From: Paenibacillus sp. FSL R7-0273
GTDB lineage: Bacteria; Bacillota; Bacilli; Paenibacillales; Paenibacillaceae
Assembly: GCF_000758625.1 (NCBI RefSeq)
Contig: NZ_CP009283.1
Span: 6,317,501-6,381,500, forward strand
DNA length: 64,000 bases
Reading direction: 5' to 3'
Shown: piece by piece, positions 1 to 64,000 of the stretch
Numbering within the stretch: position 1 is the first letter of the stretch
How the letters are laid out: every line of letters begins with the position of its first letter
Translations under genes and position numbers: made by a program
The notes under the pieces: generated by a model
What the model saw: the letters and a program-made list of their open reading frames with translations, nothing else
What the model was told of the DNA's origin: nothing
Databases searched by the model: none

Positions 1-52
1 CTTAGCTTGACCTATTCAGCTCAACAGCATTCGTGCAGTAATCATTTTATAT

Positions 53-928
53 TTATAGTGTATAACGGACTGCCCGGCCTCCGGCAGCATCATCAGCCCA
101 TACAGTAATTTCTCTAATCTGTGAACGGGATACCAGCTTGCGCAGCACAAGAGGCAATTCAGCACCAAGCTGGCTGAGACCTGAATGCTGTAACAATTCT
201 TTTATGCTCCAGGACTCTTTGCGGCTTCCGAGAATCTCAAGCAGCAGTCTGCAGCAGTCGGACATTTTGGACATCAGGGCAAACTCACAAGCAAGCAAAA
301 TAAGCTCAACTCTCTGATCAAGGGTTTCCTTGCTCACCGTCAGTTCCTCATATAGCTTGTGCACCGGGGTATTCAGACTTTTTACCTGCTCCCATACCGC
401 AGGATTCGGAAAGCACCCGGCCTCACCGACTTCAATACGGGCCCAGTGATACAAGGCCATAAGCACACAATTGTAAGCATCCATCGTATACCCGGCTTCC
501 AGATAACGCTTAGACTTTACATACATATGCAGAAAACGGGCAAATTCCGTAAACAGCACCCGCTCTTTAAGCCCCCCCTGAAAACGCGCTATTTCACGCC
601 GCATTGCTTCCAGTATCCCCTCGGGATCCCAGATCACCTCACCAGACATCAGACTGGTAAGCAGCTCATTATTATCGCCGGCCAACACAGCCCGTTCCAG
701 TGCCGGCAGGCCTACATGAACAGTCTGCGTCCGCCGCTCTCCCGCAACAGTATGAGTCAGTACCCGTTCCTTGTCCTGCTCCTCATGCAGCATCAGTACC
801 ACCATATCAAAATCGTGAAGCAGAGCGCTCTGAAACGGAGCATTACCCTTTTGCCGCAATGCTATGGCGCCCAGGACAGTCTCATCAAACGTTTCTCCAC
901 TCAATAGGGTCAAATTGGATAGTTCCAT
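53..928 (-). CDS. ygxA: YgxA-like nucleotidyltransferase-fold protein
   Basis: About 291 residues. Recognised from overall character and from its place two genes from perR, an arrangement known in Bacillus where ygxA lies beside perR; molecular function is unknown in the family. The sequence is mostly helical and soluble, with no signal peptide or membrane segment; the middle part (LEAGYTMDAYNCVLMALYHWARIEVGE region) looks like a helical substrate-domain and the end like a winged-helix-type fold. I start it at the ATG at 928 because GGAGGG lies four bases upstream; an ATG 15 bases earlier would overlap that site. It is divergent from the ygzB-like gene. Identity as YgxA is moderately sure; enzymatic activity is not shown. 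Confidence 0.7.
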   Translation of the reverse strand: MELSNLTLLSGETFDETVLGAIALRQKGNAPFQSALLHDFDMVVLMLHEEQDKERVLTHTVAGERRTQTVHVGLPALERAVLAGDNNELLTSLMSGEVIWDPEGILEAMRREIARFQGGLKERVLFTEFARFLHMYVKSKRYLEAGYTMDAYNCVLMALYHWARIEVGEAGCFPNPAVWEQVKSLNTPVHKLYEELTVSKETLDQRVELILLACEFALMSKMSDCCRLLLEILGSRKESWSIKELLQHSGLSQLGAELPLVLRKLVSRSQIREITVWADDAAGGRAVRYTL

Positions 929-1057
929 GCTTCCCTCCATCAAATTTGGCGAATTTGCATCACGTCAGTTATAATTCTCTTAAATATTAATATTCTACAT
1001 AGTCATGTCAGTTCCTTCTGGAAGTCCCAACTATATTTTAGTTAGGAGCTAATCGAT

Positions 1058-1426
1058 ATGAAGATGAAGTCGGCTAAAATCAATGCTTTTCGCACCTGGG
1101 GACTGCTGCTCACCATGCTTGGAATGGGCCTCATGATTGCCGGAACAGCAGGCATTGTATTCTGGGGGTCTGCAGGAAAAATAGCTGCCGCAATCGGACT
1201 CGTTATTGGCCTTATCTCTATGACTGCCAGTCTTGCCATCTACTTTTGGGCGGGCATGCTGTCTACGAGCGCTGTCCAGCTGGAATGCCCGGAATGCCGG
1301 AAGCTGACCAAGATGCTTGGCAAAACCGACCGCTGCATGTTCTGCCACACCCTGCTTACCCTGGACCCTGCAAAGGCCACTATGACTGCAGAGCAGCTTG
1401 AAAGTCAGAAGCTTCAGCATCCTTAG
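1058..1426 (+). CDS. ygzB: YgzB-like (UPF0295) small membrane zinc-ribbon protein
   Basis: A 122-residue protein with two predicted membrane helices (about residues 10-35 and 40-68) followed by a cytoplasmic tail carrying two Cys pairs, CPEC and CMFC, that would form a zinc ribbon. This is the build of the UPF0295/YgzB family, which in Bacillus also lies next to ygxA and perR. Function is unknown. The start is the first ATG, preceded by TAGGAG nine bases upstream. It is divergent from the YgxA-like gene and convergent with the glycosidase, from which it is separated by a strong hairpin. Confidence 0.8.
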   Translation: MKMKSAKINAFRTWGLLLTMLGMGLMIAGTAGIVFWGSAGKIAAAIGLVIGLISMTASLAIYFWAGMLSTSAVQLECPECRKLTKMLGKTDRCMFCHTLLTLDPAKATMTAEQLESQKLQHP

Positions 1427-1499
1427 AAAAGCCCATTATGCAATTCTCTTCTTATTATCTTCTCCTCTACTGAAAAATCACTGAAAAATGGCTGCAAAC

Positions 1500-1534
1500 A
1501 AAGAAAGGTGCTCCCAAACGGGGCACCTTTCTTT
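1500..1534. terminator. bidirectional rho-independent terminator
   Basis: Stem AAAGAAAGGTGC ... GCACCTTTCTTT with an inner CCC/GGG pair and AAAC loop. T-rich on the plus side (CTTTCTTTTG) and equally on the complement, so it can end both the ygzB-like gene and the convergent glycosidase gene. Confidence 0.85.
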
Positions 1535-1554
1535 CTTTTGTAAACTAAAAATTG

Positions 1555-3282
1555 CTATTTGCTTATTTCCTGCAGCGTCTGCCAAGCCTCCAGCGTTCCG
1601 AAGCTGCGTGTCCAGGATGCCACTCCGCCAAGTCCGAAGGATTTGGCTAGCTCAACCCGTGATTTCAGGGACACCTTGTCTTCAATCCAGATTTTGTGAA
1701 GCGCACCGTCTTCTTTGTACTCCACATAGTTCTGGCCCGCTTTGCTGTCAAAGGAAGGGGTCAGCTTCTTGTCTGCCAGCAGCTCCTGAACAGTTTTCAT
1801 GCCGACTGCCTTGGAGCTTACCTTCTTCTCCCCGTTCTCCGTTGTCTCGGTCCAGATGCGGGTGTAGAGCGGTACACCGAGAATCAGCTTCTCGGCCGGC
1901 ACGTCATCCTCCTCAATAATCCGGCTAATCGAGCTCTCCACCCAAGGCAAGGAAGCTACAGAGCCTGCTGTAGGGCTGGACGCCCAATGCTCGTCATACG
2001 CCATAACAATCAAAAAGTCCGTGGCTGAGCTGAGCGCTCTACGGTCCAAAAACAGCGACCACATTTCACTGTTGGACTTTGGAGTAACGTCTATGGAGGT
2101 AATCAGATTTTTGGCCTGGGCCATCGGCTTAAGCTCCCGCATAAACTGCGTGACGTTGCCGCCGTCCTTGGTATACACATTCTCAAAATCAATATTAATG
2201 CCGTCAAGATCATATAAATCAGCATACTCCAGCATCTGAACGATGGTAGTCATCCGCTTCTCATAGCTCGACAAAGCCTCGGTGGTTAAATCTGCATCAA
2301 AACTGTTGCTGAGCAGTCCCCAGACTTCCATGCCTTGGCTATGCGCCCACTCAACATAAGCACTGTCGGCCTTACTCCGCACATTACCGTCAACATCCAC
2401 AATACTGAACCAGGTTGGACTGACCACGTTAACCCCGGGCAGCTCTCCAAAATTAGCCGGGTTAGGCTTACGCTCATATACAGCTTCCCAGAACAGGTTC
2501 ACAGCCTTCCCTTTCCAGCTGCGCTCTGCACGCGTAGGTACGTACTCCCTCTGTTCCACAGTCTTTTCTCCGTCAGCAGTAATGTCGGCGGTTTTGATAA
2601 ATCCGGTATAGCCGCTGTTCATCTGTACATACAGCCATTCCTCATTCTCGGCAGCTGAATGCCAGATCCGTACCACTGTACCCGGTGGCATATCCGCAAT
2701 AATCGGTGCATGAATGGTCGGCCCCTTGCGCAATGCCTTTGTACGACCGCCCTCTTCGCCTTTTACTGTGCCGAGCGGCACGCTTTCTCCGGCTGTCATC
2801 AGCAGAACAGCGCCGGTGCCGCTATCCTCCTCTACCTCTAACCCGTACAGCTCCTCCAGGGAAACAGCCGGCAGATAGGTCACCCCATCCTTCTCTTCCG
2901 GAGCAAGCCGGAGCTGAACCGGCTCATTATTCAGGCTGGCTGAAGTTGAATCCTCCCGCATATATAGCAAATCATTATCTGTAGACAGAATTACTGACTT
3001 GGTGGCCTCTTCATAACGGATAGCCGGATCAACATATTCCTGCAGCAAAGGAAGCGGCAGCAGCAATTCATCGCCGGTGCCACTGGCTGAATAGCCAGTT
3101 AACTGGCCCTTTACAAAAACCGGCTGCTTCATACCCTCCCAGTCAGGCTCGATATGCTCACGGTTTGGCAATACATAAAAAGCGACCCAATAAGCGGCTG
3201 CGGCGATAATTACAAGTACTGCAAAAAGGCTAAAGCGGCTCCCGCGCTTGCGGGTACGTCCCTGTCTCGGTCTGCTCTCCAA
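1555..3282 (-). CDS. Membrane-anchored family 18 glycosidase with SH3 domain
   Basis: About 575 residues. A basic N-terminus is followed by one membrane helix (FSLFAVLVIIAAAAYWVAFY) that would anchor it outside the cell. Next come a stalk/amine-oxidase-like region, an SH3-type wall-binding domain (around TKALRKGPTIHAPIIADMPP) and a C-terminal TIM-barrel of glycoside hydrolase family 18. The catalytic strand reads DGINIDFEN, with the acid/base Glu in place; the Asn within it is common in spore and cell-wall N-acetylglucosaminidases of the YaaH/YdhD/SleL type. I infer a peptidoglycan- or cortex-lytic role. The start is a TTG at 3282 with GGAGG seven bases upstream; the longer reading frame lacks a ribosome site. 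Confidence 0.85.
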   Translation of the reverse strand: MESRPRQGRTRKRGSRFSLFAVLVIIAAAAYWVAFYVLPNREHIEPDWEGMKQPVFVKGQLTGYSASGTGDELLLPLPLLQEYVDPAIRYEEATKSVILSTDNDLLYMREDSTSASLNNEPVQLRLAPEEKDGVTYLPAVSLEELYGLEVEEDSGTGAVLLMTAGESVPLGTVKGEEGGRTKALRKGPTIHAPIIADMPPGTVVRIWHSAAENEEWLYVQMNSGYTGFIKTADITADGEKTVEQREYVPTRAERSWKGKAVNLFWEAVYERKPNPANFGELPGVNVVSPTWFSIVDVDGNVRSKADSAYVEWAHSQGMEVWGLLSNSFDADLTTEALSSYEKRMTTIVQMLEYADLYDLDGINIDFENVYTKDGGNVTQFMRELKPMAQAKNLITSIDVTPKSNSEMWSLFLDRRALSSATDFLIVMAYDEHWASSPTAGSVASLPWVESSISRIIEEDDVPAEKLILGVPLYTRIWTETTENGEKKVSSKAVGMKTVQELLADKKLTPSFDSKAGQNYVEYKEDGALHKIWIEDKVSLKSRVELAKSFGLGGVASWTRSFGTLEAWQTLQEISK

Positions 3283-3410
3283 TGTATATCCTCCAAAACT
3301 ATCTATAGATTTAAGTGCAGTTACTAATCTTAAGTATACGCTATGTTTAACACATAGGTTGCGCATATCTGCTGGAAGGGCAGGCATAAAATGGCCCTCT
3401 AATCCAGTCA

Positions 3411-3452
3411 AAACAAAAAACGCGTGATACCCGTTGCCGGATCCCACACGTT
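3411..3452 (-). terminator. terminator after perR
   Basis: Read on the minus strand: AACGTGTG stem, loop, CACGCGTT (one G-U pair), then TTTTTTGTTTTG. It lies just downstream of the perR stop codon. Confidence 0.85.
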
Positions 3453-3488
3453 ATAAATTCTGGCTATCAGCTTAAAATCCTTCTAAGC

Positions 3489-3920
3489 TTAATGCTTGTT
3501 ATCGCTGCAGCATTTGCAGACTCCGTACATCTCCATACGCAACCCGTGAACCTTGAAGCCCGTTGCCAGCTCGGCCGCGTGCTCTACCTCATGAAGGGAA
3601 GGATAACTGAAATCTTCAATTTTACCGCATTCCTGGCAGATGACATGATAATGATCGGACACATTGGCATCAAAACGGCTGGAGCTATCACCGTAGGTCA
3701 ATTCACGCACCATTCCGGCTTCCATAAACATCTTGAGATTGTTGTAGACCGTAGCCACACTCATGCTTGGAAACTGCGGCTCCAGCGCACGGTAAATATC
3801 GTCTGCCGTCGGATGATTCAAAGCCTCCATCAGATACGTCAAGATTGCATGACGCTGGGGTGTAATACGGACACCGGTAGTCTTCAATTGTTCCAATGCA
3901 TGCTGTACACCACTACCCAT
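3489..3920 (-). CDS. perR: Peroxide-stress repressor PerR (Fur family)
   Basis: 143 residues. N-terminal winged helix ([11 protein letters not shown] ... [12 protein letters not shown]) and C-terminal dimerisation domain. The regulatory metal ligands of Bacillus PerR are all present with a one-residue offset: His36, Asp84, His90, His92 and Asp103; Asp rather than Glu at the last site separates PerR from Fur and Zur. The structural zinc Cys pairs are CQEC and CKCC. PerR represses catalase, Dps and related genes and is inactivated by metal-catalysed histidine oxidation. The start is the ATG at 3920 (GGTGG five bases upstream); a GTG nine bases earlier overlaps the ribosome site. A possible own operator lies about 100 bases upstream. 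Confidence 0.95.
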
Positions 3921-4019
3921 CAATTCCACCGCCTTTAAATTAAACCTTTAATGTACAAAAATAAAACTATAATGCAATTGTAAAACCCCGATTTGAATGT
4001 TGTCAACGCAACAGATACA

Positions 4020-4034
4020 TTATATTCATTATTA
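4020..4034. promoter_or_regulatory. candidate Per box upstream of perR
   Basis: TTATATTCATTATTA matches the known Per box TTATAATNATTATAA at 12 of 14 defined positions. It lies in the 134-base gap upstream of perR, where autoregulation would be expected. The surrounding DNA is very AT-rich, so a chance match is possible. Confidence 0.45.
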
Positions 4035-4054
4035 TATAATAAAAATTACTTTTT

Positions 4055-5965
4055 TCAATATTCCTTCACATTTAAACTGCTGTTTCCTTCCACACGCAGC
4101 TTAAACTCGCCGCTGCCCGCTTCGCCGGAAATGGTTTTTTTATCAATGATCAGCCCGTCAATTTCGGAGCTGATATTCCCGTAACCACTGGAACCCTCCA
4201 CTGTATAATCTGCTGCGGCCGGCAGATACAGGCTGATGTCTCCAACTGCACTATAAACCTCCCAGTCCCCGCCAATCACTTCTGAGCGGATATCAATCGT
4301 ACCGTTCAGCGACTCAGCATGCAGCTTCGCTCTCGCACCGTCCACCGTTAGATTACCGTTCTTGCTGGACAGGCTGACTTCATCTCCGCTGCCTGCAGCA
4401 GAGATATCGCCGACAACAGCAGTCAGCTTGAGCGCACCAGTAACATCCCAGGCATCCATCTTCCCGCCTCCTGTAGAAAGATCAACGCTTCCTTGAACTG
4501 TACGGGCACGGACGGCCCCGTTCAGCGTTTTTCCTTTTACATTCCCATAAATACGGTGCAGAATCAGCTCTCCGTTTCCAGTTTCCAGAGCGATATCTTC
4601 AATAGCCTCGACATTCTGCAGCGTTATGCCCCCGTTCATCGTCCGGACATCCAGATTAAACCGCCGGTCTTCCGGCAGTGAGATATCCAGGTCGATTCGC
4701 GGCTGACGCTTGCCTGAATCACCGTATGCTTTATATTGGGGAGTGATTTTGATAGTCGGGCCTTCCTCTATCTGGACAAAGGATTGTTCTGAAACAGCCT
4801 CTGCCTGCGCCCCTTCCAGCTGGTCCACCCACACAGTGGCTGTAATTTCTATGTCCTCTACTGCGGCGCGGTGGATCAGGATATCCCCGTTAATGCCGTC
4901 GACTGTAATTTTGGAGGTGTTAAGCTCAACCGGCACAATCAGCGGCGCCTTCTCGTAACGGTTACCTTCAGCTTCCCCGTAATCTACTGCAGCAGCAGTC
5001 AGGTTCAGGCTGACCTTGTTCCACAGGTGCAAATAATGCTCCTGCTCAGCCACAATGAATATGCTGGCCCCAAGGATTACAGCCGACAGCAGTCCGCGCA
5101 GATCCATCCGGGGTCTCGGTGCATTGGCCATTTTGCCTCTGCGGCGTGTAATCAAGGAAATCAGCAGATATTCCACGCCCCACAGCACTGGAATCAGCGG
5201 CCACCATTTGAGCAGCAGCAGCATCGTTTCGGTACCGTTCAGCCAGTCCAGCAGCATAAGAACACCTACGCCTGCCAGCACCGTAACGGCTGTATACCGG
5301 CCTACCCGGCGGGGGCGGCGTTCATCGCTCCGGCGGATCAGGATGCTTTTGGCAATTTCACGCACTCCCAGCCACAGCGCACAGAGACTCAGTACTCCCG
5401 CAACCGTAACCCCCGCGTAGCTCTCCATATATTGCTGCAGCCAGGGGGGCTTTTGGCGGAAAAGAAACATAAGCGCTCCGCCAACCAGCAGCAGCAGCCC
5501 AAAGGAAATCCCAGGTTCGCTGATCCAGGCACGGCGCCCGGATGTCTTGCCCGCTGTTATCGGCAGCTCAGGGTCAGACTCCTCCGGCAGCAGCAGAATA
5601 CGGTCAGCAGACTGCAGCACATCAAATACATTGTAGAAATAAACAACCGGAATCAGCAGCCCCAGCAAAATAAGCAGCGGAACATTAATCTGCATGCCGA
5701 TCGATGAGAAATACAGCATAGCTGCTATGTCCAATAAAATGATAAACAGAAAAGAGATCCCCTTACGGAGAAGCCCGAAATAGAGATGCCCGGAACCAGG
5801 GATAACAGCCGCGAGCAGTCCTGCTATAAATTTGCGCTTGCGGGGGCGTTTTTTCTGGCGCGGCGGGATTTCAGGCGGCTTAGGCGGCATAACAGATTCA
5901 TCCTGCTGTTCGGAACTCATATCTGGACTCTTCCTCTCACGAAAGGTATAGTTCTTCCTGCTCAA
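4055..5965 (-). CDS. Membrane protein with C-terminal DUF4097-type beta repeats
   Basis: 636 residues in three parts: a short charged Pro/Lys-rich N-terminus, a membrane region of about eight helices (roughly residues 45-310), and an extracytoplasmic C-terminal half of short repeated beta strands (ITVDGINGDILI, LDVRTMNGGITLQN, SLNGTIDIRS, SAVGDISLYL) typical of the DUF4097 putative adhesin/beta-helix family. These repeats are often found with envelope-stress regulators; function is unproven. The start is a TTG whose second and third bases form the TGA stop of the acetyltransferase gene, so the two are translationally coupled. An ATG 45 bases inside (5920) with GAGAGGAAG upstream is an alternative. 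Confidence 0.75.
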   Translation of the reverse strand: MSRKNYTFRERKSPDMSSEQQDESVMPPKPPEIPPRQKKRPRKRKFIAGLLAAVIPGSGHLYFGLLRKGISFLFIILLDIAAMLYFSSIGMQINVPLLILLGLLIPVVYFYNVFDVLQSADRILLLPEESDPELPITAGKTSGRRAWISEPGISFGLLLLVGGALMFLFRQKPPWLQQYMESYAGVTVAGVLSLCALWLGVREIAKSILIRRSDERRPRRVGRYTAVTVLAGVGVLMLLDWLNGTETMLLLLKWWPLIPVLWGVEYLLISLITRRRGKMANAPRPRMDLRGLLSAVILGASIFIVAEQEHYLHLWNKVSLNLTAAAVDYGEAEGNRYEKAPLIVPVELNTSKITVDGINGDILIHRAAVEDIEITATVWVDQLEGAQAEAVSEQSFVQIEEGPTIKITPQYKAYGDSGKRQPRIDLDISLPEDRRFNLDVRTMNGGITLQNVEAIEDIALETGNGELILHRIYGNVKGKTLNGAVRARTVQGSVDLSTGGGKMDAWDVTGALKLTAVVGDISAAGSGDEVSLSSKNGNLTVDGARAKLHAESLNGTIDIRSEVIGGDWEVYSAVGDISLYLPAAADYTVEGSSGYGNISSEIDGLIIDKKTISGEAGSGEFKLRVEGNSSLNVKEY

Positions 5966-6432
5966 GGCTTCCCACCCCGGTAAAATTCAATCAGCTCTAC
6001 TCCGGGAGCCACTTCCTCTACACCCGCAGGAACAAATCCGTGCTTTGTATAGAGGGTTACGGCAGGGTGATTCAGCTTCCCTGTAGATACTATAAACTGC
6101 TCCATTGCGGAATACTGTCCGAAAATAAATTCAAGCAGGCCTCCGGCAATGCCCTGGCGGAAATACTCCGGATTCACCATCATCCGGGTAACCGTCAGCC
6201 TGCCCGGTGTTTCCTCCAGAACAGCAACGGCGCCCAGTAAATCGCTGTTGTCGTCAAAGCAGCCGTAGAACACCTCTTTTACCGCTGCCAGCATCTCTCT
6301 TGTCTCCAGCAGCGGAGGAATTTCATTGAAGCCGATCATTTCCGCCTCCAGCCTGTAGGCTTTGTGCTGAAGACTCCAGAGCTCGCTCAGGGTGTAATCA
6401 TCCTGCAGATCCAGTCTGACTATTGTATTCAT
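5962..6432 (-). CDS. GNAT-family N-acetyltransferase
   Basis: 156 residues. The acetyl-CoA site is seen in RMMVNPEYFRQGIAGGLLEFIFG (the Q/R-x-x-G-x-G/A element being RQGIAG), followed by the typical NHPAVTLYTKHGFVPAG segment. The substrate cannot be told. The start is the ATG at 6432, with AAGGGG eight bases upstream; 48 more bases of open frame upstream have no ribosome site. Its stop overlaps the start of the DUF4097 protein gene, so the two form one unit. Confidence 0.8.
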   Translation of the reverse strand: MNTIVRLDLQDDYTLSELWSLQHKAYRLEAEMIGFNEIPPLLETREMLAAVKEVFYGCFDDNSDLLGAVAVLEETPGRLTVTRMMVNPEYFRQGIAGGLLEFIFGQYSAMEQFIVSTGKLNHPAVTLYTKHGFVPAGVEEVAPGVELIEFYRGGKP

Positions 6433-6454
6433 CCTTACATTCCCCTTATATGCC

Positions 6455-6490
6455 AGCACAGGGCCTGCCGTTGCCGACAAGCCCTGTGCT
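6455..6490. terminator. hairpin after gatB
   Basis: Perfect 10-bp stem AGCACAGGGC / GCCCTGTGCT with a 16-base loop, between the gatB stop and the acetyltransferase start. There is no clear T-run on either side, so it may be a weak terminator or an RNA-stabilising hairpin. Confidence 0.55.
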
Positions 6491-6523
6491 GAAGATCCTA
6501 TAATAAATTACCCAAAACCGCTC

Positions 6524-7957
6524 CTAGCCGTTCAACACTTCAGCCAGAAGTGTATTCACAAGCCCCGGATTGGCTTTGCCTTTACTTTCTTTCATTACCT
6601 GGCCGACGAGGAAGCCGATCGCCTTCTGCTTGCCTGCCTTATAATCCTCTACAGACTGCGGGTTCGCAGCTACTACCGCTTCGACAATCTGCTTAATCGC
6701 GCCTTCGTCACTGATCTGCACAAGGCCCTTTTCTTCAACAATTACTGCAGGCAGCTTACCGCTTTCCAGCATTTCCTTGAATACGGTTTTGGCGATTTTG
6801 CTGCTGATGGTGCCGCCGGCGATCAGCCCGATCATCTCGCCCAGTCCCTGCGGTGTAATCTTAACCTGGGACAATTCGAAGCTGTTGCTGTTCAGATACC
6901 CGAGCAGATCGCCCATCATCCAGTTGGCAACAGCCTTCGCATCCTTGGTATAAGCAAGGCTGCCTTCAAAGAAATCAGCCAGCGGCTTGGAGGAGGTCAG
7001 CACTCCCGCATCGTAAGCCGTAAGTCCGTATTCCTCGCTGTACCGGGCCTGGCGGGCATCCGGCAGCTCCGGAATGGACTGGCGGATGGATTCCTTCCAG
7101 GCATCATCGATATGCAGCACAATGAGATCCGGGTCCGGGAAGTAACGGTAGTCATGCGCTTCCTCTTTGCCGCGCATGGACAGCGTTTTGCCCTGTGCCT
7201 CATCCCAGCGGCGGGTTTCCTGCACTACTACACCGCCGTCATCCAGAATCTCGCCCTGGCGGAACTGTTCATATTCTAATCCGCGCAGCACGCCGCGGAA
7301 GGAGTTCATATTCTTCAGCTCCGCACGGATGCCGAACTCTTCCTGGCCTACAGGGCGCAGACTGATGTTCGCATCACAGCGCATCGAGCCTTCCTCCATC
7401 TTAACGTCAGAGACATCGCAATACTGCATGATCGCGCGGATCTTCTCCAGATAAGCACGCGCCTCTTCAGGTGAACGCAGATCAGGCTCGGAAACAATCT
7501 CAATCAGCGGTGTGCCTACACGGTTGAAGTCAACCAGTGAAGCAAAACCGCCGTCAACGTGAGTCAGCTTGCCTGCATCCTCTTCCAGATGAAGGCGGGT
7601 AATCCCGATGCGTTTGGTTTCACCATTAACCTCAATGTCAATCCATCCGTTCAAGCCGATCGGCTGATCAAATTGCGAGATCTGGTAGGCTTTTGGCGAA
7701 TCGGGATAAAAGTAATTCTTGCGGTCGAATTTGCTCACATCACCTATAGTGCAGTTGAGCGCCATAGCCGCTTTCATTGCATAGTCCACCGCCTGGCGGT
7801 TCAGCACAGGCAGTACGCCGGGATGGCCCAGGCAGACCGGACAGGTATGGGTATTAGGCGGGGCCCCGAATTCCGTCGAGCAGCCGCAGAAAATTTTGGA
7901 CTTGGTATGAAGCTCCACATGAACTTCCAGCCCGATGACCGTTTCGTATTTAGACAT
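6524..7957 (-). CDS. gatB: Asp/Glu-tRNA amidotransferase subunit B
   Basis: 477 residues, as in Bacillus GatB (about 476). The N-terminal catalytic cradle has [13 protein letters not shown], the zinc site CGC...CPVCLG, and [19 protein letters not shown]; a helical tRNA-binding YqeY-like tail follows ([13 protein letters not shown]). It phosphorylates Glu or Asp on misacylated tRNA-Gln or tRNA-Asn and, with ammonia from GatA, amidates it. It is last in the order gatC-gatA-gatB. The start at MSKYET follows the family; a frame-compatible ATG 12 bases upstream sits directly against AAGGG. Confidence 0.97.
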
Positions 7958-8022
7958 AAATGATCTCATCCCTTAAAAGTTTTGTGAGCCTGTTCCCTGT
8001 ACAGCGTATGATCCGGCGGAAC

Positions 8023-9483
8023 TTACAGCTGTGGCCGCTCTTTGTGGTAGCCTGTATTCTGTTCAAAGGCATGCGCAACGCGCAGCACGGTGCTCTCATC
8101 AAATTCCTTACCGATAATCTGCAGTCCTACCGGCAAACCTCCGGCAAAGCCGCATGGAATGCTGACCGCAGGAATGCCGGCAAGATTGACCGGAATGGTC
8201 AGTATATCGTTCAAATACATAGTCAGCGGATCTTCCGTCTGCGAGCCCAGCTTAAAGGCAGTGGTCGGCGCTGTAGGGCCGATTACCACGTCATACTTCT
8301 TGAAAACCTCATCAAAGTCCTGCTTAATCAGGGTGCGCACCTTCTGGGCCTTCAGATAATAAGCATCATAATAGCCCGAGCTCAGCGCATAAGTGCCTAG
8401 CATGATCCGGCGTTTCACCTCAGGGCCGAAGCCGCGGCTGCGGGAATTGCGGTACAGATCAAGCAGGCCGCCGCCCTCATCGACACGCACGCCATAACGG
8501 ACACCGTCAAAGCGGGCCAGGTTGGAGGAGGCTTCCGATGAAGCAAGCAGATAATAAGCTGCCACTGCATATTCCGTATGCGGCAGCGAGACTTCTTCCC
8601 ATACCGCGCCGAGGCTCTCCAGCACTTTGAGTGCAGACATGACCTGTTCGCGGACAGAAGCATCTACACCTTCACCGATATACTCCTTAGGCACAGCAAT
8701 GCGGAGCCCGGAAATATCTCCGGTCAATGCGCTCAGATAGTCAGGGATGTCCACCTTTGCCGATGTGGAGTCCTGGGCATCATAGCCTGCAATCGCCTGC
8801 AGCACATATGCGGAATCCTCTACATTACGGGTTACGGGGCCAATCTGATCCAGTGAGGAGGCGAAGGCTACCAGGCCATAGCGGGAAACCAGACCGTAGG
8901 TTGGCTTAAGCCCGACTACACCGCAGTATGAGGCCGGCTGACGGATGGAGCCGCCGGTATCGGAGCCAAGCGCGAACAGCACTTCACCTGCTGCAACAGC
9001 CGCTGCCGAGCCGCCGCTTGAGCCGCCGGGAACATGCTCGAGATTCCACGGATTGCGCACAGCGCCGTATGCAGAATTCTCATTGGAGCCGCCCATGGCG
9101 AACTCGTCCATATTCAGCTTGCCGACTGTTACCGCATCAGCCTGACGCAGCTTGGAGACAACGGTTGCATCATAAATCGGCTGGAAATTGTCAAGGAACT
9201 TGCTGGCACAGGTAGTGCGCAGTCCCTTCGTTACAATATTGTCCTTAATCCCGGCAGGAAGTCCAAACAGCAGGCCGCGCTCCGCGCCGGAAGCCAGCTT
9301 GTCATCCAGTGCACGTGCAGACTGGCGTGCCCCTTCCTCGTTCAGCGTTAAAAACGCATGCACCTTGCTGTCACGCTCGGCAATAGCAGCCAGTGACTGC
9401 TCCGTCAGCTCACTGACGGAAATTTCTTTGCCCTGCAGCATGTTATGTAGTTCTGGCAATCGATATTGAAACAGGCTCAACAT
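8023..9483 (-). CDS. gatA: Asp/Glu-tRNA amidotransferase subunit A
   Basis: 486 residues. It is an amidase-signature protein with the Ser-Ser-Lys triad visible: Lys in PAGIKDNI, the cis-Ser in [10 protein letters not shown] and the nucleophile in [14 protein letters not shown]. It releases ammonia from glutamine and channels it to GatB. Start ATG with AAAGGAGG nine bases before it. It lies 21 bases after gatC. Confidence 0.97.
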
Positions 9484-9504
9484 GTTTCCTCCTTTTTGGT
9501 GTGG

Positions 9505-9792
9505 TTATTCCAGTACAGCCGGAACCTTAAAGTGACCGTCTTCATCATCTGGTGCATTAAGCAGAGCCTCTTCCTGGGACAGGCTCTCCTTCACGGCATC
9601 CTCACGCATGACATTGCTGACCTGCAGCACATGCGTCGTCGGCTTCACATTCTCCGTATCCAGCTCATTTAATTTCTCGGCATATTGTAAGATAGCATTC
9701 ATTTGTTCAGTAAAGGTAGCCTCTTCTTCCGGGCTTAGCTGCAGTCTGGCCAGCTTGGCCACATGCTGCACATCTTTGACAGTAATGCTCAT
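9505..9792 (-). CDS. gatC: Asp/Glu-tRNA amidotransferase subunit C
   Basis: 95 residues, the normal length. ISVKDVQHVAKLARL-type N-terminus (MSITVKDVQHVAKLARLQL), then FTEQMNAILQYAEKLNELDT and a C-terminal belt (MREDAV ... EALLNAP) that wraps around GatA in known structures. It stabilises the GatA-GatB complex. It is the first gene of the operon, with AGGAGGG upstream and a SigA promoter 50-80 bases before the start. Confidence 0.96.
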   Translation of the reverse strand: MSITVKDVQHVAKLARLQLSPEEEATFTEQMNAILQYAEKLNELDTENVKPTTHVLQVSNVMREDAVKESLSQEEALLNAPDDEDGHFKVPAVLE

Positions 9793-9843
9793 AAAGAATA
9801 TCCCTCCTGTTTAAAGGGCTAAAGCGCCCGGATAACGTTTTTA

Positions 9844-9872
9844 ATTATATTGTAGAAGCCTGGACAATTCAA
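9844..9872 (-). promoter_or_regulatory. SigA promoter of gatCAB
   Basis: On the minus strand: -35 TTGAAT, 17-base spacer, -10 TATAAT. The predicted start point is near 9837, about 45 bases before the gatC ATG. Confidence 0.75.
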
Positions 9873-9903
9873 TGTACTTGTCATTCCGCCCTTATCCGCA
9901 TAA

Positions 9904-9927
9904 CAAAAAGACCGGCTTGCGCCGGTC
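9904..9927 (-). terminator. rho-independent terminator
   Basis: On the minus strand: GACCGGC-GCAA-GCCGGTC followed by TTTTTG. It ends the small gene at 9932-10315 just before the gatCAB promoter. Confidence 0.85.
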
Positions 9928-9931
9928 CTCC

Positions 9932-10315
9932 TTAAATCCAAGCCCGGAGATTCACCTGCTTGATGAATTCCGCCTGGGACAAACTCTCTTTAGGGGCTGC
10001 TTCCACTTCTTCCGCTTCCGCATCTTCGCCGTTCATCAGGTGATGAAACAGCTTCTCATTATACGTCGACAAAGCATAGTCGATCAATGCTTCATGCGTT
10101 GCTCTTTCGGCTTCCGCCTCCAGCAGCTGCTCCTCCGCCTCAATATCCTCCGCGGTAACATAAAAATTCCTGTTAGCCTGAGGGACCCGGATGACGTAAT
10201 CAAATGCATTGTCAGGATTCCGGTCATAAGCAATCAGGTAGCCGTAGTCTCCGATAGGAAGACTCTGTTCAAACGCGTCAGCAACAATGACAATCTTCTC
10301 TCCCAACCGCAGCAT
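9932..10315 (-). CDS. Hypothetical acidic protein
   Basis: 127 residues, not recognised with confidence. The N-terminal half looks like a small beta fold (MLRLGEKIVIVADAF ... YGYLIAYDRNPDNAFDYVIRVP); the C-terminal half is a very acidic helix rich in Glu and Ala (EDIEAEEQLLEAEAERATHE). No signal peptide or membrane helix. The start is the ATG at 10315 with AGGAGGT seven bases upstream, so the 10 extra residues of the longer frame are excluded. It has its own terminator, so it is probably monocistronic. Confidence 0.65.
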   Translation of the reverse strand: MLRLGEKIVIVADAFEQSLPIGDYGYLIAYDRNPDNAFDYVIRVPQANRNFYVTAEDIEAEEQLLEAEAERATHEALIDYALSTYNEKLFHHLMNGEDAEAEEVEAAPKESLSQAEFIKQVNLRAWI

Positions 10316-10460
10316 CGCCTTACCTCCTGCTCCAAAATCTATCATGGTTCTACTTGTTTCAACAGTCTACTAGAAAAAGCTAGAGCTGTCCAGCAGCAGC
10401 AGGAGTGTTAAATGAAAGTTCACAAAAGTTTTCTGAAAATAAACATTTTCAATTAAGGGT

Positions 10461-10685
10461 TCAGCTTTTCCGTCCGGTTCTCCGGCGGTGTTCCGGCAGC
10501 ACAACAAACAGCAGGTAAACAATCAGCGGAGTGGGCAATCCGGTCATCCCCCATAATCCCCAGAACCAGGCCGCCCTGCCCTTATCCCTGCTCCGGGCAT
10601 CTTGGAAAAGCCATGTTCCCTGAATCAGCAATATGGCTGCAATAACAGCCCACAGCCAATAGGGCACATCATGCAGCTCCTTCAT
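10461..10685 (-). CDS. SigY-operon small membrane protein (YxlD/YxlE-like)
   Basis: 74 residues with two membrane helices (about 9-27 and 40-63) joined by a charged stretch, WLFQDARSRDKGRAAWFWG, of the kind seen in the small anti-SigY components of Bacillus. Its ATG overlaps the stop of the YxlC-like gene (ATGA). It is the last gene seen in the sigY operon. I infer that it helps hold SigY inactive; the exact orthologue (YxlD or YxlE) cannot be decided by eye. Confidence 0.6.
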   Translation of the reverse strand: MKELHDVPYWLWAVIAAILLIQGTWLFQDARSRDKGRAAWFWGLWGMTGLPTPLIVYLLFVVLPEHRRRTGRKS

Positions 10686-11011
10686 TGCCCTCTATCCCCC
10701 TGCCGCTGCCTGATCCTTGCCGCTGTCAGGCCGCCAAGTACAGCAAGCGGAATTACCGCCTGGAGAATCCAGTAGACTGCAGGCGCGAAACCAAGAACGG
10801 CCAGAACAATACCCAGGAGAAGTATCGCAGCCAGTAAAAACAGCAGCAGCTCCCGGCGGCTCTGGCGCCGTCTGCGGACAGCCTCGGCGGCCAAAAACTG
10901 CTGCACCGCCGGTAAGGACGGCGCCGAGATGTCATCATACTGTGCATCCAGCCGTTCCAGCTCAGCGGACAGCTTAGTTAAAAGCTTCTGGTTCCCCGTA
11001 TCCTCATTCAT
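10682..11011 (-). CDS. yxlC: YxlC-like anti-SigY factor component
   Basis: 109 residues, close to Bacillus YxlC (about 106). An N-terminal cytoplasmic part (KLLTKLSAELERLDAQYD) is followed by two membrane helices at about 53-72 and 77-97. In Bacillus YxlC is the main negative regulator of SigY. The start ATG overlaps the end of sigY by eight bases, so the sigma factor and its inhibitor are made together. Confidence 0.7.
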   Translation of the reverse strand: MNEDTGNQKLLTKLSAELERLDAQYDDISAPSLPAVQQFLAAEAVRRRRQSRRELLLFLLAAILLLGIVLAVLGFAPAVYWILQAVIPLAVLGGLTAARIRQRQGDRGQ

Positions 11012-11534
11012 CCTCTTTAAGCTCCTTTCTCAGCTGCTGCAGGCCTGCAGACACACGCGATTTAACGGTTCCGGAAGGAACCTCTATAATGGTCCCGATC
11101 TCTTCATAGCTGTAGCCGTAATAATGCTTGAGCAGTACAGCCACCCGCTGGGGCAGCGGCAGTCTGGACAGTGCATCAAGCACCTCGCTCCACTCCATAT
11201 TACGGCTCTCGAACCTCCAGCGGATCGCAGCTGTCCCCCGTTCCCGGCGCAGCCACTCTGTTTCCCGCTTCCAACGCCGTTTACGGTCAATGTACAGCCG
11301 GGTTGCAATAGTGATCAGCCATGAGGAAAAAGCGGAGGTCCCGTTGTAATGGCCAATCTTCTCCATGGCCCGCACCATAGTATCCTGGGCCAGCTCCTCC
11401 GCCAGCGAAGGGTCCATAGTAGCCTTGATTAAATATTTGAACAAGAAGCTGTAATGCTCCCGCAAAAGCGCGGCCAGCGCCGAAGCATCACCCTTCTGTG
11501 CCTGCCTGATTAACTCCAGCGTCCCTTCATTCAT
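11004..11534 (-). CDS. sigY: ECF sigma factor SigY
   Basis: 176 residues (Bacillus SigY is about 178). Region 2 reads LIRQAQKGDASALAALLREHY, DPSLAEELAQDTMVRAMEKI and FSSWLITIATRLYIDRKRR; region 4 reads LPLPQRVAVLLKHYYGYSYEE and VPSGTVKSRVSAGLQQLRK. The genes that follow are YxlC- and YxlD/E-like, which supports SigY rather than another ECF factor. I take the ATG at 11534, which aligns with the Bacillus start and has GGAGGG 12 bases and AGGGGG 3 bases upstream. A GTG at 11600 overlaps the preceding gene's stop (GTGA) and is an alternative that would add 22 residues. Confidence 0.85.
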   Translation of the reverse strand: MNEGTLELIRQAQKGDASALAALLREHYSFLFKYLIKATMDPSLAEELAQDTMVRAMEKIGHYNGTSAFSSWLITIATRLYIDRKRRWKRETEWLRRERGTAAIRWRFESRNMEWSEVLDALSRLPLPQRVAVLLKHYYGYSYEEIGTIIEVPSGTVKSRVSAGLQQLRKELKEDE

Positions 11535-11596
11535 CAGCCCCCTGTTCCCTCCTTCATTTGTGCACAGCTGTAATACGTGCAGGGCAGCAGGATCGT

Positions 11597-11827
11597 TCAC
11601 TCACGGTCCAGGTTATTTTGCAGTTCCCACAATCTGCGCCGCCAGGGCTGATAGCGCCCCCGGCCGCCGGGAAATCCCCAAAAGCACAAATTGCCCGGCG
11701 TTTCCCTAACTGCCGGCTTCTCCTTCGCCCTTGGCTGGTAGAACGCCGGTCCCTCTATGCTTTCAGCCTTGAAATCAGCTTCACTTAAATTGGAGTAATC
11801 ATATAAATCAATAATATCGTTCTTCAA
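11597..11827 (-). CDS. Small hypothetical protein upstream of sigY
   Basis: 76 residues, not recognised. It begins with the acidic MKNDIIDLYDYSNLSEADFK segment and ends with an Arg/Trp-rich part (GGRGRYQPWRRRLWELQNN). There is no membrane segment or signal peptide. The start is a TTG with GGGAGGA six bases upstream, which is the main reason to believe it is translated. It precedes sigY in the same direction and may belong to the same transcript. Confidence 0.5.
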   Translation of the reverse strand: MKNDIIDLYDYSNLSEADFKAESIEGPAFYQPRAKEKPAVRETPGNLCFWGFPGGRGRYQPWRRRLWELQNNLDRE

Positions 11828-11866
11828 TTAACTTCCTCCCATACAAATAAAACCCGTATAAACAGA

Positions 11867-11908
11867 CAAAAAAAGAACGCAAACCGGGATTAGTTCCGCA
11901 GTCTGCGT
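11867..11908 (-). terminator. terminator upstream of the sigY operon
   Basis: On the minus strand: ACGCA ... CGG loop CCG ... TGCGT followed by TCTTTTTTT. It would stop transcription coming from the metallo-hydrolase gene at 12014-12646. Confidence 0.65.
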
Positions 11909-12013
11909 GCTTCGCGAGGTAAATGTTACATTTAATTAACGTTATTGTAGCAACTTTGTATCCTTATGTCTATCCCTATTTTCCCGCTTTTTGTCAGCTG
12001 GTAAGAAATAACG

Positions 12014-12646
12014 TCAAGGCATGGATACGTAAGGATTGTTCCGGCGCTCAAAGCCTATGGTCGTCCGCTGTCCGTGCCCCGGATACACCTTCACTTCTTC
12101 ATCCAGACGGTACAGCTTGCCGCGCAGTGAATCAACCAGATCACGCTCACGGCCTCCAGGCAGATCCGTACGTCCCACGCCAAGCTTAAACAGGACATCT
12201 CCGGAAAAAAGATCGTTCCCGCAAAGGAAGCTCACACTCCCCGGCGAATGGCCCGGAGTATGGAAAACCTTAAAGGTGAGTCCGAGCAGCTCCAGAATCT
12301 GGCCCTCGGCCAGATCATATTCCGCAGGCTCCGTACGAATTGGAGGTGATGCCTCAGGCCACATCAGGGAGCCGTTCAGCTTGGGGCTGACCAGCCATTC
12401 ACTCTCAAGGGCATGTACATAGACAGGGCAGTTTTTGGCTTTGCGTAGCTCATCTACGCCGCCGATATGGTCAAAATGGGCGTGGGTCAGCAGAATAGCC
12501 TCAATCTCCATATCCTTGACAGCGCGCAGCAGTGCAGCAGGATTCATGCCGGGGTCGATAATGACACCCCGCTGCGGATCAGCTCCGGTTAGCAGATAGG
12601 CATTGGTCTGGAGCGGCCCCAGATTATAGGAACGGATATTCAGCAT
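12014..12646 (-). CDS. MBL-fold hydrolase, glyoxalase II-like (YqgX type)
   Basis: 210 residues. All metal motifs of the metallo-beta-lactamase fold are present: THAHFDHIGG, the His of HTPGHSPGS, SGDVLF and YPGHGQ. Length and the GVGRTDLPGG segment fit the short glyoxalase II-like YqgX/GloC group, which hydrolyses thioesters such as lactoyl-thiol adducts; the substrate is inferred. It follows the thioredoxin-like gene by three bases and lacks a strong ribosome site, so it is probably translated by coupling. Confidence 0.85.
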   Translation of the reverse strand: MLNIRSYNLGPLQTNAYLLTGADPQRGVIIDPGMNPAALLRAVKDMEIEAILLTHAHFDHIGGVDELRKAKNCPVYVHALESEWLVSPKLNGSLMWPEASPPIRTEPAEYDLAEGQILELLGLTFKVFHTPGHSPGSVSFLCGNDLFSGDVLFKLGVGRTDLPGGRERDLVDSLRGKLYRLDEEVKVYPGHGQRTTIGFERRNNPYVSMP

Positions 12647-12649
12647 GGA

Positions 12650-13216
12650 TTAGAAGCCTGAAATCAGAGTGCGCAGTTCATTGGCAATGACTGCATGCGA
12701 CTCCGTTCCTTCCCCGTAGGCTTGCCCCATGGCCTTGCGCACTTCCGCAATTTTACTGTCATAATCGGCAGCTTCACGGTCCGGGTTCTCCTGCTTGAAG
12801 GCACGCATCAGCGTCTGCACATGCTCCGGACGCGGTCCCCAGTGACCCAGCACGTATCCGCCCGTATCGGCAAAGATTACGACCGGCACGGATCTTCCGC
12901 CCATGGTAAGAAAATCATCCATAATATCCTGATTCTCCTCAAGAATCAGCACTTCGGTCTTGATTCCTGCGGTCTCCAGAATCCGGAATACAACCGGCAC
13001 ATTGCGAACAACATCACCGCACCAGTCCGCAGCCAGAATGAGCACACGCAGATCGTCACGGTGGTTCAGGCTTTCAAAAAATTCACGGTCTTCTTCCTTA
13101 TCCCAGGCAAACTTCTCATACCAGGATTCAAACGCCTGCTGGTTTTTGGTCATACTCTCCACGAACTGGCGGGGGGTCAGGCCTTGGCCAAACTTATGGG
13201 CTACGTTCTGCTTCAT
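12650..13216 (-). CDS. Thioredoxin-family protein with a single active-site Cys
   Basis: 188 residues of the bacillary long thioredoxin-like group. The active-site region reads LAADWCGDVVRNVPV, so only the first Cys of the usual WCxxC is there; the cis-Pro loop is GGRSVPVVIF. With one Cys it cannot act as an ordinary disulfide reductase; a bacillithiol-linked or binding role is possible. Its ATG overlaps the TGA stop of the DedA gene (ATGA). Confidence 0.75.
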   Translation of the reverse strand: MKQNVAHKFGQGLTPRQFVESMTKNQQAFESWYEKFAWDKEEDREFFESLNHRDDLRVLILAADWCGDVVRNVPVVFRILETAGIKTEVLILEENQDIMDDFLTMGGRSVPVVIFADTGGYVLGHWGPRPEHVQTLMRAFKQENPDREAADYDSKIAEVRKAMGQAYGEGTESHAVIANELRTLISGF

Positions 13217-13827
13217 GCTGCACTACCCTTCTTTTTTGATTTATACCACTTAAACAGAAAATAGATAATAATAACGGCAATGGCAACCAGAAGAATCTCA
13301 CGGGTATATTTACCCGCAACCTCATCAATCGTCTCCCACTTGTCACCCAGGGTATAACCCAGGTATACAAACAGCGCACTCCACGGAATGACGGCCAGTG
13401 TAGTCAGCAGCGTAAATTTGCCAAGCGGCATGCGTGAAATACCTGCAGGCACAGAGATCGCATGACGGACGACCGGAATGAACCGGGCGGTGAAAATAAC
13501 ACCGGTACCGTACTTTTTAAACCATTCCTCCGAGTGGTCGATATGCTTTTTGTTGATCAGAATATACTTTCCGTATTTCTCCAGCACCGGTCTTCCCCCG
13601 TAGCGGCCGATCCAGTACACAAAAATTTGCGCAATAACACCACCGATTGTACCAAAAATAATCGCTCCGAAGAAATTAATGTCGCCCTGGGAAACGAGAT
13701 AGCCCCCGAACGCCAGCACGATTTCACTCGGAATAACCTCCAGCATCAGCCCGATCATAATCCCGAAATAACCAAGGCTCTGAATCCACTCAAACAGATG
13801 TGAGATCAGATCAGATATAACATGCAA
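13213..13827 (-). CDS. DedA-family membrane protein
   Basis: 204 residues with about five hydrophobic segments. The DedA/SNARE-associated signature is seen in GLMLEVIPSEIVLAFGGYL, the middle FGTIGGVIAQIFVYWIGRYGG and FTARFIPVVRHAISVPAG, with the conserved Arg and Pro of the flippase group. Members move undecaprenyl phosphate or phospholipids across the membrane. The start is a TTG at 13827 with GGAGGAGGG six bases upstream; a more distal ATG lies before that site. First gene of a three-gene unit with the thioredoxin-like and metallo-hydrolase genes. Confidence 0.88.
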   Translation of the reverse strand: MHVISDLISHLFEWIQSLGYFGIMIGLMLEVIPSEIVLAFGGYLVSQGDINFFGAIIFGTIGGVIAQIFVYWIGRYGGRPVLEKYGKYILINKKHIDHSEEWFKKYGTGVIFTARFIPVVRHAISVPAGISRMPLGKFTLLTTLAVIPWSALFVYLGYTLGDKWETIDEVAGKYTREILLVAIAVIIIYFLFKWYKSKKKGSAA

Positions 13828-13973
13828 TTCCAGCCCTCCTCCCTTGTGCATACAAAATGTTAACTGCCGGAAATCCCGGCATTTTCTGCTCTATGTACCC
13901 GGCTTCTACTAGCTTATTCTAGCATATGCCTGCTTACAACTTCTAGTTGGGACACACAGCTGCATATCTGCCA

Positions 13974-14002
13974 TTGACAATTACCGGAATACGTTAGATT
14001 AT
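13974..14002 (+). promoter_or_regulatory. SigA promoter of sdpR-sdpI
   Basis: -35 TTGACA (perfect), 17-base spacer, -10 GATTAT. The palindromic operator begins at once downstream of the -10. Confidence 0.7.
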
Positions 14003-14026
14003 ATATTTAGACATTTACCTAAATAT
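14003..14026. promoter_or_regulatory. palindromic operator for the ArsR/SdpR-type repressor
   Basis: Perfect inverted repeat ATATTTAG-N8-CTAAATAT, placed over the expected transcription start and 18 bases before the sdpR-like ATG. Position and symmetry suit autorepression by the ArsR-family protein encoded next to it. Confidence 0.7.
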
Positions 14027-14044
14027 CGAAAGGTTGGACAGAAG

Positions 14045-14377
14045 ATGAATGAATCCTTTAAGGCGCTCGCCGATCCAACCCGCAGACAAATTATCCGGCT
14101 GCTGCGTGAGAAGGACCGGACCGCCGGAGAGATCGCCGATTATTTTCAGATGACCAAGCCCAGCATCTCCCATCACTTGAGCGCCCTTAAGCACGCAGGA
14201 CTGGTACAGGATGAGCGCAAGGGGCAGTTTATTGTGTATTCACTCGATACGACTGTGCTCGAAGAGGTTCTGGGGTGGTTTCTGGAGCTGACCGGTACCG
14301 GGAAAAGCAGTGAGGCTAAGCTCCCGGCAGCCGGGGATCCCGTCCGTAAGCTTCAATCAGACAAGGAGGAATTGTGA
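14045..14377 (+). CDS. sdpR: ArsR-family autorepressor, SdpR-like
   Basis: 110 residues. A compact winged helix: FKALADPTRRQIIRLLREKDRTAGEIADYF, recognition helix MTKPSISHHLSALKHAGLV and the wing ERKGQFIVYSLD. No metal-binding Cys cluster, which fits the SdpR type rather than a metal sensor. In B. subtilis SdpR represses sdpRI until it is held at the membrane by SdpI bound to the SdpC toxin. The stop shares a base with the start of sdpI (TGATG). Confidence 0.8.
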   Translation: MNESFKALADPTRRQIIRLLREKDRTAGEIADYFQMTKPSISHHLSALKHAGLVQDERKGQFIVYSLDTTVLEEVLGWFLELTGTGKSSEAKLPAAGDPVRKLQSDKEEL

Positions 14378-15030
14378 TGAAGGATTTTAAATGGAAATGG
14401 CAGGACACGCTGATCGTTATTCTCGGTGTGCTTGCACTCGGGTACGCACTGATTAATTACAGCAAACTGCCTGACCAGCTGCCTGCCCAATTCAGCATTA
14501 CCGGAGAAGTGAACAGGTATTGGCCGAAAAGCTCAATTATTATCCAAGGTGTCCTCCTGGGCCTCGTTCTTCCGCTGGCTATGCAGTTCATCCGGCGGAT
14601 TGATCCCAAGCAGGACAATTACAGCAAATTTACCGGGGCTTATAAAATGATCCGTCTGGCTATAGCCGTCATGATGGATGCTATGCTGGTGCTTGCTGTG
14701 GCCAAAGGACTGAATCCGGATTTTGCTGCAGGCAAGCTTGCCATTGCGGTCGTCGGGGTACTGTTCATCGCGCTGGGCAATTACATGCCGCAGATTAAAG
14801 ACAACTATTTTACCGGCATCAAGACACCCTGGACGCTTGCGAGCCCTGAAGTGTGGCGGAAAACCCACCGTTTTTCCGGATACATGTGGGTGGCCGGGGG
14901 AGTAATGCTCGTGCTTGCTGCCTTTTTACCCCGGACGGTGTCCATCAGTCTCATCATCACCTCTCTGCTGATTGCTGTCATTGTCCCTTATGTTTACTCC
15001 TGGTTTATTACTCAGCGGATGAAGGCATAG
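14377..15030 (+). CDS. sdpI: SdpI-family immunity/signalling membrane protein
   Basis: 217 residues with an N-terminal DUF1648-type part (LPDQLPAQFSITGEVNRYWPKSS) and five or six membrane helices; the SdpI signature is in LGNYMPQIKDNYFTGIKTPWTLASPEVWRKTHRFSGYMW. In B. subtilis SdpI confers immunity to the SdpC killing factor and sequesters SdpR. No sdpABC toxin genes are seen here. The ATG at 14377 has AAGGAGG seven bases upstream. Convergent with the ligase gene with only eight bases between them. Confidence 0.85.
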   Translation: MKDFKWKWQDTLIVILGVLALGYALINYSKLPDQLPAQFSITGEVNRYWPKSSIIIQGVLLGLVLPLAMQFIRRIDPKQDNYSKFTGAYKMIRLAIAVMMDAMLVLAVAKGLNPDFAAGKLAIAVVGVLFIALGNYMPQIKDNYFTGIKTPWTLASPEVWRKTHRFSGYMWVAGGVMLVLAAFLPRTVSISLIITSLLIAVIVPYVYSWFITQRMKA

Positions 15031-15038
15031 GGCACTTG

Positions 15039-17321
15039 CTAGTCAAAAGCGTTTCCCGAAGCTTCATACGGCGCATTAACAGGGGAGGCTGCTGCAATTA
15101 GCCGATTCAGCTCCGCCCCCACCTCTTCGGCTTCAGATAAAAATGTAAACCCCCGGTCATTATGCGCCGGACCTTTATGGTGTTCATAAAGTGCCAGCAG
15201 CCGGTATCCCCTCATCAGCTCCTGCCCGGCAAATGCACTGGCTGCTGCCCTCTGCCGGTCACCCATCACCCAATAATGCTGCCCCATCTGCAGCATGCCC
15301 TTTGCTGCGCTCTCCCATTTGAAGGTATTAAACCTGTCCAAATCCAGGCTCCTTCTCATCCAGTACAATGCTCTCCCCGGATCACGGCCAACCAAATACG
15401 AATCTGCCAGCAGCCAGCTCAATCCGGCATCCTCCGGGGAATATTTAAGACTGCTGTGCAGAAGCCCTATCCGCTCCTTCTCCGGAAGCAGCGCCGCCAG
15501 CTGTATAGCTGTTCGGGGAGCATACGGATTGTAGCGCAGCGATTTCTGGAGCAGCACGCTCCGGGCCTCAGGATCTGAAGAACGGGCGGCCTGCCTGAAC
15601 AAGGCCTCTCCCCTCCACAGCTTGAAGGAGCATCCGCCAAATATCAGACAAAAGCAGAGCGTAGCGATCAGTAATTCCCGCACTCCGGACCGCTGAACTG
15701 AAGTGCCGCTCTCTATAGGCCGCCGGCGGACTCCAGATGCCCCTTCCCGGTTAGCTAACCTGCGGGACGGCGACCCGGCCAGCGCTCTTGCTGCCAGCAG
15801 AAACAGCAGCAGCCAGAACAGCCCGTAGGTCCAGCTGAAATCCGCCGCCCCGTGCAGAAGGATTACAAGCATCGGCGGCAGCAGCCCCGGGGCGTTCCTG
15901 CCGGCTATATATAGTGCTACCAGCAGCATCAGCAGCAGAACGGCACTTCCGGCGATGCCGAGATTCAGCAGGAAATCGAGGTAGCCGCTGTGTACCTGGC
16001 TGCCGACATAGGGGCGGGACTGGGCGGCGAGGTACGCGCTGCGCCAGGTTTCGCCCCCCTGCCCCAGCCAGGGCGCTTCCCCCGCGAGGCGCAGGGCGTC
16101 GCGGTAGAACAGCCCGCGGGCGGCGGCCGTCGGGGACGGCCCGCTGATCCGCCCGCGCAGCAGTACCAGGACGGCGCTGCCCGCCGCCGTCCAGAGCCCC
16201 GCCGCCAGCAGCATGGCGGCGGGGTGCCTGCCCGCCGCGCGCCGGCTGCGGCGGCACAGCCACAGGCCGGCGAGCAGCGCGCCGGCCCAGCACCCGGCCA
16301 GCAGCAGCAGGCCGGGCAAGGGCTCTGCCGCCAGCCCGGTGCGGGCCAGCTGGCGGTAGAGCAGCGCCGCAGCAGCCGCAGGCGCGGCGGCGCACATAAG
16401 CAGCGGCACGGCAAGCTGCCGCTGCAGGAGCACTGCTGCTGCGGCGGCGCAGGCCGCAGCGAGCATGGCGCCGCGCGACTCGCTGAGCAGCAGCGCGGCG
16501 GCGTAAGGGAACAGAGGCAGCATGCGCAGCAGCTGCCTTGCGCGGAGCGGGCCGCGTGCCAATGTGCCCGCTGCGTCTTCATCAGCAGCGGCAGCTATAG
16601 CCCGCTCCAGCAGAAAGACGGCCATCACGGCACCGAAGGCATTCGGGTACTGGAGCAGTCCGGCCAGCCTCGCTCCGGTAACACTGACTGCCGGAGAAGC
16701 TGTGTAAGCAATAGCGAAGGGAACCGGCAGGCCGCCGCAGACTGCCAGCAGGCCGCTTAAGCAGATTGTCATTCCAAGCATCGTCCAGAGCGCTTCAAGA
16801 AACCGCACTCCCCGGCGGCTGCCTGCACACAGGGCGGCAAAAAAAGCAAAGCCCGCATACAAACCCCAGCGCAGCAGCTCATTGAGCGTGCCCAGCACTG
16901 ATAACGGCTCCCGCAGCAGCTGAACGGCATATAGCGCCAAAATCAGCAGCAGACAGCCCGCCGCTACGAAGGCCGCATTACCGGTCCCGCGGACAATACC
17001 GGCATTGTCTGCCCGCTGACCTCCCTTCGCCTCTCCGGTACTATAGCTCAGCCTGCGCAGGAATGGAGCTGGTACAGAAGGTTTACTTATAGCGGGCTGG
17101 GCCGGACACGCGGGCACTCTAGCCTGCCGCCAGCCTGCAAACAGGCAGACAGCCGCAGCGGCCGCACACAGACCGAACCATAGTGTCATAAGCCCGTACA
17201 TTTCTCTGGCAAAAAATAAGCCGCGCAGCACACAGGCCGCAGCCGCTGCAGCAGCGGTCAGTCCTGCCCCTCCCCATATCACAGCAGTCCTTAGCCTGCG
17301 GTTCATTTTATCCATACTCAT
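15039..17321 (-). CDS. O-antigen-ligase-like membrane protein with TPR-type tail
   Basis: About 760 residues. Ten or more membrane helices with a Wzy_C/O-antigen ligase core near RDALRLAGEAPWLGQGGETWRSAY ... QVHSGYLDFLLNLGIAGS, then a soluble C-terminal helical region with TPR-like pairs (SLRYNPYAPRTAIQLAALLPE, SLKYSPEDAGLSWLLADSYLV). It probably polymerises or ligates an exported glycan; the substrate is unknown. The start is the ATG at 17321 with GGAG seven bases upstream; the 270 bases of open frame further upstream contain a terminator hairpin and are not coding. The middle third is strikingly G+C- and Ala/Arg/Leu-rich, giving long shadow frames. Confidence 0.75.
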   Translation of the reverse strand: MSMDKMNRRLRTAVIWGGAGLTAAAAAAACVLRGLFFAREMYGLMTLWFGLCAAAAAVCLFAGWRQARVPACPAQPAISKPSVPAPFLRRLSYSTGEAKGGQRADNAGIVRGTGNAAFVAAGCLLLILALYAVQLLREPLSVLGTLNELLRWGLYAGFAFFAALCAGSRRGVRFLEALWTMLGMTICLSGLLAVCGGLPVPFAIAYTASPAVSVTGARLAGLLQYPNAFGAVMAVFLLERAIAAAADEDAAGTLARGPLRARQLLRMLPLFPYAAALLLSESRGAMLAAACAAAAAVLLQRQLAVPLLMCAAAPAAAAALLYRQLARTGLAAEPLPGLLLLAGCWAGALLAGLWLCRRSRRAAGRHPAAMLLAAGLWTAAGSAVLVLLRGRISGPSPTAAARGLFYRDALRLAGEAPWLGQGGETWRSAYLAAQSRPYVGSQVHSGYLDFLLNLGIAGSAVLLLMLLVALYIAGRNAPGLLPPMLVILLHGAADFSWTYGLFWLLLFLLAARALAGSPSRRLANREGASGVRRRPIESGTSVQRSGVRELLIATLCFCLIFGGCSFKLWRGEALFRQAARSSDPEARSVLLQKSLRYNPYAPRTAIQLAALLPEKERIGLLHSSLKYSPEDAGLSWLLADSYLVGRDPGRALYWMRRSLDLDRFNTFKWESAAKGMLQMGQHYWVMGDRQRAAASAFAGQELMRGYRLLALYEHHKGPAHNDRGFTFLSEAEEVGAELNRLIAAASPVNAPYEASGNAFD

Positions 17322-17411
17322 CTCACCACTCCGGACATCCAGGATATCTGCCAGTATGTCCAGATTCGCCCGGCCGCAACGGAGGTCTGGCAGTCCCGGA
17401 CCAAAACAAAC

Positions 17412-17453
17412 AGCAGGACAGCCCTGCTCCAACCGGAGAAAAGCTGTCCTGCT
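17412..17453 (-). terminator. terminator after the methyltransferase gene
   Basis: Perfect 11-bp stem AGCAGGACAGC / GCTGTCCTGCT, 20-base loop; on the minus strand it is followed by GTTTGTTTTGG. Confidence 0.8.
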
Positions 17454-17493
17454 CGTATCGCACTTATTTATCTTTGGGTCATCCGGGCGGCTG

Positions 17494-18687
17494 TCAGCCC
17501 TGTGCCGGAGACTCCCCGGGCAGCAGGTCCGCGCAGACGCGTTCCAGATAAGGCTTTGCCCCCAGAAAATCACGGAAGGCGCTGTATTCACGCCACTTGG
17601 CGGCTTTGTCCCCGCCGCCGGCTTTGACGGCGCGGATCAGAATGTTTTTGGGTGTATGCTCCATATCAATGAACTCCAGCAGCTGGCTGCGGTAGCCCAT
17701 CAGCTCCAGCAGCTTGGCCCGGATCGCATCGGTGGCAAGCGCCGAGAAGCGCTCCTTGAGAATTCCGTGTGACAGCAGCGGATTCAGCACCTCATTCTCT
17801 ACCTGGTTAAACAGCTCATGCTGGCAGCAGGGGACTGAAAGGATGACCGAGGCGCCCCAGCGGACCGCTTTTTCCAGCGCGGCATCCGTGGCGGTATCGC
17901 AGGCATGCAGAGTCACGACCATATCCACCTGATCCAGCTCGTTGTAATCCGCAATGTCGCCTACAAGGAACTTCAGCTGAGTATAGCCCAGCTTCGCAGC
18001 CAGCTGGCTGCAGTGGGCGATAACGTCCGCTTTCAGGTCCAGGCCGACAATATTCAGCTCCCGGCGCTCCCGGACGGCCAGGTAATGATACAAGGCAAAT
18101 GTCAGGTACGATTTGCCGCAGCCGAAATCAACAATGGTTAAAGGCCGTCCGGCCGGCAGGTCGGCCAGCACATCCTCAACCATCTCCAGGAAACGGTTAA
18201 TCTGGCGGAACTTATCGTATTTCTTGGCCAGCACCTTGCCTTCGCTGTTCATTATCCCCAGCTCGACCAGAAACGGAACAGGCTCTCCTTCATCCAGCAC
18301 GTAGCGCTTCTTGCGGTTATGGGCCAGATCAGGCGCCTCCTCCTTGCTGGCAGATTTGGTCAGGATCGACACTTTGTACTTCTTGCTGATCAGCACCTGA
18401 TAGTCTGCCTCAATGGTGCACACCAGCGCCTGGCGGAAGGTTGACCGCAGCAGGGACATCATCTCTGCGGCAGCTTCTTCAGCCGGAATGTTCCGGTGCT
18501 CAACCTTAGGTCCGGTAAAGTAGGCAAACTGGTAATGCAGCTTCCCTTTGAGCTCAACCGGCTTGACCTGCACCTTACTGTAGGCGACCTCGCCTTTACT
18601 GCGCAGTTGGCTTAAAGTAGCCGATATTAAGGTGCGGTTGTTAATCACCTGTACGATTAATGTATTTAAAGATTCCACGGGGTACAT
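17494..18687 (-). CDS. Class I SAM-dependent methyltransferase
   Basis: 397 residues. The SAM site is IVDFGCGKSYLTFALYHYL with the acidic loop NIVGLDLKADVI and motif LVGDIADY; later VTLHACDTATDAAL and SVPCCQHEL are typical of the Methyltransf_32-type proteins thought to act on RNA. The N-terminal 150 residues (AYSKVQVKPVELKGKLHYQFAYF) form a separate domain. The target is not known. The start is the ATG at 18687 (AAAGTGAG just upstream); 24 further in-frame codons lie in the promoter and leader. Confidence 0.8.
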   Translation of the reverse strand: MYPVESLNTLIVQVINNRTLISATLSQLRSKGEVAYSKVQVKPVELKGKLHYQFAYFTGPKVEHRNIPAEEAAAEMMSLLRSTFRQALVCTIEADYQVLISKKYKVSILTKSASKEEAPDLAHNRKKRYVLDEGEPVPFLVELGIMNSEGKVLAKKYDKFRQINRFLEMVEDVLADLPAGRPLTIVDFGCGKSYLTFALYHYLAVRERRELNIVGLDLKADVIAHCSQLAAKLGYTQLKFLVGDIADYNELDQVDMVVTLHACDTATDAALEKAVRWGASVILSVPCCQHELFNQVENEVLNPLLSHGILKERFSALATDAIRAKLLELMGYRSQLLEFIDMEHTPKNILIRAVKAGGGDKAAKWREYSAFRDFLGAKPYLERVCADLLPGESPAQG

Positions 18688-18738
18688 CTCACTTTCACAT
18701 ATTGAAATGGAGAACGGGTTCTCCTTAGTAGCCGTTAT

Positions 18739-18747
18739 ATTATAGCA
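18739..18747 (-). promoter_or_regulatory. extended -10 promoter
   Basis: TGCTATAAT on the minus strand, i.e. a perfect -10 with an extended TGn element, about 50 bases before the methyltransferase start. The -35 is poor. A small GGAGAA/TTCTCC hairpin lies in the leader (18709-18724). Confidence 0.55.
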
Positions 18748-18766
18748 TGTCCAGCACATTGATATT

Positions 18767-18793
18767 ATAAAAGACTGCAGCAGCCTGCTGTCT
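18767..18793 (-). terminator. terminator after the DUF6483 gene
   Basis: On the minus strand: GACAGCA-GGC-TGCTGCAGTC followed by TTTTATA, immediately after the stop codon at 18799. Confidence 0.6.
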
Positions 18794-18798
18794 GCATT

Positions 18799-19461
18799 TT
18801 ATAATTCCCTGGTTTCAGTAATCCTCTCCCACTCTGCCTGTCCCTGGCGGACTTCCTCCAGCGGCAGACCGCCAAGCTCCAGCGCCTCCGGCTCCTTAAG
18901 CAGCAGCCGCCGGTACAGTCCATGTCCTTCCGCAGCCACATCCGCCCCCTGCTCCCACAGCCGGTACAGGCTGTCCTCAGCCTTGGCATAACGCCCGTCA
19001 GACTCCAGATAGGGAAGCAGCAGCCGTTCTGTTTTGACCGGAAGCTGGTAGCCCTGTATGTTATCCAGCAGCTCTCCGATTTCCCCGGTCATCCCCAGCA
19101 GCTCCCGGTCAGCACCGTGCTGGTCTGCATAGAGGAATAAATGCAGGGAACGCATGTATCTCAGCATTGAAGCTTCCTTATTCCCGGCAGCCGCATAAAT
19201 GCCGCCCTCCTCCTTAAGCAGCCGGGCTACACCCTGCAGCTTGTCGGACTCTATTACACCGCCCATGCGGAACATTTCGATCATGTCTTCCACGGATAGG
19301 GAGTTCAGCAGCCGGGAATTCAGCCGGAAATGCCGGTTAAACAGCTCATCCACTTCCCACAGGGCCTCCGTCGTCTTCTTCTCCTGCTTAAGGGTCAGTA
19401 CCTTAGCCACCATTGCTGTCATATCTTCAATCATCCGGACGATATAGTCTCTTCGGAACAT
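18799..19461 (-). CDS. DUF6483-family protein of unknown function
   Basis: 220 residues, almost entirely helical and soluble, starting MFRRDYIVRMIEDMTAMVAKVLTLKQEKK, with TPR-like helix pairs in the second half (YAKAEDSLYRLWEQGADVAAEGHGLYRRLL). It looks like the family found widely in bacilli as DUF6483; no role is known. The start at 19461 is preceded by GGGGAGG ten bases upstream; a GTG nine bases earlier is too close to that site. Confidence 0.65.
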   Translation of the reverse strand: MFRRDYIVRMIEDMTAMVAKVLTLKQEKKTTEALWEVDELFNRHFRLNSRLLNSLSVEDMIEMFRMGGVIESDKLQGVARLLKEEGGIYAAAGNKEASMLRYMRSLHLFLYADQHGADRELLGMTGEIGELLDNIQGYQLPVKTERLLLPYLESDGRYAKAEDSLYRLWEQGADVAAEGHGLYRRLLLKEPEALELGGLPLEEVRQGQAEWERITETREL

Positions 19462-19600
19462 TACTGCCACGCCTCCCCGGAAAATATGCTAACTGCCGTT
19501 TTATATAACCGCAGTCAACTGAGTATAAGATGCCTCTAACGATCATCTTAAACCATTCCCGCTCCTCTGCGCCACCACGCGCACCCCTTCAGCCATACAT

Positions 19601-19651
19601 AGCCCAAAAAGGCAGCCGTCCGCATATCTGCGGCAGCTGCCTTTTTGGGCT
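19601..19651. terminator. bidirectional terminator
   Basis: Perfect 16-bp stem AGCCCAAAAAGGCAGC / GCTGCCTTTTTGGGCT with an inner GCxxxxxGC loop. It lies between the alpha/beta hydrolase stop and the upstream end of the DUF6483 gene. Confidence 0.85.
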
Positions 19652-19676
19652 TACCTGTGTTATTCCGGCATGCCGC

Positions 19677-20465
19677 TTATTTCTTAGCTGCAGGCACCTG
19701 TACAAAATCCTTAATAATCTCGGCCAGACGCTCCGGCGCCTCATACATGCTCATATGGCCTGCTCCGGAGATCGCTGCCTTCGTTATATTGGCCTTATCG
19801 GAGGTAAAGATCCGTTCAGCCGGCACCAGGCTGTCTTCCGTACCTGCAACAAGCAGCACCGGCACAGCAGCTGCAGAGATTACATCCCGGCGGTCCGGGC
19901 GCTCACGCATTGCCAGTGCTGCACCGGCTGCGCCTTGCGGCGGCGTCTTGTAGCCGATCTCCTTGGCCCGTTCGAGCAGCTGCGGAGCAGCATCCACAGC
20001 GAACAGTCCGGGAATCAGCGCATCCACAAATGCGGTAATCCCTTCATTCTGGATCGTGCTGACGCTCTTGAGCCGTTTCTCTCTGGCTTCCTCACTGTCC
20101 GGATAGCCGGTTGAATGGATAAGCCCGAAGCCCTTCAGCCGGGACGCATAGCGCTGGGCAAAGGATAACGTGACATAGCCGCCCATGGAATGGCCCAGCA
20201 GATAGGCCTTCTCTATTTCTAGCGAATTCAGCAGCGAGAGCACATCATCCGCCATCTGATCGATATTGTATGCGCCAAGCGGAGCATCCGATGCGCCGTG
20301 GCCGCGCAGATCGGGAGCAATTACCCGGTAGCTGCCGCTCAGATAAGGAATGACCTGCTCAAAGTACGCCGAGCTTCCGCAGAAGCCGTGGAGCAGTACA
20401 ATAACCTCACCCTGCCCCTGATCACTGTAACAAATATTGCTTCCTTCACAACGGATATTTTCCAT
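19677..20465 (-). CDS. Alpha/beta hydrolase
   Basis: 262 residues. The fold is clear: oxyanion HG in VIVLLHGFCGSS, APDLRGHGASDAP, the nucleophile elbow LLGHSMGGYVTL, the acid in VAGTEDSLVPAE and the His in ISGAGHMSMYEAP, giving a complete Ser-Asp-His triad. It resembles the many small esterases and lactonases of this fold; substrate unknown. Start ATG with GAAAGGAAACG upstream. Confidence 0.85.
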   Translation of the reverse strand: MENIRCEGSNICYSDQGQGEVIVLLHGFCGSSAYFEQVIPYLSGSYRVIAPDLRGHGASDAPLGAYNIDQMADDVLSLLNSLEIEKAYLLGHSMGGYVTLSFAQRYASRLKGFGLIHSTGYPDSEEAREKRLKSVSTIQNEGITAFVDALIPGLFAVDAAPQLLERAKEIGYKTPPQGAAGAALAMRERPDRRDVISAAAVPVLLVAGTEDSLVPAERIFTSDKANITKAAISGAGHMSMYEAPERLAEIIKDFVQVPAAKK

Positions 20466-20541
20466 GGCCGTTTCCTTCTTTCTATGTAATGGCTAAGGCT
20501 TGTTCTAATTATTAAGCCGAACGGCTCCGCTTGAAACGTCT

Positions 20542-21069
20542 CTAGGGCGCCAGTCCGAAACCTTTGGCTGCGGCCAGCGCAATCTGCTCGGCCATCTGCA
20601 TTACCCGGTACAGCGGCGTGGTCTGCAGTGTGCGGTAAGGAAAAGGGCCGTTCACTCCGACGATGGCAGCGAGACTGTAATTTCCAACCTCTGGCAGGCT
20701 CAGCCCAACCGATTGTGCAGGACGCAGCGGCTCACTGGCCGCAAAGTAGCAGCCCAGGGCAGCCGGAGGTCCCAGGCAGGCATCGATGGCAATCACAATC
20801 TGCCCTTCCGGAATGGCCGCAAGCTGTGCTGCCAGTGTATCCGCGTCACAGGGTAACGGCAGAGTGCCGGTGACATTGGGGAATCCGTGCATCAGCAGCC
20901 TGCTGCCGGTTAAAGGTCCCAGGGCATCGCCCGTAGAGCGGTCCGTGCCAATGCACAGAAAGGTAATCTGCTCTGTCTGATGGCGGCCGGCAATCTCATG
21001 GAAGAAGGTAATTAGCTGTTCTGAGTCCATTTTAATCCGCTTTCTGCTCTCCTGCTCCCTGATTGCCAT
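20542..21069 (-). CDS. yyaC: Spore protein YyaC (putative protease)
   Basis: 175 residues. The signature FLCIGTDRSTGDALGPLTGSRL and the later IAIDACLG and LSLPEVGNYSLAAIVGVNG are those of the YyaC family, related in fold to the germination protease/HybD group and made during sporulation. Its presence marks the organism as a spore former. AAGGAGG lies nine bases before the ATG. Divergent from the DUF1128 gene. Confidence 0.9.
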   Translation of the reverse strand: MAIREQESRKRIKMDSEQLITFFHEIAGRHQTEQITFLCIGTDRSTGDALGPLTGSRLLMHGFPNVTGTLPLPCDADTLAAQLAAIPEGQIVIAIDACLGPPAALGCYFAASEPLRPAQSVGLSLPEVGNYSLAAIVGVNGPFPYRTLQTTPLYRVMQMAEQIALAAAKGFGLAP

Positions 21070-21262
21070 TGTCCTTGCCTCCTTTTATCCTATACATGCT
21101 CGCAGTTATTCCCTTTAATTTAGCATGTTTTGGGGAGAGCAGACAAAAAAATGGTGTTTATTTACCCTGTCATGATAAAATACTCCAGAAGGAACCGCCG
21201 TATACTTACACAGTAAGCCGGCATTTCAACGGATCATACTCAGAAAGGACTGTTTGCACTCC

Positions 21263-21487
21263 ATGGATCTGACAAAGCCCAGCCAGGAAAATGTGGAATT
21301 TATGATCGAGGGCATTAAGAGCAAGCTCAAAATGGCAAGCGCGGCCGCCATGCAGGCATCTGCTTTCTCGGTAGACCACTATGAGGATATTCTGGATATT
21401 TACGAGGTTGCTATGGGCAGTGACCGGCTCAGCATCTCTCAGGTCGAAGCACTGGTATCCGAGCTTGGCCGTCTGCGCAATAAATAA
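21263..21487 (+). CDS. DUF1128 / UPF0435 protein (YfkK-like)
   Basis: 74 residues, two or three helices, matching the YfkK family pattern ENVEFMIEGIKSKLKMA ... YEDILDIYEVAM ... SISQVEALVSELGRLRNK. Function unknown. I use the ATG at 21263; a TTG at 21254 is closer to the AAAGGA site and would add three residues. Confidence 0.8.
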   Translation: MDLTKPSQENVEFMIEGIKSKLKMASAAAMQASAFSVDHYEDILDIYEVAMGSDRLSISQVEALVSELGRLRNK

Positions 21488-21503
21488 TAAGCCTGATACA
21501 GAC

Positions 21504-21564
21504 AGGAGCCCTCCGCCTTAAGCTGCCATTCTTACAGATGGCGCTGCGCGGAGAGCTCCTTTTA
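21504..21564. terminator. terminator between DUF1128 and pirin genes
   Basis: Long stem AGGAGC..TCCGC / GCGGA..GCTCCT with an inner GCCAT/ATGGC pair, then TTTTAC on the plus strand. It separates two convergent genes and ends two bases before the pirin stop codon. Confidence 0.75.
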
Positions 21565-21565
21565 C

Positions 21566-22285
21566 TTACGGAAGATCGATCAGAACGAATTCTGCTGCCT
21601 CGTCGCCGTTTGTTCCCTTAAGCGTCAGATCACAGCTTTTACGGATACGGGCGGCGTCACCGGGGTTCAGCTGAAACGTCCCGTCACTGCAGCTAACCTC
21701 CAGATTTCCGCTAATCAGATAAATATGCGTGCGTCTGTCCTCTTTTTGCGGATATTGCACCAGCCTGTTCGCTTCCAGCACCGACAAATAAATGGTTACA
21801 TCCTCACCAAGCTTAAGCGCCCCGTCTATGTCTGCACCTGAGGCTACAGGAAGCAGAGTCCCCCTCTTCAGCTCTCGCGGAAAAAATTTGGCATCCCAGG
21901 CTGGAGCAACCCCCGGACGATCAGGCAGGAGCCACATCTGCAGAAACCGTACGTTGTCTGCTTCAGAGGAATTGGTCTCCGAATGGTTGATCCCTGTCCC
22001 CGCGCTCATTACCTGGACACTGCCCGCCTGAAGCTCGGCATGATTTCCGAGATCATCCTGATGGTTCAGCACGCCTGATATTACATAAGTAATAATCTCC
22101 AGATCGTGATGCGGATGCTCCTCCATCCCCTGCTTCGGCTTCAGCTCATTGTCGTTATGGGCCAGGAGTGCGCCAAAATGCGCGTTACTGGGATCATCAT
22201 AATCGGCAAAGGAAAAGCTGAATTCGCTGTGTATCCATTCTCTATTCGAAGTATGACGCTCTGCTGACGTGATTATTTTTATCAT
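21566..22285 (-). CDS. Pirin-family protein (YhhW type)
   Basis: 239 residues, two cupin domains. The metal-binding residues are in HPHHDLEIITYVISG and TGINHSETN (His, His, His, Glu). Pirins of this size include quercetin dioxygenase-like enzymes; the physiological substrate is unknown. Start ATG with TTTGGAGGTG upstream. Confidence 0.88.
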   Translation of the reverse strand: MIKIITSAERHTSNREWIHSEFSFSFADYDDPSNAHFGALLAHNDNELKPKQGMEEHPHHDLEIITYVISGVLNHQDDLGNHAELQAGSVQVMSAGTGINHSETNSSEADNVRFLQMWLLPDRPGVAPAWDAKFFPRELKRGTLLPVASGADIDGALKLGEDVTIYLSVLEANRLVQYPQKEDRRTHIYLISGNLEVSCSDGTFQLNPGDAARIRKSCDLTLKGTNGDEAAEFVLIDLP

Positions 22286-22485
22286 TAGTTATGCACCTCC
22301 AAAGATGTTCAAATCTCTGCATTCTTTAAATAAACGGGAAGGGCTTAAGCCCGCTTTATGTTGATGATAGGCGCCTTAATTATGTATTTCTTACCCCCAA
22401 CCTTTATCAGTCAATCAGGGCTATTTCCTATATTATTCCATACAATATATCCGGGCATGGGTAATGTTTCCTTAGCCTTCCTGCT

Positions 22486-22511
22486 GTTTCAGCCCATACC
22501 CCAAAGTTTAT
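22486..22511 (+). promoter_or_regulatory. candidate SigB-type promoter of ytxH-like gene
   Basis: GTTTCA-N14-GTTTAT. The -35 equals that at rsbV and the spacing is the same 14 bases; the -10 is a weaker match to GGGTAT. It would give a leader of about 60 bases. Confidence 0.4.
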
Positions 22512-22581
22512 ATACGAAGTAAGAACATTCAGGCTATCCTGAACACCAAGTGAACCTATTCTATTTAAGGAGTGATTAATA

Positions 22582-23118
22582 ATGAACAAGGCAGAGACAG
22601 AATATCCGGTAGAGAGCGGAAGCACATTTTTCAAAGGTATTTTTATCGGCGGATTGTTAGGTGCCGCAGCTGCATTATTGTTCGCACCAAAACCAGGCCG
22701 CGAAATGCGCAGCGACTTGTCTGACAAGCTTACGCTTGCAACAGACAAAACAAAGGAAGTTGCCGGTGTTGTAACAGATAAAACCAAGACTATTGCCACT
22801 ACTGTTGGAGAAAAGGCGACGGATCTGGCCAGCACAGTGTCCGCTAAAGCCTCCGACATCTTCACGACAGTAAGCGACAGTAAGCAGCAGATTGCTGCTA
22901 CCCTGCAGGAGACCGGCAAAAAGATCGGTGATACCGTTGCCGAAGCATCCAGCGATGTCGCTTCCGATGTTAAAAAGGCGTCCGATGACGTTACAGAAGA
23001 AGCCAAGGCCTCTTCCAAAGAGGTTGCTGACAAAGCTAAGGATGCTAAGGATGAGGTCGCCAGTGAAGCTAAAGATGCCAAGGAAGAGGTTAAATCCTCC
23101 TACAAGTCCTCTTACTAA
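22582..23118 (+). CDS. YtxH-domain general stress protein
   Basis: 178 residues. One membrane helix near the N-terminus (FKGIFIGGLLGAAAALLFAPKPGREMR, the typical YtxH start) followed by a long, Lys/Ala/Asp/Ser-rich amphipathic helical tail with roughly 11-residue repeats (DKTKEVAGVVTDKTKTIATT and similar), like LEA-type desiccation proteins. In Bacillus YtxH belongs to the general stress response. Ribosome site AAGGAG. The opposite strand holds a 217-codon shadow frame. Confidence 0.85.
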   Translation: MNKAETEYPVESGSTFFKGIFIGGLLGAAAALLFAPKPGREMRSDLSDKLTLATDKTKEVAGVVTDKTKTIATTVGEKATDLASTVSAKASDIFTTVSDSKQQIAATLQETGKKIGDTVAEASSDVASDVKKASDDVTEEAKASSKEVADKAKDAKDEVASEAKDAKEEVKSSYKSSY

Positions 23119-23149
23119 AACGCTGTGATCTACGGCTTATTCTAAAATG

Positions 23150-23183
23150 GAGAACAGCCAGCTCACTGCAGCTGGCTGTTCTC
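23150..23183. terminator. terminator after ytxH-like gene
   Basis: Perfect 14-bp stem GAGAACAGCCAGCT / AGCTGGCTGTTCTC with the 6-base loop CACTGC. No long T-run on the plus side. Confidence 0.7.
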
Positions 23184-23263
23184 ATGCTAACAAAACTTCT
23201 TCTAACAAGAATAAATATGCATTACACTAGAGCCTTTATGGCTTAAGAAAGCGGGGAGACCTG

Positions 23264-23596
23264 ATGGGAGATGCGGGCAGCAAGACCAAAACGTATGAAG
23301 TCGATGAGCATCCCTTTGAGCTGCGGCATGAGGTTAAGCGGCTGAATGCCAGACTGGACAAAATAGCCGATTCACTGGAGAAATCCGAGTTCAAGGACAT
23401 CCTTGAGAACTACACGAACCCCAAGAAGCGGATTGTCACCAACCTGATGGCCGGCATATCCCGGGGGCTGGGGCTTTCTCTCGGTACCTTCGTTATTCTC
23501 GGTCTACTCGGTTATGTTCTCAGCCTGTTTCTGGATGTTCCGGTTATCGGGGAGTATCTTGGGGAGATCAAAACCTATATTGATGCGAACAGCTGA
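23264..23596 (+). CDS. DUF5665-family membrane protein
   Basis: 110 residues. A charged coiled-coil N-terminus (FELRHEVKRLNARLDKIADSLEKSEF) and then a region with one or two membrane helices (GLGLSLGTFVILGLLGYVLSLFL) and a short amphipathic tail. This is the pattern of DUF5665. Function unknown. GGGGAG upstream of the ATG. Confidence 0.75.
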   Translation: MGDAGSKTKTYEVDEHPFELRHEVKRLNARLDKIADSLEKSEFKDILENYTNPKKRIVTNLMAGISRGLGLSLGTFVILGLLGYVLSLFLDVPVIGEYLGEIKTYIDANS

Positions 23597-23608
23597 TATG
23601 CTCACTTT

Positions 23609-23662
23609 ACTTGTACCCCGCCTGCAGCCTGTACATATACGGGATACAGGCGGGGTACAAGT
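23609..23662. terminator. bidirectional terminator between DUF5665 gene and sigB
   Basis: Perfect 16-bp stem ACTTGTACCCCGCCTG / CAGGCGGGGTACAAGT with a second small hairpin in the loop. Confidence 0.8.
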
Positions 23663-23759
23663 GTTGCAGCGGCTGCCTACTCGGGGGCAATAATAAAGGA
23701 CATGCCAGTCCCTGAGGGGAGGCATGTCCTTTATGGTACGGCTTATAACGGCTTCAGCA

Positions 23760-24530
23760 TCAGTAGGAAGAGTTCGCCATGATCTGCTTCAGCTTCTCGG
23801 TGGCGCGCTTCTGAATCCGCGACACGCTCATCTGCGATACTCCCAGCTTCTGGGCAATGGCCCGCTGGGATTGGCCGTCCTGGAAAGCAAGCAGCAGCAC
23901 CTGCTGCTCCTGTTCCTTGAGCTGGCCCAGCGCCTGCTGCAGATCCATCCGCTTTTCGACCGTTTCATAGTCGTTGGCGTCAGAGCTGATCAGCTCGCCG
24001 AGTGTTGCACCCGTCTCCTCCTGGGAGAGCGGGGAATCAAGCGATACGTAGTGGTAGCATTCTCTGCCGGCCAGAACTTCTACAGTTTCTTCCACGGTAA
24101 GATCAAGATAATGGGCAATTTCCTCAACTGCGGGCGACCGCTCCAGCCTGATGGTTAGCTCATCAATAGCCTGCTGAACGAGTGCACCCTTCTCCTTGAT
24201 TCGTCTTGGAACCTGTATGTACCAGGATTTGTCCCGAAGGAAATTCTTCATATGGCCGATCATACTCTTCATCGCATACGGCTCGAAGGGAATTCCCAGG
24301 CTGATATCATATTGCTGAAGCAGTCTGATCAGCGCCATCTGTCCTACCTGGTACAGATCTTCATAGAGATCGGGACGGTTGCGGGCAATTTTGCCTGCCG
24401 CCATCTTGACCATAGGTTCGTATTTGCGGATCAGTACAGTAGCAATTTCATTATCCTTGGTCTGCTGGTATTCCCAGATCAGACTTACCGCTTCGTTCAT
24501 GGACTCTGGGGGAGTCACTTTGTCACTCAT
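23760..24530 (-). CDS. sigB: General stress sigma factor SigB
   Basis: 256 residues, a group 3 sigma factor with regions 2 (VLIRKYEPMVKMAAGKIARNRPDLYEDLYQVGQMALIRLLQQYD), 3 (VPRRIKEKGALVQQAIDELT) and 4 (LKEQEQQVLLLAFQDGQSQRAIAQKLGVSQMSVSRIQKRA). The order rsbV-rsbW-sigB identifies it as SigB rather than the sporulation factor SigF. Its ATG overlaps the rsbW stop (ATGA) and has GAGGAG upstream, so sigma factor and anti-sigma factor are produced in balance. Confidence 0.93.
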   Translation of the reverse strand: MSDKVTPPESMNEAVSLIWEYQQTKDNEIATVLIRKYEPMVKMAAGKIARNRPDLYEDLYQVGQMALIRLLQQYDISLGIPFEPYAMKSMIGHMKNFLRDKSWYIQVPRRIKEKGALVQQAIDELTIRLERSPAVEEIAHYLDLTVEETVEVLAGRECYHYVSLDSPLSQEETGATLGELISSDANDYETVEKRMDLQQALGQLKEQEQQVLLLAFQDGQSQRAIAQKLGVSQMSVSRIQKRATEKLKQIMANSSY

Positions 24531-24979
24531 ACTTTCTCCTCGCTAAAATTAAGCCGTTTTGTCAGGGTAACGACCGTCCCTCTCCCAGCTTCACTCACGA
24601 CGCTAACATCATCCATGAGTGCCTGCATAAGATAAAAGCCCAATCCGCCTACCTCAACATCATTCAGCTCTTTGTCATGCAGCGTCATGCGCGGTTCAGG
24701 TGAACCCACTCCGTCAAAGCTCTCCCCCTCGTCTTTGACAGTGATGGACAAGGCACTTGCCCCTACTTCAAAAATCACATCTACAAGCCCGTCTTCCTGG
24801 CCGTAAGCGTACAATACAGAGTTATTACAGGCTTCCGAAACGGCTACCTTCATGTCTTCAATATCCTCATAGGTGAAACCCATTTTTGAGGCAATTCCAT
24901 ATAAATTCAATCTGACGATATCGACATATTCTGCGCTGGCGGGTAACTGAAGAATTACTTTTTGTACGTCATCATTCAT
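24527..24979 (-). CDS. rsbW: Anti-SigB factor and serine kinase RsbW
   Basis: 150 residues of the GHKL ATPase fold: N box MKVAVSEACNNSVLYAY, ATP-lid motifs ITVKDEGESFDGV and VGGLGFYLMQALMDDV. RsbW binds SigB and also phosphorylates RsbV on a serine. The start at 24979 follows the family length; the upstream TTG extension overlaps the rsbV end. The upstream site is AAGG/GGAAAGG within the rsbV-rsbW junction. Confidence 0.93.
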   Translation of the reverse strand: MNDDVQKVILQLPASAEYVDIVRLNLYGIASKMGFTYEDIEDMKVAVSEACNNSVLYAYGQEDGLVDVIFEVGASALSITVKDEGESFDGVGSPEPRMTLHDKELNDVEVGGLGFYLMQALMDDVSVVSEAGRGTVVTLTKRLNFSEEKV

Positions 24980-24998
24980 CCTTGTTTCGATCCTTTCC

Positions 24999-25337
24999 TT
25001 AGTTGGAGTTCTCTTGGGGGGCAAAAAACTTGGAAATACCGGTCATATCAAACAGCTTCTGAATTTGCGGCGGAACTTCCTCCACCGTAAATTTAACATC
25101 CATTCCGTGTCTTGCCTTGAGAATCGAGAGCAGAATACCGATGCCTGTGCTGTCGATATATTTCAGATCTTTCAGATTAATAACGAGATCCAGTCCCGTG
25201 TCTCCCACAAGCGGCTCCATTACCAGACGGAAATCAGGAGCGACTGACAAATCCAGCTCTCCAATCAGATAAACCGTACATACATTGCCTTCAGTTTCGG
25301 TTTTTGCGTGGAATTTTTCGCTTTTATGTGTATTCAT
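24999..25337 (-). CDS. rsbV: Anti-anti-sigma factor RsbV
   Basis: 112 residues, STAS domain. The phosphorylatable serine is Ser63 in LKYIDSTGIGILLS. Unphosphorylated RsbV binds RsbW and frees SigB; a PP2C phosphatase (here the RsbY-like protein upstream) restores it. The start is the ATG at 25337 with AGGAGAG eight bases upstream; the 25 extra residues of the longer frame run through the promoter. Confidence 0.93.
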   Translation of the reverse strand: MNTHKSEKFHAKTETEGNVCTVYLIGELDLSVAPDFRLVMEPLVGDTGLDLVINLKDLKYIDSTGIGILLSILKARHGMDVKFTVEEVPPQIQKLFDMTGISKFFAPQENSN

Positions 25338-25373
25338 AGACAATCTCTCCTGATTAAATGTTTTCTTTACCAA

Positions 25374-25399
25374 TAACCCTAAAGGCATAGTGTTGAAAC
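25374..25399 (-). promoter_or_regulatory. SigB-type autoregulatory promoter of rsbV-rsbW-sigB
   Basis: On the minus strand GTTTCA-N14-GGGTTA, close to the Bacillus SigB consensus GTTTAA-N12-15-GGGTAT. It sits directly after the terminator of the upstream kinase gene and about 30 bases before the rsbV start. Confidence 0.75.
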
Positions 25400-25442
25400 A
25401 AAAAACGGACAATCTGCATCAGGTAATTCCTGGATGTCCGTT
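25398..25442 (-). terminator. terminator after the second hybrid kinase
   Basis: On the minus strand: AACGGACA ... CCAGG/CCTG inner pair ... TGTCCGTT followed by TTTTGTTTC. The stem starts in the kinase stop codon and the T-run merges into the -35 of the rsbV promoter. Confidence 0.8.
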
Positions 25443-27105
25443 AAAATAGTGAGGCGTTACGTTCAATCATGGTGCTGTCATGAGGCTCATAACGGCTGAT
25501 AATCTGCTTAATGCTGCTTAGCTTCAGCGGCTTGCTGACGTACCCGTCCATCCCTGCCGCCTTACAGCGGGTCTGAATGCCTTCCATGACGTTAGCCGTC
25601 ATGGCGATAATAACAGCCTTCTCAGCGGACAGGCTGCTGCCTGAGCGGATTCTGGAGGTTGCTGTGAGGCCGTCCATTACCGGCATCTGCAAATCCATAA
25701 AAATAAATTCATAGCCGTTCTGCGCAGCCAGCTCTACCGCCTGGCTTCCGTCCTCGGCTATATCGGCGCTGTAGCCCAGCTTGTCGAGCATACTGACCAT
25801 CAGCCGCTGATTAATCGGATGATCGTCCACAACAAGTACCTTTTTGTGCAGCCGCTCCTTGTTTATCTCCCCATACGGCTCCTCTGTCTGAAAGCCTCTG
25901 GCAAGTTCGTCCTCAGGCATAGCCGCCTGAATGGTGAATACAAAGGTTGCCCCCTTCTCCTCCATTGATTCTACACGGATATCTCCGCCCATCATTCCGA
26001 CAAGTGATTTGCAGATCGCAAGCCCGAGGCCCGTTCCGCCATATTTCCGTGTCATGGAGGAATCAAGCTGGGAAAACGGCTGGAACAGCCGGTCGCATTT
26101 CTCCGGTGAGATGCCGATCCCCGTATCCTTAACGGTAAATTCCACCATCAGCTTCCCGTCAGTATCCGCCGTTCTTGAGGCAACGAGATACACTCCGCCC
26201 TGGTTTGTGAATTTAACCGCGTTAGCGACCAGATTAATGAGCACCTGGCGCAGCCTAGCCATATCCCCGTAGATCAGCTTAGGCAGGTTCTGGTCGATGA
26301 AGTAGGCCAGCTCCAGATTCTTCTTGCCCGCCTCGGCGGAGAACAGGCTGAACACCTCCTGAATCGTCCCCTGCAGCTCAAACAGCTGCTCCTCCATCTC
26401 CATTTTCCCGGATTCCATCTTGGTAAAATCGAGAATATCATTGATTACGGTTATGAGTGTGTCCGCACTTTTGCGGATGATCTCCGTATATTCCTTCTGC
26501 TCAGGAGCAAGCTCTGTCTCCATGAGCAGGTCAATCATGCCCACTACACCGTTCATCGGCGTACGGATTTCATGACTCATCATTGCCAGAAACTCTGTCT
26601 TGGCATTGGCGGCAATCTCCGCCGCTTCCTTGGCCTTGACCAGCTCACCGTTGATTTTTTCCAGCTCCTGCGTTTTTTGCTGCAGCAGCATGGACTGCAT
26701 CTGATGCTTTTTGTTGGTTAGATGCATGTTGACGAAGCCTTCAATTTTGGACTTGAGAATCTGCGGGATGAAGGGCTTGACCATATAATCAATCGCACCG
26801 GCAGAATATCCGGCAAACAGATGCTCTGCTTCCTTGCTGTTGGCCGAGATAAAGATAATCGGAATATCCTTGGTCTTTTCTCTGGCCTTGATTAATTTGG
26901 CGGTTTCAATACCGTCCATTCCCGGCATCTGTACATCCAGAACAATAACAGCGAACTCATATCTTAATAAACTCCGCAGTGCTTCTTCACCGGAATTGGC
27001 TTTGACAAGCTTGTAATGCTGGCTCTCAAGCACAGCTTCCAGTGCCAGCAGATTTTCAGGACGGTCGTCAACGAGCAGTATATGAACCGGTTCTTGAACC
27101 CCCAT
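25441..27105 (-). CDS. Soluble hybrid sensor kinase (receiver-HisKA-HATPase-receiver)
   Basis: 554 residues without membrane helices. Receiver 1 ([14 protein letters not shown] ... [15 protein letters not shown] ... DYMVKPF), coiled coil ([21 protein letters not shown]), HisKA with [13 protein letters not shown], HATPase with [20 protein letters not shown] and GGTGLGLAI, then receiver 2 ([13 protein letters not shown] ... [15 protein letters not shown] ... GYVSKPL). Both receivers keep their phospho-Asp. It follows the CheR-like gene by 18 bases and ends at the terminator before rsbV. I infer that it shares a phosphorelay with the RsbK-like kinase; no input domain other than the receiver is seen. 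Confidence 0.88.
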
Positions 27106-27123
27106 CAGGTCCCTCCAATCCCG

Positions 27124-27993
27124 TTATTGATTCTTACGGTATATTTTTTCCACTCTGTCCAGGGGCTCGTAGCCGTTGCTGTACCTGGTGAAATGAATAG
27201 ATTCCTTTGATCCAAGTACCAGTACACCAAACCGGCTGAGGCTCTCATAAAACAGGCCGTGCACATGATCGCGCAGCTCATCGTTGAAATAAATCATTAC
27301 GTTACGGCAAAAAATGACATTAAATTCATTGAAGGAAGTATCTGTCGCCAGATTATGCTCGGCAAAAATAATGTTTTTGCGCAGAAACGGCTGGAGAATG
27401 ACTGAATTATATTTTGCCGTGTAATATTCTGAAAAGGCGCGGGTTCCGCCCGCTTCCATGTAGTTCTTGGTGTATTGCTTCATTCTGCTGATCTCGTATA
27501 CCCCTTCTTTGGCCTGCTGCAGGGAACGCGCATTCATATCCGTTGCATAAATACGGGCTTTATCATACAGCCCCTCCTCATGCAGCAGAATCGCCATCGA
27601 GTACACCTCTTCACCGGTGGAGCAGCCCGCATGCCATATTCTGATATACGGGTAGGTCCTCAGCAGCGGCACGACCTTCTGGCGGAAGGTTAGGAAGAGG
27701 CCGGGATCACGGAACATTTCTGTAACAGGAATAGAAAGGCTGTACACAAAACGTTCAAAGCAGGCACGGTCATGCAGAACCTTCTCCTGAAGCGCAGATA
27801 TGGTAGGTACATTCTCGGCATGGACATGATGCCAGATACGCCGCTTCAGTGAAGGGAGCGCATAATTTCTGAAATCATACCCGTACAAGCGGTGCACTCC
27901 GCTGAGCAGCAGCTCAATTTCGATCTGCTCCAGCTCCTGCCTGCTTCCCGGACTATCAGCCTGTTCATCATATCCGCGTTCCATTGCTGTCAT
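27124..27993 (-). CDS. CheR-type protein methyltransferase (RsbM-like)
   Basis: 289 residues. N-terminal CheR helix bundle (YDFRNYALPSLKRRIWHHV), SAM site IWHAGCSTGEEVYSMAILL and IYATDMNARSLQQAK, then FNVIFCRNVMIYFNDELRD. CheR enzymes methylate glutamates of chemoreceptors; but no chemoreceptor is here and the gene lies between two hybrid kinases in a sigB cluster, as RsbM does in B. cereus where it methylates the kinase RsbK. Start at the ATG 27993; a TTG directly before it is in frame. Confidence 0.85.
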   Translation of the reverse strand: MTAMERGYDEQADSPGSRQELEQIEIELLLSGVHRLYGYDFRNYALPSLKRRIWHHVHAENVPTISALQEKVLHDRACFERFVYSLSIPVTEMFRDPGLFLTFRQKVVPLLRTYPYIRIWHAGCSTGEEVYSMAILLHEEGLYDKARIYATDMNARSLQQAKEGVYEISRMKQYTKNYMEAGGTRAFSEYYTAKYNSVILQPFLRKNIIFAEHNLATDTSFNEFNVIFCRNVMIYFNDELRDHVHGLFYESLSRFGVLVLGSKESIHFTRYSNGYEPLDRVEKIYRKNQ

Positions 27994-28077
27994 CAATATC
28001 CCTGCTCTCCTGCTTACTTCCGTGTTTCCGGACTGTTATTTTGCTCTTACTGTAATGCTATTACCCCAATAATCGGC

Positions 28078-31000
28078 TTACGAATACAGCCATACACGCA
28101 TTAGGGAAAGAAGCTGGTCGGTACTGATCGGCTTCTTCATGTAATCGGACGCTCCGGCCTCAATACACTTGGCCCGGTCCTCCTTCATCGCCTTCGCTGT
28201 GAGCGCGATAATCGGCAGCTTCTGATATTGCGGCATCTCGCGGATACGGCGCATAGCCTCATATCCGTCCATTTCCGGCATCATCATATCCATAAGCACC
28301 AGATCAAAATCATTGTGCTCAACCAGCAGTTCGAGTGCCTCGCGGCCGTTCTCGGCGAACTTCACTTCCATGTGGTATCCTTCGAGCACGCTGGACAGGG
28401 CAAAGACGTTACGTATGTCATCATCGACGAGCAGTATTTTCTTGCCGTCGAAGAGCTCCTCCTTATTGTGCAGCTTCTGCAGAATTTTACGCTTGTCCTC
28501 CGGCAGGTTGGCTTCCACCCGGTGCAGGAACAGCGTTGTCTCGTCAAGCAGACGCTCCGGAGAGCGGACATCCTTAATAATAATGGATTCTGCATATTTA
28601 CGCAGCTGTGTCTCTTCTTTGCTGTCCAGATCCTTGCCTGTATAAATAATGATTGGCAGATCGTTGAGCTCTTCATCGTCGCGGATCTGGTCCAGCAGCT
28701 CAAAGCCGGTCATATCTTCCAGCATAAGGTCAAGCACCATACAGTCATACCGCTGCTTGCGCAGCTCACTGAGCGCTTCCCCGCCGGTAGACACTGCCGT
28801 AATGGCAACATCGTCATGACCGATCAGCTCCATAATGGAACGTCGCTGGATCTCATCATCCTCAACAATCAGAAGATGCTTCAATGTGCTGGAGGTATAG
28901 TTTTCGATCTGTGAAAAGGCCCGGTCCAGCGCCTGTTTGGAGGAAGGCTTCTTCAGGTAGGCCATCGCCCCCATCATAAGCCCCTGCTTGACCTCGTCAT
29001 TGACAGAGATGACATGCACAGGAATGTGCCGGGTCTGCGAGGCTCCCTTGAGCTCCCTAAGGATCGACCAGCCGTCCATGACAGGCAGCTGAATGTCCAG
29101 GATGATGGCATCCGGCAGGAACGTCTTGGCCATCTGAAGTCCGGTATCCCCCTGCAGGGCAACCAGACCCTTGAAGCCGCGGCCGCGGGCCATGCCAAGC
29201 AGAATCTTGGCGAAGCTGTCATCATCCTCAATAATCAGGATAACCTTATCTTCCGGCTGAAGCCCCTCACGGTCATCGTCAACAATAACCGGATTCAGCG
29301 GTACCGGCATCGCCTCATCCGCTCCGGCAGGCTGCAGATTCTCTGCATATTCGGTCCGGGTATGGGCAGCAGCCACTTCCACAGCACCCGGGAGCAGGCT
29401 GTAATGCCCCTTCACAGGCAGGTAGAGGGTAAACACGCTACCCTGGCCTTCACGTGAGTCCAGTCCTATTGCGCCGCCCATCAGCCGGGCCAGCTCACGG
29501 CTGATGGACAATCCCAGCCCGGTTCCCCCGTATTTGCGGCTGGTTGTACCGTCCACCTGCTGGAACGCCTCAAACACAATTTCCGTCTTGTCAGAAGGAA
29601 TACCTATCCCGCTGTCTTTAACTGCAATGGCCACATAATCGAATTCATCCGGCAGAAATGACGGCAGACGGCCGGGTTCAGCACGGCTGATTGAGAATTC
29701 CACAAAGCCTTCACTCGTAAACTTGAAGGCATTGGACAGCAGATTGCGCAGAATCTGCTTGAGCCGGTGGCTGTCTGTATACAGGCTGTCCGGCAGAGGC
29801 TCATCAAAGGCTAAGCGCAGAGACAGCCCCTTCTTGGCCGCCTGTGGCGCAAAATTCTGCTTCACAAAGGCTTTGAGCTCGGTAATCGGGATATCTTCGT
29901 AATTCAGCTCCATCTTACCGGCATCCACCTTGGACAGGTCGAGGATCTCATCAATCATCTTCAGCAGATCGGCACCGGACATATAGATCGTATGGGCAAA
30001 TTCCACCTGCTTATCCGACAGGTTGCCTTCTTTGTTCTCGGTGAGCAGCTGGGAGAGAATCAGCAGGCTGTTCAGCGGAGTCCGCAGCTCATGGGACATG
30101 TTAGCGAGAAACTCTGATTTGTATTTTCCTGTAACAGCCAGCTGCATTGCCTGCTTCTCCAGCTGGCTGCGGGCATGCTCAATTTCATCCTTCTTCTCCT
30201 CGACCTCCTGAACCTGCTCCTCAAGGGCGCGGGTCTTGGCCATAAGCTCGATATTAAAGTGCTCCAGCTCGCCCTGCTGCCGCTGCAGCAGCTCCTCGGA
30301 ACGCTTCAGCGCATCGGTCTGCTCTTCCAGGTTCTCGTTGGACCGGCGCAGCTCCTCCTGCTGGGTCTGCAGCTCCTCTGACTGGCACTGCAGCTCCTCC
30401 GTCAGCGCCTGCGATTCACGCAGCAGCTCTTCAACAGTCATCCGGCGGATAATATTATTAAGGATAATGCCCAGATTATTAGCCAGCTGGTGGAGGAGCT
30501 CATTCTGCAGCACAGTAAACGGTGTAAAGGAGGCAAACTCGAGCACACCCAGAACCTCATCCTCAAAAAATACAGGATAAATAAAAATATGGTCCGGATG
30601 TGCATCCCCGAAGCCTGAGGAGACATTAATATAATCATCAGGAGCCTTCTCAAGCTTGAGCGGCTTCTTGTCCAAAGCACATTGTCCTACAAGGCCCTGG
30701 CCTATATCAAAGTACTCTTTAAGGCCATCCTCGGCATCACCGGCATAAAAAGCGCTTGCCAGCAGCCGGTTAGGGTTATGGAGATCCTTCAGGTATAGCG
30801 CCCCGTATTGTGCTCCAAGCACAGGGGTAAATTCACTGATGAAGGTCTGGGAGACCTGGTCCAACGAGCTGACACCGCGCAGCAGCTCCGTCACGCGCGC
30901 GATATTGCCATTAAGCCAGGCCTGATCGCTCTGCGCCTGGGTATAGGCCTTCTCCAGCTGCTGCTTCTGCTCGATATCCTCGGCCATCTGCTGAAAGACC

Positions 31001-31737
31001 CTGGCCACATCACCAATCTCGTCCTTCGAATTGACCTTGATCCGGCGGATTGCCCGCATTCTTCCGCTTCCGAAGCTGTTAATCATCATGGACACCACAT
31101 TAAGTCCGCGCGTGATGCTCGGAATCACCCATAGAATGACCCCCAGCCCCAGCAGCAGCCCGACTACCATAATTAACGTCACCATCTGAATGGAACGTTC
31201 CGAAGCGTCCTGTGCCAGGTTTGTTTCCTCAGTCATCCGGTTGGCGTTATAGTCCGACAGGGAGTTCAGGCTGTTAAGCATTTCATTCTGGATATCCTGC
31301 CCTTCGGAGTTACGGTAAGCGTTGGCGTTCTGGAAATAACCGGCTTCAAGCATCTCTACTGCCTTGTTCTGATAATTCATATAAGCGGCATATGCATTCT
31401 CTATCCGGTTGAGTATTTCTATTTCATCTGCAGAGGTAAGTGAAGCTTCGATAGTCTTAAGATGTCCATCTGCCTTAACCACTTTATTCTCAAGCTCTGT
31501 CTTCTGGATATCTACTGTCTCTACATCTGCATTAAGCATTGCGGTCGTCAGGATGCGGGCCATATCATTGACCTCACCGCGCAGCCCGGACGAAGCACGG
31601 CCCTTATCATACCTTGCGGTAAAGCTGTCGAGCTGATCGCTCATATAATTAAGCCGATCGTAGCCAATCATTGTTAATGCCAGCATAATGGCCAGCATCG
31701 AACTGAATCCGATCAGCAGCTTGGCTTTTATTTTCAT
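28078..31737 (-). CDS. Large membrane hybrid kinase with three receivers (RsbK-like)
   Basis: 1219 residues: membrane helix (LLIGFSSMLAIMLALTMIGY), extracytoplasmic four-helix sensor (about 30-180), second membrane helix (VTLIMVVGLLLGLGVILWVI), HAMP, GAF (about 290-430), long coiled coil, HisKA with phospho-His549 in ANMSHELRTPLN, HATPase (NLLSNAFKFTSEG, DSGIGIP, GGTGLGLSI), and three receivers (ILDIQLPVMDG, VLDLMLEDMTG, LMDMMMPEMDG). The start ATG shares a base with the stop of the phosphatase gene (TAATG). With the receiver-PP2C and CheR-type neighbours it matches the RsbK plan of B. cereus, with more receivers. The signal is unknown. Confidence 0.9.
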   Translation of the reverse strand: MKIKAKLLIGFSSMLAIMLALTMIGYDRLNYMSDQLDSFTARYDKGRASSGLRGEVNDMARILTTAMLNADVETVDIQKTELENKVVKADGHLKTIEASLTSADEIEILNRIENAYAAYMNYQNKAVEMLEAGYFQNANAYRNSEGQDIQNEMLNSLNSLSDYNANRMTEETNLAQDASERSIQMVTLIMVVGLLLGLGVILWVIPSITRGLNVVSMMINSFGSGRMRAIRRIKVNSKDEIGDVARVFQQMAEDIEQKQQLEKAYTQAQSDQAWLNGNIARVTELLRGVSSLDQVSQTFISEFTPVLGAQYGALYLKDLHNPNRLLASAFYAGDAEDGLKEYFDIGQGLVGQCALDKKPLKLEKAPDDYINVSSGFGDAHPDHIFIYPVFFEDEVLGVLEFASFTPFTVLQNELLHQLANNLGIILNNIIRRMTVEELLRESQALTEELQCQSEELQTQQEELRRSNENLEEQTDALKRSEELLQRQQGELEHFNIELMAKTRALEEQVQEVEEKKDEIEHARSQLEKQAMQLAVTGKYKSEFLANMSHELRTPLNSLLILSQLLTENKEGNLSDKQVEFAHTIYMSGADLLKMIDEILDLSKVDAGKMELNYEDIPITELKAFVKQNFAPQAAKKGLSLRLAFDEPLPDSLYTDSHRLKQILRNLLSNAFKFTSEGFVEFSISRAEPGRLPSFLPDEFDYVAIAVKDSGIGIPSDKTEIVFEAFQQVDGTTSRKYGGTGLGLSISRELARLMGGAIGLDSREGQGSVFTLYLPVKGHYSLLPGAVEVAAAHTRTEYAENLQPAGADEAMPVPLNPVIVDDDREGLQPEDKVILIIEDDDSFAKILLGMARGRGFKGLVALQGDTGLQMAKTFLPDAIILDIQLPVMDGWSILRELKGASQTRHIPVHVISVNDEVKQGLMMGAMAYLKKPSSKQALDRAFSQIENYTSSTLKHLLIVEDDEIQRRSIMELIGHDDVAITAVSTGGEALSELRKQRYDCMVLDLMLEDMTGFELLDQIRDDEELNDLPIIIYTGKDLDSKEETQLRKYAESIIIKDVRSPERLLDETTLFLHRVEANLPEDKRKILQKLHNKEELFDGKKILLVDDDIRNVFALSSVLEGYHMEVKFAENGREALELLVEHNDFDLVLMDMMMPEMDGYEAMRRIREMPQYQKLPIIALTAKAMKEDRAKCIEAGASDYMKKPISTDQLLSLMRVWLYS

Positions 31738-32906
31738 TATTGTTCAGTTCCTTTCCCCAGGGTAATCCATACCAGGCATTTATCGTCATCGCGCTCTACG
31801 TCAGCTTCATCTACAAAGAAGACTTCACGCATAGCTTCCTCATTCCAATCATGTCCGCCGTTTAAGTGACCGGTCATAAACTTCAGCTGGTCCTCCTGGT
31901 CGCCCTCAGCCATTTCAAGCAGCCCGTCCGTATAAAGCACCAAATGCCCTTCCTCTTCATAGCTCAGGCTCTGCGGCTGAATATCAATCCGGTCAAACAA
32001 GCCTACAGGGTGGCAGTTGCTTTCAAGAAGAACCGGCTCCTTAGCTCCGCCCTCAAAGAACAGTCCCGGCGGATGGCCTGCATTCACGAAATCGATCCGC
32101 TTGATCCGGGTGTCAATAACGAGATAGATGGCGGTAAAATAATATTGGACAAGCTGCTTCTCGATGTACAGCTGGTTAAACCTGCGGTTCAGCTCCTGAA
32201 TGACCTTTTCCGGTTCCACATATGTAGTTACCGTATCCTTGAGCACGGAAGCCAGGAACATACAGAAAAGCGAAGAAGAAATCCCGTGGCCCATCATATC
32301 AAGCAGAATGACGGCATATCTTCCGTCTCCAAGCGGATACCAGGCGTACAGGTCGCCGGCCAGCTCGAAAGAGGGCTGATAGATTGCATGCACTTCAAAA
32401 TCCTCTTCCTTAACCGGCAGGCTCAGCACGGCATTCTGTACGAGCGCGGCAAGCTTCAGTTCGTCCTTAATCCGCTGGTCCCGCTCGTTGTGCCAGTCCT
32501 TCTCGCGCTTCAGGCGCAGCGCCAGACGGATCCGTGCCATCAGCTCAACCTTATTGATCGGCTTCGTAACATAGTCACCTGCCCCGGCATCAAGCGCTTC
32601 CGCCAGCTTTTTGGAGTCGCCGACTGCGGTCACCATAATAATCGGAATATCCCGCAGATGGTCATACTGCTGCACTACGCGGCAAGCCTCGATGCCGTCC
32701 ATTTCCGGCATCATCATATCCAGCAAAATCAGATCCACATCCGAAGGACGCGGACGCTGCGTTTCACTCCCTGCTCCTACGCCCAGAATTTTCAGCATCT
32801 CCTTTGCAGATGATGCTGTGATAAAGTTCCGGTAATCCTCCTTCTTCAGGATTTCGCGGATTATAATAACATTGGTCGGATTATCGTCTACAATTAATAT
32901 TTTCAA
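31737..32906 (-). CDS. Receiver-PP2C phosphatase (RsbY-like)
   Basis: 389 residues. N-terminal receiver (MKILIVDDNPTNVIIIREIL, phospho-Asp in LILLDMMMPEMDG, KPINKVE) and a coiled linker, then a SpoIIE-type PP2C domain with metal Asp residues in ELAGDLYAW and ILLDMMGHGISSSLF and the closing LYTDGLLEMAEG. It should dephosphorylate RsbV-P when its receiver is phosphorylated by the adjacent kinase, so activating SigB. First gene of the regulatory operon; AGGTGAAG lies before the ATG. No clear SigB promoter is seen upstream. Confidence 0.9.
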   Translation of the reverse strand: MKILIVDDNPTNVIIIREILKKEDYRNFITASSAKEMLKILGVGAGSETQRPRPSDVDLILLDMMMPEMDGIEACRVVQQYDHLRDIPIIMVTAVGDSKKLAEALDAGAGDYVTKPINKVELMARIRLALRLKREKDWHNERDQRIKDELKLAALVQNAVLSLPVKEEDFEVHAIYQPSFELAGDLYAWYPLGDGRYAVILLDMMGHGISSSLFCMFLASVLKDTVTTYVEPEKVIQELNRRFNQLYIEKQLVQYYFTAIYLVIDTRIKRIDFVNAGHPPGLFFEGGAKEPVLLESNCHPVGLFDRIDIQPQSLSYEEEGHLVLYTDGLLEMAEGDQEDQLKFMTGHLNGGHDWNEEAMREVFFVDEADVERDDDKCLVWITLGKGTEQ

Positions 32907-33047
32907 GCATCTTCACCTCACACGAATAATATAAGCCCCGTAATCTATCTTCTCTGTTATTCCATCCTATTATCATACGATATTTAAGCAGCCCCTTTCC
33001 AACATTCTATAAATTGGCAGATAAGGGTGTTATTGTTTCCGTATTCA

Positions 33048-33094
33048 ACAAAGTAACCTCCAGCCCCACTACAAATAGTGGAGCTGGAGGTTAC
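33048..33094 (-). terminator. terminator after the YflT-like gene
   Basis: Stem GTAACCTCCAGC..CCACTA / TAGTGG..GCTGGAGGTTAC with one mismatch and a 4-base loop; on the minus strand TTTGTT follows. Confidence 0.8.
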
Positions 33095-33132
33095 GCTATT
33101 GTGCTATAGTTCCGGTACGCCGGAAAACGGGG

Positions 33133-33480
33133 TTATTGCGGGTATTTCTTGGCAATGACAAGAACCTTGCCCGCACTCAGTTCCTTCTCATAGAATCCTG
33201 CTTCCGCACTGCTGAAGCCAAGCGCCGTAATTTTGGAACGCAAGGCGTCCCCGCGCGAACGGAAGAGATTGGCGATAGCGCCAAACAAACCCTCTTCGCC
33301 TAAGCCGACCTCATTTGTGTCTGCCGCATCAACAATGCGGTTTTCACGGTCCTGATCATGACTGATAACATAGATGTTATCCTTCGTATAGCCGCTGTCA
33401 CGCAGCCGGTTCACTTCTTCTATCGCCTGGATACCGTTCTCCAGAAGCTTGGCGTACGACTGTGTACCGATTGAACCCAT
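33133..33480 (-). CDS. YflT-type general stress protein
   Basis: 115 residues. It begins SYAKLLENGIQAIEEVNRLRDSGYTKDNIYVIS, the usual start of the YflT/heat-induced stress protein family, and ends with a predicted strand VLVIAKKY. Members belong to the SigB regulon of Bacillus; molecular role unknown. AAGGAG lies before the ATG and a SigB-like promoter about 70-95 bases upstream. Confidence 0.85.
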   Translation of the reverse strand: MGSIGTQSYAKLLENGIQAIEEVNRLRDSGYTKDNIYVISHDQDRENRIVDAADTNEVGLGEEGLFGAIANLFRSRGDALRSKITALGFSSAEAGFYEKELSAGKVLVIAKKYPQ

Positions 33481-33548
33481 GAGATCACGCTCCTTAAGCT
33501 TAGATTGTGAGGTTAATATGTCTCAGTATAAAGACAACTGTACTCTTA

Positions 33549-33574
33549 TTAACCTTACAGTAAGCCTATGAAAC
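33549..33574 (-). promoter_or_regulatory. SigB-type promoter of the YflT-like gene
   Basis: On the minus strand GTTTCA-N14-GGTTAA (or N13-AGGTTA). Same -35 as rsbV. Overlaps no coding sequence; it lies just before the end of the neighbouring hypothetical gene. Confidence 0.6.
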
Positions 33575-33577
33575 ACC

Positions 33578-34111
33578 TTATGATGCATTCGCATCAAATA
33601 AATCAATTCCGTCCCATTCACCGGTGAACGGATTGCGGTAAATCTTCAGTGCTGCACTTCCTCTTATATAGACATCACCGTCATCAGCGATGAAGTCCGG
33701 GTTCCCCAGCAGCTCACGCACATTATCAGCAGCGGGATTCAGCGAAACCCCGTTAAGACGGAGGCCATATAGTCCTGCCTGAGCCGGATCCACATGAACG
33801 TAGGTAACGATACCCCCGCATATGCCGGCCGTCATATCTGCGTAATGATATTCCAGGCATTCCTGCCAGGGGTCAGGAGCGATATTCAGCGGCGTGCCCT
33901 TATTAAGCAGGAGCTCCTCCGTTGACGTAAATAATGCTGCTCCTGCCAGGGAATCAAAGCTGCTGATATAAGGATCCGGGACCGTATGGCGTTCAAAGGC
34001 AAGCACGGCCTGCGGTTCCATGGAGAAAAATGCAGCAGGGACCTCCTCCCTCTGTGCAGATGGAGACATATATGAGGAAAGCAGGCTAAACAAAAGAATG
34101 ATGACGTTCAT
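33578..34111 (-). CDS. Hypothetical exported protein
   Basis: 177 residues, not recognised. A short hydrophobic N-terminus (MNVIILLFSLLSSYMSPSAQ) could be a signal peptide. The rest looks like a small alpha/beta domain with a repeated Leu-rich pattern (TEELLLNKGTPLNI, NVRELLGNPDFIADDGDVYI), where the loop LLGNPDF recalls exported two-repeat families of bacilli that sense or bind envelope ligands. Ribosome site GGCGGGA. It lies between the DUF948 and YflT-like genes in the same direction. Confidence 0.6.
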   Translation of the reverse strand: MNVIILLFSLLSSYMSPSAQREEVPAAFFSMEPQAVLAFERHTVPDPYISSFDSLAGAALFTSTEELLLNKGTPLNIAPDPWQECLEYHYADMTAGICGGIVTYVHVDPAQAGLYGLRLNGVSLNPAADNVRELLGNPDFIADDGDVYIRGSAALKIYRNPFTGEWDGIDLFDANAS

Positions 34112-34170
34112 AAGACGTCCCGCCTTTCATTGGATGCACCGGTGCTGTGTGAATGGGACTGTTACGGTAA

Positions 34171-34677
34171 TCAGTGCCGGAACTTCTGCCAGATTGCAGC
34201 TGCTGTGTCTACTCCTTTAAGCGCCATCGCTATTTTTCCCGGAGCCTTCTGGGCATATGCGGTATCATAGGATTTCACGGTGCGCTCTTCTGCCGGAGTC
34301 AGTGTCTTCTCATCGATGGCAACACTTCCCGCCTTCTGCTTAAGCTCACGGGATTTCCGGTATTTCTCAATTACCGTAACGGATACCTGCTTCACTGTCA
34401 GTGTGAGCTCATTCATAACATCACCGAGATTCTTAACGGAATCAACAATCGGATCAATCTTCTGGATCTTGCCCTGGACATCTGCAGTAATGTCGTTGGC
34501 ATGCCGGACAGTTGTTTTGATTTCATAGGTAAGCTCATCCACAGTCTTTTGCACTTCCTGCAGAGTCTGGCTGACTTTGTCGAGGGATTCCTTTGCTGAA
34601 TTTAAGGTTTTGATTAAGAAGAATACAAGTACGGCGAATGCGACAGCAACGAGTGCCACGCTAAGTTCAATGATCAT
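34171..34677 (-). CDS. DUF948 protein (YtxG-like stress protein)
   Basis: 168 residues. One N-terminal membrane helix (MIIELSVALVAVAFAVLVFFLI) followed by a long coiled coil (LNSAKESLDKVSQTLQEVQKTVDELTYEI) and a basic C-terminus. This is the YtxG/DUF948 pattern, found beside YtxH in Bacillus and SigB-controlled there. The start is the ATG at 34677 with GGAAGGGG eight bases upstream rather than the TTG 18 bases earlier. A well-matched SigB promoter lies 60-85 bases upstream. Confidence 0.85.
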   Translation of the reverse strand: MIIELSVALVAVAFAVLVFFLIKTLNSAKESLDKVSQTLQEVQKTVDELTYEIKTTVRHANDITADVQGKIQKIDPIVDSVKNLGDVMNELTLTVKQVSVTVIEKYRKSRELKQKAGSVAIDEKTLTPAEERTVKSYDTAYAQKAPGKIAMALKGVDTAAAIWQKFRH

Positions 34678-34735
34678 TTCAAAAACCCCTTCCAAGTGTC
34701 ATAATGTCGGCTTGCTCTGCCTTGTTACTGCATAG

Positions 34736-34761
34736 TTACCCCTACGCCAATAGCCCGAAAC
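34736..34761 (-). promoter_or_regulatory. SigB-type promoter of the DUF948 gene
   Basis: On the minus strand GTTTCG-N14-GGGTAA; the -10 fits the SigB GGG(A/T)A(T/A) form completely. Confidence 0.75.
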
Positions 34762-34800
34762 AGCCTGTCAAGCGCCTTAAAGACCAGATTAATCCATTTT

Positions 34801-34826
34801 GTTTCAATCCGGGATCACCCGTTTAA
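34801..34826 (+). promoter_or_regulatory. candidate SigB-type promoter of the DUF1328 gene
   Basis: GTTTCA-N14-GTTTAA, same -35 and spacing as at rsbV. The -10 is atypical. It is divergent from the DUF948 promoter, 40 bases away. Confidence 0.4.
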
Positions 34827-34864
34827 ACATTGACTACACTACCCGACAGAAAGGATGACTTCTC

Positions 34865-35032
34865 ATGCTGAAATGGTCGGTAATTCTGCTGGTGATTGCC
34901 CTCATCGCCGGCGTATTCGGATTCTTTAACATTGTAGGAGCGGCAGTCGGCATCGCCAAGGTATTGTTCTTCATCTTCCTCATTCTGTTCATTGTATCCC
35001 TCTTCACCGGACGGCGCGGAAGGTCAATGTAA
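34865..35032 (+). CDS. DUF1328-type small membrane protein
   Basis: 55 residues: ATG CTG AAA TGG ... to TAA at 35032. Two membrane helices ([18 protein letters not shown] and [20 protein letters not shown]) and a basic end GRRGRSM, the pattern of the DUF1328/YtjA family of small stress-linked membrane proteins. AAAGGATG lies before the ATG. It is divergent from the DUF948 gene and shares the stress-type promoter region with it. Confidence 0.8.
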
Positions 35033-35088
35033 ATAGAACCGTCCAGAATGCCCAGAGGATAAACCTGCATAGCATTATGGTGTCATAG

Positions 35089-35119
35089 ACCCGGTGTCTC
35101 CGTCTCAGGAGCTCCGGGT
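35089..35119 (+). terminator. terminator after the DUF1328 gene
   Basis: Stem ACCCGG..TCTCC / GGAG..CCGGGT, followed within 25 bases by a T-rich stretch. Confidence 0.55.
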
Positions 35120-35313
35120 TGTGTTATGTAGAGAGTGTTTTTTTATATCCTATTCACTGTGCAGAACGTATAGGCCTTTCCCCTGGCCCTGCAATTTTAA
35201 AGATTTCTTCAGAGGGCTGGTTCACTGCCTCCCCTTTTTGTTTACATGCATATTAGCACAGCACAAACTTGGAAAAAACCGCTAACCCAAAACCACACTA
35301 GGAGGAATCACAG

Positions 35314-35688
35314 ATGAAAAAATTAGCCAGTTTCACCGTAGCAGTAGGTCTTATGGCATCCATAGCAGCATCGGCTTCAGCGGCAGAAGTTACGGGTACT
35401 GCAGATCAGTCAACCGTTACCGGAAGCACTTACAACGAACAATTCGAAACGGTAATTACACCGGCTGATATCAAACCGGCGACTCCAATGATTATTTTGA
35501 CAAAAGCAACTCCTTTCCATTTCTCCACTACCAGCATGACTCCGGCCGGCTGGCTGAGCGCCCAGACTATCGATACTACCGGCGCTGTCATGACCGATGC
35601 CTGGGGCAATGAATGGAGAGAGGTTTATACCTGGCTCGGCAAAGCATGGATCAAGGTTCCTTCCTCCGCATACGTGATTACTCCATAA
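35314..35688 (+). CDS. Hypothetical secreted protein
   Basis: 124 residues. A clear signal peptide (KKLASFTVAVGLMASIAASASA, cleavage after ASA) and a short mature part rich in Thr, Ala and Trp (MTPAGWLSAQTIDTTGAVM, WGNEWREVYTWLGKAWIKV). No known domain recognised. AGGAGGA lies nine bases before the ATG. It stands alone, ended by a strong terminator. Confidence 0.7.
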   Translation: MKKLASFTVAVGLMASIAASASAAEVTGTADQSTVTGSTYNEQFETVITPADIKPATPMIILTKATPFHFSTTSMTPAGWLSAQTIDTTGAVMTDAWGNEWREVYTWLGKAWIKVPSSAYVITP

Positions 35689-35717
35689 ATTAATCCGTGC
35701 GGCATTACGGCATATAT

Positions 35718-35766
35718 ACAGCAGCCTGAGACCCCAGGGTCGTTTGGCTGCTGTCTTACTTTTTAA
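35718..35766 (+). terminator. terminator after the secreted protein gene
   Basis: Stem ACAGCAGCC / GGCTGCTGT with an inner ACCC/GGGT pair, then CTTACTTTTT. Confidence 0.85.
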
Positions 35767-35778
35767 GATAACACAAAT

Positions 35779-35822
35779 AGAAGCGGCTGCGCCCTCCTAA
35801 ACAGGAGGGTGCAGCCGCTTCT
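35779..35822. terminator. long hairpin (20-bp stem)
   Basis: AGAAGCGGCTGC-GCCCTCCT loop AAAC AGGAGGGT-GCAGCCGCTTCT; one G-U pair. No T-run on the plus side. Its core resembles the hairpin at 38467-38516. Confidence 0.6.
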
Positions 35823-35846
35823 GCAGTAAGATGATACCAAAAGGAA

Positions 35847-35887
35847 GGGCTATCTCTTCAGTAGTCGCTCTACTGAAGAGATAGCCC
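35847..35887. repeat. perfect 18-bp inverted repeat
   Basis: GGGCTATCTCTTCAGTAG loop TCGCT CTACTGAAGAGATAGCCC. It is the third hairpin in a row and precedes the stop of the C40 peptidase gene, for which it may be the terminator. Confidence 0.75.
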
Positions 35888-35960
35888 CGCAAAAATATCC
35901 GCCCTAGTTCACCCGTCACAAACATTGTACTCTACTTCCCTTTACTGCCCAAAAATATAA

Positions 35961-37022
35961 CTAGCGGACAACCGCGCCACCGTACAGGAAACGGTTCGTC
36001 CACGAAGAGCTTAAATTATCAACTCTCACACCGCCGGAGGAAACAGAATACGTATGCAGAATCTTTCCGTCTCCAAGGTACATCGCTACGTGTGAAATCC
36101 GCTCTGAAAATCTGTTAACTCCCACATAAGCAGAAGCCGAGCTGCCCTTATAATCCATAAAGAACATCAGGTCGCCGCGTTTAAGACCGGAAATATCGGT
36201 AACCGTCTGGCTGTTCTCCCGTACCCAGGTGCCCTGCTGCCGGGAATCGGCAGGCAGCGTTAAGTTCAGTGCATCCTTGAACATCTGCCGGATAAAATCA
36301 GAGCAGTCAAAGGTGCTTGTATTGCTTCTGCTGGAGCCGAATTCATAAGGCGTTCCCAGGTATTTCATGCCTGCTGCAATGACATTATCAATGACAGCTG
36401 ACTGTGCCGGAGGAGCCGGGGCTGGAGTTGGAACGGGCGCAGGCGCCGGTGTCGCCGGGGCCGGTGTTGCTGCAGCCTGATCCAGCTCAATATAACGGTC
36501 TGCCGAACTGGTGTAGCCGACAGTCCCATTCGTTGTCTGCACTCTGTACCAGTAGCTGTTGGTCTCCTCCAGTATTACTACCGGATCACCTTCATTCAGG
36601 TAACCAAGCACTTTGCCGCTGGTTGACGGTGTTTCGCGGAGCCGGACAGACGCCTGAATGACTGCCGTCTGTACAGCAGGAGTCACCGCAGGAGCAGCAG
36701 TAACACTGATATACTGTTCTCCGGTACTTGTATAGCCTACCTCTCCGGAGGCGGTTCTGACTTTGTACCAGTAGCTGTTGGTTTGTTCTAGTATAACGAC
36801 CTGATCGCCTTTACTCAGGTATGTGATCACACTGCCGCTTGTAGATGGGCTGGTGCGCAGACGAACCGAAGATTGAATAACGCCATTCAGTGAAGCAGAA
36901 GCCGTTACAGCTGAAGCTGATGAAGCGGCAAATGCCTGCTGAGGGCTGAACACTCCCCATGATAATGCAATTGATGCCGAGACCAATAACGACGCTGTTA
37001 GCTGTTTATGTGATCTGATCAT
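35961..37022 (-). CDS. Secreted C40 (NlpC/P60) endopeptidase with two SH3 domains
   Basis: 353 residues. Signal peptide (about 1-33, ending PQQAFA), SH3 domain 1 (SVRLRTSPSTSGSVITYLSKGD ... VGYTSTGEQY), SH3 domain 2 (SVRLRETPSTSGKVLGYLNEGD), a Pro/Ala-rich linker and the NlpC/P60 domain. The catalytic Cys is in STFDCSDFIRQMF, and the His residues are in ERISHVAMYLGDG and ILHTYS. It should cleave peptidoglycan stem peptides in the wall. Start ATG at 37022 with GGGGGA six bases upstream; a -10 TATAAT (minus, 37093-37098) lies 75 bases upstream. Confidence 0.92.
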   Translation of the reverse strand: MIRSHKQLTASLLVSASIALSWGVFSPQQAFAASSASAVTASASLNGVIQSSVRLRTSPSTSGSVITYLSKGDQVVILEQTNSYWYKVRTASGEVGYTSTGEQYISVTAAPAVTPAVQTAVIQASVRLRETPSTSGKVLGYLNEGDPVVILEETNSYWYRVQTTNGTVGYTSSADRYIELDQAAATPAPATPAPAPVPTPAPAPPAQSAVIDNVIAAGMKYLGTPYEFGSSRSNTSTFDCSDFIRQMFKDALNLTLPADSRQQGTWVRENSQTVTDISGLKRGDLMFFMDYKGSSASAYVGVNRFSERISHVAMYLGDGKILHTYSVSSGGVRVDNLSSSWTNRFLYGGAVVR

Positions 37023-37233
37023 AGCGTTCCCCCGCTTATGCATGATAAGAATTCAACAACGGCGCGCGCTACGTTTGTTGCTTTCTGCCCTCATTATAGG
37101 GGCAGGCGGGAATTGGAACATGCTTCTATTCTCACAAATACACTTGCCAAGTTATGGTAAGCACCGGGTCTATAGTCTTGATTTCTCCTTGGATTTGGTG
37201 GAAATTACAGCTAATTAGGAGCATGCTGGGCTT

Positions 37234-38103
37234 CTACTCTTTAGGCTCGACATGAATATGCACATTCATTATGTTGTCTCTGCTGCCCATCCGCTCTTCT
37301 ATTGAATCACTGATCCGGTGGCCTTCCGCCACACTGATCCCGGCATCAACCTCTACGACCACATCAACCAGCACTTGGCTTCCGTGCACACGGGCTTTAA
37401 TATCCTTGATTCCCTCAACACCAGGGGTACGGGCGATCATGCTGCGCAGATCCAGCAGCTTATCCTGATCAAACCCGTCGGTCAGCCGGTAGGTGGCATC
37501 ACGGAAAATATCCCAGGCCGTCTTGGAAATAAGCAGTCCTACCAGGACAGCGGCGGCCGAATCAATCCACGGCAGGCCAAACTGTGCACCGACAATGCCT
37601 GCTGCCGCGCCGATACTGACCATGGCATCCGAGAAATTATCTTTGGCTGCAGCCATCAGGGCGCCGTTGTTAATCCGCTTGGCCAATCTCTTGTTATATA
37701 TATATACCCCCATCATCGCCGCGGCACACACCACCGCTACTGCTGCGGACCACAGCTCCGGAACCGCCTTTGCTCCTTCAAATAGTGAACGTACTGCCTC
37801 AACAATAACCTGTATCCCAACCATCGCCATAATAAACGAAGCAAGCAGAGCCGCTACAGTCTCAGCCCGGAAATGCCCGTAGGGATGATCCGAGTCAGGC
37901 GGCTTACGTGAAATCCGCAGCCCGATCAGCACCGCGGCTGAAGCTACAATATCAGTCAGGTTATTGAAGCCGTCGGCCAGCAGTGCGCTGGAATTGAACA
38001 AATAGCCGCTGACCAGCTTAAATGCAGACAGGACCAGATAGGCGGCAATACTGACCATCGCCCCGCGTTCACCTTTGCGTATATCCTCGTAAATATCGGC
38101 CAC
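37234..38103 (-). CDS. Cation diffusion facilitator transporter
   Basis: 289 residues, six membrane helices. The zinc-type metal site is in SALLADGFNNLTDI (helix 2) and AAKDNFSDAMVSIGA (helix 5), and the cytoplasmic domain ends in DVVVEVDAGISVAEGHRISDSIEE ... NVHIHVEP. It exports divalent metal (Zn, Mn or Fe) by proton antiport; the Asn/Asp residues do not settle which. The start is a GTG at 38103 with GGGAG eight bases upstream; the 33 extra residues of the open frame (including Cys) look non-coding. Confidence 0.85.
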   Translation of the reverse strand: MADIYEDIRKGERGAMVSIAAYLVLSAFKLVSGYLFNSSALLADGFNNLTDIVASAAVLIGLRISRKPPDSDHPYGHFRAETVAALLASFIMAMVGIQVIVEAVRSLFEGAKAVPELWSAAVAVVCAAAMMGVYIYNKRLAKRINNGALMAAAKDNFSDAMVSIGAAAGIVGAQFGLPWIDSAAAVLVGLLISKTAWDIFRDATYRLTDGFDQDKLLDLRSMIARTPGVEGIKDIKARVHGSQVLVDVVVEVDAGISVAEGHRISDSIEERMGSRDNIMNVHIHVEPKE

Positions 38104-38244
38104 CGGCTGACACTCCCTGTTGTTTAAATTTGTTTGCCCGGACACACTCCGGCAATTGATTTCTTGAATTATTCTTGCCCTTGTGGCGGGATTTAAAAAC
38201 AATTAAAATGAGGAATAGGACTTGCTTCATAAGGGGGTAACATA

Positions 38245-38430
38245 ATGAGCGAAAATACCGAAAAGCCGAAGATCAATCTGGCCGATGCCATCCGCCAGAA
38301 GCTGGAGCAGAAGAAGCAGCAGAATTTTAAGCAGCAGGGCTCGTCGTTTCAGGCCGGCTCAGCCAAGCCGCTGAAGAGCCAAAACAACAAAAAGCCTAAC
38401 AATCAGCGCCGCCGCACCGGTGGTTCCTAG
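38245..38430 (+). CDS. Small basic hypothetical protein
   Basis: 61 residues, very Lys/Gln/Asn-rich (EKPKINLADAIRQKLEQKKQ ... NNKKPNNQRRRTGGS) and probably unstructured. AAGGGGGT lies before the ATG, and it is followed by a terminator. No family recognised; the composition suggests nucleic-acid binding, which is an inference only. Confidence 0.6.
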   Translation: MSENTEKPKINLADAIRQKLEQKKQQNFKQQGSSFQAGSAKPLKSQNNKKPNNQRRRTGGS

Positions 38431-38466
38431 GACCTTTGGTCCTAAGGGAGATAACTTAATACGGTT

Positions 38467-38516
38467 AACACAAACGGCTGCGTCATCCTATACAGGATAG
38501 CGCAGCCGTTTGTGTT
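38467..38516. terminator. bidirectional terminator, 16-bp stem
   Basis: AACACAAACGGCTGCG ... ATCCT loop ATAC AGGAT ... CGCAGCCGTTTGTGTT, with one mismatch and one G-U pair. It lies between convergent genes and shares the GGCTGCG..TCCT / AGGA..GCAGCC core with 35779-35822. Confidence 0.8.
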
Positions 38517-38536
38517 ATGGACATTTATTTATTCTA

Positions 38537-40162
38537 TTACGCTTCTACAGGATACATGCGCTGGCGCAGTTCCTTAATTTCCGGATTCTCCAGGTATTCA
38601 TCGTAGCTCATGGAGCGGTCAATGACGCCTGTCGGTGTAATCTCAATAATCCGGTTGGCAATGGTCTGGATGAACTGATGGTCATGGGAAGTAAAGAGAA
38701 TCGTCCCGTCAAAATCAATCAGTCCATTATTCAGCGCAGTGATCGATTCCAGATCCAAGTGGTTCGTAGGCTCATCGAATACGAGCACGTTAGCGCCGTT
38801 CAGCATCATTTTGGCCAGCATACAGCGGACCTTCTCTCCCCCGGACAGCACGCTCGCCTTCTTCAGCGCCTCCTCACCGGCAAACAGCATCCGGCCCAGG
38901 AACCCGCGCAGGAAGGTTTCGTCCTGATCCTTGGAGTACTGGCGCAGCCATTCCACAAGGTTCAGATTGACACCATCGAAATAGCTGGAGTTGTCTTTAG
39001 GGAAATAAGCCTGGGTTGTGGTTACGCCCCATGAGAACTCACCGCTGTCGGCTTCCTTTTCGCCCATCAGAATATCAAACAGCAGGGACTTTGGCTGGGA
39101 ATGCGGACCTACAAAAGCAATCTTGTCGCCTTTGTTTACTACAATACTGAATTCATCCAGCATCTTCTCGCCTTCAACCGTCTTGCTCAGACCAGTGACT
39201 GTAAGCAGCTGCTTACCGGCTTCACGCTCCGGCTTGAAGTTGAGGAACGGATATTTACGGTTGGAAGGACGGATGTCGTCCAGTGTAATCTTCTCGAGCT
39301 GCTTCTTACGGGAAGTCGCCTGCTTGGATTTGGAAGCATTGGCCGAGAAGCGCTGAATGAAGGCCTGCAGCTCCTTGATCTTATCTTCCTTCTTCTTGTT
39401 GGCATCACGCTGCAGGGTCTGGGCCAGCTGGCTGGACTCATACCAGAAATCATAGTTGCCGACGTACATCTGGATTTTGCCGAAATCGATATCCGCAATA
39501 TGCGTGCAGACCTTGTTCAGGAAGTGACGGTCATGGGATACCACGATAACAGTACCTTCATAATCCATCAGGAAGTTCTCCAGCCAGCCGATGGATTCAA
39601 GATCCAAGTGGTTGGTAGGCTCATCCAGCAGCAGGTTGTTCGGACGGCCGAACAGAGCTTGAGCAAGCAATACCCGGACCTTTTCGTTGCCGCTGAGTTC
39701 GGCCATCTTCTTGTCATGCATTTCACGCATAATGCCCAGGCCGATCAGCATCGCTGCTGCATCCGGCTCGGCGTCCCAGCCGTTCAGCTCGGCAAATTCG
39801 CCTTCAAGCTCACCTGCGCGCAGGCCGTCAGCTTCCGTGAAGTCACTCTTGGCGTACAGGGCATCCTTTTCCTTCATAATTTCATAAAGGCGGGTGTGAC
39901 CCATAATTACCGTTTCCAGCACCTGAAATTCATCATACTCGAAATGGTTCTGCTTCAGGATTGCCAGACGTTCGCCCGGAGTGATGTGTACATCCCCGAT
40001 ATTGGCTTCAATCTCGCCGGACAGGATTTTTAGAAAAGTAGATTTACCGGCACCGTTCGCCCCGATCAGGCCGTAGCAGTTTCCTGGTGTGAATTTTATG
40101 TTTACGTCTTCAAAAAGTGCGCGTTTTCCGTAGCGGAGTGTTACGCCGCTTGTGCTAATCAT
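38537..40162 (-). CDS. ABC-F family ATPase (YkpA/YbiT group)
   Basis: 541 residues, two ABC domains and no membrane helices. Domain 1: Walker A GANGAGKST, signature LSGNEKVRVLLAQ, Walker B LLLDEPTNHLD. A charged linker (KKKEDKIKELQAFIQRFSANASKSKQATSRKKQ) follows. Domain 2: Walker A-like GPHSQPKSL, signature LSGGEKVRCMLA, DEPTNHLD. ABC-F proteins act on the ribosome (EttA-like translation control or antibiotic protection). The second Walker A lacks the usual glycines. Start ATG with AAAAGGATGG upstream. Confidence 0.88.
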   Translation of the reverse strand: MISTSGVTLRYGKRALFEDVNIKFTPGNCYGLIGANGAGKSTFLKILSGEIEANIGDVHITPGERLAILKQNHFEYDEFQVLETVIMGHTRLYEIMKEKDALYAKSDFTEADGLRAGELEGEFAELNGWDAEPDAAAMLIGLGIMREMHDKKMAELSGNEKVRVLLAQALFGRPNNLLLDEPTNHLDLESIGWLENFLMDYEGTVIVVSHDRHFLNKVCTHIADIDFGKIQMYVGNYDFWYESSQLAQTLQRDANKKKEDKIKELQAFIQRFSANASKSKQATSRKKQLEKITLDDIRPSNRKYPFLNFKPEREAGKQLLTVTGLSKTVEGEKMLDEFSIVVNKGDKIAFVGPHSQPKSLLFDILMGEKEADSGEFSWGVTTTQAYFPKDNSSYFDGVNLNLVEWLRQYSKDQDETFLRGFLGRMLFAGEEALKKASVLSGGEKVRCMLAKMMLNGANVLVFDEPTNHLDLESITALNNGLIDFDGTILFTSHDHQFIQTIANRIIEITPTGVIDRSMSYDEYLENPEIKELRQRMYPVEA

Positions 40163-40281
40163 TAAGCATTACCATCCTTTTCACTTTGGGTTTCGGCTCA
40201 TTATAGCATAAAATCAGGGCAAATAGCCCGTAAGATCATGTTGTTCCTGCGGTTTTGGCACTAAATCCCTAGGCGGGCACC

Positions 40282-41277
40282 TTATTGCCCCGAATAGCGC
40301 TCCTCCGGGTGCACAATCAGCGTCTCGCCGTACCCCAGAGTACGTATCCGCTCTGCACTGATTCCCTGGGCCTTGCGGGCCAGCTCCATCCGGTCCAGTG
40401 CCTCGCGCGCCGTGTCGTCGGCCAGCCGGAAGGTACCGAAATGCATCGGAATCATCAGCTCGGCGCCTACATCCAGAAAGGCCTGCACCGCTTCTTCAGG
40501 ATTTACATGCTGTGAGCTCATGAACCACTCCGGCTCATACGCCCCGATCGGCATCAGGGCAATATGCAGCTTGAAGCGGCTGCCAATCTCCTTAAAGCCG
40601 GGAAAGAACCCGCTGTCCCCGGCAAAATACAGATTAGGCGGCAGCTTGCGCTTCTGTCCGTCCTGCTTCCCTTCCGGATGGCTGCCGGGCTCTGCCGGCT
40701 GAAGCACATAGCCTCCCCAGTGGGAACTGTTCGTATCAAATGGCGTGCGCCGGGTCCAGTGCTGGGTCGGCACAAAGGTCAGCCTGACGGGCCCCACAGT
40801 AAGCTCCTCCCACCACTGCATCTCGTAGCAGTTCGGAAAGCCCTTGCGGAGCATTTTCCGCTTCAGTCCGGCCGGTACGATAATCTTCGTTGCTGCCTTA
40901 TACAGCTTGCGGACTGAAGGGAAATGCAAATGGTCATAATGGGAATGCGAAATCAGGATCAGATCTACCGGAGGCACCTCATTCAGCGGAATTCCCGGCT
41001 GGCCGATCCGCTTCTCGAAGCCAAGCCGGCGGGCCCAGATCGGGTCTGTAATGATATTAAGGCCCTCATATTGCATAAAAAAGGTCGAATGCCCGATCCA
41101 GGTTATCGTTGTATCCAGCCGGTTCCCCGTCAGATAGGTCAGCTCCGGCGGATGGTTCGGCACCTTATAGGAGTAATCCTTCTGCTTGGTGCGGCGTTCC
41201 TCCCGCCACTGGCGCAGTTCCTTCAGTGTCTTGTCCACGCCGACGTTGTCGATATTGTTATATTTTATTTTAGCCAT
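40282..41277 (-). CDS. MBL-fold hydrolase, NAPE-PLD/UlaG-like
   Basis: 331 residues. A metallo-beta-lactamase fold with ISHSHYDHLHF, the PTQHWTRR loop, YFAGDSGFF and the final PMHFGTF. The long N-terminal arm and WIGHSTFFMQYEGLNIITDPIW are seen in the phospholipase D-like (NAPE-PLD) group; the substrate is unknown. The ATG at 41277 has AAGGAG 11 bases upstream; a GTG further upstream lies inside that site. Confidence 0.8.
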   Translation of the reverse strand: MAKIKYNNIDNVGVDKTLKELRQWREERRTKQKDYSYKVPNHPPELTYLTGNRLDTTITWIGHSTFFMQYEGLNIITDPIWARRLGFEKRIGQPGIPLNEVPPVDLILISHSHYDHLHFPSVRKLYKAATKIIVPAGLKRKMLRKGFPNCYEMQWWEELTVGPVRLTFVPTQHWTRRTPFDTNSSHWGGYVLQPAEPGSHPEGKQDGQKRKLPPNLYFAGDSGFFPGFKEIGSRFKLHIALMPIGAYEPEWFMSSQHVNPEEAVQAFLDVGAELMIPMHFGTFRLADDTAREALDRMELARKAQGISAERIRTLGYGETLIVHPEERYSGQ

Positions 41278-41537
41278 GGTTGAGACCACTCCTTATAACG
41301 GATCTGCCGGATCTCTCGTTTGCAGCAAACACTAACTAAACTATAGGATTCCGCAGAACCATTTGCAAAATTACAGGTGTATATAGGGTACCCATTACAA
41401 AATTTTACCCATTTGACTCCAGCGGAAACGTCTGCGGAAAACGGAGGGATAATATACCCTTTAAAAGGCTGCCCTAAAGCTCCCGTCAGATTCCACTTTG
41501 CGGCAGTGGACAGCTTTACTCATTTGTTTGCACGCAA
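41278..41537. other. intergenic stretch without recognised gene
   Basis: Together with the terminator that follows this makes about 320 bases without a gene, between the upstream end of the MBL gene and the 3' end of the NRPS cluster. AT-rich; no convincing short reading frame or promoter was found. Confidence 0.6.
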
Positions 41538-41586
41538 AATAAGCTTCCCGTACACACTTCAGTGCGTGCGGAGAGCTTATTCCTTC
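41538..41586 (-). terminator. terminator of the NRPS/PKS operon
   Basis: Stem AATAAGCT..CCG / CGG..AGCTTATT with an inner CACT/AGTG pair. On the minus strand it is followed by TTTTGCG. It lies 14 bases after the phosphopantetheinyl transferase stop. Confidence 0.8.
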
Positions 41587-41599
41587 ATCATTTACAGTG

Positions 41600-42280
41600 T
41601 TATGATAAAAATTCCTCGATCAACAGCCGCACATCAATAATCTCGATCTTCTCGCAGGTGTTTGTACCGGCAGTACATGCATAAAGCGAGTACCCTGAAT
41701 CCAGAGAAACGCCCGTCAAATTCCATATCACGCCGTCCATCTCAATGTGCGGAGTAAGCTTATAATCCGAGACAACGCTAAAAGTATCAAGCCCCTGAGA
41801 TAACCCTCTTCCAACCGCTTTAATCAAGCTTTCCTTAGCTGACCAGACCTGATAAAAACGTTCAAGCTGTGATTCCTCATCATCTTGCTCTCTAATGTAT
41901 CTGTCTTCATCCTTTGCAAAAAAACGGCGTGCCAACTCAAGATCGACGGTTCCTTTTTTCTCGATATCGATACCTACCGGCTCCTTGGAGACTGCACAGA
42001 CCACCCAATCTCCGGAGTGTGAAATATTAAACTCCAGACCACCCTCGCACAAGAACGGCTTTCCGTATGCATTCCTTGCAAACCTAAGATTAAAATAAGG
42101 AATATTCAATGCTTGTGATATTACTTTTCTAACAAGCAAATCACCCAGCAACCCTCTTATCCGGTCTTTTTCTTGCTGTAATCTGGATAGTCTCTCCCTT
42201 TTTTCCGCCACACAGTTTAACAAGGGTTCCATAAGAAAGCCCGGGAACTCCGTAATAGATACAGCATAAAGCTCGGCCAT
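41600..42280 (-). CDS. Sfp-type 4'-phosphopantetheinyl transferase
   Basis: 226 residues. Motifs in order: GKPFLCEGGLEFNISHSGDWVVCAV, VGIDIEKKG with the metal-binding Asp and Glu, and FYQVWSAKESLIKAVGRGLS. It loads the phosphopantetheine arm onto the carrier domains of the cluster. It is the last gene of the cluster; GAAAGGAG lies upstream. The gap to the carrier protein gene is 38 bases. Confidence 0.93.
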   Translation of the reverse strand: MAELYAVSITEFPGFLMEPLLNCVAEKRERLSRLQQEKDRIRGLLGDLLVRKVISQALNIPYFNLRFARNAYGKPFLCEGGLEFNISHSGDWVVCAVSKEPVGIDIEKKGTVDLELARRFFAKDEDRYIREQDDEESQLERFYQVWSAKESLIKAVGRGLSQGLDTFSVVSDYKLTPHIEMDGVIWNLTGVSLDSGYSLYACTAGTNTCEKIEIIDVRLLIEEFLS

Positions 42281-42318
42281 TCCCCTCTCCTTTCAATAGT
42301 TAATCATATATCAGCTAA

Positions 42319-42609
42319 TTAATCCTGCGTGTTATAAGCGTTTTGTGCAATGAACTCAGCAATTTGTTTAAAACTGTTGTTTGTCAGTATATACAGATCT
42401 TCTTTCAGCATCACGTTAAACTTTTTTTCAATATTAACAATAAGGACGATGAAATCAAGGGAGTTAATATAATTGGATAATTCCAGATCCTCTTCCAGAC
42501 TGGCCAGCGGTCCAGTTTCACTCGTTCCGCCCGTTTCTTCGGCTTTCTGCAAAAGATAAGCATTAATGAGTTCAAGCAATTCCCGGTTAATCGTATCCAT
42601 TGAAATCAT
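42319..42609 (-). CDS. Free-standing acyl carrier protein
   Basis: 96 residues, acidic helical bundle (TINRELLELINAYLLQKAEETGG). The phosphopantetheine site is Ser50 in YINSLDFIVLIVNIEKKF; the usual Asp before this Ser is Asn. AAAGGAG lies before the ATG. It follows the BtrH-like gene by 53 bases and precedes the phosphopantetheinyl transferase. By analogy to butirosin biosynthesis, where carrier protein BtrI supplies the acyl group to BtrH, I infer that it hands an acyl chain to the neighbouring acyltransferase. Confidence 0.8.
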   Translation of the reverse strand: MISMDTINRELLELINAYLLQKAEETGGTSETGPLASLEEDLELSNYINSLDFIVLIVNIEKKFNVMLKEDLYILTNNSFKQIAEFIAQNAYNTQD

Positions 42610-42662
42610 AGCAGACGCTCCTTTGTGTTGGCTTGGATAGGTAATAACACTATGTCAAACGC

Positions 42663-43655
42663 TCACTTCTTCACTAGGAAGTTTTCGTAGAACTGTAATT
42701 CAGCATCGTAGATTTTGTTGATCCGATCCGGCAATTCGCTAAATTGTTCAGCATTAAACTGACTGGAATACACATACTTCGCCATAACCGCTCTAATTAT
42801 GCTCCATTCATTAGTAATACTGTGCAGCATGGCACCTGAAGGCTCCTGCTCCATCTCCAAAAGCCTAAGCTTATAGAGTTCCGCTTGCTTTGCCAATATG
42901 AGTGAATTCAGCTTATCCAGCTGCTTTGCAGCATAATCAACAGATAAGTGTGCATGCTGTATTAACCTTCCATATAAGAGCTCCGAAAATTCCAGCAGAT
43001 GGTCCAGGCCTTCTGTAATTCCATTCATATTCGCCTTAATGAGTTCCTGGTATATTTCAGCTTCACCGGATATCCTTGGAACAGCGTGATTCAACTTATA
43101 AAATTCATAATAGGAATCCAGCTTCATTTGTCCTTGATTAAATTCATGATCAAACCCAAAATATGCCCGCTCCAAATCTTCCATTTTGATTGTTTTTTTA
43201 TCGTAGGACAGGTTTTCCATCTGCAGCTGTTCAATAATATGAAAATGGCCGGTAGAATCATCATAGCCATGAACTAAGATGGTGTGCGGCAAATGCTTCT
43301 TTCGAAAAGTATCTTTGCGGAGCGGCAATTCGTAACAATCAACCCACAGTATAACAGGTCTCTCCATGTCTACTGCACTCTTGATTTTGTTAACAACGGT
43401 CCCGACCAGCCGTTCCCTCTCAACTCCGACTCCAAGTTCTGCAAGAGCTTCAAAAAGGCCCTTATTGGTCCTGTGAGAGATTCCGCAGAGCATTTCTTCC
43501 CCTGTCCGGGTCGCCTCATACACAGCCCAGTCGTTAGTCAATAACGGTAATATACTAAGCTGAAAATGCCGTATAACCGGGAACAATGAATTATAGAAGC
43601 AGCTTTGATAATATATTTCATTAAAGGGTTCTATCGGTTCAATGATTGTTTGCAT
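42663..43655 (-). CDS. BtrH-like acyltransferase
   Basis: 330 residues. The N-terminal domain resembles the BtrH_N family, a papain/C39-like fold: Cys19 in YYQSCFYNSLF, then GISHRTNKGLFEALAELGVGV, VILWVDCYELPLRKDTF and LPHTILVHGYDDSTGHFHIIEQ with the likely His. The C-terminal 130 residues are helical. BtrH moves an acyl group from a carrier protein to an amino group of ribostamycin. Here it sits between the PKS and the carrier protein in a cluster with no thioesterase, so a chain-releasing amide-forming role is my inference. GGGGATAAG lies before the ATG. Confidence 0.7.
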   Translation of the reverse strand: MQTIIEPIEPFNEIYYQSCFYNSLFPVIRHFQLSILPLLTNDWAVYEATRTGEEMLCGISHRTNKGLFEALAELGVGVERERLVGTVVNKIKSAVDMERPVILWVDCYELPLRKDTFRKKHLPHTILVHGYDDSTGHFHIIEQLQMENLSYDKKTIKMEDLERAYFGFDHEFNQGQMKLDSYYEFYKLNHAVPRISGEAEIYQELIKANMNGITEGLDHLLEFSELLYGRLIQHAHLSVDYAAKQLDKLNSLILAKQAELYKLRLLEMEQEPSGAMLHSITNEWSIIRAVMAKYVYSSQFNAEQFSELPDRINKIYDAELQFYENFLVKK

Positions 43656-43686
43656 CTCTTATCCCCGCTTTCATTGAAGCATGCCT

Positions 43687-46600
43687 TCAGTCCCCAACCT
43701 TATCATTCGAATTTTCCAGAGCTCTCGCTATATTCTCAAGCGTCCGGTCCCGTTCAATATTTAAATGATCTGCCACCACGCCATACTTTTCTAACTCAAC
43801 CTCCACCCGGATTAGGAGTAAGGAGTGACCCCCTAAGTCATAAAAACTGTCGTCTACCCTAATCACATCACGTTCAAACAGTTCGCCCCATATGCGTGCC
43901 AACCGTTTCTCAATTTCTGTATACTCACCGGATTCTCTTCCAGCTAATTGTACGTCCATGAAGGGTTCCTGCACGCTTATCATGTCTTGTACCGTTGGTT
44001 GATTCACATCTGCAGGGTTGATTTCACCCAGGACAATTCTTGGTGAATCCGCCTTTAGAATATCATCAAGCGCAATCAACGCCGAACCGGGCGAAATATG
44101 GCTGACCATGCTGATACTTTCCCTGCCATCGCGATCAACAGCCATCTCCCCCTCTTTCCAGGCCGGCCAATTGATAGAACAAGCCGTCATACCTAAGCTG
44201 AACCGGTAAGAAGCGAAGGCATCCATAAACCGGCTGGCAGCCGTTTGTACCCCTTGAGCTACCCCTCCAGTCAAGGAAGCGACCGACGAACACAGCACAA
44301 AAAAGTCCAGGTCATTGTCTTTCGTCAGCAAGTGTAAGTTCCATGTCCCCGTTACTTTAGGAGAAAGAACCGCGTCAATTTGCTCTTGGCTTCTCCTGAA
44401 CAGCATACCGTCTCCCGCTGTGCCTGCTGCATGAAAAATACCGTTTATATTTCCGAGACTGCCTCTAATCTGCCGGATCAGCAAGTTCATTTGATTATAA
44501 TCAGAAACGTCTGCGCTGTAAGAATGTATGGAGGATCCCAGGCTCTCCATTTCTTCTATACTCTCAATGATGCGTTTATGTTTTGGATTCTCTCCCGCTT
44601 TAATCTTTTCGCGGTCAGGCAGTGGTGTCCTGCTTACAAGTGCAATGGTGATTTTCTGTTGTCTTGCCCAATATTTGGCTACTTCTAAACCGATATCCCC
44701 ATGTCCTCCAGTAATGATATAGACGCCGTTGCTGCGAAAGGAAACTGCTTCTGTTCTTTCAAAATCAACTGCCTGAAAGCTTTCTAAATAGGTAACACCG
44801 TTTCGGAAAGCATATTCTGTCGTTTCCCTGATTGGAGAGACGATGTGATCAAGTGCAGAACGCTCAAGGGTTCCGTCCAAATCAAAGCTGCGGATGTACA
44901 GGTACGGATGCTCTTGGTGCATAACCTTTGCCAGTCCGAGCATAGCGGCGCCGGTCGGATGAATCTGTTTCTCGTCTCCTGTCACGGCATTTGCAAACCG
45001 GGTAAGCACGGTAATCACTGCTTCTTGTCTTCGCTGTTTCTTAAATAATGCTTTCGTTAAAGAAGCCAAGCTATGCACGCTACGAATGAGATGTTGCTGC
45101 AGCTCCAATGTAGAGTGCGGAATCCGCTCCTCGAGATCAAAGGCATGGATGACATGTCCAACCTTCCCTATTTGTTCAAGCAGCAAGTGGTAGTCAGAAT
45201 CATCGCCCGAAATCACAAATTCAGCATCAGAAACCTTCTTGAACTCGGGCCCATAATAAACTTCAATATACTCCCGGTTTTGTCTTTTCAGTAAGGTACG
45301 GATCTGGCCGCAATCCGGAGCTGTTGTCCGAAAAAAAACAGTCTGCCCGCCAATGGGCTCCGGCAGCTTGTCATGAATCCTGCGGGGCACCCATTTCGGC
45401 TGATAATAACAAATCTCTGCTTTAGGCACGATTGTTAAAGTCTCATCTCTCTCAATAGACTGTGTATGCTTCTCCGGAATGCTGAACCAGCATCTGCTTT
45501 TCGAATAGCTGTAGGTCGGCAAACTGACCTTGCTGTAAGATCGTTTCGGGTATAACCCTTTCCAATTCATTTCTGCTCCTTGAGTATAAGCCATTGCAAA
45601 ATCATGGAACACTCTGCTCATATCGGACGGATCTTGGCTAATATTGAACAGCAGCTCTTTCACGTGCTTGAAGGTGGAAGCGGATATACTTTCAGCATTC
45701 GGCCCGGTAGTTCTGTTGGGGCTGATGTTATGTTTGCCGTAATAAATATGATGCTCTTCCATCGTAACAAATGGAGTATTAACGAATCGTTCCAATTGCA
45801 GAAGCAGTTCTTCTATGCTGCATGCCTTCAGCACCAGGCGGTGAGGGTAGTGGCCTCTCCCTGTATTAACGGTGTAGCAAACATCCCCGAGTCTATACCT
45901 GCTGACAGAGCTGGAAAGGAAACGTATATATCTTTGCACAATATCTAACAGGTTCGTCTGTTCCATAGCAGATAAGGTGAAAATATGATGCAAATGGTCC
46001 TCGGAAGTCTCCGTTCGTTCAGGTGCCTCCTCTAATACAACATGACAATTCGTTCCGCTTATACCGAATGCACTTACACCGCATCTTCTTACCGTACCTG
46101 GTGAACGCTCCCACTGGATTAACCGGTCCGCCACATAAACTGGTGAGTCTTTAAAGGATATATTAGGATTAGGTTTTTTAAAATGCAGCATCGGCGGAAT
46201 TTTTTGATGCTCTAACGAGAGCACTGCTTTAATAAAACCCGCAATTCCCGCTGCATGATCCAAATGGCCAATATTTGTTTTGACAGAACCGATTGCGCAA
46301 AATTGCAGCTTCGGGGTATGCTTGCGGAATGCATTATGTAATCCTTGGATTTCGATGGGATCTCCCAGCTTTGTTGCCGTGCTATTGGCCTCCAGATATG
46401 AAATAGATTCAGGATGGATTCCCGCATCCTTCCATGCTCTTAGAATGACCCGCTCCTGCGCAGCCGGATTCGGTGCTGTTAGTCCTAAGGAACTCCCATC
46501 CTGATTCCATGCGCTGCCCTTCACGACTGCATAAATATGATCATGGTCTAACACCGCTTGATGCAGTGGTTTCAGCAGAACAGCCGCGACTCCCTCTCCA

Positions 46601-47388
46601 AAATTTGTTCCATCCGAATCTGCATCAAATGCCCGCGTATACCCGTCTGATGATTCAATTCCCATTTTATAGTCATTCGACTGGCTAGCCGGTAACATAT
46701 TAATCTTGACGCTTCCAGCTATGGCAGTATTGCATTCGCCTGTGTGAATGGAGCGGCATGCCAGATGAAGTGCAGACAAGGATGAAGAGCATGCAGTATC
46801 CACTACACTGCTGGGGCCTTTAAAATCAAATGTATAGGAAATCCTGCCTGCAATAACCGAATTTGAATTGCCTGAATTTATAATATCCACAAGCTCCGGC
46901 GCGGACATTTGAGCGAATGTTTTGTATTCAATTGCCCCACCGCTTGATAGTCCGACGAATACACCAGTTTCGCTGCCAATCAGTTCCCTCCCCCCGTATC
47001 CTGCATCCTCCATAGTGGCGTAGACAGTCTCCAGAAAAAGCCGTTGATGCGGATCCATTAACTGAGCTTCAATAGCGGTTAGAGAAAAAAATTTATAATC
47101 GAACGTATCGATATTTCCAAGATATGTAGCTTTCTTAAATTCCTGATGAGTGATGCCTCTTTGCTTTAGTGCGTCTGTAATATCTTTTTTGCGGGTTTGC
47201 GGCAGTTCTTCAATCAGCGTTTTCCCTTCAACCATACAATTCCAGAATTCATTCGTATTTTTGGCGCTACCAATCTGACACGACATACCAATCACTGCAA
47301 TATCCTTACTTGAAATTTGTTCAAACTTGATATTCTCGTTCGTTAGCAGCACTTCGGAAGCATCGAAATTGACCAGTCTTTTTTTCAC
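43687..47388 (-). CDS. AT-less PKS module KS-KR-ACP with inactive KS and KR
   Basis: 1233 residues. KS (about 28-455): active Cys200 in VVDTACSSSLSAL and His375 in TNIGHLDHAAG, but the HGTGT motif reads ANSTAT with Asn335 in place of the catalytic His. A KS-linker follows (to about 640), with no acyltransferase GHSxG. KR (about 660-1120): NADPH loop ITGGHGDIGLEV, Lys1011 and Ser1034/1035 present, but Gln1048 replaces the catalytic Tyr. ACP: Ser1189 in YDLGGHSLLLIRV. So both enzymatic domains look silent and only acyl transfer seems possible. GTG start with GGAGGG six bases upstream. AT-rich compared with the NRPS. Confidence 0.92.
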   Translation of the reverse strand: MKKRLVNFDASEVLLTNENIKFEQISSKDIAVIGMSCQIGSAKNTNEFWNCMVEGKTLIEELPQTRKKDITDALKQRGITHQEFKKATYLGNIDTFDYKFFSLTAIEAQLMDPHQRLFLETVYATMEDAGYGGRELIGSETGVFVGLSSGGAIEYKTFAQMSAPELVDIINSGNSNSVIAGRISYTFDFKGPSSVVDTACSSSLSALHLACRSIHTGECNTAIAGSVKINMLPASQSNDYKMGIESSDGYTRAFDADSDGTNFGEGVAAVLLKPLHQAVLDHDHIYAVVKGSAWNQDGSSLGLTAPNPAAQERVILRAWKDAGIHPESISYLEANSTATKLGDPIEIQGLHNAFRKHTPKLQFCAIGSVKTNIGHLDHAAGIAGFIKAVLSLEHQKIPPMLHFKKPNPNISFKDSPVYVADRLIQWERSPGTVRRCGVSAFGISGTNCHVVLEEAPERTETSEDHLHHIFTLSAMEQTNLLDIVQRYIRFLSSSVSRYRLGDVCYTVNTGRGHYPHRLVLKACSIEELLLQLERFVNTPFVTMEEHHIYYGKHNISPNRTTGPNAESISASTFKHVKELLFNISQDPSDMSRVFHDFAMAYTQGAEMNWKGLYPKRSYSKVSLPTYSYSKSRCWFSIPEKHTQSIERDETLTIVPKAEICYYQPKWVPRRIHDKLPEPIGGQTVFFRTTAPDCGQIRTLLKRQNREYIEVYYGPEFKKVSDAEFVISGDDSDYHLLLEQIGKVGHVIHAFDLEERIPHSTLELQQHLIRSVHSLASLTKALFKKQRRQEAVITVLTRFANAVTGDEKQIHPTGAAMLGLAKVMHQEHPYLYIRSFDLDGTLERSALDHIVSPIRETTEYAFRNGVTYLESFQAVDFERTEAVSFRSNGVYIITGGHGDIGLEVAKYWARQQKITIALVSRTPLPDREKIKAGENPKHKRIIESIEEMESLGSSIHSYSADVSDYNQMNLLIRQIRGSLGNINGIFHAAGTAGDGMLFRRSQEQIDAVLSPKVTGTWNLHLLTKDNDLDFFVLCSSVASLTGGVAQGVQTAASRFMDAFASYRFSLGMTACSINWPAWKEGEMAVDRDGRESISMVSHISPGSALIALDDILKADSPRIVLGEINPADVNQPTVQDMISVQEPFMDVQLAGRESGEYTEIEKRLARIWGELFERDVIRVDDSFYDLGGHSLLLIRVEVELEKYGVVADHLNIERDRTLENIARALENSNDKVGD

Positions 47389-47432
47389 AACGCGCCCTCC
47401 AATCCTAAACTTACTCTTGATGTTTAACCGGT

Positions 47433-47475
47433 AGAAAAGAGGAGAAGAACAGCTGCTTATCTTCCCCTCTTTTCT
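47433..47475. terminator. hairpin between NRPS and PKS genes
   Basis: Stem AGAAAAGAGGAGAAG / CTTCCCCTCTTTTCT (14 of 15 paired) with a 13-base loop, in the 103-base gap between the two genes. It could be a partial terminator or processing site within the operon. Confidence 0.6.
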
Positions 47476-47491
47476 TCAGTTCATTTTACAG

Positions 47492-50400
47492 CTATAGCAG
47501 ACCGGTTTTTTTCTCACATTCTTCAAGTATTTTATCCAATAGACCTACAAACTGGCGAAGCAGCCTCTCTACAGATGCTTGTAAAATCCTGCCCTGATTA
47601 TACTCACATGTCATAAATAGGACACGACCCTCTTCTCCACAGTTGAGCACGAGATCGAACTGTTCGGCAAAGCCCGCTGGTAATGGAACAGCGTCTGTAA
47701 ATGCACAAAGAATTTGGCCTTCTTGCGGCTGATAAGCAGTGTACCTCACCTGATCCCAGTGAAAACGTTCCTCTGTTTGCAGGTAACCGTCTACTGCTGC
47801 AAAAACTTCCTCCAGCTCTTCGGCTTCCTGGAACGAAACCTCAACCTGGCACAAAACGTTTCCTTCTAACAAACAAGGCAAAGTAACAACTTCTGTCTTT
47901 GCGTATTCTGACATCAAATATGCAAAAGCAGTCATCAGTACAGACACTTTTTGAATGCTGTAGTGAGTTGAAATACATTCTAAGCTTTGAATTACTCGTT
48001 CAGGGAATTCAAAGCGCAATACATTGCCCGGAATGTAGTCTCCTTGCCCGACCATACCTGTCGTTGGAAATACGAGGGGCTTCCATGTAAATGCTTGTTT
48101 TGGCGCATAAACCGTTTCGATATACTGGGCCAATTGACGCACATTCGGTTTTCCGAACAAATCCGCTACAACTAGTACATCCGGATACTTTTGCTGTAAT
48201 CTGGCGTATACTTCCACAATCCTCAGTGAGTTTCCACCAACATGGAAGAAGTTATCCTTAACCCCAATGTCGTTATTGTGAAGAACCGCTTGCCATACCT
48301 TCAGAATATCCGACTCAATCTCCGTAGCAGGCGGCAGTTTGTCTTCTTGAGTATTCATGGACAACGCTGGAACAGGCAGAAGCTTTCGATTCACTTTGCC
48401 GTTATTACTCAGCGGAATGCTGTCCAGCTCAACGAAATAGGACGGAATCATATAGTCCGGTAAATATCTAGACAGGTGATCATGTAGCTGGTCTACTGTC
48501 ACCGGCTTGATGCATACCAGATATGCGCATAGATACGCCTGTCCCTGCTCATCCTCGCGGGCCAGCACGACTGCTTCGCGAATGTACGCATGCGCCAGAA
48601 GCTGCGCCTCAATCTCCCCGCACTCGATCCGGTAACCCCGGATCTTCACCTGATGATCCATCCGGCCCAAGTACTCCAGGCTGCCGTCCGCCAGCCGTCT
48701 CGCCAGATCACCGGTCCGGTACATCCGAGTCCCCGGCTCAAACGGGTTATCCACAAATTTCTCCGCCGTCAGCTCCGGCCGGTTGTAGTACCCGCGTGCC
48801 AAGCCGTCTCCTGCTATGCACAGTTCACCCGCAACGCCTACCGGCTGCAGCTGACAGTCGCCATTCACAATATACATCCGCGTATTGGCCATCGGCCCCC
48901 CGACAGTCACCATTTGCTCGGTAGTGACTTCCCGCACCGCAGACCAAATGGTTGTCTCAGTCGGACCGTACATATTGAACAAAGACGCCCTCGATTTGCT
49001 TTGCAGCTCCGTCAGCAGCTCACCCGTCCAGGCCTCTCCACCGATCAGGATTTCGGTTACCCCTTCCAGCCACGCCTCGCAGCCCGCCAACAACAGCATC
49101 TTCACCCGCGACGGCGTCATCTGCACCATGCCGATGCGCTCACGTTCAATCAGCTCTGCCAGCTGCTGAGGATCCTTTTGCTGCTCTTTGCTCGCTGCAA
49201 CCACCCGCATGCCTTGAGTCAACGCCAGCAGCGTCTCCACCACCGAAATGTCGAACGACAGTGTGGTCGCAAATAATATTGTCTTCTCTGGGGCAAAAGG
49301 AACCACCTGCGTCATCCCGGTGATGAAGTTAACCACCGAGCGGTGTTCTATCATGACTCCTTTGGGGTTTCCGGTCGTGCCTGAAGTGTAGATCATATAC
49401 GCCAAATCGCCCGGCATTGCGTGAAGTGCGGGATTCTCCCCGGCCGGGGCATGCCCGGCTTCCGCCAGATCCAGCACTATGCCCTTAAATCCGCCTGCAT
49501 CAAGGCCAGGCCCCATCAGCAGCACTGCCGCGCCGCTGTCGCTGAGCATATACTGTATGCGTTCAGCCGACAGCGCCGGATCAATCGGCAGGTACGCCCC
49601 GCCGGCCTTCAGAATGCCGAGCATTCCGAATATCAGCTCCAGCGAGGGTTCTGCCATAATTGCCACGATGCGGTCCGGCCCCACGCCGTGACCGCGCAGC
49701 GTCCAGGCCAGCTGATTCGCGCGCGCGTTCAGCTCCGCATAGCTCAGCCGCTGATCCAAGTACACGGCCGCCACCGCGTCCGGCGTCTTCTCCGCCTGTG
49801 CTTCAAACAGCCCTTGGATCGTCGCTTCCTGCGGATACACTACCACCGTGTCATTGAATCCGTGCAGCAGTTGCTCCTTCTCTTCCGACATAACAAGCTC
49901 ATACACGCCGATGCTTGCTTCCGGCTGCTCCGCCAGTTGGGATAAGAGCTGCACAAAGTGCATAAGGTACCGTTCAGCCGTCTCCACGCTGAATAATGCA
50001 CGGCTATATTCCAGCGTCAGGTGCAGGCTTTGATGGGCTTCCATGGCGTTCAGCGTTAAGTCTAATTTCTCCGCCGGGTTGTTCAGCTCGACTGCACGAA
50101 CGTCAATATCCGTCAGCCCAAAGCGGGCCTGCTCCATGTTATGCAGTACCAGCATCGTGTCAAACAGCGGGTTGCGGCTTAGATCGCGCCGCACGTCGAG
50201 CTTCTCCACCAGTTCCTCGAACGGATAATCCTGATGCTCGAACGCTGCCAGCGTCCGTTCCTTCACTTCGCGCACGAAATCGATAAACCGCTTCTCCCCG
50301 GACGGGGCATTGCGCAGCGCCAGCGTGTTCAGGAACATCCCGATCACGGGCTCCGTATCCCCATGTGTCCGGCCCGACACCGGCGTCCCCACCACAATGT

Positions 50401-53400
50401 CGCTCTGCCCCGTATACTTGTGCAGCCACACGTTATACGCTGCCAGCAGCACCATGTACAGTGTTGCTCCCGTCTCTGCTGCGATCTTTTTTAGGGCATC
50501 TAACATCTTGGCGTTTACTTCGGTGTGTATCCGGCCGCCTTCGCTGCCTGGCACCACCGGACGCAGCCGGTCGGCCGGCAGCTCCAGCACTGGCGCCTCT
50601 TCCGCATAAGCCGATAGCCAGTACGCCTCATGCGCTTGCATCCGCTCCATTTCGAGCGTGCCCTGCTGCCATACCGCGTAGTCTTTGTACTGGATCCGCA
50701 GCGGCGCCAGCTCCTCACCGGCATACATCGCCATGAAGTCCGACACCAGAATATTCATCGACACACCGTCTGACACGATATGATGCATGTCCCACACCAG
50801 CCAGTAGCGTTCCGCCGCCAGCCGCAGAAGTTTAATGCGCAGCAGCGGTGCCTCATCCAATGCGAACGGCCGTACGAAATTCCGGATGAACTCCTGTGCC
50901 TGCGATTCTTCCACATCGCGGCATGCCCATTCAAACGCTATGTCTTCGTGTATCTCCTGTCTCGGTTCGCCGTCAGCCCACGTGAACGATGTACGCAGCG
51001 ACTCATGACGGGCGATGACCGAACGGATAGCCTGTTCCAGCCGTTCCGTATCCACCGACCCCGTGAGTTCCATGACCCCCGGCATGTTGTAGCGCGTGCT
51101 CTCCGGCTCCATCTCATGCAGCACATATAGCCGCCGCTGCGACGAAGACAGCGGGTACGAGGCCCGCGCTGCAACCGGCTCGATCCGGCCGTAGCCGCTT
51201 TCCTCCGCGCTGCGCACATAGGCCGCCAGCGCCTTCACTGTCGGACGCGCAAACAGCTCCCGCAGCGGCAGCTCGACGCCCAGCTGCTGATGAATCTGCG
51301 ATACCAGCGTCACCGCTTTCAGCGAGTGGCCGCCGCGCTCGAAGAACGAATCGCTGATCCCGACCTCATTGACCCCGAGCACCACCGCGAACAACTCTGA
51401 TAATTGTATCTCCAGCGCATCCCGCGGTGCTTCGTAGCCTTCGGTGTACGCTTCCCGGTCCGGCGCTGGAAGTTCCTTGCGGTCTACCTTGCCGTTAGTA
51501 TTCAGCGGCAGCTGCTCCAGCTCCACAAAGTAAGACGGGATCATGTAATCCGGCAGCTGTCCTGCTAAGTGCGAGCGCAGCTCCGGTGCCTTAGCCGCCT
51601 TATCGCTCACTACATATGCGCATAAATACGCTTGTCCCTGCTCATCCTTCCGGCCGATGACTACCGCTTCGCGGATAGACGTATGCGCCAGAAGCCGCGC
51701 CTCGATCTCTCCGCACTCAATCCGGTAGCCCCGGATCTTCACTTGCTGGTCGATCCGCCCCAGATACTCCAGATTCCCGTCCGCCAGCCTTCTCGCCAAA
51801 TCCCCGGTCCGGTACATCCGCGTTCCCGGTTCAAACGGATTGGCTACGAATTTCTCCGCCGTCAGTTCCGGACGGTTGAGGTATCCTCTAGCCAGCCCTT
51901 CCCCTCCGATATACATTTCTCCGGGAACGCCCGTGGCTACCGGACGCCGGCTTCCATCCAGCACATAGACTTTTGCATTATCTGCCGGTATGCCGATAGG
52001 AACCGCATGCATGCCTCCTTGGGACTCGTCATAGCGGTAAATCATGCAGCCGACCGTGGTTTCCGTTGGCCCGTATTCATTATAGATTTCAACGGGAAAA
52101 GCACAGCGGCTGGCAAATTTCCTTGCCACATGAGCTTCGAGCTGCTCCCCTCCCACGATAATCCGCTTCAGATTCGAACCGGCAGCCGGGATTTCGCCCA
52201 GCAGACTCAAATGCGTCGGGGTGAGCTTCACAATCCCGACTTGATTTTCAGTCAGCATCCGCTCCAGCACCAGGACGATGTCTTGGCCGGAATAGATGAC
52301 AACCCGATTGCCGCTCACAAGCGGAGTAAACATAGAAGTGACCGTGAGGTCGAAAGCAACCGACGAATACAGCGGGAAATCCAGCGGGTCTCCCTGTACA
52401 TACACCTTGCACGCCCAACTGATATAGTTAACCAGGTTCTGCTGGGTAATCACGACTCCTTTGGGCTGACCCGTCGATCCGGACGTGTAGATGACATACG
52501 CCATATTCTCCGGTCCACTGACTACCGGTACGTTCTCCGGATCCCCTGCATGCTGCGCCGTGTTCAGGGTTAACACTTCTCCCGCATAGGCTGCTGGTAC
52601 TTGCGTGTCTCCGGAGATGAGCAGCAGACCGGCTCCGCTGTCTTCCAACATGTAAGCAATCCGCTCTGCCGGATACGCCGGATCGATCGGCACGTACGCC
52701 CCGCCAGCTTTTAGGATGCCGAGCACCCCGATCATCAGCTCCAGCGAGCGTTCCGCCATAATCGCCACGGTACGCTCGGGCCCCACGCCGTGACCGCGCA
52801 GCGTCCAGGCCAGCTGATTTGCCCGCGCGTTCAGCTCCGCATAGCTCAGCTGCTGATCCCCTTGTACAACCGCTATCGCATCCGGCGTCTTCTCCGCCTG
52901 TGCTTCGAACAGCCCGTGGATCGTCGCTTCCCGCGGATACGCTGCCGATGTGTCGTTGAACCCGTACAGCAGTTGTTCCTTCTCTTCTGCCGTTACAAGC
53001 GATATTGAGGCCGCTGTCCGCTGAGCATCCTCCAGCAGCTGCCGTGCGATCTCCCGGATATGCCCCTCCATTCGCCGGATGAACATCCCATCGTATACCT
53101 TGGCATTGTACCGGAATTCAATCGACATCGTTTCGCCCGGGGCTAGCACGACGGTGAGGTCATAGTTGGTCTGCTCGTATATTTCGATATCCCGGATTCT
53201 AAACACTGCCTCGTCTGTACCGCCAGCTTGGCCAATCGCTTCGGCGATCGGATAGTTCTCGAACACCAAAATGTGGTCAATAAGGCCCTGCTTAAGCGCG
53301 CTGAGCCCTTGGATTTCATACAGCGGGTAATGGCTGTGTGCTTCCGATGCCAACGCCGCATCCTGTACCTGCTGCAGCAGTGCCGTTACACTCTGACCGG

Positions 53401-56400
53401 GAGAACTGCTGACCCGTACAGGCGTCGTATTGATAAACAGGCCGATCATCCGCTCAATCCCCGGCACCTCCGCCGGTCTTCCCGATACAACCGCTCCAAA
53501 TACCACATCGTCTCTTTGGTTGTATTTCTGCAGCAGAAGTCCCCAGATCGTCTGCATCACTGTATTCAGCGTCACCTGTGCCTGGCGGGCCAGCTGCTCC
53601 AGCCCCCGGGTCAGCTCCCGCTCCAGTCGGAAGCCATGCTCCTCCGGCTTGGCTTCCCCATGTCCTGCTTTCCAAACCGCTTGAGGTACACTCGCCTGCT
53701 GCTCATAGTTCGCCAAGTATCCGCTCCAGTACTGAAGCGCCGCTTCCCGGTCCTGCTTGTTCAACCATTGCACATACCGGCTAAAGGGCTCCACAGGCCT
53801 TAGCTCCACCGGCTGCTTCGTCTTTATCCCCCGATAAATGGTCATGAGCTCCTGCATAAGAATACTTGTGCACCAGCCGTCCATGAGGATGTGATGAAAG
53901 CTCCAGATGACATGCCGCCTTCCGTCCTTCCCGACCACGACCGTGACGCGCATCAGTGCATCCCGGCTTAGGTCAAAGCCTCTTTTCCGGTCTTCCTGTT
54001 TGATCTTCTCCAGATCTGTTGCCTGATGCCTGACCTGCAGATCTGCTTGCCGTTCCTGCAGCACCAGCTGCACTGGCCGTCTCACCTGCGCGCTTACGAA
54101 TACCGTCCGCAGCATTTCGTGCCTTTGCGTTAAGCATTCCAAGCTTTTCTCGAACACCGCAACATCCAGCGTGCCTTCCAGCAGGAGCGTAAACTGCTCG
54201 AAATACATAGTGGACTCCGGATCCAGCTGGGCGTGAAACAGCATGCCTTCCTGCACTGGTGTCAGCGGATAGATGTCTTGCACCTTGTAGCCGTAAGCTT
54301 CCTGCAAGCTTCTCGCTTCCTTCGGCTCCACATCCGCCAAACGGAAGTCACTCGCGGTCTTCTCCCTATGCGCCTGCCCGGTGCAGTGGGCAATCAGCCT
54401 GCGAAGCTGCTCTGCATAACGCGCCATCCAGCGTTCCACCGTTGCCCTCCGGTAAGTATCCGCCGCATAGTTACACGTAAACATAAGCTTCCCGCCGCTC
54501 ACCATCCCGTTCAGACTCAGCTTGTACTCACTCTGAAGGTTCCGATCCATGCTGCTGCCTGTCCCGTACTCCGACGCTTCGAATACGCCACCGGTCACGT
54601 CCTGATCGAACTGGCCCAGATAATTGAAGCAGATCTCCGGGCGAAGGTCGAACTTCAGCTCCCCCTTGTGCTCCGCTGCCGTCATATACTTCAGCACGCC
54701 ATACCCCAGACCTTTGTTCGGTACGCTGCGCAGCCCTTCTTTCACTGTTTTGATACAGTCGGACAACGCCTCGGATGCCCCCAGGTCAAGCAGCGTCGGC
54801 ACGACCGCCGTGAACCAGCCGACCGTACGGCTCACATCCACCGCTTCCCCGATCTCTTCACGGCCATGCCCTTCCAGGTCCACTACAAATTGCCGCCCGC
54901 CGCTCCATTCCCGCAGCACCAGCCCTAGCCCCGTCAGCAGGATGTCGTTGATTTCCGTATGGTACGCCCGGCCCGCCTGGTTCAGAAGCTGATCCGTCTC
55001 TTCCTGCGACAGCTCAATGGTCACCGCTCCGCCGCTCCGGTCGGATTCTCCCGGTCTTTCCTCCTCCGGCAGCACCCCAGCCGGCGTCTGCTCGATTTGT
55101 TTCCAATAGGCGATTTCACCCAGCTGTTCCTTACTGTCCGCATAGCGCGCTAGTGCTTCCGACCACGTCCGGAACGCATCCGTCTTCTCCGGGAAGCGGA
55201 TCTCCCCGCCCCGCTCTGCCTGCTCATAACCCGTCTGCACATCTTCGAACAGAATCCGCCATGACACCCCGTCCATCACCAGATGGTGGATGACGATCAG
55301 CAGATGATCGCCCTCACCGGTCTTCATCAGCCCCAGGCGCAGCAGCGGTCCCTGCTCCAGGTGCAGCCCCCGCTGCAGGCGCTCAGCTTCCGCCGCGATC
55401 CGCGTCTCCACGTCAGGTTCAGCGTGCAAGTCGATGACGTCCAGGCTAAAGCCCGCCTCTGCCAGCCCGCCGTTCCACTGCACGATGCCCTCCGCTTCTT
55501 TCCGGTACCTCATCCGCAGCGCATCATGGTGCGACACGATCCCCTCAAATACACGGCCCAGGATGGCTTCGTCAAATCCGTCCCGCCGATACAGCATCAC
55601 CGCCTGGTTATAATGGTGCGGCAGCTGCGCCGACCGTTCAAACAGTCCCTGCTGGATTGGCGTTAACCGCACTTCACCTTCTACTGGCCCTTGATCGGTC
55701 TGACGTGTCAGCGTCTGTACATGCGGGCTTAGCTCCAGGACCGTCGGATACCGGAACAGATCCCGGATCGCCAGGTGCAGCTGATGTCCCCGCAGCCGCG
55801 CAGCTATCTGAACGGCTTTGATCGAATCCCCGCCCAGCTCAAAGAAGGAATCTTTGATTCCCAGCCGCTTTACGCCCAGAACCTCCTGCCAAACCGATGC
55901 CAACAAGGCTTCCCGCGCTGTCCGCGGTGCTTCGTAAACCCTACTTGTATGCGCTGCTTCCGGCTCCGGCAACGCCTTGCGGTCCACCTTGCCGTTGGTG
56001 TTGAGTGGTATGGATTCCAACTCAACAAAATAGGACGGGATCATATAATCCGGCAGCTGTCCTGCTAAGTGCGAACGCAGCTCCGGTGCCATAGCCGCCT
56101 TATCGCTCACTACATATGCGCATAAGTACGCCTGTCCCTGCTCATCCTTCCGGCCGATGACTACCGCTTCGCGGATAGACGTATGCGCCAGAAGCCGCGC
56201 CTCGATCTCCCCGCACTCGATCCGGTAGCCCCGAATCTTCACCTGATGGTCGATCCGGCCCAGGTATTCCAGATTGCCGTCCGGCAGCCATCTCGCCAAA
56301 TCTCCGGTCCGGTACATCCGTGTCTCCGGCTCAAACGGGTTATCCACGAATTTCTCCGCCGTCAGCTCCGGATTGTTCAAGTACCCCCGTGCCAAGCCGT

Positions 56401-59400
56401 CCCCTGCAATACACAGTTCACCCGCGACGCCTACCGGCTGCAGCTGATAGGCGCTATTGACAATGTACAGCTGCGTGTTGGCGATTGGCTTGCCAATCGG
56501 CACAGCCGTCTCTGCGAACGTCGAAGCACTGTCGTAATACGTGACATCCACCGTAGCCTCCGTTGGTCCGTACAGGTTGTGAAGCGTCGCTCCGCTACCC
56601 TGCATGACCTTATAGAACCCAGTCACGTGCTGCGGCTTCAATGCTTCCCCGCTGGCAAATACCCGGCGCAAGCTGCCCAGCTGCTCCCTGCCAATACCTT
56701 GCCCCGCCTGCTCCAGAAACACGCTCAGCATCGACGGCACAAAGTGCATTACCGTGACGCCGTGACGCCCAATCGTTTCGGCCAGCACCTCCGGATCCTT
56801 CTCTCCCTGCGGCGCAAGCATGCAGACCCGGGCTCCCGTCATGCCCCACCAGAACAGCTCCCACACCGAAACGTCGAACGTAATCGGCGTCTTCTGCAGA
56901 AGGACATCCTGTGCTCCGATCGGGTAGCGGTTCTGCATCCACTCCAGGCGGTTAATAACCGCCCGGTGTTCAATCATGACCCCCTTGGGGTTGCCTGTTG
57001 TCCCTGAGGTGTAGATTACATACGCCAGCCCCCGGGAATCCATCTCTAGCGGCGGATTGGCTTCAGATTGCGCTTGCCCCCCAGGTGTTAACTCGACTAC
57101 CGTGCCCTCAAATCCGCATGCATCCAGCCCAGGCTGTATCAGCAGCGTCGCCGCGCCGCTGTCGCTGAGCATATAGCGGATGCGCTCTGCAGGCAGCGCC
57201 GGATCGATCGGCAGGTACGCCCCGCCGGCCTTCAGGATGCCATAGAGTCCTATCATCAGCTCTAGCGAGCGTTCCGCCATAACCGCAACGATACGCTCCG
57301 GCCCCACGCCGTGACCGCGCAGCATCCACGCCAGCTGATTCGCCTGCGCATTCAGCTCCGCGTAGGTCAGCTGCTGATCCCCATACACAACCGCTACCGC
57401 ATCCGGCGTCTTCTCCGCCTGCGCTTCGAACAGTCCGTGCAGTGTCTTCTCTGCTGCATATGGCATATCCGTCCGATTCTTTTCATACACGATCTCTTGC
57501 CGTTCCCCAGCCGTCATCAGCTGCTCTATCGACAAGAGATCAGTCTCCTCAACACACAGAGCCTCAAGGATTCGTTCGTACCAAACGAACGCTCTTTCGA
57601 TCTCCCGGTCATCCCAATAAGCCGGAGCATATTTGATTTTCATGCTCAGTTCCTGAGGGGATTGCGAGACCTCCAGATCAAACCATGTATTTGTCATTTC
57701 GCTTGCTTCCAAGTTCAGTGACGCTGTCTCCGATGCCATTTCTTGCCCCGGCTGCATCTCCTCCAGCACATGGAAATCATTGTAGTTAAACATCGTGTCA
57801 AAGATTGGGTTGACCCCCGGACCTGACACTTCGCCGATCGCATCCGTGATATCGGCCAGAAACAGTTCGTGCACCTTCATTTGTGCAAGCTGCTGTTTCG
57901 TCCGATTCACCAGTTCTGATTTTGACACTTGACCTGTGACTCCCATGCGAAGCGGTACCGTATTCAGGAAGCAACCCAGTACTTTCTCTCCATCCTCGAG
58001 TGCCGGCCGGTCATGGCTGACTACGCCTGTGACAATCTCTTCCTCCGTCGTCAGGATGCCCAGCAAATACACGTGCGCGCTCAAGCACAGCTCCTTGACC
58101 GTACACCCATACCGCTTCGCCTGCCGCTCCAAGGATTCAAGCAGTGTGCTGCTCAGTTGCCCGCGGTATATTTTGCTGGCCGCCACGCCGTCCCTCTTCT
58201 TGCCCGCGTAGTTGAACGGCAGCTTGTTCCGGGTATACCCCGCCAGTTCCCTGATCCAATATTGCCGGCTCTCCTCGTCGCTCTCCCTCAGCCGGTTGAT
58301 GGCTACATAATCCTTGTAGCTGCTTTGCAGCGGCTTTACCTCCGCCGGCGTTCCCTGGAGCAGCCGCTGATAGATATCCATGGCCTCCTGCTGGAAGGAT
58401 GCCACGCTCCATCCATCCAGAATCGCATGGTGGAACGTAAACACCAAGCAATAATCATTGTGTGTGTTCAGCCGGAACAAGCGCACCCGCCACAGCACTT
58501 CTCCGTCGAACCGGAACACATTCTGTTTATCTTGTTCGATACGCGCCCGGATGGCATGTTCCTGCTCCTCCCGCCGAAGGGAGGAAACATCCTCCGCCGA
58601 AAGATTAGGCACGATCCGGGGATGCACGATCTGGACCTCTTCCTCAAAATGCGTGAGATCGAAGGTGGTGCGCAGAATCGGATGCTTATCGGTTAACTGC
58701 TGCAGCGCTTCGGCAAACCGGTCCGCCGACACGATCTTGAAATGGTACAAAAACTGATCGTGGTAAATCGGCTCCTCCGGCCGCAGTCTCGAGTAGAACA
58801 CCATGCTCTGCTGAATTTTACTCAGCGGATACACATCCTCGTAATCCTCCGGCAGATGCTTCGCCTGGTCCGGATCCTCCGTGATGCGCTGCTTCATCTG
58901 CTCCAGCATCTCCCGCCCCAACTCCAGCTGCCGGTTCGGCTTATGCTCCTGCACTAGAAGCCCGGCCAGCTCGCCGATGGTCTGATGCAGGTACAGCTCT
59001 TTTAACGGAAGAGTAACGTCCAGGTCACGGTTGATCCGGCTGACCAGGCGGATCGCCTTGATCGAGTCGCCGCCCAGCACAAAGAAGTTATCATGGATGC
59101 CGACCTGCTCCGCTCCCAGCACGTCCTGCAAAATCTCCGCCAGCTTCAGCTGCGCCGGCGTGCTTGGCGCTTCGTAGACGCTGCCGGTATGCGCCGCTTC
59201 CGGCACCGGCAGCGCCCTGCGGTCTACCTTGCCGTTGGTGTTCAGCGGAATGGATTCCAATTCAACAAAATAGGACGGGATCATATAGTCCGGCAGCTGT
59301 TCCGCCAAATAGGAGCGCAGCTCCGGTACTGGAACAATCTCGCCGCTCACGAGATACGCGCACAGGTACGCCTGCCCTTGCTCATCCTCACGGGCCAGCA

Positions 59401-62400
59401 CTACCGCTTCTCGGATAGACGCATGCGCCAGCAACTGCGACTCGATCTCCCCGCACTCGATCCGGTAACCCCGGATCTTCACCTGATGGTCGATCCGGCC
59501 CAGGTATTCCAGATTGCCGTCCGGCAGCCATCTCGCCAAATCTCCGGTCCGGTACATCCGTGTCCCCGGCTCAAACGGGTTGTCCACGAATTTCTCCGCC
59601 GTCAGCTCCGGCCGGTTGTAGTACCCACGTGCCAAGCCGTCGCCTGCTATGCACAGTTCACCCGCGACACCCACCGGCTGCAATTGCCGGTTCTCATTCA
59701 CAATGTACAGCTGCGTGTTGGCGATTGGCTTGCCAATCGGCACAGCCGTTTCTGCGAACGTCGAAGCACTGTCGTAATACGTGACATCTACCGTAGCCTC
59801 CGTCGGTCCGTACAGGTTGTGAAGCGTCGCTTTCTTCCCCTCCATGACCTTGTAGAACCCGGTCACGTGCTGCGGCTTCAATGCTTCCCCGCTGGCAAAT
59901 ACCCGGCGCAAGCTGCCCAGCTGCTCCCTGCCAAAACCTTGCCCCGCCTGCTCCAGAAACACGCTCAGCATCGACGGCACAAAGTGCATTATCGTGACGC
60001 CGTGACGCCCAATCGTTTCGGCCAGCACCTCCGGATCCTTCTCTCCCTGCGGCGCAAGCATGCAGACCCGGGCTCCGGTCATCCCCCACCAGAACAGCTC
60101 CCACACCGAGACGTCGAACGTAATCGGCGTCTTCTGCAGAAGGACATCCTGTGCTCCGATCGGGTAGCGGTTCTGCATCCACTCCAGGCGGTTGATGACA
60201 GCGCGGTGCTCAATCATGACCCCTTTAGGGTTGCCTGTTGTCCCTGAGGTGTAGATTACATACGCCAAACGCCGGGAATCCATCTCTAGCGGCGGGTTGG
60301 ACCCCGATTGCACTTGTCCTCCAGGCGTCAGCTCGACTACCGTGCCCTCAAATCCGCATGTATCCAGTCCAGGCTGTATCAGCAGTGTCGCCGCGCCGCT
60401 GTCGCTGAGCATATAGCGGATGCGCTCTGCAGGCAGCGCCGGATCGATCGGCAGGTACGCCCCGCCGGCCTTCAGGATGCCATAGAGTCCTATCATCAGC
60501 TCCAGTGAGCGTTCCGCCATAACCGCCACGATATGCTCCGGCCCCACAGCGTGACCGCGCAGCGTCCACGCCAGCTGATTCGCCCGCGCGTTCAGCTCCG
60601 CATAGGTCAGCTGCTGATCCCCATACACAACCGCCACTGCATCCGGTGTCTTCTCCGCCTGCGCTTCGAACAGTCCGTGCAGTGTCTTCTCTGCTGCGTA
60701 TGGCATATCCGTCCGATTCTTTTCATACACGATCTCTTGCCGTTCTCCAGCCGTCATCAGCTGCTCTATCGACAAGAGATCAGTCTTCTCAACACACAGA
60801 GCCTCAAGGATTCGTTCGTACCAAGCGAATGCTCTTTCGATCTCCCGGTCATCCCAATAAGCCGGAGCATATTTGATTTTCATGCTCAGTTCCTGAGGGG
60901 ATTGCGAGACCTCCAGATCAAACCATGTATTTGTCATTTCGCTTGCTTCCAAGTTCAGTGACGCTGTCTCCGATGCCATTTCTTGCCCCGGCTGCATCTC
61001 CTCCAGCACATGGAAATCATTGTAGTTAAATATCGTGTCAAAGATTGGGTTGACCCCCGGACCTGACACTTCGCCGATCGCATCCGTGATATCGGCCAGA
61101 AACAGTTCGTGCACCTTCATTTGTGCAAGCTGCTGTTTCGTCCGATTCACCAGTTCTGATTTTGACACTTGACCTGTGACTCCCATGCGGAGCGGTACCG
61201 TATTCAGGAAGCAACCCAGTACCTTCTCTCCATCCTCGAGTGCCGGCCGGTCATGGCTGACTACGCCTGTGACAATCTCTTCCTCCGTCGTCAGGATGCC
61301 CAGCAAATACACGTGCGCGCTCAAGCACAGCTCCTTGACCGTACACCCATACCGCTTCGCCTGCCGCTCCAAGGATTCAAGCAGTGTGCCGCCCAGTTGC
61401 CCGCGGTATATTTTGCTGGCCGCTCCGCCGGCTCTCTTCTTGCCCGCGTAGTTGAACGGCAGCTTGTTCCGGGTATACCCCGCCAGTTCCCTGATCCAAT
61501 ATTGCCGGCTTTCCTCGTCGCTCTCCCTCAGCCGGTTGATGGCTACATAATCCTTGTAGCTGCTTTGCAGCGGCTTTACCTCCGCCGGCGTTCCCTGGAG
61601 CAGCCGCTGATAGATATCCATGGCCTCCTGCTGGAAGGACGCCACGCTCCATCCATCCAGAATCGCATGGTGGAACGTAAACACCAAGCAATAATCATTG
61701 TGTGTGTTCAGCCGGAACAAGCGCACCCGCCACAGCACTTCTCCGTCGAACCGGAACACATTCTGTTTATCTTGTTCGATACGCGCCCGGATGGCATGTT
61801 CCTGCTCCTCCCGCCGAAGGGAGGAAACATCCTCCGCCGAAAGATTAGGCACGATCCGGGGATGCACGATCTGGACCTCTTCCTCAAAATGCGTGAGATC
61901 GAAGGTGGTGCGCAGAATCGGATGCTTATCGGTTAACTGCTGCAGCGCTTCGGCAAACCGGTCCGCCGACACGATCTTGAAATGGTACAAAAACTGATCG
62001 TGGTAAATCGGCTCCTCCGGCCGCAGTCTCGAGTAGAACACCATGCTCTGCTGAATTTTACTCAGCGGATACACATCCTCGTAATCCTCCGGCAGATGCT
62101 TCGCCTGGTCCGGATCCTCCGTGATGCGCTGCTTCATCTGCTCCAGCATCTCCCGCCCCAACTCCAGCTGCCGGTTCGGCTTATGCTCCTGCACTAGAAG
62201 CCCGGCCAGCTCGCCGATGGTCTGATGCAGGTACAGCTCTTTTAACGGAAGAGTAACGTCCAGGTCACGGTTGATCCGGCTGACCAGGCGGATCGCCTTG
62301 ATCGAGTCGCCGCCCAGCACAAAGAAGTTATCATGGATGCCGACCTGCTCCGCTCCCAGCACGTCCTGCCAAATCTCCGCCAGCTGCAGCTGCGCCGGCG

Positions 62401-64000
62401 TGCCCGGTGCTTCGTAGACGCTGCCGGTATGTGCCGCTTCCGGCACCGGCAGCGCCCTGCGGTCCACCTTGCCGTTAGTGTTCAGCGGAATTCCCTCCAG
62501 CTCCACAAAATAGGACGGGATCATATAGTCCGGCAGCTGTTCCGCCAAGTGTGCACGCAGTTCTGTTACCGGAACGGCTTTCTCGCTCACAAGATACGCA
62601 CACAGATACGCCTGTCCCTGCCCATCCTCACGGGCCAGCACGACTGCCTCTCGGATAGACGCATGCGCCAGAAGCCGCGCCTCGATCTCCCCGCACTCGA
62701 TCCGGTAGCCACGGATCTTCACCTGGTGGTCGATCCGGCCCAGGTATTCCAGATTGCCGTCCGGCAGCCATCTCGCCAAATCTCCGGTCCGGTACATCCG
62801 CGTTCCCGGTTCGAACGGATTGGCTACGAATTTCTCCGCCGTCAGCTCCGGATTGTTCAAGTACCCCCGCGCTAGGCCGTCGCCTGCTATGCACAGTTCA
62901 CCCGCGACACCCACCGGCTGCAATTGCCGGTTCTCATTCACAATGTACAGCTGCGTATTGGCAATGGGCTTGCCAATCGGCACAGCCGTCTCTGCGAACG
63001 TCAAAGCACTGTCGTAATACGTGACATCCACCGTAGCCTCCGTTGGTCCGTACAGGTTGTGAAGCGTCGCTTCCCTTCCCTCCATGACCTTGTAGAACCC
63101 GGTCACGTGCTGCGGCTTCAATGCTTCCCCGCTGGCAAATACCCGGCGCAAGCTGCCCAACTGCTCCCTGCCAATACCTTGCCCCGCCTGCTCCAGAAAC
63201 ACGTTCAGTATCGACGGCACAAAGTGCATTACCGTGACACCGTGTCGCTCAATTGATTCGGCCAGCACCTCCGGATCCTTCTCTCCCTGCGGCGCAAGCA
63301 TGCAGACCCGGGCTCCGGTCATCCCCCACCAGAACAGCTCCCACACCGAAACGTCGAACGTAATCGGCGTCTTCTGCAGAAGGACATCCTGTGCTCCGAT
63401 CGGGTAGCGGTTCTGCATCCACTCCAAGCGGTTAATAACCGCCCGGTGTTCAATCATGACCCCCTTGGGATTCCCAGTCGTGCCCGAGGTGTAGATTACA
63501 TACGCCAGTCCCCGGGAATCCATCTCTAGCGGCGGATTGGCCTCGGATTGCGCCTGCCCCCCAGGTGTTAACTCGACTACCGTGCCCTCAAATCCGCATG
63601 CATCCAGCCCAGGCTGTATCAGCAGTGTCGCCGCGCCGCTGTCGCTGAGCATATAGCGGATACGTTCTGCAGGCAGCGCCGGATCGATCGGCAGGTACGC
63701 CCCGCCGGCCTTCAGGATGCCATAGAGTCCTATCATCAGCTCTAGCGAGCGTTCCGCCATTATCGCCACGACATGATCCGGCCCCACGCCGTGACCGCGC
63801 AGCATCCACGCCAGCTGATTCGCCTGCGCGTTCAGCTCCGCATAGGTCAGCTGCTGATCCCCATACACAACCGCCACTGCATCCGGCGTCTTCTCCGCCT
63901 GCGCTTCGAACAGTCCGTGCAGTGTCTTCTCTGCTGCGTATGGCATATCCGTCCGATTCTTTTCATACACGATCTCTTGCCGTTCCCCAGCCGTCATCAG
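47492..64000 (-). CDS. Giant non-ribosomal peptide synthetase (5' end beyond window)
   Basis: At least 5502 residues; the frame is open to the window edge. Counting residues from the Met at 63997: A1-T1 (Ser565), C2 (HHAILDG 776), A2-T2 (Ser1645), C3 (1856), A3-T3 (Ser2725), epimerase E3 (HHLVMDG 2904, EGHGREE), C4 (HHILMDG 3368), A4-T4 (Ser4225), C5 (HHIVSDG 4405), A5-T5 (Ser5257), then a 200-residue piece like the second half of a C domain. Reading the specificity pocket residues: A1-A3 DVWHFSLVD (Ser), A4 DLTKIGEVG (Asn), A5 DIVQLGMIW (Gly). Product segment: Ser-Ser-D-Ser-Asn-Gly. No thioesterase. Confidence 0.95.
57518..60757 (-). repeat. tandem NRPS module unit 2 (A-T-C), 3240 bp
   Basis: Second copy of the 1080-residue A-T-C unit. 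A third, partial copy (the A3 domain) continues from 57517 to about 55960, where the sequence diverges into a T domain and epimerase. Confidence 0.9.
60758..63997 (-). repeat. tandem NRPS module unit 1 (A-T-C), 3240 bp
   Basis: From [12 protein letters not shown] of the first A domain to SIEQL before the second. It repeats in frame and at near identity in the next unit; the C parts differ at only about seven residues. Confidence 0.9.

Follow-up and report, generated by a model that had tools for sequence, protein, structure and literature searches.

A BtrH-type cysteine transferase may take the place of the thioesterase in a lipopeptide-type NRPS of 14 modules from Paenibacillus sp. FSL R7-0273

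The window, a stretch of 64,000 nucleotides from Paenibacillus sp. FSL R7-0273 (genome of 7.29 Mb in one contig), seems to contain the off-loading end of a lipopeptide-type nonribosomal peptide synthetase (NRPS) of 14 modules, at which a BtrH-type cysteine transferase replaces the thioesterase (TE). We give this reading a probability of roughly 0.58. Off-loading by BtrH is well supported by position: in relatives from the same order, BtrH domains are found at the end of NRPS and polyketide synthase (PKS) proteins. A route by which antibiotic-like peptides are released may thus have been overlooked. The gene content, the states of key residues, their conservation, the terminal position of BtrH in these relatives, and the secondary loss of the extension machinery are observations.

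Five genes lie in a row on the minus strand, in the order that the first-pass annotation had read: the last synthetase (NRPS3), a KS-KR-ACP protein, a BtrH-like protein, a lone acyl carrier protein (ACP), and a phosphopantetheinyl transferase (PPTase). The intergenic gaps from NRPS3 to the PPTase are 103, 31, 53, and 38 bp, which is operon-like. NRPS3 occupies positions 47492–64000 of the window and runs past its edge. It is followed by an AT-less PKS module KS-KR-ACP of 1233 aa (43687–47388; ketoacyl-synt 230, KR 177, and PP-binding 31 bits), the BtrH-type acyltransferase of 330 aa (42663–43655), the discrete ACP of 96 aa (42319–42609), and an Sfp-type 4'-phosphopantetheinyl transferase of 226 aa (41600–42280; PF01648 (ACPS) 65 bits, PF22624 60 bits). 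The PP-binding score of the lone ACP, 19.7 bits, is approximately 1 bit under the Pfam cut-off of 20.8, and an NCBIfam search with this protein gave no family. Its Ser50, in the motif NSLDF (42460–42462), is kept in all three clusters compared, namely those of the window and two orthologs (type IV clusters). The discrete ACP follows BtrH at a spacing of 24–80 bp in all three. The PPTase does not adjoin the ACP in either of the two orthologous clusters inspected. An ATP-binding protein that resembles ABC-F proteins by eye adjoins the cluster at 38537–40162 of the window.

The complete line consists of 14 A-domain modules on three proteins. NRPS1 (79023–99374 in extended coordinates; 6783 aa) begins with a starter-type C domain and ends with an E domain. 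NRPS2 (74351–78871, extended; 1506 aa) has the layout C-A-T-C. NRPS3, at its full extent (47492–71092, extended; 7866 aa; start MDSLTVRL behind GGAGG), has a partial C domain and then seven A-T modules, including one E domain. The A-domain codes were taken by motif mapping. With what we take to be the canonical codes, the predicted residues are Thr-Gly-Thr-Cys?-Ser-Asn / Ser-like / Ser5-Asn-Gly; the A domains of NRPS3 would presumably account for five Ser, Asn, and Gly. On the same assumption, the peptide would be rich in Ser and Thr and would contain no Lys, Orn, Dab, or other amine side chain.

Five C domains of NRPS1 and NRPS3 (after Thr1, Thr3, Ser9, Ser10, and Ser11) are of one type with two C domains in the orthologous cluster of genome G056 (after Thr). 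Where the CmodAA helix signature described in PMC11342130 would lie, six of these seven have K-x6-H and one has K-x6-Y; the pattern was found in none of the 20 other C and E domains. The K-x6-H domains would predict dehydro-residues close to a Cys module.

The last synthetase does not end in a TE domain, as judged by Pfam on NRPS3 and by a genome-wide PF00975 search. The sole PF00975 match in the genome at E ≤ 1e-10 lies in a 236-aa frame and represents a stand-alone type II TE, encoded at the 5' end of the cluster (99480–100178, extended); G056 also has a type II TE at the 5' end of its cluster. The PF07993 reductase was not found in NRPS3; the best three of its four matches in the genome lie in frames of 345–352 aa, none of them NRPS-sized. 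The first-pass annotation had stated that the NRPS ends without a TE or reductase. This holds for the NRPS line itself and fails for the flank, which contains the stand-alone enzyme. As to the amine-supplying gene for which that annotation had also pointed to the upstream flank, none was recognised among the annotated ORFs. A hidden TE or reductase in this flank was rejected, since just the stand-alone type II TE was found there among the matches listed.

The C-terminal tail of NRPS3 after its last carrier domain (47492–48118, approximately 200 aa) gives a partial match to PF00668. Positions 388–440 of 456 are matched at the very end of the tail with 25.8 bits and E 5.6e-6, below the cut-off of 30.6. 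In the tail of the ortholog L034, positions 388–443 are matched (E 6.2e-6), also below the cut-off. A complete C domain after the last carrier is absent, and the last part of the profile is matched alone. The tail is possibly a docking piece towards the KS. Pieces of C domains are found at subunit ends elsewhere, too: besides the C-terminal remnant before the KS in the window, many BtrH-carrying proteins in the loci L093–L110 have the latter half of a C domain at their start and come after a protein that ends with C. Such pieces may serve for docking.

The BtrH-like protein matches BtrH_N (PF14399) with 38.7 bits against a Pfam cut-off of 29.7 (40.2 bits in the genome search) and Peptidase_C39_2 (PF13529) with 29.0 bits against a cut-off of 24. 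The PF14399 match spans positions 58–132 of the 134 in the profile and is outside the Cys region. In the alignment, Cys19 (43599–43601), Asp106, His121, His124 (43284–43286), and Glu142 (43230–43232) are identical in 68 of 68 BtrH domains. The Cys/His site that had been expected in this protein is accordingly present as an invariant Cys19 and His124, with Glu142, and these two residues are considered to be the putative catalytic pair. BtrH_N is placed among papain-like enzymes, near C39 and C70, in PMC10318531. PDB sequence searches with BtrH and with its paralog gave no significant relative, and an NCBIfam search with BtrH gave no family. A link to AziU3/Azi29 of azinomycin biosynthesis was dropped; the PDB match (E 0.26–0.27) was not significant.

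The distribution of BtrH was examined with a profile from an alignment of 16 BtrH sequences (A1). It matched 77 of the 295 genomes of the family (E ≤ 1e-10), 52 of 296 genomes in an order sample (E ≤ 1e-30), and 2 of 398 in a phylum sample, the own genome included. The scored set comprised 70 contexts with 68 BtrH domains above 180 bits, near-copies included; left out were L130 and L131 (107–116 bits), approximately two dozen free-standing hits near 1e-30, a fragment (G283), and G324:C2. Domain strings were drawn from small home-made profiles, with a Pfam check on a subset. BtrH is fused into NRPS/PKS proteins longer than 600 aa in 52 of the 68 cases; when near-copies are thinned, this is so in 35 of 48 groups at 70% identity and in 23 of 36 at 50%. 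The fused domain is preceded by a carrier domain (T) in 50 of 52 proteins and by a C hit in two. It is followed by nothing in 51 and by a second BtrH piece in one; no domain of another kind comes after it in any of the 52. The first-pass annotation had proposed a search for BtrH_N proteins next to NRPS clusters, and the search commonly placed them where a thioesterase would be expected, attached behind a carrier domain.

A TE profile built from type II enzymes only gave no hit in the 68 BtrH-bearing proteins. In 23 genomes with fused BtrH, PF00975 matches (E ≤ 1e-6) included, by eye, one frame longer than 600 aa within 60 kb of BtrH, many contigs being shorter than this distance. This frame, of 1295 aa, is in G059, on the other strand and 23 kb from BtrH. 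The architectures found were KS-T-BtrH, KS-KR-T-BtrH, C-A-T-BtrH, KS-AT-KR-T-C-A-T-BtrH, and A-T-BtrH, together with a separate BtrH gene beside a KS as in the window. For some of the 16 free BtrH proteins (e.g., L117, L118, L123, L128, and L129), no NRPS/PKS module gene lies within 20 kb. On the tree, which has many near-copies and long branches, fused forms are interspersed with free ones (8 changes against a shuffled mean of 14.6). The separate gene in the window is therefore no argument for a different role.

It was also considered whether BtrH might be an internal domain that feeds a next module. Nine C-A-T-C genes lie near BtrH loci. In eight of them the first C domain is of the starter type and groups with the starter C of NRPS1 (SH-aLRT 96); in the ninth (L107), an E-like domain comes first. 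The C-A-T-C genes are thus likely to be first modules that lie out of order in the DNA, and the internal role was rejected.

Six contexts (type III: L007, L112, L119, L120, L122, and L124) have A-T-BtrH beside A-like proteins. No C domain was found within the 20 kb fetched around them, so BtrH is the likeliest amide-forming enzyme in these loci. This lends support to an amine acceptor in general.

The KS-KR-ACP protein was described by the first-pass annotation as lacking key catalytic residues, and this was borne out. In the KS, Cys200 (46789–46791) and His375 are kept, and the first, condensing His of HGTGT is replaced by Asn335 (46384–46386; motif EANSTAT). In the KR, Lys1011 and Ser1035 are kept, and the Tyr is replaced by Gln1048 (44245–44247). 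The ACP keeps Ser1189 (43822–43824). No AT domain was found in the protein by Pfam. Judging from these residues, the module is silent for both extension and reduction.

This silence is not part of the basic design of the release end. The condensing His is kept in five of seven full-length orthologs and the KR Tyr in six of seven orthologous proteins. Among the KS rows (n = 69) and the KR rows (n = 50) that were aligned, the one loss of the first His and the one loss of the Tyr are both those of the window. The discrete trans-AT is intact in the G056 cluster and, on another contig, in G092, and has left only relics in the window genome. Most orthologs being active, the idea that release was built around a silent module from the outset was rejected; the extension machinery (AT, KS His, and KR Tyr) has been lost secondarily. 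The His-to-Asn change is common to the window KS and a sister protein (P0027) that is 25% different; the two group with support of 98/98 for the whole protein and 81/84 for KS plus linker. The dN/dS of the KS is 0.131 and 0.118 between the window and two orthologs and 0.088 between those two, which means a somewhat weaker constraint on the window side, over lineages that partly perhaps predate the loss. The KS thus still seems to be under constraint and is probably maintained as a pass-through.

Every chain-transfer step, its direction, and the acceptor are what we infer from these data. The finished peptidyl chain would move from the last carrier of NRPS3 to Cys200 of the non-condensing KS. 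With extension and ketoreduction off, it would pass unchanged to Ser1189 of the PKS ACP, and from there to Cys19 of BtrH. Cys19 would then deliver it to a nucleophile. Since Cys200 and the ACP serines are kept, such a pass-through is chemically possible; of the earlier proposal that the peptide goes via KS Cys200, these residues stand as observed, and the transfer itself would follow from them by inference. BtrH is a separate gene in the window and two orthologs, so the order from ACP to BtrH is drawn from the gene order and from the fused relatives. By analogy with butirosin BtrH, the acceptor might be an amine. Other acceptors could be an intramolecular hydroxyl group (macrolactonisation), water (hydrolysis), or the discrete ACP (handover). 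Points against this route include the following: no amine-supplying gene was recognised, the type II TE could in principle release the chain, the discrete ACP beside BtrH in three of three type IV clusters is left unexplained by simple release, and the silent module is possibly on its way to decay.

The first-pass annotation had proposed transfer to a polyamine or an amino sugar. No amine-supplying gene was recognised among the annotated ORFs, so that acceptor is a guess, and the predicted peptide itself offers no Lys, Orn, or Dab. For this cluster, the amine hypothesis is neither supported nor excluded. It should be mentioned that butirosin BtrH moves an acyl chain from a carrier protein to an amine, and that it is, to our knowledge, the one characterised member of the family.

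The discrete ACP might instead be the destination. BtrH would then be a carrier-to-carrier transacylase that takes the chain off the PKS ACP and loads it onto the discrete one, with release by the type II TE or an enzyme elsewhere. We regard this as unlikely. In the window and both orthologs, BtrH is immediately followed by the ACP. Of the 68 BtrH loci, 24 have a discrete ACP no more than 150 bp away and 43 have one no more than 5 kb away, counts that are descriptive and without a control set. The window genome and G056 each have a type II TE at the 5' end of their cluster, and PMC8748450 reports the movement of aminoacyl chains by a type II TE domain. Against these stand the 25 of 68 loci that have no discrete ACP within 5 kb, with the reservation that weak ACPs may be missed (the home-made ACP profile missed the ACP of L007, which Pfam detected). 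Part of the ACPs counted, moreover, sit among genes that resemble extender-unit supply, and in none of the type IV clusters was an enzyme recognised that would use the discrete ACP once loaded. The same ACP might conversely be an acyl donor, from which BtrH would acylate an amine, either in the product or in a residue bound to a carrier, in tailoring or initiation, and release would occur otherwise. The discrete ACP of L007 lies between an AMP-ligase-like gene and A-T-BtrH, the six type III contexts have no C domain, and the arrangement recalls what we take to be that of BtrI and BtrH in butirosin. In the window, however, no ligase lies beside the ACP, the predicted chain has no free amine, and the NRPS already opens with a starter-type C domain; release would also be left unexplained. 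This role is quite improbable.

The nature of the nucleophile leads to a further alternative, in which BtrH is a macrocyclase or a hydrolase and the Cys19-bound peptide is attacked by a Ser/Thr hydroxyl group of the chain or by water. The predicted peptide has many such hydroxyl groups and no amine side chain, no amine-supplying gene was recognised, and papain-like enzymes commonly hydrolyse. The characterised family member, however, makes amides, and the conservation of Cys19, His124, and Glu142 fits every outcome alike. This, too, seems unlikely. Finally, the cluster end might be decaying in this strain, with no product or a shunt product alone. The relics of the AT, the loss of catalytic residues from both KS and KR, and an insert of 0.37 GC between NRPS2 and NRPS3 are consistent with decay. 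All frames are nevertheless open and the release parts are intact, the dN/dS of the KS is about 0.12–0.13, and the KS change is shared with a protein that is 25% different; decay is the least probable of these alternatives.

Off-loading by BtrH may have a wider meaning. BtrH might form a distinct and widespread class of NRPS/PKS terminators in the Paenibacillus order, in which the chain would go from the last carrier to the papain-like cysteine of BtrH and on to a nucleophile, in the place of the TE. Here it would lie behind a decommissioned conduit module, so that a former ketide-containing product is now a plain peptide. We put this forward tentatively, at slightly less than even odds.

BtrH of the window can be compared with that of butirosin, an ACP:aminoglycoside acyltransferase. 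The window's BtrH matches PF14399, the Pfam family of butirosin BtrH, above the cut-off, and the likeness is drawn via this family. The Cys and His are conserved within the window's clade, and a discrete ACP is a neighbour, as BtrI presumably is in butirosin. The window's BtrH differs in that it follows an NRPS/PKS line, most of the relatives examined being fused to the end of one, and no aminoglycoside genes were recognised among the annotated ORFs, by inspection rather than by profile search. The silent module resembles the KS0 modules of trans-AT PKSs: it has an AT-less KS with Cys kept and the HGTGT His lost, and the ACP serine is kept. It differs in that the loss is limited to a sublineage (five of seven orthologs keep the His), in that it ends an NRPS line, and in that the KR Tyr is lost as well and the trans-AT is reduced to relics. 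KS0 domains act as non-elongating transacylases, according to PMC8456789.

TE, reductase, and terminal C domains have the same task as that proposed for the window's BtrH: the chain must leave the last carrier, perhaps for an amine. None of them was found at the end of the line in the window, and the candidate belongs to BtrH_N/Peptidase_C39_2 by Pfam. In glidonins, putrescine is added by terminal C-domain release (PMC10587159). A 2010 paper (PMC2922099) names BtrH-family proteins near ACPs as possible transacylases. Among the matches listed, no title or abstract described BtrH as an NRPS/PKS release domain, subscription journals being mostly outside the search. A cysteine-protease-like enzyme that makes an amide between carrier-bound partners reportedly exists in the andrimid line: AdmF, a transglutaminase homologue, is said to be a condensation catalyst there. 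It is of another family and not a terminal domain.

The end of an NRPS line is usually recognised in genome mining by a TE, R, or terminal C domain. Should BtrH prove to be another terminator, dozens of clusters that would be taken to lack a release domain would gain a testable release step, and if it forms amides, it would be a useful part for engineering. Of the two orthologous clusters, one has an active module and an AT, the other a silent module and AT relics. The pair thus forms a natural experiment that asks whether BtrH accepts both ketide-extended and plain peptidyl chains.

Other clusters with BtrH were also observed. The type III cluster is small and has two AMP-ligase-like proteins, an acyl-CoA dehydrogenase, and A-T-BtrH; five of the six also encode a HemN-like radical SAM protein. 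The second BtrH of the window genome (L007:3679-14785) is of this type, and for this locus Pfam revealed a discrete ACP and a KAS III-like protein in addition. Another type, a conserved PKS/NRPS cluster (L036, L077–L084, L086, L088, and similar), has A-T, AT, KS-KR-T, KS-T-BtrH, ACP, a radical SAM protein, and a glycosyltransferase; in L036 the radical SAM protein is of the SPASM kind, and a BtrH paralog without the Cys is present. An opposite-strand insert in the present cluster (72362–74266, extended; G000:C1:6389862 onwards; L004:14362-16266) also encodes a BtrH paralog together with a radical SAM protein. The active-site Cys and Glu do not align in this paralog. Its relatives are found in 50 of 100 genus genomes (E ≤ 1e-10), and in G091 one of them lies beside the same kind of radical SAM gene.
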